From NCBI GenBank assembly GCA_905221605.1, contig CAJNDS010001646.1, positions 706,116 to 770,115 on the forward strand: a DNA stretch of 64,000 bases, read 5' to 3'. The notes beneath the pieces are model-generated. The model worked only from the letters and a program-made list of their open reading frames with translations. It was not told where the DNA came from and made no database searches. Shown in pieces: positions 1 through 64,000 of this stretch. The position numbers and the translations under genes were made by a program. How positions within the stretch are numbered: the first letter of the stretch is position 1; the number at the start of each line of letters is the position of its first letter. Origin of the DNA: Symbiodinium natans. Its lineage: Eukaryota > Sar > Dinophyceae > Suessiales > Symbiodiniaceae.

Positions 1-105
1 AGCCGGTGGCTAAGGCACTTGAAGGAAACACTCTGCTGGTACGTGTCTGCTTAGCTTCAACGCTGATTTGTTGCATCTTACTTCCTGGCATACGCTATCT
101 GGCAG

Positions 106-1457
106 AGCCGGCCCTCTTGCAAGAGGAGATCTTGACAGAGTGGAGCACGAAGCCGTTTCTGGAGCCTCAGAAGCGCCTGTTGAAGGCCTTGATTCTTTCC
201 AACCCCGAGGAGCTCCAAGTGCAGGTGAAGGCCGTGATCCGCCACAGCACCAGAAAGGCAGCCGAGGATGAAGCCTGCCTGGGTTCCTTCTTCCAGACCT
301 GCGTGAACCTGAAGGCCAGCCTTTCGGATCTCGAGGGCCGTCGCTTCCTCGTCCAGCAGCTGGAGCAAGTCCTGCAGGGAAGGCAGAAGAGGTGCGTGGA
401 GCCCAAGCATCTCCAGGGTGTCCTCGAAGTGCTTGCGGCAGCAAGCGAGAGCGATGACCGCGAAGAGCGACAAGGGGAAGAACTCTTGAGAGCACGCTTT
501 AGCAGGTTTTATGTCCCTTTGTGTTCGAGCGCTCTGCTGCGTGTGTTTTTCTAGGTGCCGTGCTTATGTGCTAGCTGCCAGCCGCTTGCGGAGTGGGTCA
601 CAGCCGAGGATGACTTGCAGCAGCGGAAGCTAGAGATCTTGCTGAAGCTGGGCCAAACGTACTGGAAAAGCCGAGCCGGCAAGAGCCCAGAAGATTTCAA
701 GAAGCTGCTCAAAGCGATCGACAGCACTGAGCTTCTCACCAAGTCTCAGGATGCCACGGGGGACCAGTTTGAGAAGTTTGAGAAGTTTGAGAAGAATGTG
801 AAGAAGCTGATTGACATGTGGAACAGCAAGTTCGAGAAGGAGGAGTTCGAGATGTACTGCCAGGCAGAGGTCAGCGGCCACCACTGGGAGGCAATGACTG
901 CTTGGTTCACTGCCAAGGCCATGGAAAAGGATTTCGGAAGTGAGACAAACTTCCTGAAGAAGGAGGCTGACTTTCTAAGGCTGGCTGGCATCGTCAGCAA
1001 AGCCAAGCAAGATGCCTTGAAAGTGACGGTGAGGTTGCCGAACCTCGCGCTTGCCGAACATGCGCTTGTGACGCACATCAAGCATACACCCTGTGGCATC
1101 GAGGGTGGCTGGGAGGAGCTTCAAAGCATCGTTACTGCCGTCAAGGGCTATGACTGGGTTAAGGCGGATCAGGACATTGCGAGAGCAGAGGAAGACATCA
1201 AGCGCAGCCAGATGAACGAACAGGTGAAGAAGAACAACTCGATAAAGAAGAGAGCGCAAATGCAGGAGCAGCACGTCAAGCTGCAAGAAGAGAACCAAAA
1301 GCTGCAGAAGGAGTACGAACAGGTTAGGAAGCAGAATTCCCAGCTGAGGAAAGGGAACCTGGAAAGCATGAACCGTCAAGCCAAAAAAGTGGACGTGAGT
1401 TCCCCAAAAGCTATCAAGGAGATCCCTCTTTTCAGGGACATAACTGCAAGACGCTAG
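106..1457 (+). CDS. Coiled-coil protein, 3' part of gene
   Basis: Two long open stretches read as neighbouring exons. The first runs from an acceptor near 105 (CTGGCAG) to about 491, where a GC donor (AGA|GCACGC) keeps phase 0. The second starts after TTTTCTAG at 554 and ends at the TAG at 1455-1457. The protein is charged and helical. Residues from about 1170 to 1400 form a clear coiled coil rich in Lys, Glu and Gln (for example QLRKGNLESMNRQ), and there is a local FEKFEKFEK repeat near 770. I do not recognise the family. Upstream exons are probably outside the window; the stretch 6-105 is also open and hydrophobic and could be either intron or a membrane segment. The intron of about 63 nt is short, so the donor position is the weakest part of the model. 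Confidence 0.6.
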
Positions 1458-3253
1458 GAGCCTTGTCAACGGTGTGCCGCGGTGCCGCAGAGACTTTTGA
1501 GAAGGTACCGAGCCAACGTGCTGGGTTCCTATTTTGTGTGCGGGCTCACGAGCCCGACATGTCAGGTTGCCTTGTTGCTGATCCGATGTTTGTCAGCATC
1601 TGCCGACCATACAGTGTGTCACCGTCTCACATCTTTTTCTCCGCGGAACGGGTGGAGTGGGGCTGCTGATTCGGGCTTTTCCATAACAAAAGAGAGTCGC
1701 CCTGAGGCCTGAGGCCCTAAATTTCCATGACCTGAATGGAACATGAGGGTCATACTGTGCCTGGGCACAATGCCAGCCCATTCCCAGCAAATGGCAAGCT
1801 TCGTCCCACCCTTGCAGGGAGCATCACTTGGAAGGATGGTGATATAGGGGTTGGAAGAACTGCTAATCGTGTACCTTTACGGCCCTTTATGTTCAGATAC
1901 TATAGAACCCCTCAAAAAACAAACCTATTCTAATCATTCAGGCCCGTGAGCAGCAAGCTTAGGGAATCGTAATCCCAAGCCTTGAATGCCGAAGATTCCC
2001 CAAATCTTTGAGCTTCTCAGCGCATCCCGAAGCAGCTTGAGCTAGCAAAGGGCCGTGGGCTAAACATGCTGAGGCTTGTTCTCTTCTTCCGCCTGGGTGC
2101 TGTCCCCAGGGGCCTTGAGCTGAAAGATCTGAGACCTTGGGTGTGCAAGTTCCTCGCTCTGGAGCTGGCAGTCGGAACAACATGTAAAACCTGGCCTCAC
2201 GCGCAGTGTTACGGCAGGTTTACAGCCGGCTGGGACCGACCTTGAGGAGTCCAGCCTTCTAGTACAGGCTTGACCTTTGTCTCGTGGGTGACATCTCGTG
2301 ACCAGACTCTCTCGACTCCCAACGTCTTTCGAACCCCAAGTATCAAAACCTTACGCTGCCGTAGCCATCCAAAGGTTTGCCGGGGAGTGGGGGAGTCTGG
2401 CAGGCTTGCTTGCTGCTTTTCCTGCAGCTCCTGGTCTCGTGTGCCGGCGCCCCCAAAACACGGGGGGGGGGGGGGCATTGTGGGCATTGCTTGGGCGTTG
2501 AGCTTTGTGAGGGCTTGCTCGGGCCGAGGGAGTTTTTGAAACTTGGGGGTTCTTTTTTCCAGGACACATTGCCATGCTCAGGATTATACACACCTCTGGC
2601 CCAAACCCCGCTTGAGCGACCCGCTCCCCCCCCCCCCCCCCCCCCCCCAAAGAAAGATCAAGCCTGGAACAAAACAAACAACAACCAACGAAGCCTCAGC
2701 CTGGACTGCTACGTGCTGCAGATACCGAAGTGCGCTTCTTTTCAGCTCAGGTCTGTACCTGGGCCACTTGCCGCGAGCTGCGAGCCCTGAGCCTGTCGCC
2801 GGCGCGGTCGGGGGCCGTGAAGCTTGAGCTTCCAAGGCGTCAACAGTCTGCCACATCCCCCAATTCTGGGTGTTCGAAAGAAGACACTGCCTGAGGAAGG
2901 TGGTATGTCGTTGAACCATGGAGTCTTGAGCCACTTGAAGCCCTTGGCTACAGGGGGGGTTGAGGATCACTTCCCAAGGCTGGGTCTGCTGCTGCCCCTG
3001 GCCATTCCCTTGCTAGGCCGGGTTCTCCGGCCCTTGGGCTCCTTTTTGTTCTCCCTCTTTCGGGGCCAGGCCAATGGGTTTCAAGAAAGGTTGCACGTCG
3101 TGCAGGTTGAGGTTGCATCCTCTCCCTCTCGGAGGCCTGCAGGCATGATATCCTGCAAACCGAAACTTTGCTGAAACCCTGAGCGTCCTGACTGGCCCTG
3201 ACTGGCACGCTGGCCCAAAGCCCGCCTCAAAGGAGGCCCCCCACCCCCCGCCC

Positions 3254-3290
<37 letters not shown>
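3254..3290. repeat. (CT)n microsatellite
   Basis: An uninterrupted CT dinucleotide run followed directly by a T/A homopolymer. A broader pyrimidine-rich tract with (CCCCTCT)n blocks follows at about 3450-3640. Confidence 0.9.
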
Positions 3291-3294
<4 letters not shown>

Positions 3295-4901
3295 AAAAAA
3301 AACATTTTTGCTTTTTTGTGTGTCAGGTCTCGTTGCTCCCTCCCTTCCTTCCTTGAATTAAGTTCCTCCCCCTCCTTTCTCCAGCAGGCGCCGCGCAGTT
3401 GATCCAGCCTTGGCTCCTCTGGAAGGCGCGGCGCGTGCACGCCGAGTACTCTCACCCCTCTCACCCCTCAGTATCCTCCTTGTCCGCTCTCCCACATCAC
3501 GCCATCTCACTCTCCCCCTCTCCCCCTCTCCCCCTCTCCCCCTCTCCTCTCCCCTTTCTCCTTCTTTTCGCTCAGCTCTCCTCGCTCTCAGCGCTCAGCT
3601 CTCGCTCTCTCCTCTCTCTTCCCTCTGAATTCCTCCTCTGCTTTGTTATCCCCCTGGAGCTCAGGAGCTGCGGCAGAAGGCGCCGGCTGCAGGCCCCTCT
3701 CTCCGGGATTGGGCTGTTAAGAGGGGGAGGATTGAGGGCATTTGAAGGTCTCAAAAAAATGCGCTCTCTCCTCATCTCTGCTTTCTCTCCTTCTGCGCGC
3801 CCTTCTGTTTTGTTCGCAGCCGCCAGCTTTTCGTGGCCTTTCCCAGGGGCTCTGACTTCTTCCCCTTGTTTTGTATGTCGCATAGAACTCTCGCATGACT
3901 CGCATGGACTCGCATAGACTGTAAGCAGTGTATGTCGCGCCAAGAGCAGAAGGCAGAGTTTTGCTGTGCGCCCTGAGCGTCCTGAACCATGAAACCCAAG
4001 CGCCATTCTGCACCCCCTGCATTGTCTGGCCATCGTTGTTGCCTAGCGATTGTGCTACAGGCACCACGCAGGCGCCAGCAAGCCCGTCGACGAGTTCCAC
4101 AAGGCAAAGACAAAAACACCATGCCCGAAACCTGAAAAAGTTTGGACAAAAAATTCGCCTTTTTTTGACCCATTCCAGACAGACCTGGCGTTGCTCTGCC
4201 CTAGAAGGATGCTCATGTAGAACATCACAGCACGAGCCAAGCCGGGATCAAGATTCTCATCCCGAGGTTTTCTGGCTTTCAGGCCCTTGAGGCCCTTCAG
4301 GCACTTGGGCCTTCAAGAGGCCTTTTTCAGCAACACGTTGCTGGGTTCAAGGCGGAAAGAAAACAAACAGCTAAGAGAGAGAGAAACAAGAAACTTTTGG
4401 GTGGTCTTTGGGGGGCATGCTTGGGAGCACTTCCCGATGCCCACCCCCTCCTCCCCACAAGAAACAAACAAAAGCAGAGAGGCGTTTGCATGCCAGCGGC
4501 CTCGAGGCTGTGGCGCAAGGTGCGCGGCTGTGTCTGTGTTGCTTCGAGAGAAGCCCTCTCAGAGACCTGAACCCACCCAAAATCCCCCCCCAAACCCCGC
4601 AGCTCTCGCAAGGTGCGGCCTTCGCCGCTGCATCCGCGGCCTTGCTGGCAGGGCCCGCGGCTAAGTTTCAAGGGGCCTTTCGGAGAGTGGACGCTCTTTA
4701 TACGAGCCTACGAATCTGAACAGGATGTGAGAGATAGCAATTCATGTTTCAAGCATGTTTCAAGACCAAAGCCCCCCGTAGGACGACCACATTGGACGTG
4801 CGCAGCCGCTTGACGCCGGAGCCCCCGAGTGATTTCTTTCGTAGGGTGGGTGGTGTGCTTAGTTTTGTTCAGATTTCAGGGTTGAAGTTGAAGGCCCTCC
4901 G

Positions 4902-5043
4902 GTATATATATATATATATATGTGTGTAGGTATGTATATATGTATGTATGTAGGTAGGTAGGTATGTATGTATATATATATATATGTGTATGTGTGTGTG
5001 TTTTTTAAATGCATGTTTTTCTCTCTCCCTCTCTCTCTCTCTC
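4902..5043. repeat. TA / TGTA microsatellite plus (CT)n
   Basis: TATATA runs pass into TGTATG and GTAGGTAG tetranucleotides, then TA again, then a TGTG run and a CT run ending near 5043. Confidence 0.9.
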
Positions 5044-6550
5044 GTCTCCACAAGCTGTGTGTGCCGGGTCCTCAATACGAGGGTGCCGACCGTCGCTTTT
5101 GTGTGCTGCTTTCTCGGCTTTGCTGCCCGTAAGCGCACTTGCCTAAAGTCCCCTTCAGCCGCGCGATGCGATTTCTACCGGCTTCGGGCGTTCTCTCTTC
5201 TTCTTGTGTAGCAGGGGTAAGGCAACTGAAGCCGTTTCGGACCGCGGTATGCGCCACCGCCCCCCCCCAAAAGAGGCTTTGGCTTTGTGCTGGCCTCTCG
5301 TGGCTCTCTACATCCTTGGCGCTGGCCGACTTCTCAGGAGGAAGGGCCCCCGTCAGCTCAGGACAGGAGCCCCCGCAGTAAAGGGCAGCTGCTGAAAAAC
5401 CCTTCTCGAGGGCTTTTGCGCGAGGTGGAGATGGACCAGGCGCTCTCAGACACAACAGCAGCCTGCCTTGCCAAGTGCCCAGGCGCGGCGTGTGATGCAC
5501 GGGGAGGTTCAAAATTCCGACCACAGACCGGACCCCTTGTGGGATTTTGAAACGATGAGAGATGCGACTGAGAGCCTCCACCGAAAGCTCGCTTTTGTTT
5601 CGAGGCCGCACGCTTCCCCTCCACTTCTTGCTGCGGGGGCTGGAGGCGCGTGTAGGTGGAGGTTGCAAGCTTCAGGGGGAGGCGTTCACATGTCCAATCT
5701 TCGCAAAACTCGCACCGTGCGGTAGAAGTTATAGAGGGACCCCCCCCCTCCCCCCCAAAAAACCAGAGCAAAAAAGACCCCCCCCAGAAAAGAGGTGGGC
5801 TCCCGGCTCTGGGTCCTCTTGGTCCTGGCGGCGCTGCCAGGAGCTCTGTGCCGAAGAAACTTGCAAAGAGCCGAGCGTGAAAAAGTAGAGACACCTTCAG
5901 TGTGCCCAGAACAAAAAATCAGAGTGAAAGCCTTTGAGAAGGCAAAACGTGGCTCCTTCCCGAATATCTGCAGATGCAAGAGGTGCCGTGGAAGAGCCCT
6001 AGATTTTAGCAAAGCATGTTCTTTATCCATGGGGTCTGGGAAGCACCATAGGTTTCAAGTGCAAACAACATGTTGGTCCTTGAGATGCCCAACATCCTGA
6101 GCCCATATCTCAGGCTCCGGTCAGATCGCCTTCAGATCTCGCGAGGCGCCTTGAGCCCGTGCCTGGGTTGCTGGTCCATGGCTTTCTGCAGTTCCATCAG
6201 TCCGGGTCTCTGAGAGGAGTGCCTTTGATTCCTGTGATGCTCTTCGCGGACTACATCTTCACGGTGCAGGGCTCGCTGGGGGACTATGGGGGGCTGAGAT
6301 TCCAGGTATTGGCGCAGGGTGCGAGCGCATCGGGCCCACGCGGCCCAAGACGCCACAAGCTCTGCCACATCGTTGCACCCAAGGCCTACAGGCCATTAGA
6401 AAGAGGCATGCCTTTAGGCACTTCTCTTAAAGGCCCTAAACCCCGGAGCCGCCCGGAAGCCGCCCGGAAGCGCCTTGGCCTTAAGGCGGCCATCCTCTTC
6501 GGGGGAAGGACCTGCCGGAAGCTGGCGTCTTCCCGACTTGTTTAACGGCC

Positions 6551-6650
6551 TAGCTCTAGGGTTTAGGGTTTAGAGTTTAGGGTTTAGGTCTTTGGGTTTT
6601 GGGGTTTAGGGTTTAGGTTTTAGGGTTTGGGGTTTGGGGTTTGGGGTGTC
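6551..6650 (+). repeat. Interstitial telomere-like repeat (TTTAGGG)n, degenerate
   Basis: Repeated GGGTTTAG and GGGTTTGG heptamers with point changes. Unique sequence lies on both sides, so this is not a chromosome end. Confidence 0.85.
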
Positions 6651-6670
6651 GGGTCCCTGAACCCTTCCAG

Positions 6671-6723
6671 GCTACTCCTGGCACTGCCGGCGATGGCGGC
6701 CAACCCGCTCAAGTGCGCGCCCG
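6671..6723 (+). CDS. Possible small exon
   Basis: The stretch is bounded by a good acceptor (CCTTCCAG|G) and a consensus donor (CCCG|GTGAGT). It contains an in-frame ATG that would read MAANPLKCAP. It could be an upstream exon of the tandem-exon gene or belong to something else. No neighbour fixes the frame. Confidence 0.3.
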
Positions 6724-7133
6724 GTGAGTGTTGTGTCTCGGTGGTTGGAGTGTCATAGCCGATAAATTCCAGCATCTGCTGTGATTTGGACTTCTATTCT
6801 TCTGGGATGCAATTACAGGTTTGGAAGCGAGTTCAGGATGTGTGACTCAGTGTAGCTTTGCCAATGGAGTAAAGATTTAGAGTGCTGTAGCTTCGATTTC
6901 CACGCGCAGTCTGGCGATGCTTCAGCATCGCGAAGCCTTTTGCGGCTTATCAGGACGTCTTTCCCGCCATTTGAGATGTGTGAGGACATTGAGAGCTAAG
7001 GCTTCCCATGCTTTTCTCTTACTCCCCAAACTCGTATACCCCGAAGAGCTCCACGAGTGCTCCACTGACCGTGCTCCTCATCCTTAAATTGCATAATTTC
7101 GGGGCCACAAAGCCCTGGCAGCCAAGTGCGCAC

Positions 7134-10100
7134 ATGGCTTCCGAGGCCTGCACGGTAAGTCACTGTAACGATGAAGTCCTGGCCCATGTTCACATTCAGA
7201 TCCGAGAGTTCGCGCCGAGCACGTCGTACGCGTTGCAGCGCCGAGATTCTGGCCCGCGCGGACTGCTTTGAAACGTGCTCGTGCGAAGGCGAGCGTGCCG
7301 GCGGTGGAGCCCAAGGAGGCACCGGCAGCTCCGGCAGCTTCGCCGGCAGAAGCAGCGCCGGCCGAGGTGCCTCTAGTGAGCGTGTGTGCCCGTTGGTGTA
7401 GCCGTTCCCGCGGCTTCGTCCCTCGACCGCCTGAGACACACTGCAAGCCTCTTTTCCCTGCAAGCTCTGAACTTTTGGACGCTTCCCAAGCCGAACTGAA
7501 ACTCAACCCTTCTGCCGTCAAAGCCGTCTTGGGGGTTTGCTCCCTTGGGGAAGGCGCCTGTAGCAGATGCCGCCGCCGAGCAGAAGGAGCCTCCAGCTGA
7601 GGTGGGTTGCCACATAGTGAAGTGCAGTGAAGATAGTGAAGTGAAGCACCGTGTCCTCTGGACCACATGCACGTTCCGTGCAGAAGTTGCACAAGGCTTA
7701 GGCTTTCGGATGATTTCGGGTGGACAGTTGCAGGATGTTGCAAGATGTTGCAAGTCTCCGCACTCGGAGGCCCCAGCAGCGGGCAAGGGCAAAGCGAAGG
7801 GGCTCAAAGGGCCGGGAAAGGGCCCACCGGTGACTCGCCGGAGCTTTGTGGGTGTGAGAGGGTTCCTTGTTCTTTTTTTGTTGTGTGGTGGTGTCGGGAT
7901 GAGTTTGTCATCTTGTTGTCTACAACTGAGTTTTCGGATGCGCAAGGAGTCGAGCAGATGGGGGCTTCACCCAGCCTCTGAGTCTGAGACAGCTCAGGTG
8001 AAGGGCAAGGGCGCCCCTCCGCCACAGACCGAGCAGAAGGAGGCAGCTTTCAGAGAAGTTTCCATCATGGTGGTCATGGCCTTCGCGGGTGCTGTTAATT
8101 TTGATCATTCTAACACATTCCTTCAGGTCTGTGCCTCTCATGAGAAGAAAAGATTGTTGTGTTGATTTTTTACCATCAGTGACTACCATCAGAACTTTCA
8201 CTTCGGCCCGAAGCCTTGCCCCGCGCCCTTAATCACATACCGACGTGCCTGCGGCCGACGGGCCGAGCGCAAAGAAGAAAGCTGCCTCGCACCGTGCACA
8301 GCTCTTTTTCCATTTTGTTGTTCCTGCTGCGCCACCCTCAGAAGTAGGGAGGTGCTGAAGCAACCTCGAGCTGGACGTGGTCATACGGGATTGCATCTTA
8401 CTGGCATTGTATGCCCGTGCACTGCTTTGAAACGTGCTCGTGCGAAGGCGAGCGTGCCGGCGGTGGAGCCCAAGGAGGCACCGGCAGCTCCGGCAGCTTC
8501 GCCGGCAGAAGCAGCGCCGGCCGAGGTGCCTCTAGTGAGCGTGTGTGCCCGTTGGTGTAGCCGTTCCCGCGGCTTCGTCCCTCGACCGCCTGAGACACAC
8601 ACTGCAAGCCTCTTTTCCCTGCAAGCTCTGAAATTTTGGACGCTTCCCAAGCCCCGCTGAAACTCAACCCTTCTGCCGTCAAAGCCGTCTTGGGGGTTTG
8701 CTCCCTTGGGGAAGGCGCCTGTAGCAGATGCCGCCGCCGAGCAGAAGGAGCCTCCAGCTGAGGTGGGTTGCCACATAGTGAAGTGCAGTGAAGATAGTGA
8801 AGTGAAGCACCGTGTCCTCTGGACCACATGCACGTTCCGTGCAGAAGTTGCACAAGGCTTAGGATTTCGGATGATTTCGGGTGGACAGTTGCAGGATGTT
8901 GCAAGATGTTGCAAGTCTCCGCACTCGGAGGCCCCAGCAGCGAGCAAGGGCAAAGCGAAGGGGCCCAAAGGGCCGGGAAAGGGCCCACCGGTGACTCGCC
9001 GGAGCTTTGTGGGTGTGAGAGGTTCATTGTTCTTTTTTTGTTGTGTGGTGGTGTCGGGATGAGTTTGTCATCTTGTTCTACAACTGGGTTTTCGGATGCG
9101 CAAGGAGTCGAGCAGATGCGGCTTTGCCCAGTTTATCGAAAGCCTGTGAGTCTGAGACAGCTCAGGCGAAGGGGAAGGGCGCCCCTCCGCCGCAGACAGC
9201 CGACGAGCCGAGCACAAAGCAGAAAGCTGCTGCTTCGCTGATCCAAGCTGCGAAAGATGGCAGCCTCGAGAAGTCGTTGCAGGACTTCCAGCAGAGGGCT
9301 TCTGTGAGTGAGGCAGGGCCTGGCAAAAGGGTGTGATACGGGACGGGACTTTTGCTGGCGTGTGAATTCGAGATTTCGCAGCGAGCACGTCGTATGTGTT
9401 GCAGCACCGAGATTCCTGCCCCACGCAATGCTTTGAGACGTGCTCGTGCGCAGGCGAGCGTGCCCGCAACGGAGCCGAAGGAGGCACCGGCAGCTCCGGC
9501 AGCTTCGCCGGCAGAAGCAGCGCCGGCCGAGGTGCCTCTAGTGAGCGTGTGTGCCCGTTGGTGTAGCCGTTCCCGCGGCTTCGTCCCTCGACCGCCTGAG
9601 ACACACTGCAAGCCTCTTTTCCCTGCAAGCTCTGAACTTCTGGACGCTTCCCGAGCCCCGCTGAAACTCAACCCTTCTGCTGTCAAAACTGTCTTGGGGC
9701 TTTGCTTGGGAAGGCGCCTGTGGCAGATGCCGCCGCCGAGCAGAAGGAGCCTCCGGCTGAGGTGGGATTCCACGTTGTGAAAGTGCAGTGAAGTGACAGC
9801 ACCGTGTCCTCTGGCCCAACTGCAATTCTCGTGCAGAAGTTTGCACAAGGCTTAGGATTTCGGATGCTTTCGGGTGGACAGTTGCAGGATGTTGCAAGAT
9901 GTTGCAAGTCTCAGCACCGCACTCGGAGGCCCCAGCAGCGAGCAAGGGCAAAGCGAAGGGGCCCAAAGGGCCGGGAAAGGGCCCACCGGTGACTCGCCGG
10001 AGCTTTGTGGGTGTGAGAGGGTTCCTTGTTCTTTTTTTGTTGTGTGGTGGTGTCGGGAAGAGTTTGTCATCTTGTTGTCTACAACTGGGTTTTCGGATGC

Positions 10101-13100
10101 GCAAGGAGTCGAGCAGATGCGGCTTTGCCCGGTTTATCGAAAGCCTGTGAGTCTGGGACAGCTCAGGCGAAGGGGAAGGGCGCCCCTCCGCCGCAGACAG
10201 CCGACGAGCCGAGCACAAAGCAGAAAGCTGCTGCTTCGCTGATCCAAGCTGCGAAAGATGGCAGCCTCGAGAAGTCGTTGCAGGACTTCCAGCAGAGGGC
10301 TTCTGTGAGTGAGGCAGGGCCTGGCAAAAGGGTGTGATGATACGGGACGGGACTTTTGCTGGCGTGTGAACTTCGAGATTTCGCAGCGAGCACGTCGTAT
10401 GTGTTGCGGCACCGAGATTCCTGCCCCACGCAATGCTTTGAAACGTGCTCGTGCGCAGGCGAGCGTGCCCGCAACGGAGCCGAAGGAGGCACCGGCAGCT
10501 CCGGCAGCTTCGCCGGCAGAAGCAGCGCCGGCCGAGGTGCCTCTAGTGGGCGTGTGTGCCCGTTGGTGTAGACGTTCCCGCGGCTTCGTCCCTCGACGGC
10601 CTGAAGCACGCTGCAAGCCTCTATGCCCTACAAGCCCTTGAACTTCTGGACGCTTCCCGAGCCCCGCTGAAACTCAACCCTTCTGCTGTCAAAACTGTCT
10701 TGGGGCTTTGCTCCCTTGGGAAGGCGCCTGTGGCAGATGCCGCCGCCGAGCAGAAGGAGCCTCCGGCTGAGGTGGGATTCCACGTTGTGAAAGTGCAGTG
10801 AAGTGACAGCACCGTGTCCTCTGGCCCAACTGCAATTCTCGTGCAGAAGTTTGCGCAAGGCTTAGGATTTCGGATGCTTTCGGGTGGACAGTTGCAGGAT
10901 GTTGCAAGATGTTGCAAGATGTTGCAAGTCTCAGCATCGCACTCGGAGGCCCCAGCAGCGAGCAAGGGCAAAGCGAAGGGGCCCAAAGGGCCGGGAAAGG
11001 GCCCACCGGTGACTCGCCGGAGCTTTGTGGGTGTGAGAGGGTTCCTTGTTCTTTTTTTGTTGTGTGGTGGTGTCGGGATGAGTTTGTCATCTTGTTGTCT
11101 ACAACTGGGTTTTCGGATGCGCAAGGAGTCGAGCAGATGCGGCTTTGCCAGTTTATCGAAAGCCTGTGAGTCTGAGACAGCTCAGGCGAAGGGGAAGGGC
11201 GCCCCTCCGCCGCAGACAGCCGACGAGCCGAGCACAAAGCAGAAAGCTGCTGCTTCGCTGATCCAAGCTGCGAAAGATGGCAGCCTCGAGAAGTCGTTGC
11301 AGGACTTCCAGCAGAGGGCTTCTGTGAGTGAGGCAGGGCCTGGCAAAAGGGTGTGATGATACGGGACGGGACTTTTGCTGGCGTGTGAACTTCGAGATTT
11401 CGCAGCGAGCACGTCGTATGTGTTGCAGCACCGAGATTCCTGCCCCACGCAATGCTTTGAAACGTGCTCGTGCGCAGGCGAGCGTGCCCGCAACGGAGCC
11501 GAAGGAGGCACCGGCAGCTCCGGCAGCTTCGCCGGCAGAAGCAGCGCCGGCCGAGGTGCCTCTAGTGGGCGTGTGTGCCCGTTGGTGTAGACGTTCCCGC
11601 GGCTTCGTCCCTCGACGGCCTGAAGCACGCTGCAAGCCTCTATGCCCTACAAGCCCTTGAACTTCTGGACGCTTCCCGAGCCCCGCTGAAACTCAACCCT
11701 TCTGCTGTCAAAACTGTCTTGGGGCTTTGCTCCCTTGGGAAGGCGCCTGTGGCAGATGCCGCCGCCGAGCAGAAGGAGCCTCCGGCTGAGGTGGGATTCC
11801 ACGTTGTGAAAGTGCAGTGAAGTGACAGCACCGTGTCCTCTGGCCCAACTGCAATTCTCGTGCAGAAGTTTGCACAAGGCTTAGGATTTCGGATGCTTTC
11901 GGGTGGACAGTTGCAGGATGTTGCAAGATGTTGCAAGTCTCAGCACCGCACTCGGAGGCCCCAGCAGCGAGCAAGGGCAAAGCGAAGGGGCCCAAAGGGC
12001 CGGGAAAGGGCCCACCGGTGACTCGCCGGAGCTTTGTGGGTGTGAGAGGGTTCCTTGTTCTTTTTTTGTTGTGTGGTGGTGTCGGGATGAGTTTGTCATC
12101 TTGTTGTCTACAACTGGGTTTTCGGATGCGCAAGGAGTCGAGCAGATGCGGCTTTGCCAGTTTATCGAAAGCCTGTGAGTCTGAGACAGCTCAGGCGAAG
12201 GGGAAGGGCGCCCCTCCGCCGCAGACAGCCGACGAGCCGAGCACAAAGCAGAAAGCTGCTGCTTCGCTGATCCAAGCTGCGAAAGATGGCAGCCTCGAGA
12301 AGTCGTTGCAGGACTTCCAGCAGAGGGCTTCTGTGAGTGAGGCAGGGCCTGGCAAAAGGGTGTGATGATACGGGACGGGACTTTTGCTGGCGTGTGAACT
12401 TCGAGATTTCGCAGCGAGCACGTCGTATGTGTTGCGCACCGAGATTCCTGCCCCACGCAATGCTTTGAAACGTGCTCGTGCGCAGGCGAGCGTGCCCGCA
12501 ACGGAGCCGAAGGAGGCACCGGCAGCTCCGGCAGCTTCGCCGGCAGAAGCAGCGCCGGCCGAGGTGCCTCTAGTGGGCGTGTGTGCCCGTTGGTGTAGAC
12601 GTTCCCGCGGCTTCGTCCCTCGACGGCCTGAAGCACGCTGCAAGCCTCTATGCCCTACAAGCCCTTGAACTTCTGGACGCTTCCCGAGCCCCGCTGAAAC
12701 TCAACCCTTCTGCTGTCAAAACTGTCTTGGGGCTTTGCTCCCTTGGGAAGGCGCCTGTGGCAGATGCCGCCGCCGAGCAGAAGGAGCCTCCGGCTGAGGT
12801 GGGATTCCACGTTGTGAAAGTGCAGTGAAGTGACAGCACCGTGTCCTCTGGCCCAACTGCAATTCTCGTGCAGAAGTTTGCGCAAGGCTTAGGATTTCGG
12901 ATGCTTTCGGGTGGACAGTTGCAGGATGTTGCAAGATGTTGCAAGATGTTGCAAGTCTCAGCATCGCACTCGGAGGCCCCAGCAGCGAGCAAGGGCAAAG
13001 CGAAGGGGCCCAAAGGGCCGGGAAAGGGCCCACCGGTGACTCGCCGGAGCTTTGTGGGTGTGAGAGGGTTCCTTGTTCTTTTTTTGTTGTGTGGTGGTGT

Positions 13101-16100
13101 CGGGATGAGTTTGTCATCTTGTTGTCTACAACTGGGTTTTCGGATGCGCAAGGAGTCGAGCAGATGCGGCTTTGCCAGTTTATCGAAAGCCTGTGAGTCT
13201 GAGACAGCTCAGGCGAAGGGGAAGGGCGCCCCTCCGCCGCAGACAGCCGACGAGCCGAGCACAAAGCAGAAAGCTGCTGCTTCGCTGATCCAAGCTGCGA
13301 AAGATGGCAGCCTCGAGAAGTCGTTGCAGGACTTCCAGCAGAGGGCTTCTGTGAGTGAGGCAGGGCCTGGCAAAAGGGTGTGATGATACGGGACGGGACT
13401 TTTGCTGGCGTGTGAACTTCGAGATTTCGCAGCGAGCACGTCGTATGTGTTGCGGCACCGAGATTCCTGCCCCACGCAATGCTTTGAAACGTGCTCGTGC
13501 GCAGGCGAGCGTGCCCGCAACGGAGCCGAAGGAGGCACCGGCAGCTCCGGCAGCTTCGCCGGCAGAAGCAGCGCCGGCCGAGGTGCCTCTAGTGGGCGTG
13601 TGTGCCCGTTGGTGTAGACGTTCCCGCGGCTTCGTCCCTCGACGGCCTGAAGCACGCTGCAAGCCTCTATGCCCTACAAGCCCTTGAACTTCTGGACGCT
13701 TCCCGAGCCCCGCTGAAACTCAACCCTTCTGCTGTCAAAACCGTCTTGGGGCTTTGCTCCCTTGGGAAGGCGCCTGTGGCAGATGCCGCCGCCGAGCAGA
13801 AGGAGCCTCCGGCTGAGGTGGGATTCTACGTTGTGAAAGTGCAGTGAAGTGACAGCACCGTGTCCTCTGGCCCAACTGCAATTCTCGTGCAGAAGTTTGC
13901 ACAAGGCTTAGGATTTCGGATGCTTTCGGGTGGACAGTTGCAGGATGTTGCAAGATGTTGCAAGTCTCAGCACCGCACTCGGAGGCCCCAGCAGCGAGCA
14001 AGGGCAAAGCGAAGGGGCCCAAAGGGCCGGGAAAGGGCCCACCGGTGACTCGCCGGAGCTTTGTGGGTGTGAGAGGGTTCCTTGTTCTTTTTTTGTTGTG
14101 TGGTGGTGTCGGGATGAGTTTGTCATCTTGTTGTCTACAACTGGGTTTTCGGATGCGCAAGGAGTCGAGCAGATGCGGCTTTGCCAGTTTATCGAAAGCC
14201 TGTGAGTCTGAGACAGCTCAGGCGAAGGGGAAGGGCGCCCCTCCGCCGCAGACAGCCGACGAGCCGAGCACAAAGCAGAAAGCTGCTGCTTCGCTGATCC
14301 AAGCTGCGAAAGATGGCAGCCTCGAGAAGTCGTTGCAGGACTTCCAGCAGAGGGCTTCTGTGAGTGAGGCAGGGCCTGGCAAAAGGGTGTGATACGGGAC
14401 GGGACTTTTGCTGGCGTGTGAATTCGAGATTTCGCAGCGAGCACGTCGTATGTGTTGCAGCACCGAGATTCCTGCCCCACGCAATGCTTTGAGACGTGCT
14501 CGTGCGCAGGCGAGCGTGCCCGCAACGGAGCCGAAGGAGGCACCGGCAGCTCCGGCAGCTTCGCCGGCAGAAGCAGCGCCGGCCGAGGTGCCTCTAGTGA
14601 GCGTGTGTGCCCGTTGGTGTAGCCGTTCCCGCGGCTTCGTCCCTCGACCGCCTGAGACACACTGCAAGCCTCTTTTCCCTGCAAGCTCTGAACTTTTGGA
14701 CGCTTCCCAAGCCGAACTGAAACTCAACCCTTCTGCCGTCAAAGCCGTCTTGGGGGTTTGCTCCCTTGGGGAAGGCGCCTGTGGCAGATGCCGCCGCCGA
14801 GCAGAAGGAGCCTCCAGCTGAGGTGGGTTGCCACATAGTGAAGTGCAGTGAAGATAGTGAAGTGAAGCACCGTGTCCTCTGGCCCAACTGCAATTCTCGT
14901 GCAGAACTTGCACAAGGCTTAGGATTTCGGATGCTTTCGGGTGGACAGTTGCAGGATGTTGCAAGATGTTGCAAGTCTCAGCACTCGGAGGCCCCAGCAG
15001 CGAGCAAGGGCAAAGCGAAGGGGCCCAAAGGGCCGGGAAAGGGCCCACCGGTGACTCGCCGGAGCTTTGTGGGTGTGAGAGGGTTCCTTGTTCTTTTTTT
15101 GTTGTGTGGTGGTGTCGGGATGAGTTTGTCATCTTGTTGTCTACAACTGGGTTTTCGGATGCGCAAGGAGTCGAGCAGATGCGGCTTTGCCCGGTTTATC
15201 GAAAGCCTGTGAGTCTGGGACAGCTCAGGCGAAGGGGAAGGGCGCCCCTCCGCCGCAGACAGCCGACGAGCCGAGCACAAAGCAGAAAGCTGCTGCTTCG
15301 CTGATCCAAGCTGCGAAAGATGGCAGCCTCGAGAAGTCGTTGCAGGACTTCCAGCAGAGGGCTTCTGTGAGTGAGGCAGGGCCTGGCAAAAGGGTGTGAT
15401 GATACGGGACGGGACTTTTGCTGGCGTGTGAACTTCGAGATTTCGCAGCGAGCACGTCGTATGTGTTGCAGCACCGAGATTCCTGCCCCACGCAATGCTT
15501 TGAAACGTGCTCGTGCGCAGGCGAGCGTGCCCGCAACGGAGCCGAAGGAGGCACCGGCAGCTCCGGCAGCTTCGCCGGCAGAAGCAGCGCCGGCCGAGGT
15601 GCCTCTAGTGGGCGTGTGTGCCCGTTGGTGTAGACGTTCCCGCGGCTTCGTCCCTCGACGGCCTGAAGCACGCTGCAAGCCTCTATGCCCTACAAGCCCT
15701 TGAACTTCTGGACGCTTCCCGAGCCCCGCTGAAACTCAACCCTTCTGCTGTCAAAACTGTCTTGGGGCTTTGCTCCCTTGGGAAGGCGCCTGTGGCAGAT
15801 GCCGCCGCCGAGCAGAAGGAGCCTCCGGCTGAGGTGGGATTCCACGTTGTGAAAGTGCAGTGAAGTGACAGCACCGTGTCCTCTGGCCCAACTGCAATTC
15901 TCGTGCAGAAGTTTGCGCAAGGCTTAGGATTTCGGATGCTTTCGGGTGGACAGTTGCAGGATGTTGCAAGATGTTGCAAGTCTCAGCACCGCACTCGGAG
16001 GCCCCAGCAGCGAGCAAGGGCAAAGCGAAGGGGCCCAAAGGGCCGGGAAAGGGCCCACCGGTGACTCGCCGGAGCTTTGTGGGTGTGAGAGGGTTCCTTG

Positions 16101-17196
16101 TTCTTTTTTTGTTGTGTGGTGGTGTCGGGAAGAGTTTGTCATCTTGTTGTCTACAACTGGGTTTTCGGATGCGCAAGGAGTCGAGCAGATGCGGCTTTGC
16201 CCGGTTTATCGAAAGCCTGTGAGTCTGGGACAGCTCAGGCGAAGGGGAAGGGCGCCCCTCCGCCGCAGACAGCCGACGAGCCGAGCACAAAGCAGAAAGC
16301 TGCTGCTTCGCTGATCCAAGCTGCGAAAGATGGCAGCCTCGAGAAGTCGTTGCAGGACTTCCAGCAGAGGGCTTCTGTGAGTGAGGCAGGGCCTGGCAAA
16401 AGGGTGTGATGATACGGGACGGGACTTTTGCTGGCGTGTGAACTTCGAGATTTCGCAGCGAGCACGTCGTATGTGTTGCAGCACCGAGATTCCTGCCCCA
16501 CGCAATGCTTTGAAACGTGCTCGTGCGCAGGCGAGCGTGCCCGCAACGGAGCCGAAGGAGGCACCGGCAGCTCCGGCAGCTTCGCCGGCAGAAGCAGCGC
16601 CGGCCGAGGTGCCTGCCAGGGTCCACAAACTTATCACACGCCCGATCGTAAGTGAGACGCAGGATGTTATCGTCTACTCGCTGCGTTTCCCTGGAACTTC
16701 TTTAAACCCCAAACCCCAAACCCCAAAACCCTAAAGCCTAAAAAACTTCATGTTAAGCCCCCACGGCTTCTTCTGGAGGCGCCTTTGGCCAAGGGCAAGG
16801 CCAAGGGCCCCAAGGGTCCGGGCAAGGGCCCAGCTGCTTGCTCAGAGGGCTCTGAACATGACGGTTTTGGGTTTGGGGTTTGGGGTTTCGGGGTTTTCGG
16901 GTTTTGGGGGGTTTTGGGGTTTCGGGGTTTGGGGTTCGGGGGTCGGGTGTTTGAAGGGGTTTCATGTCCTTCTCCCCGTGTTGCTTTTTGGGGAGTGCCT
17001 CGCACACCACCTGCTTTTTTCAAGCCCAGAAGCCACTCCAAGGATGCCAAAGTGAATGTCCTGAAGCTCCCGCATACTCTGGCCTGAGAGGGCGCGTCTC
17101 TACCCTGAACTTCCATGGGGCCCCTCGAATGCCAAAGCAGCTGAAGCCAAGGGGAAGGGCGTGGCCTTTTCAGCGGAGGCGAAGGAGGCCTCTTGT
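7134..17196 (+). CDS. Tandem-exon gene for a Lys/Ala/Pro-rich repetitive protein
   Basis: ATG at 7134 reads MASEACT and stops at a GTAAGT donor (7155) in phase 0. Then come repeated exons, each starting after AG and in phase 0. Exon a (78 nt): 7289-7366, 8448-8525, 9454-9531, 10459-10536, 11478-11555, 12486-12563, 13505-13582, 14510-14587, 15521-15598, 16531-16608. Exon b (48 nt) starts: 7554, 8715, 9714, 10724, 11743, 12751, 13770, 14775, 15786. Exon c (60 nt) starts: 7770, 8931, 9929, 10949, 11958, 12976, 13985, 14991, 16001. Exon d (138 nt) starts: 9166, 10167, 11186, 12195, 13213, 14222, 15229, 16239. Exon a is Ala/Pro/Glu-rich (KEAPAAPAASPAEAAPAE), b reads APVADAAAEQKEPPAE, c is basic (KGKAKGPKGPGKGP), and d ends in an amphipathic helix (SLIQAAKDGSLEKSLQDFQQ). 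Donors are GT. One full unit adds 108 residues; total length would be near 1,000. Function unknown; a structural or nucleic-acid-binding role is only a guess from composition. Confidence 0.7.
7200..16614 (+). repeat. Tandem array of ~1.01-kb gene units (about 9.4 copies)
   Basis: Exon-a starts are spaced 1159, 1006, 1005, 1019, 1008, 1019, 1005, 1011 and 1010 bp. Introns are as conserved as exons between units 3 and 9. Small differences separate the units: the 10-mer ATGTTGCAAG before exon c is present twice or three times, GAATTCGAG alternates with GAACTTCGAG, and CGGGATGAG alternates with CGGGAAGAG. Unit 1 is the most diverged. The array stops abruptly after exon a of unit 10, at GTGCCT|GCCAGG (16614). 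Confidence 0.95.
7998..8320 (+). pseudogene. Interrupted exon d of unit 1
   Basis: The exon-d start is recognisable at 7998 (VKGKGAPPPQ). The homologous continuation (GPSAKKKAAS) appears only at about 8254, after roughly 220 bp of unrelated sequence. That sequence includes a TTGATCATTCTAACACATTCC stretch. Either the exon has been split by an insertion and partly decayed, or a new intron has been gained here. Confidence 0.5.
16684..16950. repeat. Telomere-like patches at the array's 3' border
   Basis: CCCCAAA and CCCTAAA copies at about 16705-16738, then GGGTTTTGG/GGGTTTGG copies at 16862-16950 in the opposite orientation. They flank the diverged exon c at 16779. Confidence 0.8.
16779..16832 (+). 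CDS. Diverged exon c beyond the array
   Basis: After TTCTGGAG the sequence reads APLAKGKAKGPKGPGKGP in phase 0, then meets a GC donor (CCA|GCTGCT). It matches exon c of the array at 14 or more of 18 residues, while the flanking intron is unlike the array. A second, weaker relic of exon d (AKGKGVAFSAEAKEAS) lies at about 17146-17193. These are probably older copies that form the 3' end of the same gene. Confidence 0.55.
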
Positions 17197-17682
17197 GTGA
17201 GAGCTGGGAATTTAGATGTGCCCGCTTAGAGAGGGGCATTCGGAGTGTCACGTCTTGGGCAGGAGCCTGCGACGGTGACGGAAGAGGCGGACTGGCAACG
17301 GGCGACGGGCTCACGTTATGTAGGACTTAGGACTTCCATAGGACGGTGGCGCCCTCTATACCCTCGATTCAAGTCGGCAACATTCCCACCCGAAATTCTT
17401 AAGGCCTAAACCCGCCTGGGCCAACGACCGACGTCATCCCAAAACCTGTTTTAGTTCCCCGCAGTCGGGTCGTGGTCGCAAGAACGTAAACCCAAACGCT
17501 CTCAAACCTTGCGAAACACGTGAAGCCTCAAAGCCACACCATTCGCGCAAAGACAGGCAAGCCCCGCAGGCGCCGCCAGCAGCCACGCGCCGCATAAGGC
17601 CAGGGGCATCCCCCGGGGAAAGGCTTCGGAAAGCACGCGTTCGGGCGCCACTCGCAGTTAGTTAGTTATGTAGTGTTTTCAG
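17197..17682. other. Spacer or intron, nothing recognised
   Basis: Mixed-composition sequence with no open frame supported by splice sites. It contains GTTAGTTAGTTATG near 17660. Confidence 0.5.
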
Positions 17683-20520
17683 GGCAAGCCCTTGTTTGAG
17701 CGGGACTTTTGTGGTAGGGGTCTCATGAATTGGGTTCTAGTTGGGGGGCTCATCGGGGGTTTGGGATGGCCCCATTCTAAACCACCATCTGTATCATATG
17801 TTGATATTCTTTCAAGCGGTGGATGTACACTTTATGCACATTTTGTTAAATGGAGAAAAAGCTTTCTTTGTCTCCTCGAAGATGCAACAAAACACCTCTT
17901 TAAGCATCTTGACAAAGGAACATCAGGCTTGGATTAAGTTTCAGCTCTCTTGCATTCCGTAAAGAATGTGTTGGTGCGTAGGAAAGAGCTGTTTGTGTTC
18001 CGAGTCTGGGAAAACTCGGGTTCTGCGAGCCGGAGGTCGCTGTTGTCGCCGCGGATCCCACCCTTGGTGTGGCCGAGTCTTGTCGCAGAGTAAGTGGATG
18101 TCGGGATGTTCGTGGGGTTTTAGGGCTCCTATGGTTTCTAGGCTTAGGGTTTAGGGTTTAGGGGTTCTAGGGTTTTGGTCTTTGTTTTTGTTGGGGGGGC
18201 TCTTGGGGAGCTGTCTAAAGGGTTTGCGGGCTTGGTGGGCTTTGGGTGAAGACCTCTTCTGAGGTTGGACAAAGGGCCTTCGGAGATCCCAAAACCCCAA
18301 AACCCCAAAACCCCAAAACCCCAAAACCCCAAAACCCCAAAACCCCAAAACCCCAAAACCCCAAAACCCCCAGGGCTTGAAGGGGGCATAGAGAAAGGGT
18401 TGGGATGTTCCCCGTTATACTAACAGTCCTGTAATCGGGATTATGCTACTCCCTCTGAGAAGCCCTGTTAAGGACTGTTCGCATAAGGGGGGACATCCCA
18501 AAGAAGGGGCCCTTTCATGGCAGTCTTGAACTCCCAGCAGAAGCTTCCTCCCCCCCCGCTTCTCCCCCGAAACGAGTTTCGAGGTGGACATCTCTTTGGG
18601 CCACGCCGCCGGCCACCTGCTGAAAAGAGGGCCCGTCTTTGGCTACAAGTTCCAGCCGCGTGCTTTTGGCCGCAGTTGGCGGGGGGTGTTGGGGGTCGAC
18701 CTGAAGAACCTTAAGCCCCTGGTTCTTTTTCTTTAGGTTAGAGAAAGTGATGCCAAAGGACCTCCATTTTTAGGAGCTGCGTAGCAATAGCCGCTGCAAA
18801 GATGAGGTACGCTTTTTTTGGGGTTTGTTCGGCTCTTCAAGTTGTGCTCGGAAAAGGAGCAGCCCTCCTAAAGTCCCTACAGTGCATCCAAGAACCCCGA
18901 ACCTCAATGAGAATATCTTCATGCGCTCTGCTGTGGTCACGGTCCGTTATGGATTTGGGGCTGTGGGTTTCTTGGGGTTCATGTTTTCTGGCTCGTGATC
19001 TGCGGGGAGGGGGTGGCGCCGAACATGGCAGGGTGGTGCTTCCTCACCAACACCCAGCTCATCGTCTACAAAGACGTGACCTGGCCTGCTCTGGGATGTT
19101 GGTTTAGGGTTTAGGGTTCAAGTAGTATGGGCTTGAGTTTGCGTTTTGCTATTGGGCGCATGGTTGCAGGCCTCTCCCAAGATTTGCTAAGCGCCCACCC
19201 TTCCTGGCTCTTCCCCCGGTTCTTCCCCCACACCCCTAAACCCTGAACCCCCAAAACCCTAGACCCCTAAACCCTAAACCCTAATTAATCCCAGAACCCT
19301 GAACCCTAAACCCTTATAAACCCTACACCCTAGAGCCTAAACTCAACTTAAATGTCTGAACCCTTTGTTTTGAGGAGAGCTTCACGCAGCGGCAAAGCGT
19401 GGAGCGGATCACTGCAGAGGCTCCTTGAATCAACGAGACGGGCGGCAGGTCGAAAGGGGGGCTCCTTGAAGGTTTCAAGGTCCCAAGGGGTTTAGGGTTT
19501 AGCGGTTGAGGGTTCAGCGTTTCGAGTTTAGGGTTTAGAGAGGCTTTGGGGGGGGGTTTCCTTGTTGAGTAGGTGCCCTTAAGTTGTGCTGCACAGGATT
19601 TTCAGCGCCCTTCGTCGGCGCGTCATGGCCGAACACCGAGGCGCGGGCCTTCAAGTTCTCGCGCCACGATGCGCCGGGCGAGGCGCGGAGAGGGCAGTCT
19701 GGCATGCCAGGGAGCTTCCCCCAAAAAAGTTCGGGGGGGCATCCTCTCTTTGGGAGGTTCCCCGCAAAAGCATGCGGAATGCCTCTGAGGGCTTAGGGAT
19801 GATTATGAAGGGAAAGCCCGATGGCTTGCGCCGAGTCTCTGCAGGCGGTCAAGCACATGGCCGAGAAGCCACATGGCGGCCCGGCAGCAAGTCGCAGGAG
19901 CAACGTGAGAACCGAGAGTTGACTTTACAAGGGTTAGGCCTCTCGAGGCTCTGGGATTGTCAGCCGCAATCGCATATAAAAACCAAGCGCCTCTCTCGAG
20001 GTGGTCTCGCTGATTGTATGGCAGCCGTTCAGTGAAGGGAGGGCAGGCATTTCTGCCGCGATCGTCAGAAGAAGGAAAAGAGATCGTCAACTGTACTCCA
20101 AATGGGCATTTCCCAACATAGGGGTACCCCTAGTACACCTCAGATACCATAATCCTCATTACCGGATGCCCCCAAAAAGGTAGCCATATTTTCCGAAATC
20201 CTTTTTTTTTTGGGGGGGGGCCCAAGGTTTGTGTTTCCCCTTTTGGAGAAGCGGGAGCTGAGGCTTCGTGCTGGACGCAGACCCCAAAGCCGGGAAATCT
20301 CGGAAGCTCTCCTACTTCGACGCCGCTCAGCTCTCCATTCTCTTCTCCCGCATTATCGCGGAAGGTCAGCTGGTTCTTACTGGGGAAGGAGGGAGTTAGG
20401 GGGGGCCAAAATGTGCCCTTTAAGGGATTATCTAGGGTACCTCATTCCCTCATTCCCTCATTGCCTACTAAGAACCAGCCAGAGAAGTCAAGCTGGGAAG
20501 AGCCAACTTTATTCGTAGAG
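17683..20520 (+). CDS. Unrecognised gene, at least six exons
   Basis: Exons read by phase: 17683-17713 (GKPLFERDFC, GT donor), about 18541-18672 (VDISLGHAAGHLLKRGPVFG), 19032-19094 (WCFLTNTQLIVYKDVTWP, GA donor), 19597-19677 (PFVGASWPNTEARAFKF, GC donor), 20263-20364 (KLSYFDAAQLSILFSRI, GT donor) and 20479-20520 (REVKLGRANFIRR, GT donor). The last four join in phase 1 without a break. The second exon is placed less firmly. Codon third positions are strongly GC. I do not recognise the family; the Asp/Lys-rich stretch ADPKAGKSRK leads into an amphipathic helix. Neither a start nor a stop codon is fixed. The second exon sits about 40 bp from the terminal-inverted-repeat element at 18400, so that element lies in an intron. 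Confidence 0.5.
18284..18373. repeat. (CCCCAAAA)n array
   Basis: About ten perfect 8-bp CCCCAAAA units, a telomere sequence type known from some ciliates rather than the CCCTAAA type seen elsewhere in this window. A short TTTAGGG patch lies just upstream at 18139-18170. Confidence 0.95.
18400..18501. mobile_element. Terminal-inverted-repeat element, copy A
   Basis: Starts TTGGGATGTTCCCC and ends GGGGGGACATCCCAA, with inner arms CTAACAGTCCT and AGGACTGTT. The flanks AGAAAGGG (18392-18399) and AGAAGGGG (18502-18509) agree at 7 of 8 bases, which fits an 8-bp target duplication. It has no coding capacity. Confidence 0.8.
19229..19345 (-). repeat. Telomere-like repeat (CCCTAAA)n, degenerate
   Basis: CCCTAAACCCTGAACCC-type units with CCCTATAAA and CCCTACA variants. 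Short TTTAGGG patches of opposite orientation lie at 19103-19122 and 19489-19545. Confidence 0.85.
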
Positions 20521-21609
20521 GTCTGAACCCGACTTGAGGGGAAGGGGGGGTGGGACATTTTGCAGCGGATTCGGAGCTTCAGGGCTTCAGGGTCGAGAGC
20601 AGACACACCCGGGCATGTCACCAACAGCTCGACTTCACGCGCAGTCGCGTGCACTGCCCATGAGCCGAGGCAGAGAGCGAAGCCACCCGCCTGCCATCGA
20701 TTTGCATCCCCAAGGGTGGCTGTAGCGTTCAATCTTGTGAAATCAACTCCCTCTGAGCCCAGCGGCAATGTGCCTCAATGTGATCTGGAGGGTCGCGAGT
20801 GGTCAGGTAGTTGGGTTTTGAGTTCAGGTTTGGCATTGAGGGGTCGAGGCTCCGACAGCAGCCTTTTTTGTTTAGCAGTGAAGGGTTCGGAGCCAAGAGA
20901 AAGCTCAGGAACTTTCCCCCTGTGCATAGCTACCCATACAGCTGGGCTGTCACTTTTGCGGTAGCACCAAGTCGACGGATGTTTGCAGCCTGCACGTAGC
21001 TGCTTCTTTAGCCTATGAGAGCCGTGGGATGCTCTGAGCCGCATGATCTTTTCAAGGAGAACTTGTCCTACTGGCTGGCGGCCGTTGCACAGGCCACAGG
21101 GTTCTGGGCCGTTGAGCCTTGTGCAAGGGTTTAATTCTGGGGCTAGGAGAGGGGTTGGGGTCGAGGGCCGGAGGCAGAAGATTCAGCATTGGAGACCTTA
21201 TGAATCAAGGGTGGTATGAATGAAGTATTCATGACGTACCACGAAGTGGGGAACGTTCATGACTCGGGGTGGAGCATACCGAGAGCCTGACTTGTACGTC
21301 AAAATCACTGCACGACACAGGTGCCCTAAACCCTAAACTCTTGAAACCCCCAAGTTTCCGGAAGATTAGGGTCCTGCCCAAGCGCTCACCAGGTTGCTGA
21401 GCGACGGGCGCAGGCTGGTCCGGGTGCAGAGAACTTTCCTTGGCCGTTTCCTGCAAAAGGCCCCCTTGGAAGAGGCATTGTTTTGGCTCGAAGCCTCAAG
21501 GTCTTACTTTTTTAATTGCTCGTGCGCTTTTGAGGTGGGGGCCTACTGTTTAGGCGCGGTGTTTTACTGACCCCAAAATCCTCAGAGCCTTGGGTCCCCA
21601 AAGTGCAGA
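20521..21609. other. Intergenic or intronic stretch
   Basis: No exon supported. It includes a short CCCTAAACCCTAAAC at 21325 and a poly-G run at 20544. Transcription signals are not recognisable by eye. Confidence 0.4.
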
Positions 21610-23876
21610 ATGCTTCAAAGTCTCAGCAAGTGTGGAGAGGCCGTGACACTTCACGTCTACGATGTTCTTGGTCCAGGCCAACATGCAGGACGGGGAACAC
21701 ACACAAGTTCGGAGCAAAACTTAGCTGGGGGGAGGGGGGGAATCCCTCCTCGGTAAGTCTCATGCTTGGCTTGGCGAGGCTCAAAACCTTCAAAGCCCCC
21801 CGCCCCCCCCCCCGCCTCCCCCACACACTGGGACTGCATGTGGAAATCCTGGAAGCCTGCCAGGCGACAACGGCACAGTCCACCTCCGAGGCAAGGATGG
21901 GGTCATGTGGGCACTGAGCATATGGGGGTTTACGAAAGCAGGGGACCCCCAATTTAGACCCCCAAATAGTAGGATCCCCTGATAATAAGGACCCCAATAA
22001 GGTACCCCCCCAATAAGGCAAACCCGAAAACCGAAGGCCTGAGCCCCATCAAAAAAAAAAAAGTCACGGCCCGAACGCTTGTCATTATAGTGTACCCCCA
22101 AAACAAAGGCCAAAATCCTGAATAGCCGAAACTTTTTTCGTAATAGCGTCCCCCTAGAATATTGCGGGTGCAACATTAGGACTCTTCCCCAAATAGCTGA
22201 GGGTGTTGACAGCGCGGGTTCCGCGTTGTTTGCATTGCAATGCAAGCCCATGGCTTCTGCGACTGCAGAAGGCACCGGCGCCTTCCACTTGGGCCTTGAG
22301 GTTGCAGGAGCGGGCGGTTGAGAGGGGGAGGTTGAGGGCGGGGATGACATCGGCAGGAAGTTCGTATGGGTTTGTGGAAGTAGGATTGTCAAAGATCGCC
22401 AAAGCCGCCAAAGGCTTTTTGCGCTTTTCCCGTTGCTGGTAGGCTTTGTTTCAGGAAATCAAGGCCGGGTTCAGGGTAGGAAGCTCTGAGCAACACCTGC
22501 TGCATCCAATTCCGATGGTATCTGTGTTGCGTGGGCATCGTGGCGGATGGAGTCTCCCTTGACTTCCGACAGCGCCAGGAGTGGAATGGAGCTACGGCTA
22601 TGCAGAGACGGGCACAGGCTCGAGCTCTCCTTGAAGAGTAAGACACACTGGGACTCCTGGGCTTTCTTGTTGGACTCTACAGCAGGGCCCCTGTTGTCAC
22701 ATCGGGTATCATGACCGTTTGGATTCCTGGTTTGTGGGGGGTTGAAGCCCAAAATCCTCTGCAAGCAAAGAGCGTTGTCTGCAGAGGCGTCTTCCAGTAT
22801 GCCCCCCTGGGCTGCGAAGCTCACAGCTATCGCCCCTCGTCTGGGCTCTGGCGGGGCATTTGACATTTGTGTTTCAGGAAGAAGGTCAGGGCGTCGCCAG
22901 GGCGCTCAGCGTCTCCAAAGCCCCAAAACAGAGGGTAGGCTTTGGGGTGGGGCATCTCTCGTGAGCCGTCGGTTGTTTGTTTCCACACCTCTCTAGCAGT
23001 GTTCTTGTTTGTGTTTTGGTGCCTCCTCCAACATCCAAGAAAAAAATCAGTGGGTTTTCTCCACACCGCGGCCGCGAGGTGGTGTCGTGGAGCTCGGCTA
23101 TACGCAGCTGGCTCCCGAGCAGGCTCCTTTTTTGTAGGGATTTGGGTGACTTGGGAATCCATGGATCCGGCAGACAGGACATTGAGGGGCGTCAAGAGCC
23201 CAGCTCGGGATTCAGAAGGCTTCTACTTCCTTGAAGCATGGGACCTCGGGTTAGCCCTAGATAAGGCTCCCCTCGAATCTGCTAGTATGTTCCACGAAGC
23301 TTCAAGTAGGAGCTTGCAACTTGCGGCGTATCGCATAAAAAGACAAAGAGCAGCTGCCACGCTTCAGGCGTTAAATGGATGAGGTCTTGCACATTTCTTC
23401 TCCATTGTGCGTGCATCCAAGAGTAGGGGTTGAAAGGGGGGTTCCCTAAATTGGGTGGCCCTCTTGAAGTAGTCCCCCCAAAAAACAACCAGGGAGCCCA
23501 GGTCGTTCAGAGAAGCCAAACTCGGCCAGGCCGTGGAGCGGCTCGAGACGCTGAGCCAGGCTTGGAAAGGCGCAGACTACGCCTCTCGTCATGCACCGTC
23601 AGGGGATGCTTTGCAGCGCCCAACCCCCCAACAAAAAAGCACATTCTAGCGACCCTGGAATCCCAGAATCTTCATGGCGTGTCTCCACATCTCGAAGCCC
23701 AGGCCCGTAGTCTTGAGTAGCTTAGGGACCTCAAGCCCTTTTTGGAACAAAAGCAAGCAGCGTCTCCTCTGGCGCCTCAAGTTCTAAAGTCCTGGAGACC
23801 GAAATCCGAAGGATTCTCTTCAGCACAGCTGCTGCGATTTCGCGACGGCGGCATGCGATGCCCTGGGCGCTGCAAG
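21610..23876 (+). CDS. PPPDE (DeSI-like) thiol peptidase, 3' end not found
   Basis: Exons: 21610-21688 (ATG; MLQSLSKCGEAVTLHVYDV), 22272-22307 (GTGAFHLGLEVAG), 22579-22617 (VEWSYGYAETGTG), 22787 to about 22852 (VFQYAPLGCEAHSYRPSSG), 23502 to about 23590 (SFREAKLGQAVERLETLSQA) and 23812-23876 (DSLQHSCCDFATAACDALG). The first four join in phase 1 without a break. Order and motifs follow the PPPDE fold: an N-terminal VxLHVYDV strand, the catalytic-His motif FHLGLEV, EWSYGY, GTGVF, HxYR, a WKG motif and a catalytic-Cys helix (CCDFATAACDALG). Members act as deubiquitinating, deSUMOylating or depalmitoylating thiol hydrolases; which applies here cannot be read. Donors are GA (21689, 22308) and GC (22618, 23877). 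The last domain segment after the Cys helix was not located. Exon 5 carries the least certain borders. Confidence 0.75.
21919..22020 (+). mobile_element. Dispersed ~100-bp element, copy 1
   Basis: Starts CATATGGGGGTTTACGAAAG, followed by GCAGGGGACC and ACCCCCAAATAGTAGGAT. The same start and core recur at 34119, more weakly at 36391, and inverted at 55550-55643. It lies in intron 1 of the PPPDE gene. Confidence 0.7.
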
Positions 23877-24468
23877 GCGGATACTTCCGTGAACGGCACT
23901 TTGTCTTGATGTGCGTTTCTTCCACGCTCTGAACACTTTACGCTCTTCGGCGCTCAGCACCTCAGCGAACGAAAACAACTGGCAGCACGCTCGCCATCAA
24001 CAATCACTGCGATTTGGCGCTTTCACTGGTGGCTTGTCTCCGAAGTCAGTGGCATCATGTGGACACTCAGGAAACGAGACAGCCACAGCCCTGAGAACCA
24101 CCGCGCTTTGTCTGCGCTAGCGTGCAATGGACCGCGTGCCGCGAAGATGAATATGTCTCTGCCAAGAATGCCTGGGCGCGCTCCTTCTCCCTTCCTCTCG
24201 GTGCAAACTTTTCAGCTGCCGCTTTTGAGCTTCAAGTCGCGGAGTGAGCCGTCTCAAGCAATGATCCCCTTGAGTCCTTGGGTTTGTAGGCATCCGTTCC
24301 CTTTCAACGGTTGGGCGAGGAGTCCCACGAAGCCAAGCCTTTTGGAGCACAGTGCCTAAGTGCCTAAGGGTTCATGAAGCGCCGTAAAGAACCCGAAGAA
24401 GCTTCGAAACAACCCCACCCTTAAAACCAGCTTCCGAGCCCCCTAAACCCTTCCGCCACCTTGCCGCC

Positions 24469-24964
24469 ATGCTGCTCTGCCGCCTGCGGCCCGCAGCGCT
24501 GGGGGTGCGGGCGCTGGAGCGTCCTGCCGAAGAGGTCCGGGATGCTGCCGAGCAGATGCTTCTGAGGCCACATCCGAGTTTCAACTTCGGATCGGGGTCT
24601 GAGTTTCGGAGCTGTCAGTTGCCTACTTATAGCAGAGGCCTTGAAAAGAGGGGAGACGTCGGAGAGTTCAAAAGTCTTGTTTAGGGTTTTCGGTGAGCCC
24701 CCCCATATCGCCGCAAAAGCCCCGCGGCGGAGCTTCTCCCCCTTTGAGGCTTGAGCAGGGCATCAGCGAGGATGAGCGCGGCCAGCGCTTTGCTTGCGAG
24801 CTGCGCCTTCCATCTGCGCCCCACATTGCAGGCGCGCTGCCTTCCTCGAAAAAACCCCAAAAATCCCACTCCCCCCTGATCCCCCTCCCTTCCACCTCCT
24901 GAACATGAGGGAAGGTTCTATATATTTACGAACTATGGGGGGTTAAGCATGTTTCTCCCGTATC

Positions 24965-24999
<35 letters not shown>

Positions 25000-26275
25000 G
25001 CAGCACCGAATGAAGACGGGACAACTGTGCTAGCACAAAAGGCCTTGCTTTCAGATGCCGTATTGAAGCCGAAAGGGCCCTCCCCCCCCAAAGCTCCACT
25101 TCCCTCAGCTCAGAGGGCCGGGCTTGGCTGCTGCCAGCGCCCGACTGGGCCCTCCCTGGATGTTTCCCAGTCCCTCGGAGACATGGGCTGCGGCTTAAAG
25201 TTACAGGGTTTAGGGTTTAGGGTTTTGGGGTTTAGGGTTTGGGGTTTAGGGTTTTTGTAACGGGAGGAAGTCAGGCACGGGGGCTTCGGGTTTTAGGGTT
25301 TTGAGGGGTTGGGTTCAAGTTTTGAGAGGCATGACTCGTGGCTTCACCCGAGAGATTTCTCTAGAAGTTGGGTTTCAACACCACGTTTCAGCTCACGCTG
25401 TTTTGCAGGGGTCCTTGCGAAGATGAGCCAAGGTTTTGGAAGATGCCATCTTATGACCCAGGACACCCGGCAGAGTTTACCGAGTCCACCATGGACAGCA
25501 TTCCTGTTCGGCCCTTTGCACGAAAACAAGGGACGCCGGCTTCTGCTTTGGCAGGTATCAGCTCGGGGATATGGGAGACTAGAGTCGTTCTTATCTTAGG
25601 CACTGCTGCACGGATTTGGGTAAACAGGCTCGTCTGTTTGCAACTTTCTCTCTCGCCTGCCAGTCAGAGTATTGCTGCCACCTTTTCCTGAAGGCTTGTG
25701 CGTAGGTCGGCGTTGTCAGGTTAGTTCTCGAGCTAGTGGGGTTCCCGCTTTCAGCCTTGAACCTGCCCCAGGACGCGCGGTCCTTAGTCGAGGAGAGCCT
25801 CGACTCGGCGGTGAGGAGGGCCATCTTCGACACGGTTGCTGCTGCACGCGCGCAGGGCTTCCATGTGCAGATCGACCGCCATGACTTGTTCCATGGCCAC
25901 CTCTTTTCTCGCAAGAGTGGGGAGGTGGGCATCCTCCTCCATGCATGCGAGTACCCTACCCAGAATGAGGACTTTCCCATCAACCTCGGCTTCTGCCAAG
26001 CAGATTCCCAGGTCCAGTACGAGGATGCTGTGATGCAGCATCGGAACATCTTGCTCCTCTTCTCCAAGGTTCTCCGTGCCTTTGTCCTCGACGCGGAGTC
26101 TGACATGGTCAAGGCCCTGATTCCCGAGTATGCCCGGAGGCCGATGTACACACTCTACGAGGACAGCCTCGGCGAGCCTCTGGCAGACGTGTACTTCGTC
26201 CCCAGCGAAGAGAAGCTGGGTTGGGTGAGCCGCTTGTCGAAGGGCTCCAAGAAGAGCTCGAAGATACGGCTATGA
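24469..26275 (+). CDS. Uncharacterised protein, complete four-exon model (269 aa)
   Basis: Exons 24469-24534, 24759-24835, 25409-25554 and 25755-26275 add to 810 nt, exactly 270 codons including TGA. Phases agree at all three junctions (0, 2, 1). Donors are GT (24535), GC (24836) and GT (25555). The ATG follows GCCGCC. The N-terminus MLLCRLRPAALGVRALERP is Arg-rich without acidic residues until Glu17, which resembles a mitochondrial presequence (inference). The large last exon encodes a compact domain with HVQIDRHDLFHGHLFSRKSG and HACEYPTQNEDFPINLGF, then a basic tail (SKGSKKSSKIRL). I do not recognise the family. The second exon's donor is the least certain element. Confidence 0.7.
24963..25001. 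repeat. (TA)n microsatellite
   Basis: TATATA run interrupted once by TG; it lies in intron 2 of the 269-aa protein gene. Confidence 0.9.
25205..25255 (+). repeat. Telomere-like repeat (TTTAGGG)n
   Basis: Five to six GGGTTTAG/GGGTTTTG units within an intron. Confidence 0.9.
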
Positions 26276-26678
26276 ATGGCTATGACCGTTTCATGACCGT
26301 TTCGGAGCGGGCCTCTCAGGACTCTGTTCGGCAGAAGCCGTGGATGTCTGTGTGGCAAAAGAGGGCTGCTGGGCTTTCGGATTGCTTTTCAGGTTCTCTT
26401 CCGTGCCTATCGCGTGTTGTTCCGATTAGTCATTACGTGTGTTGTTAGCCGCCAGTGACAGCCTGGCTGCAGAATGCGAAGCCTTGGTGGTCGTCCAAGC
26501 ACTCTGGCATGACGCGCTTGTCCGATAGGATTGCCCCCCCGAACTCTCTTGCTTGTCCTTTAATGCAGAACCTCTCTCATTGAAGGGAAAGGGAGGAGTC
26601 CCAAAGTTTCACATTGAGATGTCCCACAAGCAAGCAGCAGCCATCATCAGCCCCACTCCTTGCGGAGAGACCTTGCAG

Positions 26679-26806
26679 AGAGGCCGCCCGACTGGGTTCG
26701 CGATCTCGGGGCAGCTGGCGCCACTCTCACTGGCGGCGGCGGGGCTGGCACAGGGAGTTTTGAGGATTTTTTGACGGCTGCGGGGCCTGAGTTCATTGCT
26801 CCCCAA
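26679..26806 (+). CDS. Possible exon, Gly-rich
   Basis: Bounded by CCTTGCAG| and CCCCAA|GTGAGG. The frame reads PPDWVRDLGAAGATLTGGGG then FEDFLTAAGPEFIAPQ. The donor is near consensus. No partner exon identified; a second + frame is also open here, so the frame choice is uncertain. Confidence 0.35.
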
Positions 26807-27113
26807 GTGAGGCACGATGTAGGGCCCGTTTTTTTTGGAGACTTGCGACCGGAGCTCCCCGAGATTCATGTCTCACTGTGGTGCTTTTAGGTTTTGGGGG
26901 TTCAGGTTTAGGAATGGGGGCCTGCAGAGTTGCGGGCTGGGTTGGGGGTTGCGCTTTTGTCGGGTTTCCACAAGCTCAAAATGCGATTCGGAGGTTTGCA
27001 ACGCTGGCTCTGTCATGGGGTTGGTGCCTGGGTTCTCCAGGGAGCCGCGGTGCAAAATAACCTGGAGCCTGAGAACGCAACAAAAGCCTTCAGCACCCTT
27101 CATCCTACCTGAA

Positions 27114-27888
27114 CCTAAACCCTAAACCCTATAAACCCTATAAACCCTACAAACCCTATAAACCCTATAAACCCTATAAACCCTATAATCCCTATAAACC
27201 CTATAAACCTTCTAAACCCTCTTAACCCTGTAAACCCTATAAACCCTCTGATAAACCCGATAATTCCTGTAAACACTGTAAACCCTATACGCCCGCTAAA
27301 CCCCTAGACAGTTCCGTTTGGGGAACCAGCCGAGGCTGCCTCCTCCCACGCGACAAGGCACAGCGCGCCCCCCGAACTTCGTTCGTCACACTGCAAAAGA
27401 CCGAGAGAGGGGGGCCTTTGGGGGATGGGTTTAGGGTTTTAGGTTTAGGGTTCAGGGTTTAGGGTTTAGGGTTTAGGTTTGTAGGGTATAGGGTTTCGGG
27501 CCTTTAGGGTTTATAGTGGAGAGAGGGGGGGGGGGAGGGCGCCCTTTCAAATCATGAGATTTTTGGGGATAGTGTATAGGGTTTGTAGGGTTTGTAGGGT
27601 TTAGGGTTTAGGGTTTACAGCGTTTAAAGGGTTTTAAGGGTTTAAAGGGTTCGATTCAGGGCCCACCAGGATAACCCCCATAACACAAGCCCTGCTGGCA
27701 GAGGCCCACGGAACCGCTGTCCTCGCTGCTGCGCAGGTGCCGGGACGCAGTACTGACTCCCTCAGGGTTTCGGGTTTGGGGTTCAGGGTTTGGGGTTCAG
27801 GGTTTGGGGTTTAGGGTTTATAGGGTTTAGGGTTCAGGAAGTTCTGGGGGTTAGGGTTTAGGGTTTCGGGTTTCGGGTTTAGGGTTAT
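27114..27888. repeat. Convergent telomere-like repeat cluster
   Basis: 27114-27303 holds CCCTATAAA and CCCTAAA units on this strand. 27425-27510, 27567-27655 and 27766-27888 hold TTTAGGG-type units on the opposite sense. A G-rich run sits at 27523-27536. No coding sequence seen in 26807-27890. Confidence 0.9.
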
Positions 27889-28018
27889 TCGTGTGCCACA
27901 ATCAGTTTCCGGATTTCATGCCCTGCATCCCAAGCCTTGTTCCCCGAGTCCCCTGTGCAGTGAAGCAGGCCTTGTCAATGAGTCTCTTCCTCTTGAAATC
28001 CCAGTGGACACTGGCAAG

Positions 28019-28145
28019 GCAAGTCGAATCGACGCCCGCTTCGCTCGCCAGGGCGCCGCCGGCGACGCTTCGAGCCTCGATTGCAGCTGTGGGTCTGTGG
28101 GCCAGCTTTTCCAAGTGGAAGACGGAGACTTCCGCGCCCAGCAAG
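28019..28145 (+). CDS. Possible exon
   Basis: After CTGGCAAG| the frame reads ASRIDARFARQGAAGDASSL then QLFQVEDGDFRAQQ, up to a GT donor (CAAG|GTGTGG, phase 1). Third positions are almost all G or C. A second candidate exon at 28280-28319 reads DTGLSIELYLTVE, with an AAG|GC donor. Their junction phases do not match directly, so at least one border or an intermediate exon is missing. Confidence 0.4.
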
Positions 28146-28934
28146 GTGTGGATGGAGCCTCAGAACTTACCCGGACCCTAGGGTTACTGAGGGTGACAAT
28201 CCCAACCCTGAGCAGTGCACAGACCATCAGCTGAATGTCAGATCTTGGGGTCCCCTCCCCGAAGCCTTCGGTGGCCCAGGACACCGGCCTCAGCATCGAA
28301 CTTTATCTGACCGTCGAAGGCCCTCCTTCAATGCCTTTAAAGCAACAGTGTTAGGACATTTTGCTTCGAGGATATTTTGGGGTGGGGCCCGGGAGTGGGC
28401 TGCTGTATTTCAGGGCAATCGGAAAATGGTCAGAAAGGCTCCAAGAAAGTCAGATCTCCCACGTGTGCTCGTGTTAAGGTGTCCCCCAGAATCCCGCGAC
28501 CCTGTTTTCTTCAGCATGCCAAGCCGCAGACGGAGAGCCACGAGTTTCTCATTTCCTCTTGCTCCTCCCTTCCTCCCTTTCTCTCTTTCTTACTCTCTGT
28601 CTATCCTTCCTTGTCGTGGTTTGCTTCAGCCCTCAGGTTGGCAGGCGCTTGGGCTGCCATCGGCAAATGGCGTTAATGAGAGGTCGATCACGAGTCGATC
28701 TTTGGGGGCTCGCGGCACTTCTCAAAGACTGGCAGCACCCTGACTCAGTAGAGAGGGAGACTAGTCCTAGCTGTTGCAGCTGCAGGTCTCGGAGGAAGCC
28801 GTGGGCCGACGGCCGCTCTTCCCTTAAAGGGAACAGGGTGCCCCCCCATGCGGCGGAGGAGCCTTGGCCCCCCTCTGGGCGGCGTCGATGAGCCGGTTGG
28901 CCTACGAGTCTAGGACGAGCCTAGGACGAGCCGA

Positions 28935-30509
28935 CGAGTTCTGCTCGGCCCTGTGGCGCTTTGACTCCCCCAAAAACTGGGCCTTGCTCCTCCGTCCCAT
29001 GCTTAGCTTATGTAGCAGCGAAGCTGCTTTCGTCTCTGTTGTTGCAGCCTGCAAGTTTTCCCAGGGCTGCAGGATCGAGAAGAAAAATTGTCATTCGGAG
29101 TGTTTCTGAGGGGCTCGGAGCTGTTGGGAGCGACTTGTGACGGGATTTCCGGAAGGGCTTTTGGTGGTGTTTTTTCCTTTTCTTTGTTGTTTTCTCCCAA
29201 GGTTCTGCTCAAGGGAGGGCCTGAGGCATGCCCCCCGCTTGAAGCCTTCGAGCGCGCACCTTCAAGTCGATGCTTTCAACCAAGAGCCGGGCCTAGGTTC
29301 CCCATTCAAGGAGGGCGCTCCCAAAAGTGGGCCAGAGGCAGCGCGAGAGCAGCCTGAAGCAGTTTTCCGATCTCGGCCGGTATCTGAGGTTTGTGGATGT
29401 GGCGGCTTGGAGCATCCGAGCTCGCAAGGCCTCTGGTGGGAAGTTGCACCCTCCGAAGCAGAGCCACCCAAAAACCTGGGATGCTTTTCCCCCCCAACAG
29501 AGTCCTTGAGAGAAGAGCCCCGAGAATTTCGCCGCATCGCTGGAGAGGTCTCCGCCCGCCTCGCCTGGCTGCGCCACCTGGAGCTTCTCCTTGCAGCCGG
29601 AGGCACTCCTCTCGGCTCCACCCAAGCCTTTTTTGCTCTGTCTACCCACAAGGGCCAAGCCCAAGCACCCGTTGAAAAGAAGTCTCTGCCCTTCTCTCTG
29701 CGAAGCTTCTTGCTGAGCGCAGGTGCGGCGGCCTGGCTGGCGCCTTTCCTGGCATTCGGTTTTCATTTCAGGAACACAGGTTTTTCACTCTCAAAACCTG
29801 GGTTTCCCAATTACCCGGGGTTGAATCGGTGAGATGGGACGGTTCTTTGGGGTGGAGTTTTCTGCATGTTTAGACCACATTTGGGTGTGGGATGTTGTCG
29901 GCGGTTGCTTTCCATCATCCCAATTTTCTCTTCGGGCGCACGCTTTCCTGCAAAGCTCTGCCGAGATGGGCCACTGGTCATCATCTTCGCCAAGGACGGC
30001 TCGCAGTTGTAGCCTCCTCCTCCTCCTCCGTCTGCTCACGAAGCCCGAAACGTTGCAAGTTTCGGCGGTGCTTTCGCAGGTTTTGGGGGGGCTCATCCAG
30101 TCCAGGGCGCGTTGGAGTTCGGAGTTCGGGGGTCTCGGAACCGCACAGCCTTCTTGCTTCGGGCACTGCGCAGGACAGGGCCAATTCACGGCCGAGCACC
30201 CAGCGCTCCCAGCTCTTGATCCCTCGGCGCTCTTGAGTTGTGAGCCCCGGAAGCCATCAACACATCCCCCAAAGTTGCAAGGGGGCCTCGAAGCTTTAAG
30301 CCCCCAAACAACCCCCCCCCCTCTCTTCCCTCCCAGTGAACCACCTATCCCCATGCAGTGGCCTCTCGGAAGCTTCGCGCGTCAAAAGAGGTTGGGGAGA
30401 CCTGGAGCGCTTCGTCCTGGACCAGGCCAACCTGCTCCCCATCGCTGGGGCCGCTGCCAGGTGGCAACAATTCAAAACCGGCAATGCAAGCAGCTACATG
30501 TACAGTTAA
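28935..30509 (+). CDS. Unrecognised gene, 3' exons with stop
   Basis: Exons by phase: about 28935-29000 (ADEFCSALWRFDSPKNWALL), 29350-29428 (SLKQFSDLGRYLRFVDVAAW, AAG|GC donor, phase 0), 29503-29602 (EFRRIAGEVSARLAWLRHLE, GC donor, phase 1), 29966-30008 (GPLVIIFAKDGSQ, GT donor) and 30389-30509 (DLERFVLDQANLLPIAGAAA, ending SSYMYS and TAA at 30507-30509). The last three join in consistent phase. The strand motif PLVIIFAKDGSQ looks like a central beta strand of an alpha/beta enzyme, but I cannot name the family. The 5' end is not determined. Confidence 0.5.
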
Positions 30510-30879
30510 GGGGGGCTTTGGGGTTCTTTAATTCGGGAATTGGCTTCAGGGTTTTTTCCTGTTTTTTTTTTGCCTGGGCCCCATGAAAAGTCCCCCGAAC
30601 AAAAACTTGTGGCTTCGGTGCAAACCGACGCGGGACGCGGGGGGCTCACATGGTGTCCAAAGTTCACCGCATAACCTCTGCAAAGTCCCCGCGTTTGGAG
30701 CCTTGCCCTCTCGGCACAACATCCGAGGCCTTCGGAGGCCTTTCATGTCCGAAACCTCCTCTCAGCCCAGGCTTCGGTTCTCCTCTACCACCTCTTTGCC
30801 TTCGCACTGGCGCGCGCGCATGCAGAGCAGGCCAGACTCTTGTTTCCTTCGGGGCAGGCTGACATGGGATTTGCTGCAG

Positions 30880-30987
30880 GGGGTGCTCACTTTAACAGCA
30901 GAAGTGCGTAGGACTTTGCTTCGGGTGGTCCCCAATCTTCAGCCCATCACGGGAGTCCGAAGAAGGCCGCCACCGATTCCACCATAG
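30880..30987 (+). CDS. Possible terminal exon
   Basis: After TTGCTGCAG| the frame reads GVLTLTAEVRRTLLRVVPNL, then a Pro/Arg-rich tail ending RPPPIPP and TAG. It lies downstream of the stop at 30509, so it would belong to another transcript or to an alternative 3' end. Confidence 0.35.
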   Translation, partial: GVLTLTAEVRRTLLRVVPNLQPITGVRRRPPPIPP

Positions 30988-31146
30988 GTTGAGTTGAGCC
31001 ATTCAGCAACCGAGAGTCATCCGGCTCGGCTTTATGCCTGAACCTATCGACCTACAGACCCAGAGACCACCGCAGCCCTGAGCAGCTTGTTTTGTAAATG
31101 CCCCACCTCAAGCAGCATGCTGCTAGCATGCAAATGCTGAAAAAAG

Positions 31147-33084
31147 GCCCCGAAAAGGAATTCTGGAAGGCTGGACAGTTGAGGGATGTGGAGAGCTTGT
31201 GCAAGGGAGGTGTGTGGAAACGGGGGGGGGGGGGGTGTGCCCCCGAAGGTCCGAGCAGACGGCCTCCACCGAGCTGCGGCGCGCGGGGACGCGGAGGCGG
31301 GAGCTGCGGAGCCAATGCGGAGCTGCGTGTGGGCTTTCTGTCATGTCGAAGGGCGCTTATCAGCCCTGTAAGGTTGCAGAGGTGGTTGCAGAGGTAGCGG
31401 CTTGATGCAGTATGGATGTGTGTGTGTGTGTGTGTGCGCGTGTGTGCCTGCCGAGGCCTTGCGAAGGTCTGAACATCCCAAGCGCAGGGCCTCCTCCCTC
31501 GAAGCCCCGAACCCACCCCTCCCCCTCCTCCCCGTGTGCAAAAACTCCGCGCTGGCGCGGGAAGGCAGTGGCCCGACTCCTTCGAGAGTTGCTTCCACGA
31601 AGGGAGGCTCGGAATCGAGGAGATCTCACCTTTGCACTTTGCACCCAAAGGGCCCCAAGGACCCAGTTTTTCGAGTAGACCCGATTTTAACGTTTGAAGG
31701 CTTATGAGGCGTGCAAGCATCATCCTACGCACGTGCCAAGCTCAAGCAGCCGGTTCTAGCGATAGAAAGCTACGCTCAAGCAACTCACGAGCGCAAAGTT
31801 CCCCCTGACAAGGCCACCGCAGCGGTTCCTTCCTCCAGCTGCCGCCCAGGCGCCGCTTTTGGGGGCTTCAGCGGGCATCACGGGGCGTTGAGCAAACAAA
31901 GCTTTTGAGAGCCAATGTGAGCAGCCCAGCGAAGGCGGTTGCGCACTGCTTGACGGCGGGCCCGGGCCCTGCACGGAGGATTTTTGGAACGCTTTCATGT
32001 TAAGGAACGATGGTTGTCTTGGAGGGGGGGTCATGTGCGTCATGTGGGCCTTTCAGGTTTCGGGGCCCTCAGAGCCCCCTCAAGCCCCAAGCCCTGAGGC
32101 CCGTGAATGCCTTGAGTGGTGCTGGCCTGGCGCCCTTGCACTTGGCGGCCTCTGCGGGTGCAGACCGCGTGGTGCGGGTCCGGCAGCCAAGATGTTTGGT
32201 TCTTCCATGTTATTCCTTCTTTGTCTTCGCCTTGCCAAAGTCGCGCCACGGTCAAGGGAGGCTATGGGGTTTGCAGGCTTTTGCGGTTCCCCATTCCTCT
32301 AGCATTGATTTGGCACAGCCCCTCTCAGAGCTTTGTGGGCACTTCTCTTGGAACATCCCAGAAGCGGCATAGTCGGTCATAGTCGTTGGCACTGACATGC
32401 GAAATTCTGAACACGTGAGAGTACGTGAGTTGTACCGAGGAGCTGATCCGCGCAAATGCCGAGGCACTGGGGTGACTGCAGCTCTCTTCATCTGTCTTGG
32501 ATTCAGCAAGGGGCCACAAGCATCTCGTCTGGCTTCACTGGCTCGTCGTTGGTCCAGGTGTCCCTAGCCACAAGAGATTCTGGTGCGCGGCCACCTCAGA
32601 TCCCGAGATTATTCTCAGGCCATGTCAGGTGCCCCTCGCCGAGTTTGCATTCAGCGAAGCCTGTCGGCGTACATGTAAAGTGAAGCACGCAGGTGTGTTA
32701 AACATCCCTCCCCCCCCTCCCCCTCCCCCCCACTTTCTCTCAAAGAGCCGAGGACGCCTCTGATGCTCAGCGCCGAGGCGGGCAGCGCGCGGGCCCCGGA
32801 GCTGCGGGCCTCCCCCTTGACAGACAAGAAACGTAGAGAGAGCGAGAGAGAGAGACCAGTGAAGAGTATGTCGAATGTGTGTAGGGTTTGTAGGGCACGC
32901 GGGGCCGAATGGAGCTGGGGTGTGGGGGAGATATGACTTTTTTGCTGGACTCACTACTTTGAGGCTTCGGGTGGGGACTCTGTGCAGGAATGCTTTCATC
33001 ATTACCTTTCAGCCCTATGAATCTCCAGATCTACCCGACCAGGACAGGGTTCTCCGACTCTTGCTCAGCAACGGGGCTGCCGAG
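31147..33084 (+). CDS. Ankyrin-repeat protein exons, 5' cluster
   Basis: 31147-31209 reads GPEKEFWKAGQLRDVESLCK, ending in a GT donor in phase 1. 31259-31300 continues in phase as DGLHRAAARGDAEA and ends at a GA donor. 32099-32177 reads VNALSGAGLAPLHLAASAGA, with a GT donor in phase 0. 33043-33084 reads DRVLRLLLSNGAAE, with a GC donor in phase 0. The motifs LHRAAARGD, APLHLAASAG and VLRLLLSNGA are ankyrin-repeat signatures (helix 1, turn, helix 2). The repeats are split across exons. Phase does not connect 31300 to 32099, so an exon between them is missing. Ankyrin repeats mediate protein binding; no other domain is visible. Confidence 0.6.
31409..31446. repeat. (GT)n microsatellite
   Basis: TGTGTG run with GCGC interruptions, within an intron of the ankyrin cluster. 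Confidence 0.85.
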
Positions 33085-33600
33085 GCCGCGATGAGTTCTT
33101 TCGGTTTGGGAGACAGGGGGCAAGAGTGTCTTTTGGGGGCCGGTGTACATAGATTAGAGCGTGCAAGAGACTCCGCCGATCATCATGGCCTCCACGCTCC
33201 CGCCTTTTTGATAAGGACGCCTGTGGCGTGCATCGCCGGTCTTCGCAGTGCATCTGTAAAGGCCGAACTTCCAGTTCGCCTCCCCAAAAGAAGCCCCGGG
33301 CTTCATGATGCGAATGCCTGCGCCTCCGTGGCCGTTGATCTCAAGTAAAGAAAAGTCGCGTTGTTTCGCCCGCGCTGTCTCTGAGCCTTGGCATTGTGGG
33401 TAGCATAGCGTACTTGGAGGCTTATGGGTCGTCGTGGCTGGGGTGTTATCTAAGTGCTGTGACCGGCTAGAGCCGTATCTGGGGCTCTCATCGCACTCCT
33501 GGCTCACGGACCTTTCAAGTACAGCAAGTTTACGATACCGACCATCTCTAGCCAGTTGCTGACAGCCAAGGAATTCTCATTTTACAGAACCTTACCGCAG

Positions 33601-33707
33601 CAAACGCGAGAATGGCGCCTTCGCTGCATTGGGAATGGGGCTGTATGCTGATAAGCATGGCCTGCCCGCTAAGGCTACCATGTTCGAACCCGGGCCCTCT
33701 TCTTGAA
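33601..33707 (+). CDS. Possible exon
   Basis: After TTACCGCAG| the frame reads NGAFAALGMGLYADKHGLPA then KATMFEPGPSS and TGA (33705-33707). Composition looks coding. No family recognised and no partner exon; other + frames are also partly open. Confidence 0.3.
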
Positions 33708-34118
33708 GAACTTGCCCTGCACCTCCATTTGCCAGGACTACCGGACGATTCTCCTGCTCTTGGCACCGTGCCTGGGCCGTGCGAACAGGGTTTCCGGCTG
33801 GGAGTGCAAAGGACGTAAAGAAACAACCAGGTGGAGTTTGCATTCGGGGCGATTGGCTTGGCGTGCGGCAAGTGGCCAGCGACTGCCCGATTCATCATTG
33901 TGGTCGATTGTGGTCGTAGATTCTTCTTCCAAAGTTAGCAAGTTGGCTCAAGAGGTTAAACTATTGTCGGTTGGTCGCGAATGCATGGGGTCCTCTTTAG
34001 AGCTCTTCTTGCCTCCATGCAGATCCTAATGATCTCAGCACATTGGTGGCGCGCTAGGCAGGTCAACTCTCCGCGGGCCTCTGTAGACCTGAACGTTATA
34101 GGGCAAAATCCTTGCGTT

Positions 34119-34200
34119 CATATGGGGGTTTACAAAAGCAGGGGACCCCAATATAGACCCCAAATAGTAGGATTTCCCGACCCAAGAAGGTACCCCTCAT
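34119..34200 (+). mobile_element. Dispersed ~100-bp element, copy 2
   Basis: CATATGGGGGTTTACAAAAG, then GCAGGGGACCCCAATATAG and CCCCAAATAGTAGGAT, nearly identical over its first ~55 bp to the copy at 21919. Confidence 0.75.
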
Positions 34201-34548
34201 CTCGTAAGCCCCCTTATGCCAGCAACCATCCGAGAAGTCACAGCCCTCTGAGCAACCGCAGACCCGCCTCAGGACTCTCGGCCTTGGACAGGCAACAACT
34301 TTACCGCAAGAACGCCTTTTCGTGTCAACTACTACGCCGCCAGACTCGACAGTAACGGGCTTGTTGGCTTTTTTGTTTTAAAGGAGGAGGGCTCCAAACA
34401 GCAGGAGTTGGAGCTTCCTTTTCAGAGGTGTTCTAAGTGGGTCTTTCGGGGGACGGCGAGAAGGACGTAACCGCACACTTATCCGCCTTCTTTGCTCTGG
34501 CCTAAGGAGGCTTTACTTCAGAGAGGCGTAGTTGTTTTGGGTTCCCCC

Positions 34549-34648
34549 GAACCCTAAACCCTAAACCCTGAACCCTGAACCCTGAACCCTGAACCCTGAA
34601 CCCTGAACCCTGAACCCTGAACCCTAAACCCTAAACCCTAAACTCTGT
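34549..34648 (-). repeat. Telomere-like repeat, (CCCTGAA)n flanked by (CCCTAAA)n
   Basis: A homogeneous run of eight or more CCCTGAA units is bordered on both sides by canonical CCCTAAA units. A point variant has therefore been amplified inside the array. Confidence 0.95.
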
Positions 34649-34854
34649 ATGGGGGCCGCGCGAGGTTGAAGCAAACCGCGCCCGCCACGGACCTCTGCGG
34701 CGGCGACACGCAGCCTGGCCCATCAGCAGATTCGCAGAGCCCCGCAGACTTTTTCAAGAAAAGATATTTATAGATGTAAATCTCAATACAAGAACAAAGA
34801 TAAATATTTAATGGGGCTCCCGCCAGTGCCCCCAGCAAGCGGGGGCGGTGAGGA

Positions 34855-34985
34855 GAGGGCTCTGGGGGTGGGGTGGGGGCGCGTGGGCGGTGTGGGTGGG
34901 TGGGGGTTGGGGGGTGGGGGGTGGGAGGTGGGTGGGGAGGTGGCAGCGGGGGGGTGAGGGCGGTGTGGTGGGTGGGGGCGGGCAT
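34855..34985 (+). repeat. G-rich (GGGTG)n tract, quadruplex-prone
   Basis: Over 100 bp in which runs of three to seven G alternate with single T or TG. The complementary strand is correspondingly C-rich. Confidence 0.85.
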
Positions 34986-35344
34986 GCGCTGGAGGAGAAG
35001 GCGGCGCTAGGTGGGCAAGAGCAGCGGAGGGGCATGCGCTGGAGGTCGGGGGTGAGGGGTACCAAGGGGCAGCAGGTCTTCACTGACGCCGCCCCCGGTT
35101 GGGGTCGGCGGATAAGTACACCGATGAAGAAGTACCAAGAAATGTATATAAGAATAGTAATACTTGTGGCGACAATCACGAAAAACGTCGCATTTAAAAT
35201 AGAATAGAACAGTAACGAAACACTAATCACAGTTCTAAACGGAGGAAGCAAGTCCCTTAGCGGGTTCAGAGAATTGGAGCTTCAGTGCCTCGAGGAATGC
35301 CAGCTGCGACTCCGAAGCAGCCGCCGCCTCCCAGGCCGGAAACT

Positions 35345-36358
35345 TCGTAGGGTTTAGGGTTATATGAGGTTAGGAGTTTAGGGTTGAGGGTTGAGGGTTC
35401 AGGAGTCTAGGGTCCAGGGTCTAGGGTTTAGGGTTGAGGGACGGCCAGCCCGACAAAGGATCTTGCCACCGAGCCCGAGGGGACTTGGACCTACATGGCC
35501 AGGGCCTTACGTTCTTGACTGAAGTGTTGCATGCGGCCGAAGCAGACCCTACGAATCCATAGGAATCTCCCCAAACAACTGTTTCTGTGGAGTTCGGGGA
35601 CAGAGGCCAATTTCGTACTAACAGCAGAAAGAAGTGATGATTTGACAATATAGTAAGAAAAAAGTGAGAGCTTTACCAAGATAAGCATAGAATAGCATAG
35701 TGATACAGGAGAATCACGTGATGAAAGTTTACTACCATGATAAATAGAACAGCATCGTCAGATATATATATATATATACACATATATATAGATATCTATA
35801 TCTATCTATATATATATATATATTATACATATATATATATATATAAACAATGTATATATTATATACATATACATATATATATATATATATGTATATATTT
35901 TGCTGAGGAGATCCTCCTGGACATCCTTGGCTTCGGCTTGGCCGACTTCGCAGCCTTCGGCTTGGCCGGGCTGAGCCTTCGGCCCTCTTTTGGCTTCAGA
36001 GGGTGCATCTGAGGGCTGCCTTGTAGGGCTCTTGTAGAGTCTAATATAGGGTTTATGTAGGGTTTGTAGTGCTTGTAGGGTTTGTTATAGGGCTCGTAGG
36101 CTTATTTGGGTGTATGAGGGCTTGTTAGGGTTTATGGGGTTTGTAGGGTTTATCGGGTTTATAACAGGGTTTATAGGGCTTGTAGGATTTATAGGGTTTA
36201 CAGGGTTCAGCAGGGTTTCGTTTACAGGATGTATAGGGCGTTTGCAATGGCCCTAAAGCCTAAACCGTACATCTCCCAAGCTGCAAGCGCGCCAGGCTTG
36301 TGTCTCTGCGACCTCTCGTGAGGCCTGGGTTTAGGGTGTAGGGGGTTTAGGGTTTAGG
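35345..36358. repeat. Telomere-like and TA-rich repeat region
   Basis: TTTAGGG/GGTTGAGGG units at 35345-35440; a TA/TATC microsatellite at about 35761-35900; degenerate GGGTTTATAG and GGGTTTGTAG units at 36035-36240; and a last TTTAGGG patch at 36327-36358. No exon is supported in 34210-36390. Confidence 0.8.
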
Positions 36359-36390
36359 GTGCGTGCAAACGTTGCAGGGTCTCTTGGCTC

Positions 36391-36490
36391 CTGGGGGACC
36401 CTCCAACATAGACCCCAAAGAGAGTTTAGTAGGATTCCCTTTCTCATAAGGACTCTTTATTACGGTACCCCTTCTCATATCGGACACCCC
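36391..36490 (+). mobile_element. Dispersed ~100-bp element, copy 3 (diverged)
   Basis: Shares CATAGACCCCAAA, TAGTAGGATTCCC, ATAAGGACTC and GGTACCCC in the same order as the copies at 21919 and 34119. The 5' end is not recognisable. Confidence 0.5.
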
Positions 36491-37386
36491 TCCGCTCCCA
36501 ACAGGTGCGCATGCGGGATGAAGCGGGGCCAGCAGGCATAGCCAGAGCCAGATCCTCGCAGCCACCCTGTTGCTCAGAAGCCCAGCATGGCCTTAAGAGT
36601 CCCTCAAACCAAAGAAGCGGCCGGAGTTCAGAAAACGAGGTTGCTGGGGCAGGTTTCAATGGGGTGGATCCAGGGCTGGCAAAGGTGCCGCGAGGGTCTA
36701 GGTTTCACCCTTTTTGTGCGCAGCGGCGTCCGCAGTGCCAGTTTCGGTTTTTGAGAAGGGGCACTCGCCCTTAAATCCGGGGGGCCACTTGTTTTCGTGT
36801 CTTCTTGCGCTGCGGACGCTTGCATAGCCACCGTACAGAGGCTCGCTGGGCCACGCATCGGGAATGGTCGGCTCGAGTTGCCGAAAACGCAGAGCAAACT
36901 GCCATATGGGCCCGACATGCCCGACCATCGAAGACGTGTGGGCCCCCAGTATTGCGCCTCCGGCCTAAGATCGGAGTTTTGTCTCGACTCCCGGGGCCGG
37001 AGCGTCGCCGTTTCCGAAGCCTTCGGGCTTCGTACTGTCGCCTCTTTAAAGGGGGCGGCCTCGGCCTCCCAAAAGTTTGGGAAGCAGGAATCGGCACTCC
37101 CCCGAGCTTTCGAAGGCTTGGGCATCGGCCTCAAGTCCTTCTTGCTCCCTGTGGCAACGTGACAGCCTTCAACCTTTAGGCAAGCCGCCTTTGCAGGGCG
37201 GGTACATCTTAAGTGGCGCTTTCAGGGCTCGGGGGTTCCATGCTTCCTCGCGCAGCCGCAGCGGCATTGCCGTTGCCGGCAGCTTGACAAGTCAGCTCGT
37301 CCCTCAGCTCAGGTGACCTTGTGACTTGGGCTTCGCTTTGAGGTTTCAGCAGCTAAGTTTCCTGCAGCGTCGGCTTCCATTCCAAG

Positions 37387-37556
37387 GGTTCAGAGCCGCA
37401 GCAGGGCTCCTCATGGCAGAGAGCAAGGGGTCTCTGATGTCGAAGCGTGCGCGCGCACGTTTCTTACTCGGGTTCTTCAATCTGTCCACGTCGACCGAGA
37501 GCAAGAAGAGGGCGCGAGCTGAACACATGTCCATGAGCTACAGCTCCACCCATTAG
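37387..37556 (+). CDS. Possible terminal exon, basic protein
   Basis: After ATTCCAAG| the frame reads FRAAAGLLMAESKGSLMSKR, continues with Arg-Ala-rich and Lys-Lys-Arg clusters (ESKKRARAEH) and ends SYSSTH and TAG (37554-37556). The basic clusters could act as a nuclear localisation signal (inference). Another candidate exon upstream (about 37229-37311, GFHASSRSRSGIAVAGSL) may belong to the same gene. Confidence 0.4.
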
Positions 37557-38221
37557 GGAGCCCGGCAAGCAGGAGCATCATCAGCGATTATAGGGGCGCT
37601 TAGCCTACCTGCCATGAATCAGAACATCAGAGCCCTGACCGGCCAACAAGGACAGCTACTTGGACCCTGAATGTACTGTAAAAGGATGTCAGAGGACTGG
37701 AGTCGGAGCGTGATCCCAAAAACAAGGGGCTTGCAAGTTCAACGCCCTCTGAGCCTCACAACCTGTGTGCCGGGCATGAGAAGCGTGATAAGAGCCATCA
37801 CGTTTGAAGAACTTACGCAGCTTCTCACCAGGCATCCCGGCTTGGGGGTGTAGGCTGACGCATGGAGAAAAAGCCCGGATGCCTTTCCCCACCAGGGGGA
37901 GGAGGCGCGTGAGTTCGGCAAGGCAAACCAAAAGGAGGGGGTGCTCCATGATTCCGCTGAGTGGTGTGCAGATGCCCCCCACTTGGGCCCATTGACACAT
38001 TGACCCCCTGAACGTTTCCCGCCCTTTCCAGGCGCTGGAAAGAGCGGGCCCCGCAGCTTTGACAGCAAGCGGTAGTTGAGCGGTTTTGCCCAGGGGGCTT
38101 GAGGCTCCCCGCCGGGTAGATGATGGGCTTTGAAGAATCCTTTGTGAGAATCCTTTCCGCCTTTGCCTTCCAAGCCAGCTGAGCTCTTTCAAACCCTTAT
38201 GGAGCGAGACTCAACACCCAG

Positions 38222-38500
38222 GACGGAAACACGGCGCTGCACCTCGCAGCACGTGGGGAGCCACAGGAACCCAGAAAGCCAGCCCTGCCAAAAGGTATGC
38301 AGGGATATGGAAGGTATGAAGGGTGGTCAGCTTTTTGAAGCATCCGAATCCCGAAGCCCGACCTAGAAGTGTCCCTAAAACCCGTCAAAGCTGTGCTTCA
38401 AGCCGCGTCCGAAGCCCCAAAAAAAGACGCCTCCAAGTCGAGAAGTCAGGTGAAGGCCATTCTGAGTGCGTGCCGGGCTTACCTCGAGAAACAAGTTTGA
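38222..38500 (+). CDS. Ankyrin-repeat gene, 3' terminal exons
   Basis: 38222-38294, after ACACCCAG|, reads DGNTALHLAARGEPQEPRKP, a clear ankyrin helix-1 motif, and ends at a GTATGC donor in phase 1. The last exon starts at 38367 or 38370 (both keep phase) and reads VSLKPVKAVLQAASEAPKKD, then VKAILSACRAYLEKQV and TGA at 38498-38500. The exon may extend 5' to 38205 (LNTQDGNT). Phase 0 at 38222 would accept the phase-0 donor at 33084, which would mean one gene with a ~5.1-kb intron. A possible stop-bearing exon at 37556 in between argues that there may instead be two genes. Confidence 0.6.
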
Positions 38501-39796
38501 CATTGCAGTGACCGACAACAGCAATTATTCCAAGTGGGGAGGCGAAGACGCAGGAAGAAATCATGTCCACCATCCCAAAGCGGTGTATTTCCAGCCATGT
38601 CGAGCCCAGCGCATACCGCAAAGACGATGTGCCACCCCGGCCACCCCCCATAGAACTCTCAGATCCATCGGCTGCTGCGGGCGAGAGCCAACCCGCAAAC
38701 GCGCAACGTCCGAATGCTCAGCTGTTTGGGGGGGTGTAGAGTGTAACCCTGAGCCCCTGGGCTTTGATAGGCATTGTGACTTTGGGCTTTCGGGGGTTTC
38801 AGTACCTTTGAAGACGGGCGATCTGGCTCTCAGAGGGGTGGGATCCGGCCCGAAGATGAAAACCCATTAAAAGGAACTCCAGCAGACTGAGGCCCCGGAC
38901 ACACTACACCCGAAATGGACTAAGCCCCCCTACGGACCCTCCAAAAGGGCCCTACTTGGAGGTTCATGGTACTTCAGAACCAATTATATAACTGTACTTA
39001 TAAATGTAAATGTACTCATAATTTGTTAATAAGTACCATGAAACTAAACCCTCAACCCTAAACCCTAAACTCTAAACCCTAAACTCTAAGCCCTAAGCCC
39101 TAAACCCTAAACCCTAACTTGCGCCCATTTCTTAAAGGCGAGGGGGCTTTCGGCCTTCGACTTGGCGAGGCGCGGCCCCGGCTTTTGCCCCATGGCTTCC
39201 GTAGTTCTGCATTCTCTGAGTCTTTTGGGTGGAGGCGGTTGAGGGTTCTAGGGTCTAGGGTCTAGGGTTCAGGGTTTGGGGCTTAGGGTTTAGGGTTTGT
39301 AGCGTGTAGGGTGTAGGGTGAAGGGACAAATGGGGACCGGTCCATGAAACTGCATGGGCGACTGGGCGAGGGGGAGAAGGTTCGCAAGAGCTGCTGGATC
39401 TTGAGCTTTGTGGTGCTCTCTGCGATAAAGTTGTGAAGCCATAAATCTCACAGCTGTGCCCAACAAGCCGGCGCAGTGAAAAAGGGAGACCACCGGACCC
39501 CCAACCGACCAGCCCCTGAACCCCAAAGCCCATACCCTGTAACTCTCAAACCCCTCAACCACCCCAGACCCTGAACTCTAAAGGCCCCAAAGCCCCACAA
39601 AACCTTCTAAATCCTAAGCCCTAGCACCCTCAACCTTGAACCTTACACTCAAGGCCTAGGCCGCCTGAGCCCTCGCCCTCGATGGCGCCAGTCAACCCAG
39701 GGCAAAAGAGAGGTGGAAAGAGGCGGAAAGAGAGATAAAGAAAGAGAGATCCCCTCATGCCCCGTGGAAGAAGAAGAAGAACATGCCCCAAAGAAC

Positions 39797-39832
<36 letters not shown>

Positions 39833-42800
39833 CGGATCTCTCATCCATGTGTGCTTTTTAAAGTGCGCATGAGAAACTGAATGTGGAGAAGCTGCCCTCC
39901 CCCCCCTTGCCCTGCCCCCCCCCCCCGCTTCTCCGTTGGTGGGGTCTCTTTGCCCCTTCTGCCTCCGAGAGATTCTCAGAGAGCATATCCTTGCGGCTTG
40001 CCTGTGCAAGAGTGGGAAGAGAGGAGGGCAAGCAGCAATCGATTTCGAAAGCCGCCCTCTTGCACCCGCTGTCGATCGGTGCTTGGACCGAAGTTGTTGC
40101 TGCTCGGTTCCGAGCGCACATGCCTTGCCTTCCCCCCAAAAAAACTTTAACCTGCAGGCCCAATGAAAGCACGCGAATGCCCAGCCGGAGGCTGCAACCC
40201 AATGATAAGAAGCCCTCCCCTACACCCCCAAAGCCAAGACCATAAGCCCTTACCCCCCAACCCCCTTGCAAAAACACACCCGTCCGGCAGGTCTCAGAAA
40301 CCTGCAGAGGCCTGAGTCGGACCCTGTTGAGGGTACCCCCCCCCTACTGTAGAGAGGCGACTGAGGGCTTTGGGGTGCATGGGGCTTTGGGGATTTGGGG
40401 GTTGAGTTCAAGGGGTCTTCGAGTCCTTCATAATGATCGTCCTTCTTCTTGTTCATTATTTGTTCACCCTTATACTGACAGTCCCTTTCATCCCCTTTGA
40501 AGGACTGTTAGTATAAGGGGAAGCATCCCCACAAACTATGTATGATGAAGAATCTGATAAGTATTATTGAGCATATGAGCATATGGGTGCTGGGTGTCCT
40601 GGGTGCTGGGCTCCCGGAAACCTTTCGCTCCCCATCGCAGGGCGACGTGACCGCGAGCCAGCTCCTCTCCACTTCCCTCTCGGAGGCCCGGAAGGGAGGC
40701 AAGAACCCCAAAAAGGTTGGGTTTTGAAAAGGGTTTATTGGGGTTTTATAGGTGTTTTTGAGGGTCTTGTGGGGGTTTGATAAGGTTATATAAGCTTGGT
40801 AGTGTTTTAGAGGGTTTCAGAGGGTCTGAGAGGGTTTATAGGGCTCTACAGGGTTGGTTCGCAGGCTCAGAGAAAAATTGAAAGAGGCCCTGAGCCTTGG
40901 TGACTCCGATCACCAGGCCTCCGGTTGAAGTTGACCCTAAACACCCTGAACCCTGAACCCTCACCCTGAACCGAGCTTCACTACAAGAAAGGACAGCGAG
41001 ACAAGGCCTTCCACCAGGTGCTTTTGGGCATGTCTAGGCCTTCACAATGTGTTTTTCTTTTTTTTGGTTTATTTTTGTATTTCTTCCCGTGTCTGGGGCC
41101 CTTGGAAAAGTAAGCTTCAAAACGCACCAACCAACTCCCCGCGAGAGGTGGCAAAGGAGACGTTTCACAACTCCCTGCCGCGCGGGTGCCTAGCTTTGCT
41201 CTTGGGCGCGACGCGCGCTTACCCAGGGAACTTCAGACTTATAGAATTCTGTGTATATATGTCTATATATCATATGGTATTCTACATATTTCATATGTAT
41301 AGATTATGTATACATACAGTATCTGGTGTCAGATGTTTTGAAACAATGGGTGCCTTTTGGAGAAGTTTTTTGTTGTCTTGTCTGAGGCACTCCGTAGCTT
41401 TCACATACCTTGGGGTTGCGGGGTTTCGGGGTCTTGGAGGTAGGCGTTGAGGGGTTTAGGGGTTTTGGAGTTTAAGCGTTGAGGGGTTTAGGGGTTTCGG
41501 GGCTTAGGGGTCTAGGGGTTTAGGAGTGTAAAAGGTTTAGGAGTTTAGGGGTTTAGGGGTTTAGGGTTTCGAGGTGGATCCTCTTTTGGGGGCCCAGGCC
41601 AAAGCCTCTTCCGGAAGGCGAAGTGGTGGAGGCGCCTCTGACTTGGCGCAAGCTTTTGCGGTTTCTTCTTGGCCGTCTGCCTTTCTACCTTTCTACCTTT
41701 CTATGCTGTTCCCAGGCAAATCCCTCAAGTGCGATGTTAGGTTTTAGGGTTAGGGTTTAGGGCCAAGTCGTATACGGTCTTAAGCCGTAGCTGTACCTCC
41801 ATGTGATGTGCTGTGACCTTCGTGGGGGACACGCAACAACTCGAATCCGAACCCGGACTTGAGAGGCCGAATCTCCAGATGCTTGGCCCTTGCGGCTGCT
41901 CTGCAGCACAACAAAAGGAGAGCACCATAGAGAGGAAGACCTTCATTATTTCGCAGGGCAGGTATGAGGAACACATGAGTTGGGGAATGGTCTACACTCT
42001 GCCCCAGCAGAGTATCTCCGAATCCCTCTCCCATTTCTTTTGCCCCCCAGGCTTCCCGTGCGCAACCTCGAGCCCGAGACCCCGGAGACCTCCACCAGAG
42101 GCGCACGAGAGGGCCGGCAGAGGAGCCCCCTAAGCTCTAAACCGCCCCCTTTCCTCCCATTTTAAGGTCTTGTAAGAAGCCCTATAAGCCCACAACCCAA
42201 AGGACCTTCCTCTCGAAAAGGCACGCCCCACCGCGGCTCGGTGACGCCGCGGCCCTCGGCGCCGTCGCCCTCGGCCCCCTCGCCGTCGGTGACAGCGCGG
42301 AGCGGTGCCGGCAGCGTGCCGGAGAGCTCAGGGTGACTCCGGCAAAGCATCATGATCATGACGCACGCGGCAAAAGCCATGTAAGAATTCCGTCTGCATG
42401 AACAAAACGCCTCGCAAAGATGAACGCGAGAATGATAAAGTACACTTTGCCAGCAGCAGCGGGCTTTAAAAGGAAGAGTTTCTTCTGCCCTGGCGGAGAG
42501 GGAGGGTTCCCTGGGGACCAAAATGAACACTAAACGGGCTTGTTGTTCATATACCTTCATAAGAACTACAGTATAGGCAGTGTAGGGATGTATAGGGTAT
42601 ACGACCCAATTTTAGGGTTTGGTCCCAAGGTTGAAGAATTTGAGACGGTCGGGCCGGTTCGTCTGTCCCCGTCTGTAAAGTTAAAGCCGTCAAAGCGTCC
42701 AGCATCCGGAGTAGCACAGCTTCTGCAGATTCGCACAAGCTACAACTAAGCACATCTATACCACAAAGCATTAGCAACGAGCTCTAGACTATTCAACTGT

Positions 42801-42847
42801 TCGCTGCAGCATCTCCTCTCTTTGCGCCTTGTGCGTTGCCCCCTCAG
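38501..42847. other. Long non-coding stretch with repeats
   Basis: Contains telomere-like CCCTAAA (39045-39117) and GGGTCTAGGG/TTTAGGG (39242-39322, 41436-41572), degenerate GGGTTTATAG (40724-40855), a (GA)n run (39799-39830), C runs (39899-39927) and the inverted-repeat element at about 40452. Two open stretches (41813-41965, reading TFVGDTQQLESEPGLERPN, and 42053-42130) might be exons, but neighbouring frames are equally open. Confidence 0.5.
40452..40533. mobile_element. Terminal-inverted-repeat element, copy B (worn ends)
   Basis: Inner arms CCCTTATACTGACAGTCC and GGACTGTTAGTATAAGGGG form a near-perfect inverted repeat around a ~20-bp loop. The right end GCATCCCCA matches the family. The left tip (TTTGTTCA) has diverged, and no clear target duplication remains. 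Confidence 0.65.
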
Positions 42848-42972
42848 TGTTCCCTTCGAGGTTGGACGTGCCTGTCGTGGCCGCTGCCGACAGTGCCTTG
42901 GACGAGCTGCTGGCCGAGGCGCCCCCGGAGTCTTCAGCCCCCCCGAAAATGAAACGACCCAGAAACTTCTAA
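42848..42972 (+). CDS. Terminal exon, acidic-to-basic tail
   Basis: After GCCCCCTCAG| the frame reads DVPVVAAADSALDELLAEAP, then PESSAPPKMKRPRNF and TAA (42970-42972). It is GC-rich at third positions and bounded by a pyrimidine-rich acceptor. The short Lys/Arg cluster near the C-terminus could be a nuclear signal. Family not recognised; upstream exons not found. Confidence 0.45.
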
Positions 42973-43721
42973 TCCCAAACCCTAGCGGTTTAGGGTGTAG
43001 GTTTAGGGTCAAAAAGTCCGAGGCACAGAAACGTGAAGCACTAATGCCTCTTTCTGACTCTACGGGGGGGGGGGGTTGATGTGCATCTCGGGGGCTGATT
43101 GTCAGGCCACGAAAGCCCTCAACTGGCACCACAATGCAACCAAAGCCGTTTAACTGGTGCAGCGTTCTTCGAACTCTCCCCTTCGACAAGTCCCTTGAGC
43201 CTGTCGAAAGCCAAGGCGACCCGGGCGGGGCTCCGCGTGTCTGCGCAGTCGCAGCTTGGCTCAGGGGTCCGTCAACGCAAGAGGTGGGGAATCCCCCTCC
43301 CCCCCCCCCCCTCCCTTAAACCCTGAGCGCGAAAGACGCTGAAACCTAAGCCCTATGTTTTCCAGCCTAGTAAGCCCTAACCCCTGAACCCCCCCTCCAA
43401 TGCGCACGCGGCAAGAGCTCTCGTTCCCAGGCCGGCGGTCGCGGCCAGTGCGGAGGCCCTAGAACTCGAAAGGCCGAATGGGCCGACATTATGTCTAGAT
43501 AGGTCTTCTTGCTTGAAGCTGACTCCAAGGGTAGTTGTGTGGCACCATCCGTGTAACAACCCTAGGACTGACTCGCTTCTCTAGGCTTGCTTGAGAATAC
43601 CCAGGCTTGGTCCAGCTGGTTTCCTAATGCAGCCACTGTCCCCATCTGCATCCTTCTTTCGGGTACTTAGGTACTTGTATACCATTCCCTAGATGCCATT
43701 TGATCTCGGGGTTGGACTCAG

Positions 43722-43829
43722 GCCGGTTTTCGTTCAGGATCCGAAAACGAGCATGGCAGCGGAGAGCGCCATCTCTACATCGAGATCCTTGAACCTCATT
43801 CTCAGACGTGGGAGTCAACAACACTGTAG
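43722..43829 (+). CDS. Possible terminal exon
   Basis: After TTGGACTCAG| (phase 0) the frame reads AGFRSGSENEHGSGERHLYI, continues EILEPHSQTWESTTL and stops at TAG (43827-43829). An alternative acceptor at 43737 keeps the same frame. Family not recognised. Confidence 0.4.
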   Translation, partial: AGFRSGSENEHGSGERHLYIEILEPHSQTWESTTL

Positions 43830-44131
43830 ATCCCCCCCCCTCTCCCCCCCCCCCCCCCGAAGCTTCTTCGAAAGGCCAGTAGCTGTACTCTGAGCCCTCA
43901 CATCTTCCCAGGTGCTCACAGAGGCCGGCACGAGCCGAACCAGCCCACGCACCCAGTCTGCCGTGGCCATCGGATGCAAAAGAAGTAGAGGAAAGGGAAG
44001 CAAGCGAACCGCTAATAATAATGATCAGTGAAGACACGTCGTGCACTGTTCACGGACAGCTGCTGGCATCCCGAGTGGGGTGTGGCAGTGTTGTCTTTCG
44101 AGTCGTGTTGACGGTGCCTCTCGATTCCCAG

Positions 44132-44228
44132 GCTCTCGATCCCAGTTTGCTCCCATGTGAAGCCTCGCATGCCGAGGCGGTGTGCAAGAACTTAGCCCTA
44201 AATGGAATCAAGTCGCTGGCCCAAGCAG
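44132..44228 (+). CDS. Possible internal exon
   Basis: After GATTCCCAG| (phase 0) it reads ALDPSLLPCEASHAEAVCKN, then LALNGIKSLAQA, and ends at a GTACCA donor in phase 1. Helical, GC-rich third positions. A further short candidate lies at about 44380-44449. Confidence 0.45.
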
Positions 44229-44650
44229 GTACCAGATCCGAAAGGTGCAACACAGAATGTCTTGAGAAGGGGCACGAAAACATGCACCCCAAACAATTCC
44301 CGAGAAGAACGTCCTCAAATCTCCAATCTCAAGTCCCCCCCAAATCCGGGACAAGAATAGCCTCCACCCCCCAAGATCAGAGGCCAGACGAACTCCGTGT
44401 TGCATCCCGGCGGCGCCCGAGGCCGTCGGCAAATCTACTACAGATTTTTGATGTATATGTTTTTTGTTGCAGTTATGTATATGTTATCAAACTTATCTTA
44501 TGTATGCATGGGTGCGTAGATATTATGTATCATATGTTATCTGTTCGTATACACACCCTATGGGGTGAAAGCGTTTTGGGGTGGATTTCGGCGCGAACTA
44601 ATTAAGCTCAACACAGCCCCAAAGGCCGATCCTTGCCAGAGGCCCAACTA

Positions 44651-44788
44651 CACCCTACACCCTACACCCTACACCCTACACCCTACACCCTACACCCTAC
44701 ACCCTAAACCCTAAACCCTAAACCCTAAACCCTAAACCCTAAACCCTAAGCCCTAAACCCTAAACCCTAAACCCTAAACCCTAAACCC
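44651..44788 (-). repeat. Telomere-like array: (CCCTACA)n then (CCCTAAA)n
   Basis: About eight CCCTACA units change sharply to about eleven CCCTAAA units with one CCCTAAG. This shows separate expansions of two heptamer variants side by side. Confidence 0.95.
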
Positions 44789-45235
44789 CTGCCTCTCAGC
44801 CCTGGAAGCCCAAAATCTGGCCGGAGGCGCCCTGCCGAGAGTCACAGGCGCATGGGTTGTGTGGTGTCTGGCGTAGTTCGAAGGCTGAGACTTCTTGCGT
44901 GGTGCTGGGGGGCGAAATAGGCTTGCTGGGAATCTTTAAGGATTGGCGGGAGATAGGGTTACAGCGTTTTGGCGTTTTTGGCCTGTAGAGCGCTGAAGGT
45001 GTCGCAAAGTGCCAGGACTGTAGGCCTTACAGTTGTAGGCCTTACAGTTGCTGTTGCGGTTGCTTTAGGACTTTAGGTTTTTGAGGCTCTTAGAGTCTTG
45101 GACTTATTGGGCTCTTTAGAGCTTCTTGGTGGCTGCCTCAAACCTCGAAGCACACGGTGCTGAGCTACGAATCCTGCATGGCCCGTGTGGCTCGTCAACG
45201 CCAGCCGCTAGCAATTTCTCTTCGGAGTTTTCTTG

Positions 45236-46300
45236 GGTTTAGGGCCAGTTTAGGGTTTAGGGTTTAGGGTTTAGGGTTTGGGGTTTAGGGTTTAGGGTCT
45301 TCTAATAGGAAATGTTGGGTTCATGGGGAATTGCAAGTGTGGTCTAGCTCCTTTATGCGCTTATTTTGCTTTATGCTATAAAGACCCATTTGTACTATGA
45401 TTGGTGTGCGTGTGTGATTCCATGTTTGCGCCTATATATACGAAATGTTCAGTAGAAAAAAGGGTAAGTGAAGTAGATATGTCTGAATAGAGTAATTAAT
45501 AGAGTATTATCTAAGTACGAAATTTCTACGAGGGAGGGTTACCAACATCATGTTTCGGACATAATTTTGCTAGTGCATTCAATTTGAGGTTTATATTGCG
45601 AATGAAATCTCAGAAGATAATAGAAATACATATATACGTCGCACACAGTTCTCTCGTCGTAACTCGCTTTTTTCACATCTTTATATTCGTTTATTGTTTT
45701 CTTGTCAGTGACTCATGGGCTTTTAGAGAGTTATTGTGGCGTTTCGTGCGCATTACTTGTTGTCTTCTTCCCACACATCCTCTGTGGCAATAGGTAGTTG
45801 AGACGTGCAGGAAGCGCTCTCTTTCTTCGCTGATGCAAAAGCACTATACTCCTTCGAAATGATTGACCCCAAGCCCTGAACGCTAATAGCCCCAAAGCCC
45901 CAAATACACCCCAAACCCTAAACCCTAAACCCCAAATACTAAACCCTAAACCTTGAACCCTAAACCCTAAACCCTAAACCCTAAACCCTAAACCCTAAAC
46001 CCTAAACCCTAAACCCTAACCTCTAAACCTCTAAACCTCTAAACCCTAAACCCTAAACCCCAAACCCCAAGCTCTAAGCCCTAAAACCCAAGCCACCTCA
46101 ACCCGCAAGAGCAAGAGGGAGGGGAGACAGCGAGCATCCCTCGGCCAGGCCTCGCTTCGCTGGTCACCTGGGCCAGTCCCGGGGCCTCTTGGCACGAAGA
46201 GGTTTTAGGGTTTCAGGGATTTGGGGTTTTAGGTGTTAGGGTTCAGGGTTTCGGGTTTGTAGGGTTTAGGGTTTGGGGTTTTAAGGGGTTTCGGGGTTTT
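45236..46300. repeat. Telomere-like arrays around an AT-rich island
   Basis: TTTAGGG units at 45236-45300; an AT-rich stretch with no convincing exon at about 45310-45790; CCCTAAA and CCTCTAAA units at 45888-46085; and TTTAGGG-type units at 46204-46300. Confidence 0.85.
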
Positions 46301-46324
46301 AGGCCCCAAGAAGCGCTTTCCCAG

Positions 46325-46386
46325 GCTCTGCGCCAGCTGTTGGCCGCGTCGGCATCAGGGCCGACACGGACTCCAGGCGCCATTTG
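46325..46386 (+). CDS. Possible small exon
   Basis: Bounded by TTTCCCAG|G and ATTTG|GTGAGT, a consensus donor. Reads ALRQLLAASASGPTRTPGAI in phase 0. It may be an upstream exon of the SGNH hydrolase gene. Confidence 0.35.
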
Positions 46387-46672
46387 GTGAGTTAGAACAG
46401 AACCTGAGCTCATTGCCCAACCAACTAGGGGGCGGGGGGGGGGTCCTGAACCCCACTGATACAGGTGAACGTTCGAGGGTTGGACAGGTTTAAGGGTCCC
46501 AGCGCGCCAGATGCCCAGCTGCCCGGTTTGGGATGGCATATCTCTCTCAAGGAAAAACAAGAAGAAGGACAACCAAAAAGGGCACAGCCTAACGACCGCC
46601 CCAGGACCCATGACATGCTTCGGCAGGGACCATGCCTGTTCACATATGTTTTGCGGTTTAGGGTTTAGCGCC

Positions 46673-49502
46673 ATGCTGGCCGTCCTGGTGCTCCCCATCG
46701 CTCTGGCTGTGGTCACGGGCCTCTGTGTGGTCTACGCCGTGATGAGGCCCGTGCCTGAGCAGCAACCGGCAGGGTCTTCAGCCTTAGCCTTGAAGTCGGA
46801 AATGTAGCAAGCGAACCACGCCCGACGCCCAAAGATCCAACGCCGGGGGCCCAATTTTTAGGGGTTGCAGGCTGCCAGCAAAGCCCCAAGGTTTGAGAAG
46901 CCAATCTTGACCGCGTGTTGAAGACACCCAAGGCCCAGCAGAGCTTTGCCCAATACCGCACGAGGGCACCTGACGTTGGCCCCAGCCACGTCCAACCACA
47001 GGCTTGGCAATCGCCGGGCGGCTTGGGAAGTGCAGGGGGTTCTCCGACTGGGGCCCCGACAACCTTCACATCGCTAGATTCAATAGATTACAGCTGCAAA
47101 GGAAGGAAGTTTGAGAGTGACAAGAGTGTAGTCCGCAGGTGGTCATCTGTGTCGGCGATTCCATCACGAAGGCTCGTTGCACAGGGCTCATTCTTGCAAT
47201 AAACCATGACCCTCAGCTCGCAAAAAAAGGAGATTGGGATTGTGAGCTCAAGAAGTTTCCCTTAAACAATATACGAATATACTGGTAGGAATAGAACAAA
47301 ATCGTAGTATATCAATATAGTCATTTAGCAATACAAGAACTTGAAAGGTTAGAAGCTTTTTGCAGGCCACCGTCTCGGGTGATTGGCTTGGTCTCTTGCG
47401 GAAGCGGTTTCCCAACCTCCGCTTTGTCAATGCCGGTGTGAACGGGGACTGCGCCTACAACGTGGCAGCCAAGGCCCCCTGCAACTTCAGAGCATGCTCA
47501 GTGCATCCCCCACATGTTTGTTGCTGACGAACAAGTATCATATTCCAAAGAGGGAGGCACTAGGGTTCGGGAGGACTTGTGTAGTCGCAGCTCACAGACC
47601 GGTTGGGCCCGGCGACCAACGGGGGCTGGACCCTCTGACGGCACAGGACCATGAAAAAAGCAGCAAAACCCGAGGACGCAAGCTCCTGCAAGGTTATAGG
47701 GTTTATGGGGTTTATTGTGTTTTATGGCATTTTATGGTTCATACGGGGGGTTAGGGGTTTTGGGTTTAGATGGTTTATAGGGTTTACAGGGTTTTTTGTG
47801 TTTCACGGGGTTTTATAGGGTTTCCACAAGATTTCAGAGAATTTCATAGGGCTTCCTAGGCTTCAATCGTGGTTTAGTAAATCTCTCTAAGCCGACTTGT
47901 CGTAGGCCAAGGCGATCCGCGATTGTCAGCCGGTGGCGGTGGTCCTCCTCGTGGGCACCAACGACGCCAAGGCTGTTTGTTGGCATGTTTGGGGCTTTCC
48001 TAATGCCTGAGGCTTCTGCTTCAGAACTTTAAGAGGTGTTCATTTTTGTTAGGGTTTAGGGTTTAGGGTTTAGGGTTTAGGGTTTAGGATGTAGGGATTT
48101 GCTTTTGTTGAGGTTTTGCGACTGCTTGTTAAGCCCAAGCCCGGAAAGGCCGAAGTCAAAGCAAGTTGGGGCAAGCACAGCCGGCTGTACAATGGGCTGC
48201 CGCAGGAGTGAGGGGTATTGGAGCTCTCAAGGCTTTTCGCGGAAGGCTAAGACCCCCCAGATCAAAAGCCATTGGCTTGCTTCTTTCTTGTTTCTTCATT
48301 TATTTTTGCGCTTGTGTGTGTGTTTTGGTTTTGCGAAGGAGCCCAGCTACGACTTCTTCCGGGCTTCGCTGGCCTCAGCCACGGAGATCCTTGCGGCCCC
48401 CGGGCGATGCCCGGCACCTCCTCTGGCAGTGCTGACGCTGCCGATGCTCGGGGAGGATCCGGGGCACTTCGGCAACAAGGAAGTGGCATCCTGGCTTCTC
48501 AGATTTCAAGCAAGCATATTGGGAGGACACAGTTCTTAGGTACACATGTGGGTAGCTGTGCAGGCTGTCTCCCAATTTTTCATGTTTTCACTGAAGTACC
48601 AACTGCAACATATTCTCAAATGTTCGTCCCAGGGAAAAAGGTCAGCTTTCTTGGGTGTTATAGGACGAAGCTACACATCGTCTCTTCTTGCCGTTTGGCT
48701 CTGATACATGTAGATGTACTATACTGTACACAAGCCCTGCGCAGAAAATGACCAAACATCGCTCTGAAATTCAACATCGGAGGAGTAGCAATGAGCATCA
48801 GTTGGAATGAGACAACAAGTTGCCAAGGAGACGCACGGATGGTTTAATGAGGGAAAGTGATCACCAAACCTATCAGTTCCGTTTTGGCGCCTCAAAACTC
48901 CCAACCCGTGGGCAAGTATCCGGCCCTGAAGGAAGCAGGAGCACAAGCAAGCACGCTGAGACCCTATGCCCAGACATGTCAGCTCCGAGCTCCCAGGTCC
49001 CCAAGTACAACCGGGTGCTGGAAGAGGCGGTGGCGGCCCAAAGAGCGAGCGGTCGCGACCTCGAGTTACTGGAGCTCAATGCTGCGCTCTGGGACCGTGC
49101 CAAGGACCGGTCTGGGTACGTGGAAGGGTAGCTCAGGGGATGTCTGGTGACGAAGCCACGCAGAATTTTGCTTTTAGCTAAGAACAGACGTCTCTAATAA
49201 AGGAGCTTCTGCTCTTCTTTCGCAAGGCTGGTTGCAAGGCTCTACGTGGATTAGGTTGATTCAGTGATGCTTGCCGAGAGCACAGCCCTTCTGTGCCGGG
49301 TCTAGTTCCCAGTTCTTCCCCGGAGGAACTCCGGTCCGCCTCCTCCGCTCCTCTGCCTCCCCCGCCGCCCGTGGAGAAGTTCATGGGCCTCGTGTGGCTC
49401 GGCGCCACGCTCCATTATTTGCTGGGTTGGAGCTGGGACGCGGTGGGCCGGCGCCAAGGGCAGATGGTGATGTTCGATGCCCTGCACCTGCGCCTCGGTA
49501 AG
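46673..49502 (+). CDS. SGNH (GDSL-type) hydrolase, probably membrane-anchored
   Basis: Core exons, all in phase 0: 47139-47171 (VVICVGDSITK), 47366-47473 (SGDWLGLLRKRFPNLRFVNA, then GVNGDCAYN), 47906-47971 (PVAVVLLVGTNDAK), 48339-48479 (EPSYDFFRASLASATEILAA, then PLAVLTLPMLGED), 48997-49104 (VPKYNRVLEEAVAAQRASG) and 49326-49502 (GLVWLGATLHYLLGWSWDAV, then MVMFDALHLRLGK). Catalytic elements are visible: block I GDS with the nucleophile Ser, block II Gly in NAGVNG, block III Asn in GTND, and block V Asp and His in DALH. Donors are GC (47172, 47474, 47972) or GA (48480, 49105, 49503), each after AAG. A first exon at about 46673-46767 encodes a hydrophobic segment (VLVLPIALAVVTGLCVVYAV), likely a signal anchor. 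A candidate second exon starts at 46933. The extreme C-terminus is not determined. Members hydrolyse esters or acyl groups; the substrate is unknown. Confidence 0.8.
47690..48092 (+). repeat. Telomere-like patches inside hydrolase introns
   Basis: GGGTTTATGG/GGGTTTATAG units at 47690-47830, and five clean TTTAGGG units at 48048-48092, flanking the GTND exon at 47906-47971. Confidence 0.85.
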
Positions 49503-51288
49503 GAAATGCCAGGTGTGTTCATCTCAAATTGTACATAAGTCCATACCTACATTCCCGTTTGCACGGCTCATCGTCGAAAGCTAGGGAGGTGTCGCATCCT
49601 CTCGGTGGCCTAGGAATGATGCAGGGGCAGCTGTCGTGGCGCACCTTGTTACCAACTGGCTGGTGAAGCATGTGAACACCGGGGCGGCTTCTGAAGAGTT
49701 GCAACGCTGGTAGCGCTCCGACTGCAAGCACAAGGCCCTTGAAGAGTTCTGCCTCATTCTGCCGTCCTTGTTGCGTAGAACGAGGGTGTTGGCTTTTGGA
49801 AGGTCTGAAGGACCCTGCCTGCCAACAATCTTGAACCGGCAAAGTGTTACATTCCTGCCAGACGGAACTCCGGACCCAAGACGGGCGGTGGTGGCCAAGA
49901 CAGCACGCGCATGAGCGAAGTCTGGCGCCTCTTCGCCGACGAGGACATGGCATGTCTGCAACCTTGCCAATCGCTCTCTTTTTTGCGCATGCGGGCCGGG
50001 GGTCTCCGCATCCCGAAGTCTGCCCAGAACAAGCATCCTCAATTCCAACCCCCCGTGCTGGAGACATCGCCTCTGGACTCTTGAAGCTGCACATAAGGCG
50101 CTTAACTCGGCCACAGCGAGTCGCAAAAAAGAGTTCGCCGCGGGAGGTTGGGATCTCGTTTGGGTCAGCCTTGCAGTGGCTGAGGGCCGCTTTCGGACAT
50201 CTTAGGAGACAACCCTCAAAGTGGCAAGCCATCCCAAACCATCCCCCATCATAAGCATTCCCCTTCTAAGCTCATGCTGCAGCCAGTCACGGGCTTCGGG
50301 GCACAGCTCTGGCAACAATGAGAGCAGCTCTCTCTGTCTCTGCTTTGCTTCGGATATTTACGCTGCTCGAATTCGGGCTGAACCTCCAACTGACAACAGA
50401 CTCCCTCATCAGACTCTCCTCAGACTCTCATCAGACTCTCCAGCCACGCTGTTTGCTTAAGAACCCCCCGCAAAATAGTAATCCCTAAATTACCCTTGAA
50501 GGACGAACATTCGTCATTTCTTGTGGGGCTTCTTGAAGCAGCCGGGAGGCACCCGGAGTCTGGGCGACGCCACGCCGACGAAGGCGGGGAATTTCGGGGA
50601 CGTGGCTTTGGGTTCAGGGTTTAGGGTTTAGGGTTTAGGGTTTAGGGTTTAGGGTTTAGGGTTTAGGGTTTAGGGTTTAGGGTTTAGGGTTTAGGGTTTA
50701 GGGTTTAGGGTTTAGGGTTTAGGGTTTAGGGCCAGCGGCTTGCAAGAACCATCCCGTGAACCCCTTCATGAACCCCACTTTGGCTGCACCGGTTCAGGAG
50801 TATCACCTGAGATTCTTCCGCATTGCCCAGCACCCAGTGGCCCAGCGGACTTGTTTGTGTTTCTGTTGCAGCTTCCCACGAACCGAAGTCTGACTTGCCA
50901 CTGGAGAAGCACGCGCCCCATTGCAGTATGGCTCAAGGGATGCTGAAGGACAAAGGTTCCTGAAGTCAGAGGTCCATGGAGGCCTCTCAGTCGCAATAGA
51001 GGGGAAGGGAAACAAAAAGGAAGAGACCTCCCTAAGAACAGCGGGGAGATGAACAAAACATGATACTCGGGAGCCCTTTCTAACTTAATAAACAGGTAGG
51101 GGAGAGCGGGGATCTTTCCATTGAGTTGTAGACGTATGCATGTGTGTGTGTGTGTGTTTGAAAGAAAGAAAGGTGCATTAAATTGAATAATCTTCCCTGC
51201 GGCGCAACCCCCCCTCCCTTAAGTAGGACCCTTCTCTTGGGGTCCTTGTCTGTTCTTGTTTGCGCCTTCCTGCGCCTTTTCGGCCTGA
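49503..51288. other. Spacer with open frames of unclear status
   Basis: A + frame open from about 49810 to 50084 reads MSEVWRLFADEDMACLQPCQ and could be a real exon. A long opposite-strand frame covers the same bases. A (CAGACTCTC)n-like patch lies at 50398-50445, and a (GT)n run at 51141-51157. Neither strand can be chosen from the sequence alone. Confidence 0.4.
50611..50730 (+). repeat. Perfect (TTTAGGG)n array, about 17 units
   Basis: The longest uninterrupted canonical array in the window, with no variant unit inside it. Unique sequence on both sides. Confidence 0.98.
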
Positions 51289-52176
51289 TTGGATGGTGTT
51301 TCTGAGGTTTACCCGGTGGCCAGCAACAGCACGAAAATGGGCGAGGAAGTTCGGCTACACAATTTGGCTCCGAAGGAGCAAGCTGAGCGGCTCCCCCTCT
51401 GGAAACGCTGCTTGGTGGTCTTGTCACTTGTCCCGGTGGTGAATTTGGTCCTTGTGCCATTCTATGTCAATCCTCCACCAGAATCCATCAGAGCGATTTT
51501 GCAAACGACCATGATCGTCAACTGCCTGGCCCTGGCACGGATACACTTCGACGTGAAGCTGGACGATGCTGCGGAAGAGGATGCGGCGGAATTCAAGCGA
51601 CTCCTTGGTGACTATGCTCGAATCGTCATGAACTCTTTCAGCTTGAACGTGTTCTTGTTGCTCTTCGTGGTGCTTGCCAATCCAACCAGGACCAGGGCAA
51701 GAGGCATCGAGGTTTGGAAGTGCTTGCGCTGGGGAGTGCTCATGCTCTTCTGGCTCATGGAGTTCTACCTCATCCAACTGTTCAATATGTACACCTACTG
51801 GGGAAGGATTGTGTACCAGGACGAGAGTCTGGCGGTCTTCGGAACCCCCACGGGCGTCCTCATCTACGGGGGTGTGCTCTTTTGCATCATTGTTGGCAGC
51901 TTGGCAATGGTCAACGAGGTTGTGTTCAACCTGGCGGAGGAGCATGAGAAGGGCCTCTTCCGGACCGAGAAGCAAAAATGCCCCTTCATCTACTCTTTGC
52001 ACAAACTCCCAGCAACACAGTCCAAGCTGGCCTTGGAGGGCCTCACATACAAACGGCTGAGGCCCTTCAAGGACGACTCCCTGATGCTCTACAGAGTTCT
52101 GTGCTCTGCTGGGCTCGAGCCTTCAGACTGTTTGGATGTGATAGCTGCTCTTCAAGAGTATGCAGCAGCACTTTGA
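51289..52176 (+). CDS. Multi-span membrane protein in a single exon
   Basis: Open for 295 codons, stop TGA at 52174-52176. The start may be the ATG at 51289 or the ATG at 51337 (MGEEVRLHNLAPKEQ); the second leaves a 279-residue protein and a more typical soluble N-terminus. There are about five hydrophobic segments: CLVVLSLVPVVNLVLVPFYV, an AILQTTMIVNCLALA stretch, SFSLNVFLLLFVVLANP, GVLMLFWLMEFYLIQLF and VLIYGGVLFCIIVGSLAMV. A charged loop (DDAAEEDAAEFKRLLGD) follows the second. The C-terminal 80 residues are soluble. No family recognised. Being intronless is unusual beside genes cut into 30-150-nt exons. An acceptor upstream at GTTTCTGAG (51307) could also make it the last exon of a longer gene. 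Confidence 0.75.
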   Translation: MDGVSEVYPVASNSTKMGEEVRLHNLAPKEQAERLPLWKRCLVVLSLVPVVNLVLVPFYVNPPPESIRAILQTTMIVNCLALARIHFDVKLDDAAEEDAAEFKRLLGDYARIVMNSFSLNVFLLLFVVLANPTRTRARGIEVWKCLRWGVLMLFWLMEFYLIQLFNMYTYWGRIVYQDESLAVFGTPTGVLIYGGVLFCIIVGSLAMVNEVVFNLAEEHEKGLFRTEKQKCPFIYSLHKLPATQSKLALEGLTYKRLRPFKDDSLMLYRVLCSAGLEPSDCLDVIAALQEYAAAL

Positions 52177-52536
52177 GCCCCCAGCCCTTGCTGCACGATG
52201 TCCGGGCTTTGCCCCCCTTCCTTATACAGGCCAGGTGGTCTCCTTTCAGAAGGACTTCTCTGTTCGTTTATAGGTTTGTGACGAGAGTCGTGCCGGGGTA
52301 CATCCTTGGGAGTATGGCTTGTGGAGTCAGGTAAAGAGACCACCAACCAGAATAAGTTGTCTGCATCCTGATGAGTTTAAATCTAGCAGTGCTGAAATGG
52401 ATGAAGCGCTGCGCGCGTTCACCACATCTTGGAGGTAGATCCTCACTGCACGTGCCTGTGTTATTTACAAAGGAATGCAATTGGATTCTGATCCCGTGCC
52501 GTGTCGGAGTTTCGGAAGGGGGGTGGGGCCGCTCAG

Positions 52537-55500
52537 GTCGGCTTGATTGGCGAGGGCAGCTTCGGGAGCGTGTACGAGGCAGCCGCCGCGAAGTCTCGCC
52601 TCATGTGCAGAAGCAACCTGAGCTTTTTATGATGCAAGATAAGAAGAAAAGCTGATCATATCATAGGTCATATCATACACAACATGCTTCATAACCACTG
52701 TAGTTAGCAGATACTCACAGAGTATGACACACGACAGTGTGGCCCCAACCCCGTACACACACACACACACAACCCCAAACCCCAAACCCCAAACCCCAAA
52801 CCCCAAACCCCAAACCCCAAACCCCAAACCCCAAATCCAAAGCCCCAAGCCCCAAGCCCCAAACCCCAAACCCCAACCCCCACGGACTTTCGGAGGTCTG
52901 CGATCTGAGGCCCACGCACAGCCGGGAAGCTTAGAGAGGAGGAGAAGCGGGAGAAGGGGGGAGAGTCTTGAGGTTTAGGGGGTTTAGGGGTGAGGGAGTT
53001 TAGGGCTTTGGGCTTAAGGAGAAGGAGGGAAAGGGAGAGAGAGAGAGAGAGCCCTCACACCCTTCTTGTAACTTCAACAAGAGGGACTCTCGTGAAGACC
53101 TCGGGAGTCCACACAGACGGAGCCGCGGACGTTGCGGGAGGGAGGGAGGGAGGGAGGGAGGGAGAGAGAGAAGGCGCAGAAAGAAAGGAAAGAGGGGGGG
53201 GGGGTGGGGGGGGCCGGGGGAGGTGGGGGGGGCCTAGAGTGTGGAGAGAGAGAGGGTGGGAGAAGGGGGGAGAGGGAGATGAAGGAGAGGCTGTTTCTTT
53301 CTTTGCGTTATGTGTGTATGTAGGAGCGGGGAGATTGTATTGGGGCTTCCAGAAGCGGTAGCATGTTAGGGGAGAGGCATTGGGTTGCTGAACAACCGAA
53401 CGATTCCAAGCTGCCATTCCAAGCTGCCGGAATCCCCCGCCAATCAGGAAAGGAGCCTTGTGGGGATCGGAGCCAAATCCGAAGAAACCCTCAACCCTAA
53501 ACCCTAAACCCTAAACCCTTCTGTTTTCAGCTTCTTTGGGGTCTGTGCCGACTCGCCGAGGCGGCGCAAACCCTTTGGGACTTGAGCGGCGGTGCGCCCT
53601 GAACCTCGTCGAGCTTTTGGGGCTTCATGGGCCTTACAGGGATGATGTGGTGCTGGGGGTAATGTTGTAGTTGACGGAGCCCCCAACGCGCCCTGCGTTT
53701 AGGCTACTTTGGCGCTTTTACGGGTCTTTGGGGGTGGGTGTTGGGGGGGCATCCGACCTTAACCCCGCTTGAAGTCAACCTGCAAGCGCGCAGACCCCCT
53801 GAGCCTTTTGAACTCATCTGAACTCATCTGAACTCACCTGTACTCATCTGAGCTCATCTGAGCTCATCTGAGCAAATCTGAGCAAATCTGAGCAAATCTG
53901 AGCAAATCTGAGCAAGTCTGCATCTGAACTCATCTCCCATCAACAGGCATGCTCTCTTCGAGCAGCATAAAATGTCGAACGCGAGCCTTGCCTTAGGAAG
54001 ATCCTCCACCGGCGCCAATACTTGGCCCAGGCGCCCCGTGCTGGTTGTTGTAAGATTTGGGGGGCCATTGGGCCGAGGGCATACTCGATGAGTCTTTGAA
54101 GCCATGCCCCCCCCCCCCTCCCCAACAAGCAATGAGAGATTCCAACAAATAAATAGGCCTCCAAAGCATCAACCACCCTGCCAAGCCAGAAGGACATGCT
54201 GGCACGCGCCAAGCAAGAGCGTCAGGCCAGGGATGGTATGTGTCCGCCATCTTCACAACGTTTGGGTCTGCACTGTGCGGTTGTTTGGTATGTTTCGGTA
54301 TGCGCGCCTGGCGCATCCGACGGGAGCAAGGCTGTGGAGGGGTCGATAGCTGGAAGTACTCCGACGCTGCTGATCTGGGCCACATTGACCTCCATTGATC
54401 TCTGATCCTTCACGAGCTGGCAAACCTAGGCCACGGTGTCAGGACTCCTGCACCTTCCTCAAAGCTCCAGCAGCCAAGAACGCACTACATTGAGGGGCCC
54501 ACATGAATGCAGTGCCGAGGCCCAAACCCAAAGAATCGGCAAGGACAGGCCTACAAAGGCCCCCTTGATGGACTCTCTTGAGTGTTTGGCGCAGGTCCTA
54601 AAAGCCGCACGGCATCCCTTCATTGTCCGCTTGCTCTGCGCTTTCCGCGTCTTGGCGGAGCCAATCCTGACCACCCCCCCCCCCGCCCCGGCACACAGAG
54701 CCTTGGAGGTTCAGGGTTCAGGATGATCAAGGTTCGTGGGGCAGCTATCCGGGGTTTTCTGTAGGGTAGCAACAGCCAGAATATCTAATCATAAGGCTGG
54801 AACTATGACCTTCTCAGAGAGCCGACGAGTTTATAAGTGCATGAAGCCATTTGAATGCTAGGGAACCGGCGGGATAGCACGGGGCTGACGCCCGCAACCG
54901 CCATGGAAGCCCAAGCAAAACCCACTTCAAAACAAGGCCATGAGTCGCAGAGTTGCTGCGAACTGTTGACCCAAAGAGTCCCCAACCACAGCGAAACATT
55001 GGGATGTTCCGCCCTATCCTAGCAGTCCTTCATAAGGATGATAGTAGGGGGGGGGGGGGGGTACTGGAATCCCTATGAAGGACTGTTAGTATAAGGGGGG
55101 GAACATCCCAAGCGAAACACGTCACTCTTCACGAGTGCTTCGTTTTCCTCTGGTAGCGCTGCTCTTCAGGAGTTTCGTTGATAGAGAAGAGACGGTTCAT
55201 GTTCGTGGATCCACCTCAGCACCTCTATCAAAGTGGCTTTGCTTCTGGGCGGGCAAGGAGGTGAAGAGCCACTGAGGCACACCCGGTGGTGAAATGGCCT
55301 TGGTGATGGAGTGCGCCTTTCTTCGGCTCTAATCTCCAGCCGATATGTTCAGAGAGAACGGAAGTTGTTGTCAGGACAGAGTTTGCAAACTTCAGGTAGA
55401 TGGGGCTGGGGGCTCTTGACTCTTGAGTTTTTGTGTTTGTGTGTGTTTCAGGGGTTGCAGGTATTGCCCAAACGGCAACCTCAACGACTTCATTGTCCGG

Positions 55501-58500
55501 AATGGTCAGCCGGGTCTTCCCGAGGTGCACCGTGTGGTGTTTTTTGGCCTAAGAGGGCGTATTGGGGTCCTTTTTTTAGAGGGATTCCCGTAAATTTGGG
55601 GATCTATATTAGGTGTCCCCTATTTTCGTAACCGCCATATGACTAGTCAGCCCTCTAAATCTTGGACCTTTTCCAACTTTTTCCACTGAATGCCTACATC
55701 ATGTAAAGCGACCGCCAGGCGGGGCTCCTCTTCTTGTGATGAGAGAATGAAGTATTCATTGTAGAGTAGGGTGTGGTGGGGGGGGGGGGTGGTAAAGGAA
55801 CCCCCCAGGTATGTAGGGTAGATCATGGTATCTTCATCTGAAATTTTGCTTCCCGCACCTCTGAGCCCTGGACCCTAGAGCCCGGAGTTCGCTTCGCCGT
55901 CCAGGCGCTCGCCCGGAAGCTTATCGCCGAGGCGCAGCTGCCCGAACCCGCAGAACTGCACTTCTTTATCAACATCCTTAAGACAGCTTTCCCAAAGAAA
56001 GATATGAGAAAAAGGCTCAAGCGAGAGGCTTAAGAAAGGTGCCCCCCCCAAAAAGGGAGGGTGGCTTCAGAAAGGCTTCACGATGAAGCATCCGAGGAAG
56101 CATCCTGGATGGGTCGCCCCAACTGGGGATTTTACACCCTAAACCCTAAGCCCTAAACCCTAAACCCTAACCCTAAACCCTAAAACCTAAATTGTAAGTT
56201 GTGAGGTCCTCCTGGCCTTGGGGTACCTCCACGATGAGCCCGCCTGCCATGGTTGGAGGGAGGGCCCGTGGCCCCTACCAAGGTAGGCCCTTGGGACATT
56301 TCGTATTGGGTTTAAGAGGATCATCTTTAGGAATGTTGCTTCAGAGGTCCTAGCTACCGTTTTTGAGGTTCTTGTGTGTGGTTTTGTGGAACTTGTTGGG
56401 GGCTCCAACGTGCTGGCAACAATCAGGTCCTTCAAGCCTGAGTCCTGAGTCGCAAACCTCAGCATCCAAACCCCCAGTGCCCTCCCAAGCAGCAACTGAG
56501 TAAGGCCCTCCTTCCCCCTGTTTAGTTTCGGGGGGGGGGGGGAGGGGCTTTCGGTTCCCTGAATAAGCCCCTTTAAGCCAAAACGGACACCCTTGTCATT
56601 CCTGGGTTCCTCTTGGGTCCCGACGTACTAAAGCAAAGGCTGGATGTCGTCTTCCGAGACCTGAAGCCGGAGAACGTGGTTCTGGATGTGGCCATGCGCC
56701 GACCCCAGGGGCCCCAAGTACTTAGGGGCCTACAAACAAGTCTCATCGGATTTTCCAAGAACAGCCCCCATTCACTGTTCTCAATAGGTTATCAACACCT
56801 TCCCCGAGCCCCAGAAGGCCCTAAGGCCGTAAGGTCAGAATCCCACAAGAGAACCGAGGCACGCGAAGCTGACTGACTTCGGCCTGGCGAAGGCCGGTGG
56901 GATCCTTCTGGGGCCTTCAAACAAAACAGGGGGTTGAGAACTCCTGAGGGGCTTAGGGGGGCTTCAGCCCTGAGCCCTGGGTGTTCTGCTCAAATTTGCC
57001 GGGGTTGATATTCCACAAAACCCTAACCACTAAGCCCCTAACCCGAAACCCTAAACCCTAAGCCCCAAACCCGAAACCCTAAACCCTAAACCCCTAGACC
57101 CGAGTAAGCCTGTTCGGGAGGCCGAGGCGAGCTCGGGCACTGGGGCGCGGAGCTTTGTCGGTGTGGCGCTGAGATGTCTCTTCGCTGAAGGCCCTCTCCG
57201 CAACCTTGGGCTCCTCAGGCTCCCCTTTCTTTTTGCTCCCTTCTCCTTCTCGATATCCTGAACAGCTCGCACTTCTCTTGCTTGGAAGATTTGCATCAGT
57301 GTCCGTGGGCCCGATGTGACACAGCGACCCTTGATGCGCTCAAGGAGCCCAAGCCTCGTCCAGTTGCCTCGCAGACAAGGGTTTCTTGAGGGGGTTTAGG
57401 GGGGTGTAGGGGCCCTTTGAGGCTGAAATTGTTTCAGCATGATTTGTGGGTTTCGGGCCTCTCACGGGGCTTTCGCCGTTGCTCCAAGGCTCGATGTATT
57501 TCGTGGCTCCAGAGGCAGGGACGTTTCGGCTTGGGAGGTCTCAGACTTTAACAGGGGGAGTAGAAGCAGTTGAGGCAACAAATGGCTTCCTTTGCGATTC
57601 CGGCCCCGTATGGCTGAAGCAGGAGTGTTCAGTTTCGTCTTGGTAGGGTAGCAGGTTCTAGAAGCCTCATGGCCTTGCTAACCTGCAAGCTCGCGAGTCT
57701 GACGTTGAAGGCCGAGCAGGACCAAGGGAAGTTGCACATCCCAAACGCTTTCATTGCTGGAGAGGGGGCGCCATGCACAATCCTGTAAGATCCTGTAAGG
57801 ACCTTGTAGAGGTCCTTCCGTGGCTCAGGTGACCCCTGCTGCGTCCCGTCGCTACGGGCCTGCCGTGGACATCTACGCGCTTGGCTTGGCCTGGGCCGCA
57901 GTCGGCACGGAAGGATTCAGGGCCAGTTCAGAGCCGTATGGGGAGCGTGGGGGCGCCCGGGGAAGTCTTCCAAGCTTCGCATGTCAAGTTGCTCACAACA
58001 CGCCCACTTCCTCTTCGGAACCGGATACACCAGGCTCGGGCCCACAGAAACTTTAGAGACAGGCCACCTCCCTGCATTGCATTGCAAAGCGTGTGCTGGG
58101 GTCACCCTGTCTGCACAGCCCAGGTGGCCTGGGTCGCCTTCACCGGCGGCATGACATCGCGGGCCTGCTCGGAGGCCTCGCCCTGGGGTGCGAACCCTAA
58201 ACCCTAAACCCTAAACCCTAAAACCCTAAAACCCTAAAACCCTAAAACCCTAAACTCGAAACCCGAAACCCCAACCCCAAACCCTAAACCCTAAACTTGA
58301 GAAGGGGAACAGGAAGATTGCAGATGGAAGCTGGGATGCAGAAGCCCAGAGGCCCCTGCGAAAGTCCTTTCACCACCGGTTGCCCCGCGTGAAAACTGAG
58401 GAATCTTTGCATTATGAATATTCTTCTTCTTCTTCTTCTTCTTCTTCTGATTCTTCTTATTCGTATCATCGTGATTCTTCTTACTATATGTTATAACATT

Positions 58501-58714
58501 ATATGATTCTTGTACTCTACTTTTTTATATGTTTTACGTCGTTGTACTAATACACCCTTATATGTTCTTACATGAAAATTAGATGACTAATTTAGGTTTC
58601 GGGGGTTCCCCTGTTCCTGCAAAGCTCGCGCAGATCTCCTTTCGAAGCCAGGCGCTCCCACGCGAGGCGCCGCTCCTGAGCTCCTGCCAGAACCAGCCGC
58701 GGCGCCCAGCTGGA
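52537..58714 (+). CDS. Protein kinase, at least ten exons
   Basis: Exons follow kinase subdomains in order. 52537-52578: glycine loop VGLIGEGSFGSVYE. 54595-54648: VLKAARHPFIVRLLCAFR. 55461-55524 (or from 55452): YCPNGNLNDFIVRNGQPGLP, hinge and helix D. 55881 to about 55918: PGVRFAVQALAR, helix E. 56639-56710: catalytic loop LDVVFRDLKPENVVLD. 56859-56892: HAKLTDFGLAK with DFG. 57121-57160: AEASSGTGARSFV, activation loop. 57489-57514: SMYFVAPE. 57829-57900: SRRYGPAVDIYALGLAWA. 58652-58714: PLLSSCQNQPRRPAG, subdomain XI. Phases agree from 55461 through 57900. The catalytic Asp, Asn and DFG Asp are present; the HRD histidine is replaced by Phe (FRD), comparable to the Tyr of AGC kinases. The exon with the ATP-anchoring Lys (between 52578 and 54595), a strand-5 exon and one before 58652 were not found. 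Donors include GT and GC. Substrate unknown. Confidence 0.8.
52771..52890 (-). repeat. (CCCCAAA)n array
   Basis: About fourteen CCCCAAA units with a few CCCCAAG variants, in the first large intron of the kinase gene, preceded by a (CA)n run at 52756-52770. Confidence 0.95.
53034..53240 (+). repeat. Purine-rich GA and (GGGA)n tract
   Basis: (GA)n at 53034-53050, then GGGAGGGAGGGA from 53136 and G-runs to 53231. Inside a kinase-gene intron. Confidence 0.9.
53812..53935 (+). repeat. 10-bp minisatellite (GAACTCATCT / GAGCAAATCT)
   Basis: About twelve 10-bp units in three successive blocks: GAACTCATCT, then GAGCTCATCT, then GAGCAAATCT, ending with GAGCAAGTCT. The blockwise order suggests stepwise local duplications. 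Confidence 0.9.
54999..55111. mobile_element. Terminal-inverted-repeat element, copy C (intact, 8-bp target duplication)
   Basis: Ends TTGGGATGTTCCGCCC and GGGGGGGAACATCCCAA. Inner arms are CTAGCAGTCCTTCATA and TATGAAGGACTGTTAG. It is flanked on both sides by GCGAAACA (54991-54998 and 55112-55119), an exact 8-bp target duplication. Length 113 bp, with a G run in the centre. It lies in a kinase-gene intron and has no coding capacity. Confidence 0.9.
55550..55643 (-). mobile_element. Dispersed ~100-bp element, copy 4 (inverted)
   Basis: Read on the opposite strand it starts CATATGGCGGTTACGAAAAT, followed by AGGGGACACC, TAATATAGATCCCCAAA and GGACCCCAATA, the same order of blocks as the copy at 21919. 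It lies in a kinase-gene intron. Confidence 0.65.
56137..56190 (-). repeat. Telomere-like repeat (CCCTAAA)n
   Basis: Seven units with one short CCCTAA. Similar patches lie in other kinase introns at 57016-57094 and 58194-58292; the last includes a block of CCCTAAAA octamers. Confidence 0.9.
58424..58450. repeat. (CTT)n microsatellite with AT-rich tail
   Basis: Eight CTT units followed by about 130 bp of AT-rich sequence, in a kinase-gene intron. Confidence 0.9.
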
Positions 58715-59738
58715 GTCATTTCTTCTTACTGGCTCTTCGAAGGGAATGAGGAGAGCATTGAGTGTAGCAGCATGTCCCCATCATCCGGGAACCTTTTTCC
58801 ATCCCTTTCTCCTCTTGCCGTCCCTTACAGCAGAGGCGGCTGCCACCAGAGAGTCATGAGGCCATGGGACGCGGCCCCTGCCTAATAGATTTCAGCCCTC
58901 CTCCTTTTGGAGACATACCTAGTGTCACATGTAGTCATGCGTAGGACCCCATATGTACATGTACACATGCCTATGTATAGTTTCCACATATGATGTGCAG
59001 AAGAAAGCCCAAAGGTGAGGGACTTGCAGAAGGCGGCAGCGTACATGATGAGGGTCGCTGATTTTTGTCCTGGGAGGCGATGCGCGCCTGGCTGGACGAG
59101 CGGCGAGAGGCTCTCCACATTTGTGAACGAAAGAGAGAGAGAGACGGAGAGAGAGAGGGAGAGAGAGAGATGAGTGCGTGTGAGTGAGTGCCGTGTCCGC
59201 GAGGCGTATCTGAAGCTCGTGGGTGTCCCTTCCGAATATTCAGAATCCACCTCTATAGCACAAGAAGATTCTGGAACCTGAGCCCCTGACGCGGCACGTC
59301 CCCTGAATCATCTCTTCAACGTCAGGAGGAGAAGCCCTCTGAAGTCCTTTGCAGTCCTCCCCAAAAAAAACCCTCAAAAGAAGAGCAGGACACCTGTGGA
59401 CTCGGGCCCAAGCAATCACCGCGGATGCCGAAGCCTGAGAGTGCGAAGAGGAGAGATCGAAGGAGATTCCAAGGATTCGGAGGCTGAGGGCTCACGAGAG
59501 GAGTGACACACTCGCTGTGTGCATGTGTGAATGAAAGGTAGCTATAGGTGAAGTGCAGCTTTTTCTAAAATGCTCAGCTGCAAGTCTCTTGTTTTTGCAC
59601 ACTTGTCAGGGCCTCAAGGCTCTAACTCGGCTAAAGGATGCCCCACTGGCAGCAGGCAGCAAAACCCAGGGATGGCAAGCCCTCCAAACCCTCCAGTGTA
59701 ACGCTGGGCAAACCGACAACCCCGAAAAGAGGTGTGCC
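58715..59738. other. Spacer before the satellite
   Basis: The frame open through the last kinase exon continues to TAA at about 58883-58885 and may be the true end of the kinase coding sequence. A (GA)n patch lies at 59131-59170. The 150 bp before the satellite contain an open stretch (LTRLKDAPLAAGSKTQGWQA) of unclear status. Confidence 0.4.
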
Positions 59739-62700
59739 GAAGCCCTGGCCTTTGCGCACTTGTCTTCTGGCGTAGGGGGAAATTGTGGCATTTTTTTCCA
59801 CATCTTCACCGGGCAGGCCCCGCGGAAGCCCTGGCCTTTGTACACTTTTCTTCTGGCGTGGGGGGAAATTGTGGGCTTTTTTTCCACATCTTCACCGGGC
59901 AGGCCCCGCGGAAGCCCTGGCCTTTGCACACTTTTCTTCTGGCGTAGGGGGAAATTGTGGGCTTTTTTTTCACATCTTCACCGGGCAGGCCCCGCGGAAG
60001 CCCTGGCTCTTGCGCACTTGTCTTCTGGCGTAGGGGGAAATTGTGGCCTTTTTTTCCACATCTTCACCGGGCAGGCCCCGCGGAAGCCCTGGCCTTTGCG
60101 CACTTGTCTTCTGGCGTAGGGGGAAATTGTGGCCTTTTTTTCCACATCTTCACCGGGCAGGCCCCGCAGAAGCCCTGGCCTTTGCGCACTTGTCTTCTGG
60201 CGTAGGGGGAAATTGTGGCCTTTTTTTCCACATCTTCACCGGGCAGGCCCCGCGGAAGCCCTGGCCTTTGCGCACTTGTCTTCTGGCGTAGGGGGAAATT
60301 GTGGCCTTTTTTTCCACATCTTCACCGGGCAGGCTCCGCGGAAGCCCTGGCCTTTGCGCACTTGTCTTCTGGCGTAGGGGGAAATTGTGGCCTTTTTTTC
60401 CACATCTTCACCGGGCAGGCCCCGCGGAAGCCCTGGCCTTTGCGCACTTTGTCTTCTGGCGTAGGGGGAAATTGTGGCCTTTTTTTCCACATCTTCACCG
60501 GGCAGGCCCCGCGGAAGCCCTGGCTTTTGCACACTTCTCTTCTGGCGTAGGGGGAAATTGTGGCCTTTTTTTCCACATCTTCAGCGGGCAGGCCCCGCGG
60601 AAGCCCTGGCTCTTGCGCACTTGTCTTCTGGCGTAGGGGGAAATTGTGGCCTTTTTTTCCACATCTTCACCGGGCAGGCCCCGCGGAAGCCCTGGCCTTT
60701 GCGCACTTGTCTTCTGGCGTAGGGGGAAATTGTGGCCTTTTTTTCCACATCTTCACCGGGCAGGCCCCGCGGAAGCCCTGGCCTTTGCGCACTTGTCTTC
60801 TGGCGTAGGGGGAAATTGTGGCCTTTTTTTCCACATCTTCACCGGGCAGGCCCCGCGGAAGCCCTGGCCTTTGCGCACTTGTCTTCTGGCGTAGGGGGAA
60901 ATTGTGGCTTTTTTTCCATATCTTCACCGGGCAGGCCCCGCGGAAGCCCTGGCCTTTGCGCACTTGTCTTCTGGCGTAGGGGGAAATTGTGGCCTTTTTT
61001 TCCACATCTTCACCGGGCAGGCCCCGCGGAAGCCCTGGCCTTTGCACATTTCTCTTCTGGCGTAGGGGGAAATTGTGGCCTTTTTTTCCACATCTTCACC
61101 GGGCAGGCCCCGCGGAAGCCCTGGCTTTTGCACACTTCTCTTCTGGCGTAGGGGGAAATTGTGGCCTTTTTTTCCACTTGCACACTTTTCTTCTGGCGTA
61201 GGGGGAAATTGTGGCCTTTTTTTCCACATCTTCACCGGGCAGGCCCCTCGGAAGCCCTGGCCTTTGCACACTTTTCTGCTGGCGTAGGGGGAAATTGTGG
61301 CCTTTTTTTCCACATCTTCACCGGGCAGGCCCCGCGGAAGCCCTGGCCTTTGCACACTTTTCTTCTGGCGTAAGGGGAAATTGTGGCCTTTTTTTCCACA
61401 TCTTCACCGGGCAGGCCCCGCGGAAGCCCTGGCCTTTGCACACTTGTCTTCTGGCGTAGGGGGAAATTGTGGCCTTTTTTTCCACATCTTCACCGGGCAG
61501 GCCCCGCGGAAGCCCTGGCTCTTGCGCACTTGTCTTCTGGCGTAGGGGAAATTGTGGCCTTCTTTTCCACATCTTCACCGGGCAGGCCCCGCGGAAGCCC
61601 TGGCCTTTGCGCACTTGTCTTCTGGCGTAGGGGGAAATTGTGGCCTTTTTTTCCACATCTTCAGCGGGCAGGCCCCGCGGAAGCCCTGGCTTTTGCGCAC
61701 TTGTCTTCTGGCGTAGGGGGAAATTGTGGCCTTTTTTTCCACATTTTCACCGGGCAGGCCCCGCGGAAGCCCTGGCCTTTGCGCACTTGTCTTCTGGCGT
61801 AGGGGGAAATTGTGGCCTTTTTTTCCACATCTTCACCGGGCAGGCCCCGCGGAAGCCCTGGCCTTTGCACACTTTTCTTCTGGCGTAGGGGGAAATTGTG
61901 GCCTTTTTTTCCACATCTTCACCGGGCAGGCCCCGCGGAAGCCCTGGCCTTTGCACACTTTTCTTCTGGCGTAGGGGGAAATTGTGGCCTTTTTTTCCAC
62001 ATCTTCACGGGGCAGGCCCTGGCTTTTGCGCACTTTTCTTCTGGCGCAGGGGGAAATTGTGGCCTTTATTTCCACATCTTCACCGGGCAGGCCCCGCGGA
62101 AGCCCTGGCTTTTGCGCACTTTTCTTCTGGCGTAGGGGGAAATTGTGGCCTTTTGTTCCACATCTTCACCGGGCAGGCCCCGCGGAAGCCCTGGCTTTTG
62201 CGCACTTTTCTTCTGGCGAAAGGGGAAATTGTGGCCTTTTTTTCCACATCTTCACCGCGCAGGCCCCGCGGAAGCCCTGGCTTTTGCGCACTTTTCTTCT
62301 GGCGTAGGGGGAAATTGTGGCTTTTTTTCCACATCTGCACCGGGCAGGCTTTTGCGCACAATTCTTCTGGCGTAGGGGGAAATTGTGGCCTTTTTTTCCA
62401 CATCTTCACCGGGCAGGCCCCGCGGAAGCCCTGGCTTTTGCGCACTTTTCTTCTGGCGTAGGGGGAAATTGTGGCTTTTTGTTTTCCACATCTTCACCGG
62501 GCAGGCCCCGCGGAAGCCCTGGCCTTTGCGCACTTTTCTTCTGGCGTAGGGGGAAATTGTGGCCTTTTTTTCCACATCTTCACCGGGCAGGGCCCGCAGA
62601 AGCCCTGGCTTTTGCGCACTTTTCTTCTGGCGTACTTTTCTTCTGGCGTAGGGGGAAATTGTGGCCTTTTTTTCCGCATCTTCACCGGGCAGGCCCAGCG

Positions 62701-64000
62701 GAAGCCCTGGCTTTTGCGCACTTTTCTTCTGGCGTAGGGGGAAATTGTGGCCTTGTTTTCCACATCTTCACCGGGCAGGCCCCGCGGAAGCCCTGGCTTT
62801 TGCGCATTTTTCTTCTGGCGTAGGGGGAAATTGTGGTCTTTTTTTCCACATCTTCACCGGGAAGGCCCCGCGGAAACCCTGGCTTTTGCGCACTTTTCTT
62901 CTGGCGTAGGGGGAAATTGTGGCCTTTTTTTCCACATCTTCACCGGGCAGGCCCCGCGGAAGCCCTGGCCTTTGCGCACTTTTCTTCTGGCGTAGGGGGA
63001 AATTGTGGCCTTTTGTTTCACATCTTCATTGGGCAGGCCCCACAGAAGCTCTGGCTTTCGCGCACTTTTCTTCTGGCGTAGGGGGAAATTGTTTTCCACA
63101 TCTTCACCGGGCAGGCCCCGCGGAAGCCCTGGCTTTTGCGCACTTTTCTTCTGGCGTAGGGGGAAATTGTGGCCTTTTTTTCCACATCTTCACCGGGCAG
63201 GCCCCGCGGAAGCCCTGGCTTTTGCGCACTTGTCTTCTGGCGTAGGGGGAAATTGTGGCCTTTTTTTCCACAGCTTCACCGGGCAGGCCCCGCGGAAGCC
63301 CTGGCTTTTGCGCACTTTTCTTCTGGCATAGGGAGAAATTGTGGCCTTTATTTCCACATCTTCACCGGGCAGGCCCCGCGGAAGCCCTGGCTTTTGCGCA
63401 CTTTTCTTCTGGCATAGGGGGAAATTGTGGCCTTTTTTTCCACATCTTCACCGGGCAGGCCCCGCGGAAGCCCTGGCTTTTGCGCACTTTTCTTCTGGCG
63501 TAGGGGGAAATTGTGGCCTTTTTTTCCACATCTTCACCGGGCAGGCCCCGCGGAAGCCCTGGCTTTTGCGCACTTTTCTTCTGGCGTAGGGGGAAATTGT
63601 GGCCTTTTTTTCCACATCTTCACCGGGCAGGCCCCGCGGAAGCCCTGGCCTTTGCGAACTTTTCTGCTGGCCTAGGGGGAAATTGTGGTCTTTTTTTTCA
63701 CATCTGCACCGGGCAGGCCCCGCGGAAGCCCTGGGCTTTGCGCACAATTCTTCTGGCGTAGGGGGAAATTGTGGCCTTTTTTTCCACATCTTCACCGGGC
63801 AGGCCCCACGGAAGCCCTGGCTTTTGCGCATTTTTCTTCTGGCGTAGGGGGAAATTGTGGCCTTTTTTTCCACATCTTCACCGGGCAGGCCCCGCGGAAG
63901 CCCTGGCTTTTGCGCACTTTTCTTCTGGCGGAAGGGGGAAATTGTTGCCTTTTTTCCACATCTTCACCGGGCAGGCCCCGCGGAAGCCCTGGCCTTTGCG
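59739..64000 (+). repeat. 86-bp tandem satellite, about 50 copies, running off the window
   Basis: The unit reads AGCCCTGGCCTTTGCGCACT, then TGTCTTCTGGCGTAGGGGGA, AATTGTGGCCTTTTTTTCCA and CATCTTCACCGGGCAGGCCC, then CGCGGA. The first copy begins abruptly at 59739 after unique sequence. The left part is dominated by GCGCACTTGTC units, the right part by GCGCACTTTTC units; GCACACTTTTC units occur between them. Aberrant copies occur at 61170-61200 (about 36-bp deletion), 61541 (1-bp deletion), 62013-62033 and 62340-62360 (deletions), 62625-62650 (short duplication) and 63090 (deletion). 86 is not a multiple of three, so the many short open frames shift frame every unit and are not credible proteins. 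Confidence 0.97.

Follow-up and report, generated by a model that had tools for sequence, protein, structure and literature searches.

A tandemly copied four-exon block in Symbiodinium natans, most likely within one gene

A window of the Symbiodinium natans genome (the whole 64-kb stretch of DNA analysed here) carries an array in which short exon-like segments recur in the same order, raising the question of whether the copying of exon sets has lengthened one gene or has produced a row of small genes.

Layout of the array

Ten copies of segment a (78 nt), nine of b (48 nt), nine of c (60 nt) and eight of d (138 nt) were found, all in phase 0 (Table 1), and these copy numbers were reproduced with independent inner sequence anchors. 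Every one of the 36 exon-like segments is open in frame and of constant length for its type, and a, b, c and d together make up a 108-codon phase-0 period, bearing out the 108-residue period proposed in a preliminary description of the locus. The repeat period is 998-1,020 nt (1,159-1,161 nt across unit 1), and 34 of the 35 inter-segment gaps connect neighbours in unit order over 150-189 nt, the odd one leading from c1 to a2 over 618 nt. The preliminary description was right in the counts of a, b and c, the four segment lengths and the phase, but unit 1 has a diverged d-like sequence in place of a clean exon d and the complete a-b-c-d units therefore number eight, in addition to partial units. 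In unit 4, the exons have a GC content of 62-76% and the introns one of 51-60%. The tandem array is real, and its repetition certainly goes beyond chance. Tandem repeats are abundant in the 64-kb window.

Table 1. Positions in the window of the repeat units and of the predicted pieces at either end of the array.
Feature	Position	Strand	a	b	c	d	d-a gap	Remarks
Candidate first coding exon	7134..7154	+						ATGGCTTCCGAGGCCTGCACG (MASEACT), then donor GTAAGT, phase 0; predicted from sequence
Unit 1 (diverged)	7289..8447	+	7289-7366	7554-7601	7770-7829			then 618 nt to a2: d-like first part, second part of d not clean
Unit 2	8448..9453	+	8448-8525	8715-8762	8931-8990	9166-9303	9304-9453	
Unit 3	9454..10458	+	9454-9531	9714-9761	9929-9988	10167-10304	10305-10458	
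Unit 4	10459..11477	+	10459-10536	10724-10771	10949-11008	11186-11323	11324-11477	
Unit 5	11478..12485	+	11478-11555	11743-11790	11958-12017	12195-12332	12333-12485	
Unit 6	12486..13504	+	12486-12563	12751-12798	12976-13035	13213-13350	13351-13504	
Unit 7	13505..14509	+	13505-13582	13770-13817	13985-14044	14222-14359	14360-14509	
Unit 8	14510..15520	+	14510-14587	14775-14822	14991-15050	15229-15366	15367-15520	
Unit 9	15521..16530	+	15521-15598	15786-15833	16001-16060	16239-16376	16377-16530	
Tenth exon a	16531..16608	+	16531-16608					frame open beyond the usual donor (VPARVHKLITRPI) up to GTAAGT at 16648
c', diverged copy of exon c	16779..16835	+						APLAKGKAKGPKGPGKGPA; tblastn E 1e-7
Possible last exon (tentative)	17122..17229	+						NAKAAEAKGKGVAFSAEAKEAS..., frame stops at TAG; tblastn E 2.3, chance level

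As the search patterns had been fixed on the borders of the preliminary description (AG before, GT after), they demonstrate the recurrence of these borders rather than their status as splice sites. Some four-exon phase-0 chain of the form AG/G...GT was present in 31 of 200 dinucleotide-shuffled units (in 30 of 200 with at least 324 nt coding), and the real unit admits 900 possible four-exon chains, the longest of 393 nt. The exon chain by itself is weak evidence; since such chains are frequent in shuffled sequence, the exon borders are predictions and the claim of coding rests on comparative tests.

Coding signal and history of the units

A search of the whole genome with unit 4 DNA returned at least 18 matches, 10 of them within this array. 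The others include two pieces on contig C2223 that represent one partial copy (74-75% identical), two d-like stretches (on C2027 and C453) and four short matches of 31-42 nt (two on C513, one each on C1782 and C2446). Exon c and its diverged copy c' differ at 2, 1 and 11 sites in the three codon positions (11 of 14 at the third; pS 0.71, pN 0.072), with nine synonymous versus two non-synonymous codons and a single 3-nt gap that is in frame. The second half of d gave counts of 5/5/11 against C2027 (pS 0.55, pN 0.14) and of 2/4/11 against C453 (pS 0.53, pN 0.13), while the two d-like stretches compared with each other showed no constraint (pS 0.05, pN 0.04). These substitution patterns indicate that c and d are protein-coding. 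The evidence is weaker for a and b, for which the C2223 relative shows mismatches of 4/1/6 and 2/1/2 by codon position and indels of -15 and +3. Exon conservation was expected in this relative, but no clear excess over the introns was found, because the identities of introns (c-d 82%, d-a 76%, a-b 78%, b-c 58%) and exons (d 71%, with a 29-nt insertion; a 83%; b 90%) overlap (58-82% vs 71-90%).

Within the array, the alignment of units 2-9 has 15 distinct gap runs, none of them inside an exon and 14 of them with a length that is not a multiple of 3; of its 65 variable and 42 gap columns, 7 and 0, respectively, fall within exons. Five of the nine variable exon sites are synonymous, and indels are absent (counting a, b and c in units 1-9 and d in units 2-9). 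Exons vary in 7 of 324 columns versus 58 of 707 for introns in units 2-9 (P 9e-5), and in 1 of 324 versus 37 of 705 in units 3-9 (P 1e-5); both counts leave out unit 1 with its diverged d, and the second also leaves out unit 2. As variable sites cluster by block, we do not take this simple count as our main evidence: 7 of 1,030 circular shifts of the exon mask (units 2-9) and 11 of 1,028 (units 3-9), about 1%, equalled the real one on both measures. The d-a gap, too, hardly varies (2 substitutions over 154 columns), and block history confounds the contrast between exons and introns within the array.

This history can still be read in the sequence. The block at 12442-14465 (units 6 and 7) is 99.6% identical to that at 10415-12441 (units 4 and 5) over 2,028 columns, all four combinations occur in 105 of the 496 pairs of 32 informative sites, and unit 8 has most of its informative a-b and b-c sites in common with unit 2. 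The units thus duplicate or exchange as blocks and are mosaic; unequal exchange between blocks of ~1 kb would change their copy number. The two-unit block duplication, the mosaic units and the coding signal of c and d support the earlier proposal that a phase-0 multi-exon module has been duplicated.

One long gene or several small ones

According to the preliminary description, start and stop codons do not recur from unit to unit. This is wrong: an in-frame TGA is the 11th codon beyond d in all eight d-a gaps, and an in-frame ATG lies 60 nt upstream of exon a in seven of the eight. Since starts and stops recur, the main argument then offered for one transcript fails, and a row of about eight small tandem genes becomes a live rival, though we regard it as unlikely. 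Each gene would begin at the ATG 60 nt before a, contain three introns and end at the TGA after d, yielding a 138-aa protein with the N-terminus MCC[SG]TEIPAPRNAL[KR]RARAQ and the C-terminus VSEAGPGKRV, and a spliced leader would be added between units. Besides the recurrent codons, a plausible AG acceptor (TTTCGCAG) 12 nt upstream of the ATG and the strong conservation of the d-a gap speak for such genes, and tandem genes in one direction are described as frequent in dinoflagellates in the portions of PMC7245778 and PMC2488372 that we draw on. However, the spacer from TGA to ATG would measure 57-61 nt, which is too short for a 3'UTR, a trans-splice acceptor and a 5'UTR by the ranges given for one other species, Amphidinium carterae, in an excerpt of PMC2488372 (3'UTR 42-143 nt, gap 85-982 nt, 5'UTR 51-369 nt), and it is for this reason that we prefer one gene. 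Several further observations also weigh against small genes: (i) in the d-a gap of unit 5, a 1-nt deletion puts the recurrent ATG out of frame, leaving one unit with a broken start; (ii) the 60 columns of the N-terminal stretch contain 2 substitutions and a gap, compared to 1 in 324 exon columns, a weak contrast in clustered data (Fisher P 0.013, or 0.065 if the gap is not counted); (iii) no in-frame Met was found upstream in the open frames of a1 and a2, unit 1 having ACG in place of the later ATG and its own ATG being followed by a GTAAGT donor; (iv) tandem genes of dinoflagellates typically have fewer introns, as far as the same two sources describe them (PMC7245778, PMC2488372); and (v) a scan of the 64-kb window for spliced-leader relics, allowing up to 3 mismatches, found none. 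The 759-Mb genome as a whole is that of a dinoflagellate, with 152 exact copies of the dinoflagellate spliced leader compared to 0 in the control.

We therefore lean, with modest confidence, towards a single dinoflagellate gene on the + strand, lengthened by tandem copying of a four-exon block and with predicted borders and ends; fusion of the units into one transcript is the favoured reading. A genomic block of ~1 kb with four phase-0 exons and four introns would have been duplicated in tandem, and the pre-mRNA would presumably be spliced a-b-c-d-a-b-c-d and so on. As all exons are in phase 0, each added block would add 108 residues and keep the frame. Both gene ends are insecure as drawn. 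The candidate first exon is followed by 134 nt that end in ...CGAAG/GCG at a1 and resemble, by eye, the d-a gap in their 3' part; at the other end, the tblastn listing consisted mostly of chance matches and the c' match alone was taken as evidence.

A more doubtful alternative is that the array is a decaying or unexpressed duplicate, in which once-coding exons have been amplified as a satellite-like 1-kb repeat with no product. This would fit a C2223 relative lacking a clear excess of exon conservation, the break of unit 1 at d, the degenerate 3' end and a window rich in tandem repeats, but it sits poorly with 36 open exon copies of constant length, with the strong excess of synonymous differences between c and c', and with synonymous changes at five of nine variable exon sites free of indels. 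Far less probable is a dual use of the DNA, in which splicing out the d-a gap would give a polymer of ~1,000 residues, while its retention would let the TGA end the protein after d, the spliced leader being trans-spliced upstream of the recurrent ATG to give a 138-residue monomer; if true, the array would yield either one giant protein or a set of small ones, depending on whether it is spliced in cis or in trans. Finally, a single-exon protein per unit, read from c across the c-d gap into d, is barely credible and was rejected: stop-to-stop frames of 179-184 aa are open in units 4-7, but the c-d gap, 177 nt in four of the eight units with a clean d, is 175 or 178 nt in the other four (units 2, 3, 8 and 9), where it breaks the frame, so that read-through fails in half of them.

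Predicted product and known precedents

If spliced as drawn, the single gene would encode a protein of 959 residues or more. In this protein, an acidic Ala/Pro/Glu segment from a and b (42 aa, net -6) would alternate with a basic Lys/Gly/Pro segment from c (net +5) and with module d. An AlphaFold2 single-sequence model of exon d alone (46 residues) has helices at 17-31 and 33-45. The product may thus be a long flexible polyampholyte with a small helical module (the second half of d, with its two short predicted helices) at regular intervals, and its role would most likely be that of a multivalent scaffold or spacer protein. A Pfam search with a two-unit protein returned nothing above the curated cut-offs (two weak matches, 17.8 and 13.5 bits against 25.7 and 27), nor did one with 14 ORFs selected from 130 in the window. 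The PDB sequence search listed three sequences at E up to 1, which were rejected (best 0.67), Foldseek found 0 matches to the single-sequence d model, and none of 42 pattern stretches in viral contigs was confirmed. These sequence, fold and viral-contig searches uphold the earlier view that the repeat cannot be assigned to a known family.

Growth of genes by the copying of exon sets is a known process. In nebulin super-repeats, titin PEVK and apolipoprotein(a) kringle IV, phase-compatible multi-exon blocks were tandemly duplicated and the protein grew in frame; those proteins have known folds or motifs and functions, whereas the unit described here matches no recognised family. In the spider flagelliform silk gene (Flag), the repeat is one exon-intron pair, in contrast to the four short exons and four introns of the dinoflagellate unit, and we claim no sequence relation. 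Akin to Flag and Argiope MaSp2, repetitive protein genes whose multiple introns are reported in the relevant part of PMC3522626 to be nearly identical within the gene, the array has near-identical introns. It also resembles the dinoflagellate arrays of PCP, actin and Polarella single-exon genes in its tandem, near-identical units of one direction, but those are, in the parts of PMC7245778 and PMC2488372 concerned, separate genes with their own starts, stops and spacers and with fewer introns, and a spacer of published size does not fit here. No case like this repeat was found in the sections consulted of the literature on exon duplication in Symbiodiniaceae, or in a general literature search for multi-exon repeat genes; the repeat protein is new to us, and we do not claim that it is unpublished.

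Automated annotation could read the array as eight genes. If, as is most likely, it is one gene, it would provide a clean example of a protein lengthened by the copying of complete four-exon blocks, with the history of exchange still legible in the introns, in a lineage known for the copying of whole genes.

Structure and growth of the array

Pattern searches of positions 6,000-17,900, anchored on the AG and GT borders predicted in the preliminary description, located 36 copies of four exon-like segments: ten of a (78 nt), nine of b (48 nt), nine of c (60 nt) and eight of d (138 nt). The frame is open and the length unchanged in every copy, and independent inner anchors returned the same copy numbers. 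The proposed four-exon repetition was thus confirmed, with the qualification that complete a-b-c-d units number eight, since unit 1 has no clean d. Units are spaced 998-1,020 nt apart, except across this first unit (1,159-1,161 nt), in which the 618 nt from c to the next a include a d-like first part without a clean remainder. An alternative first part of d is common to unit 1 and the relative on contig C2223, and absent from units 2-9; the d of units 2-9 may be a fused segment.

Units 4 and 5 together form a duplicate of units 6 and 7 (99.6% identity over 2,028 columns). Among the 32 informative sites of units 2-9, all four combinations occur in 105 of 496 site pairs, the pattern that segment exchange between units would produce. 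Unequal exchange of whole units would be the simplest account of array growth, the copy number being that of the assembly. Nebulin, titin and apolipoprotein(a) likewise contain multi-exon repeat blocks. Akin to the array, repetitive spider silk genes have near-identical introns within a gene (PMC3522626). Given these precedents, such a growth mechanism is already known rather than new.

The window, 64 kb long, lies at the very end of contig C1646; the genome totals 759,417,921 bases in 2,543 contigs. A satellite of 86-bp units extends to the contig end, so that the assembly probably stops inside it. Telomere-like blocks are numerous and interstitial throughout the window, and also adjoin the array. 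Two long protein-like open frames without a Pfam match lie elsewhere in the window. The 22-nt dinoflagellate spliced leader has 152 exact matches in the genome (76 per strand; reversed control, 0), which identifies the genome as dinoflagellate.

Coordinates of the array's relatives and of neighbouring features (window positions unless a locus is named)
Feature	Location	Strand	Remarks
Lone diverged copy of part of a unit (c-d gap, d, d-a gap, a, a-b gap, b)	L037 (C2223:817450-827449), local 4726-5524		~72-75% identity
Diverged copy of exon c	16779	+	tblastn
Alternative first part of d, unit 1	8000-8300		QTEQKEAAFRE-like
Second half of d alone	L035 and L036, local ~4,950-5,050		flanks alike by eye
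86-bp-unit satellite	59739-64000		
Telomere-like blocks (TTTAGGG/CCCTAAA or variants), examples	44648-44788, 45908-46085, 50610-50731, 52771-52882		
Telomere-like blocks adjoining array	6557-6647, 16863-16953		
Long open frames	25706-26275, 51289-52176	+	

One gene or one gene per unit

The earlier statement that no start or stop codon recurs per unit, given there as the reason for ruling out a gene array, proved wrong. Reading on from d gives VSEAGPGKRV and then TGA in all eight d-a gaps, and an in-frame ATG lies 60 nt upstream of exon a in seven of the eight, so that a tandem array of 138-aa genes, one per unit, can be drawn. Stop and start would, however, be just 57-61 nt apart, whereas the tandem genes of Amphidinium carterae have a 3'UTR of 42-143 nt, a gap of 85-982 nt and a 5'UTR of 51-369 nt (PMC2488372). 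Moreover, the ATG frame is lost in one unit through a 1-nt deletion, unit 1 reads ACG at the corresponding site, its ATG lying instead at 7134, ahead of a GTAAGT donor, and the open frames upstream of the first and second exons a have no in-frame Met. We therefore consider separate genes rather unlikely and lean, with some reserve, towards a single gene spanning the array. The recurrence of an in-frame stop and start could also, with low probability, point to something more unusual.

Evidence for and against coding

A four-exon phase-0 chain of some kind occurs in 31 of 200 shuffled units (the real unit holds 900), so the chain alone is not strong evidence of coding, and comparison with diverged copies is stronger. 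Within the array, variable columns amount to 7/324 in exons against 58/707 in introns (units 2-9), or 1/324 against 37/705 (units 3-9), but this contrast is confounded by the clustering of variable sites in blocks. When the exon mask was slid round the unit, 7 of 1,030 shifts (units 2-9) and 11 of 1,028 (units 3-9) did equally well or better on substitutions and gaps jointly, which leaves the contrast at about the 1% level. Near-invariance also extends to the d-a gap (2 substitutions in 154 columns). All 15 distinct gap runs among units 2-9 fall outside exons, and 14 are not multiples of three.

The diverged copy of c differs from c by 2, 1 and 11 nucleotides at codon positions 1, 2 and 3 (9 synonymous and 2 non-synonymous codon changes; pS 0.71, pN 0.072), with a single in-frame 3-nt gap. 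The second half of d gave pS 0.55 and 0.53 and pN 0.14 and 0.13 against relatives on contigs C2027 and C453, and pS 0.23 and pN 0.06 against the closer C2223 relative (54 nt compared). Protein-level constraint appears to have acted on both frames in one lineage or more; C2027 compared with C453 gave no such signal (pS 0.05, pN 0.04). The solitary second half in L035 is shortly followed by a stop.

The partial unit on C2223 retains a d-to-a junction, so two or more units had probably formed by the time it separated. Its exons (d 71, a 83, b 90% identity) are not clearly above its introns (c-d 82, d-a 76, a-b 78, b-c 58%), and its d carries a 29-nt insertion, so that no clear exon constraint is seen between this copy and the array. 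For a and b, C2223 is the sole outside comparison (4/1/6 and 2/1/2 mismatches at codon positions 1/2/3; indels -15 and +3) and is no more than suggestive of coding.

The predicted protein

Read as one gene, the array would encode at least 959 residues; this minimum starts with the ATG at 7134, runs through the tenth exon a and includes just the a, b and c of unit 1. The 108-residue unit (Ala 30, Pro 18, Lys 13) alternates in charge: acidic a and b (net -3 each) are followed by a strongly basic c (+5) and a basic d (+2). For exon d by itself, a single-sequence AlphaFold2 run modelled two helices, one at residues 17-31 and the other at 33-45 (mean pLDDT 84.5, pTM 0.42; block means of 92, 92 and 89 from residue 21). 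Pfam, PDB sequence and viral-contig searches assigned the unit to no family, and Foldseek with the d model found no match in the PDB. Our best guess is that the product would serve as a flexible, multivalent scaffold in which a helical module recurs at regular intervals.
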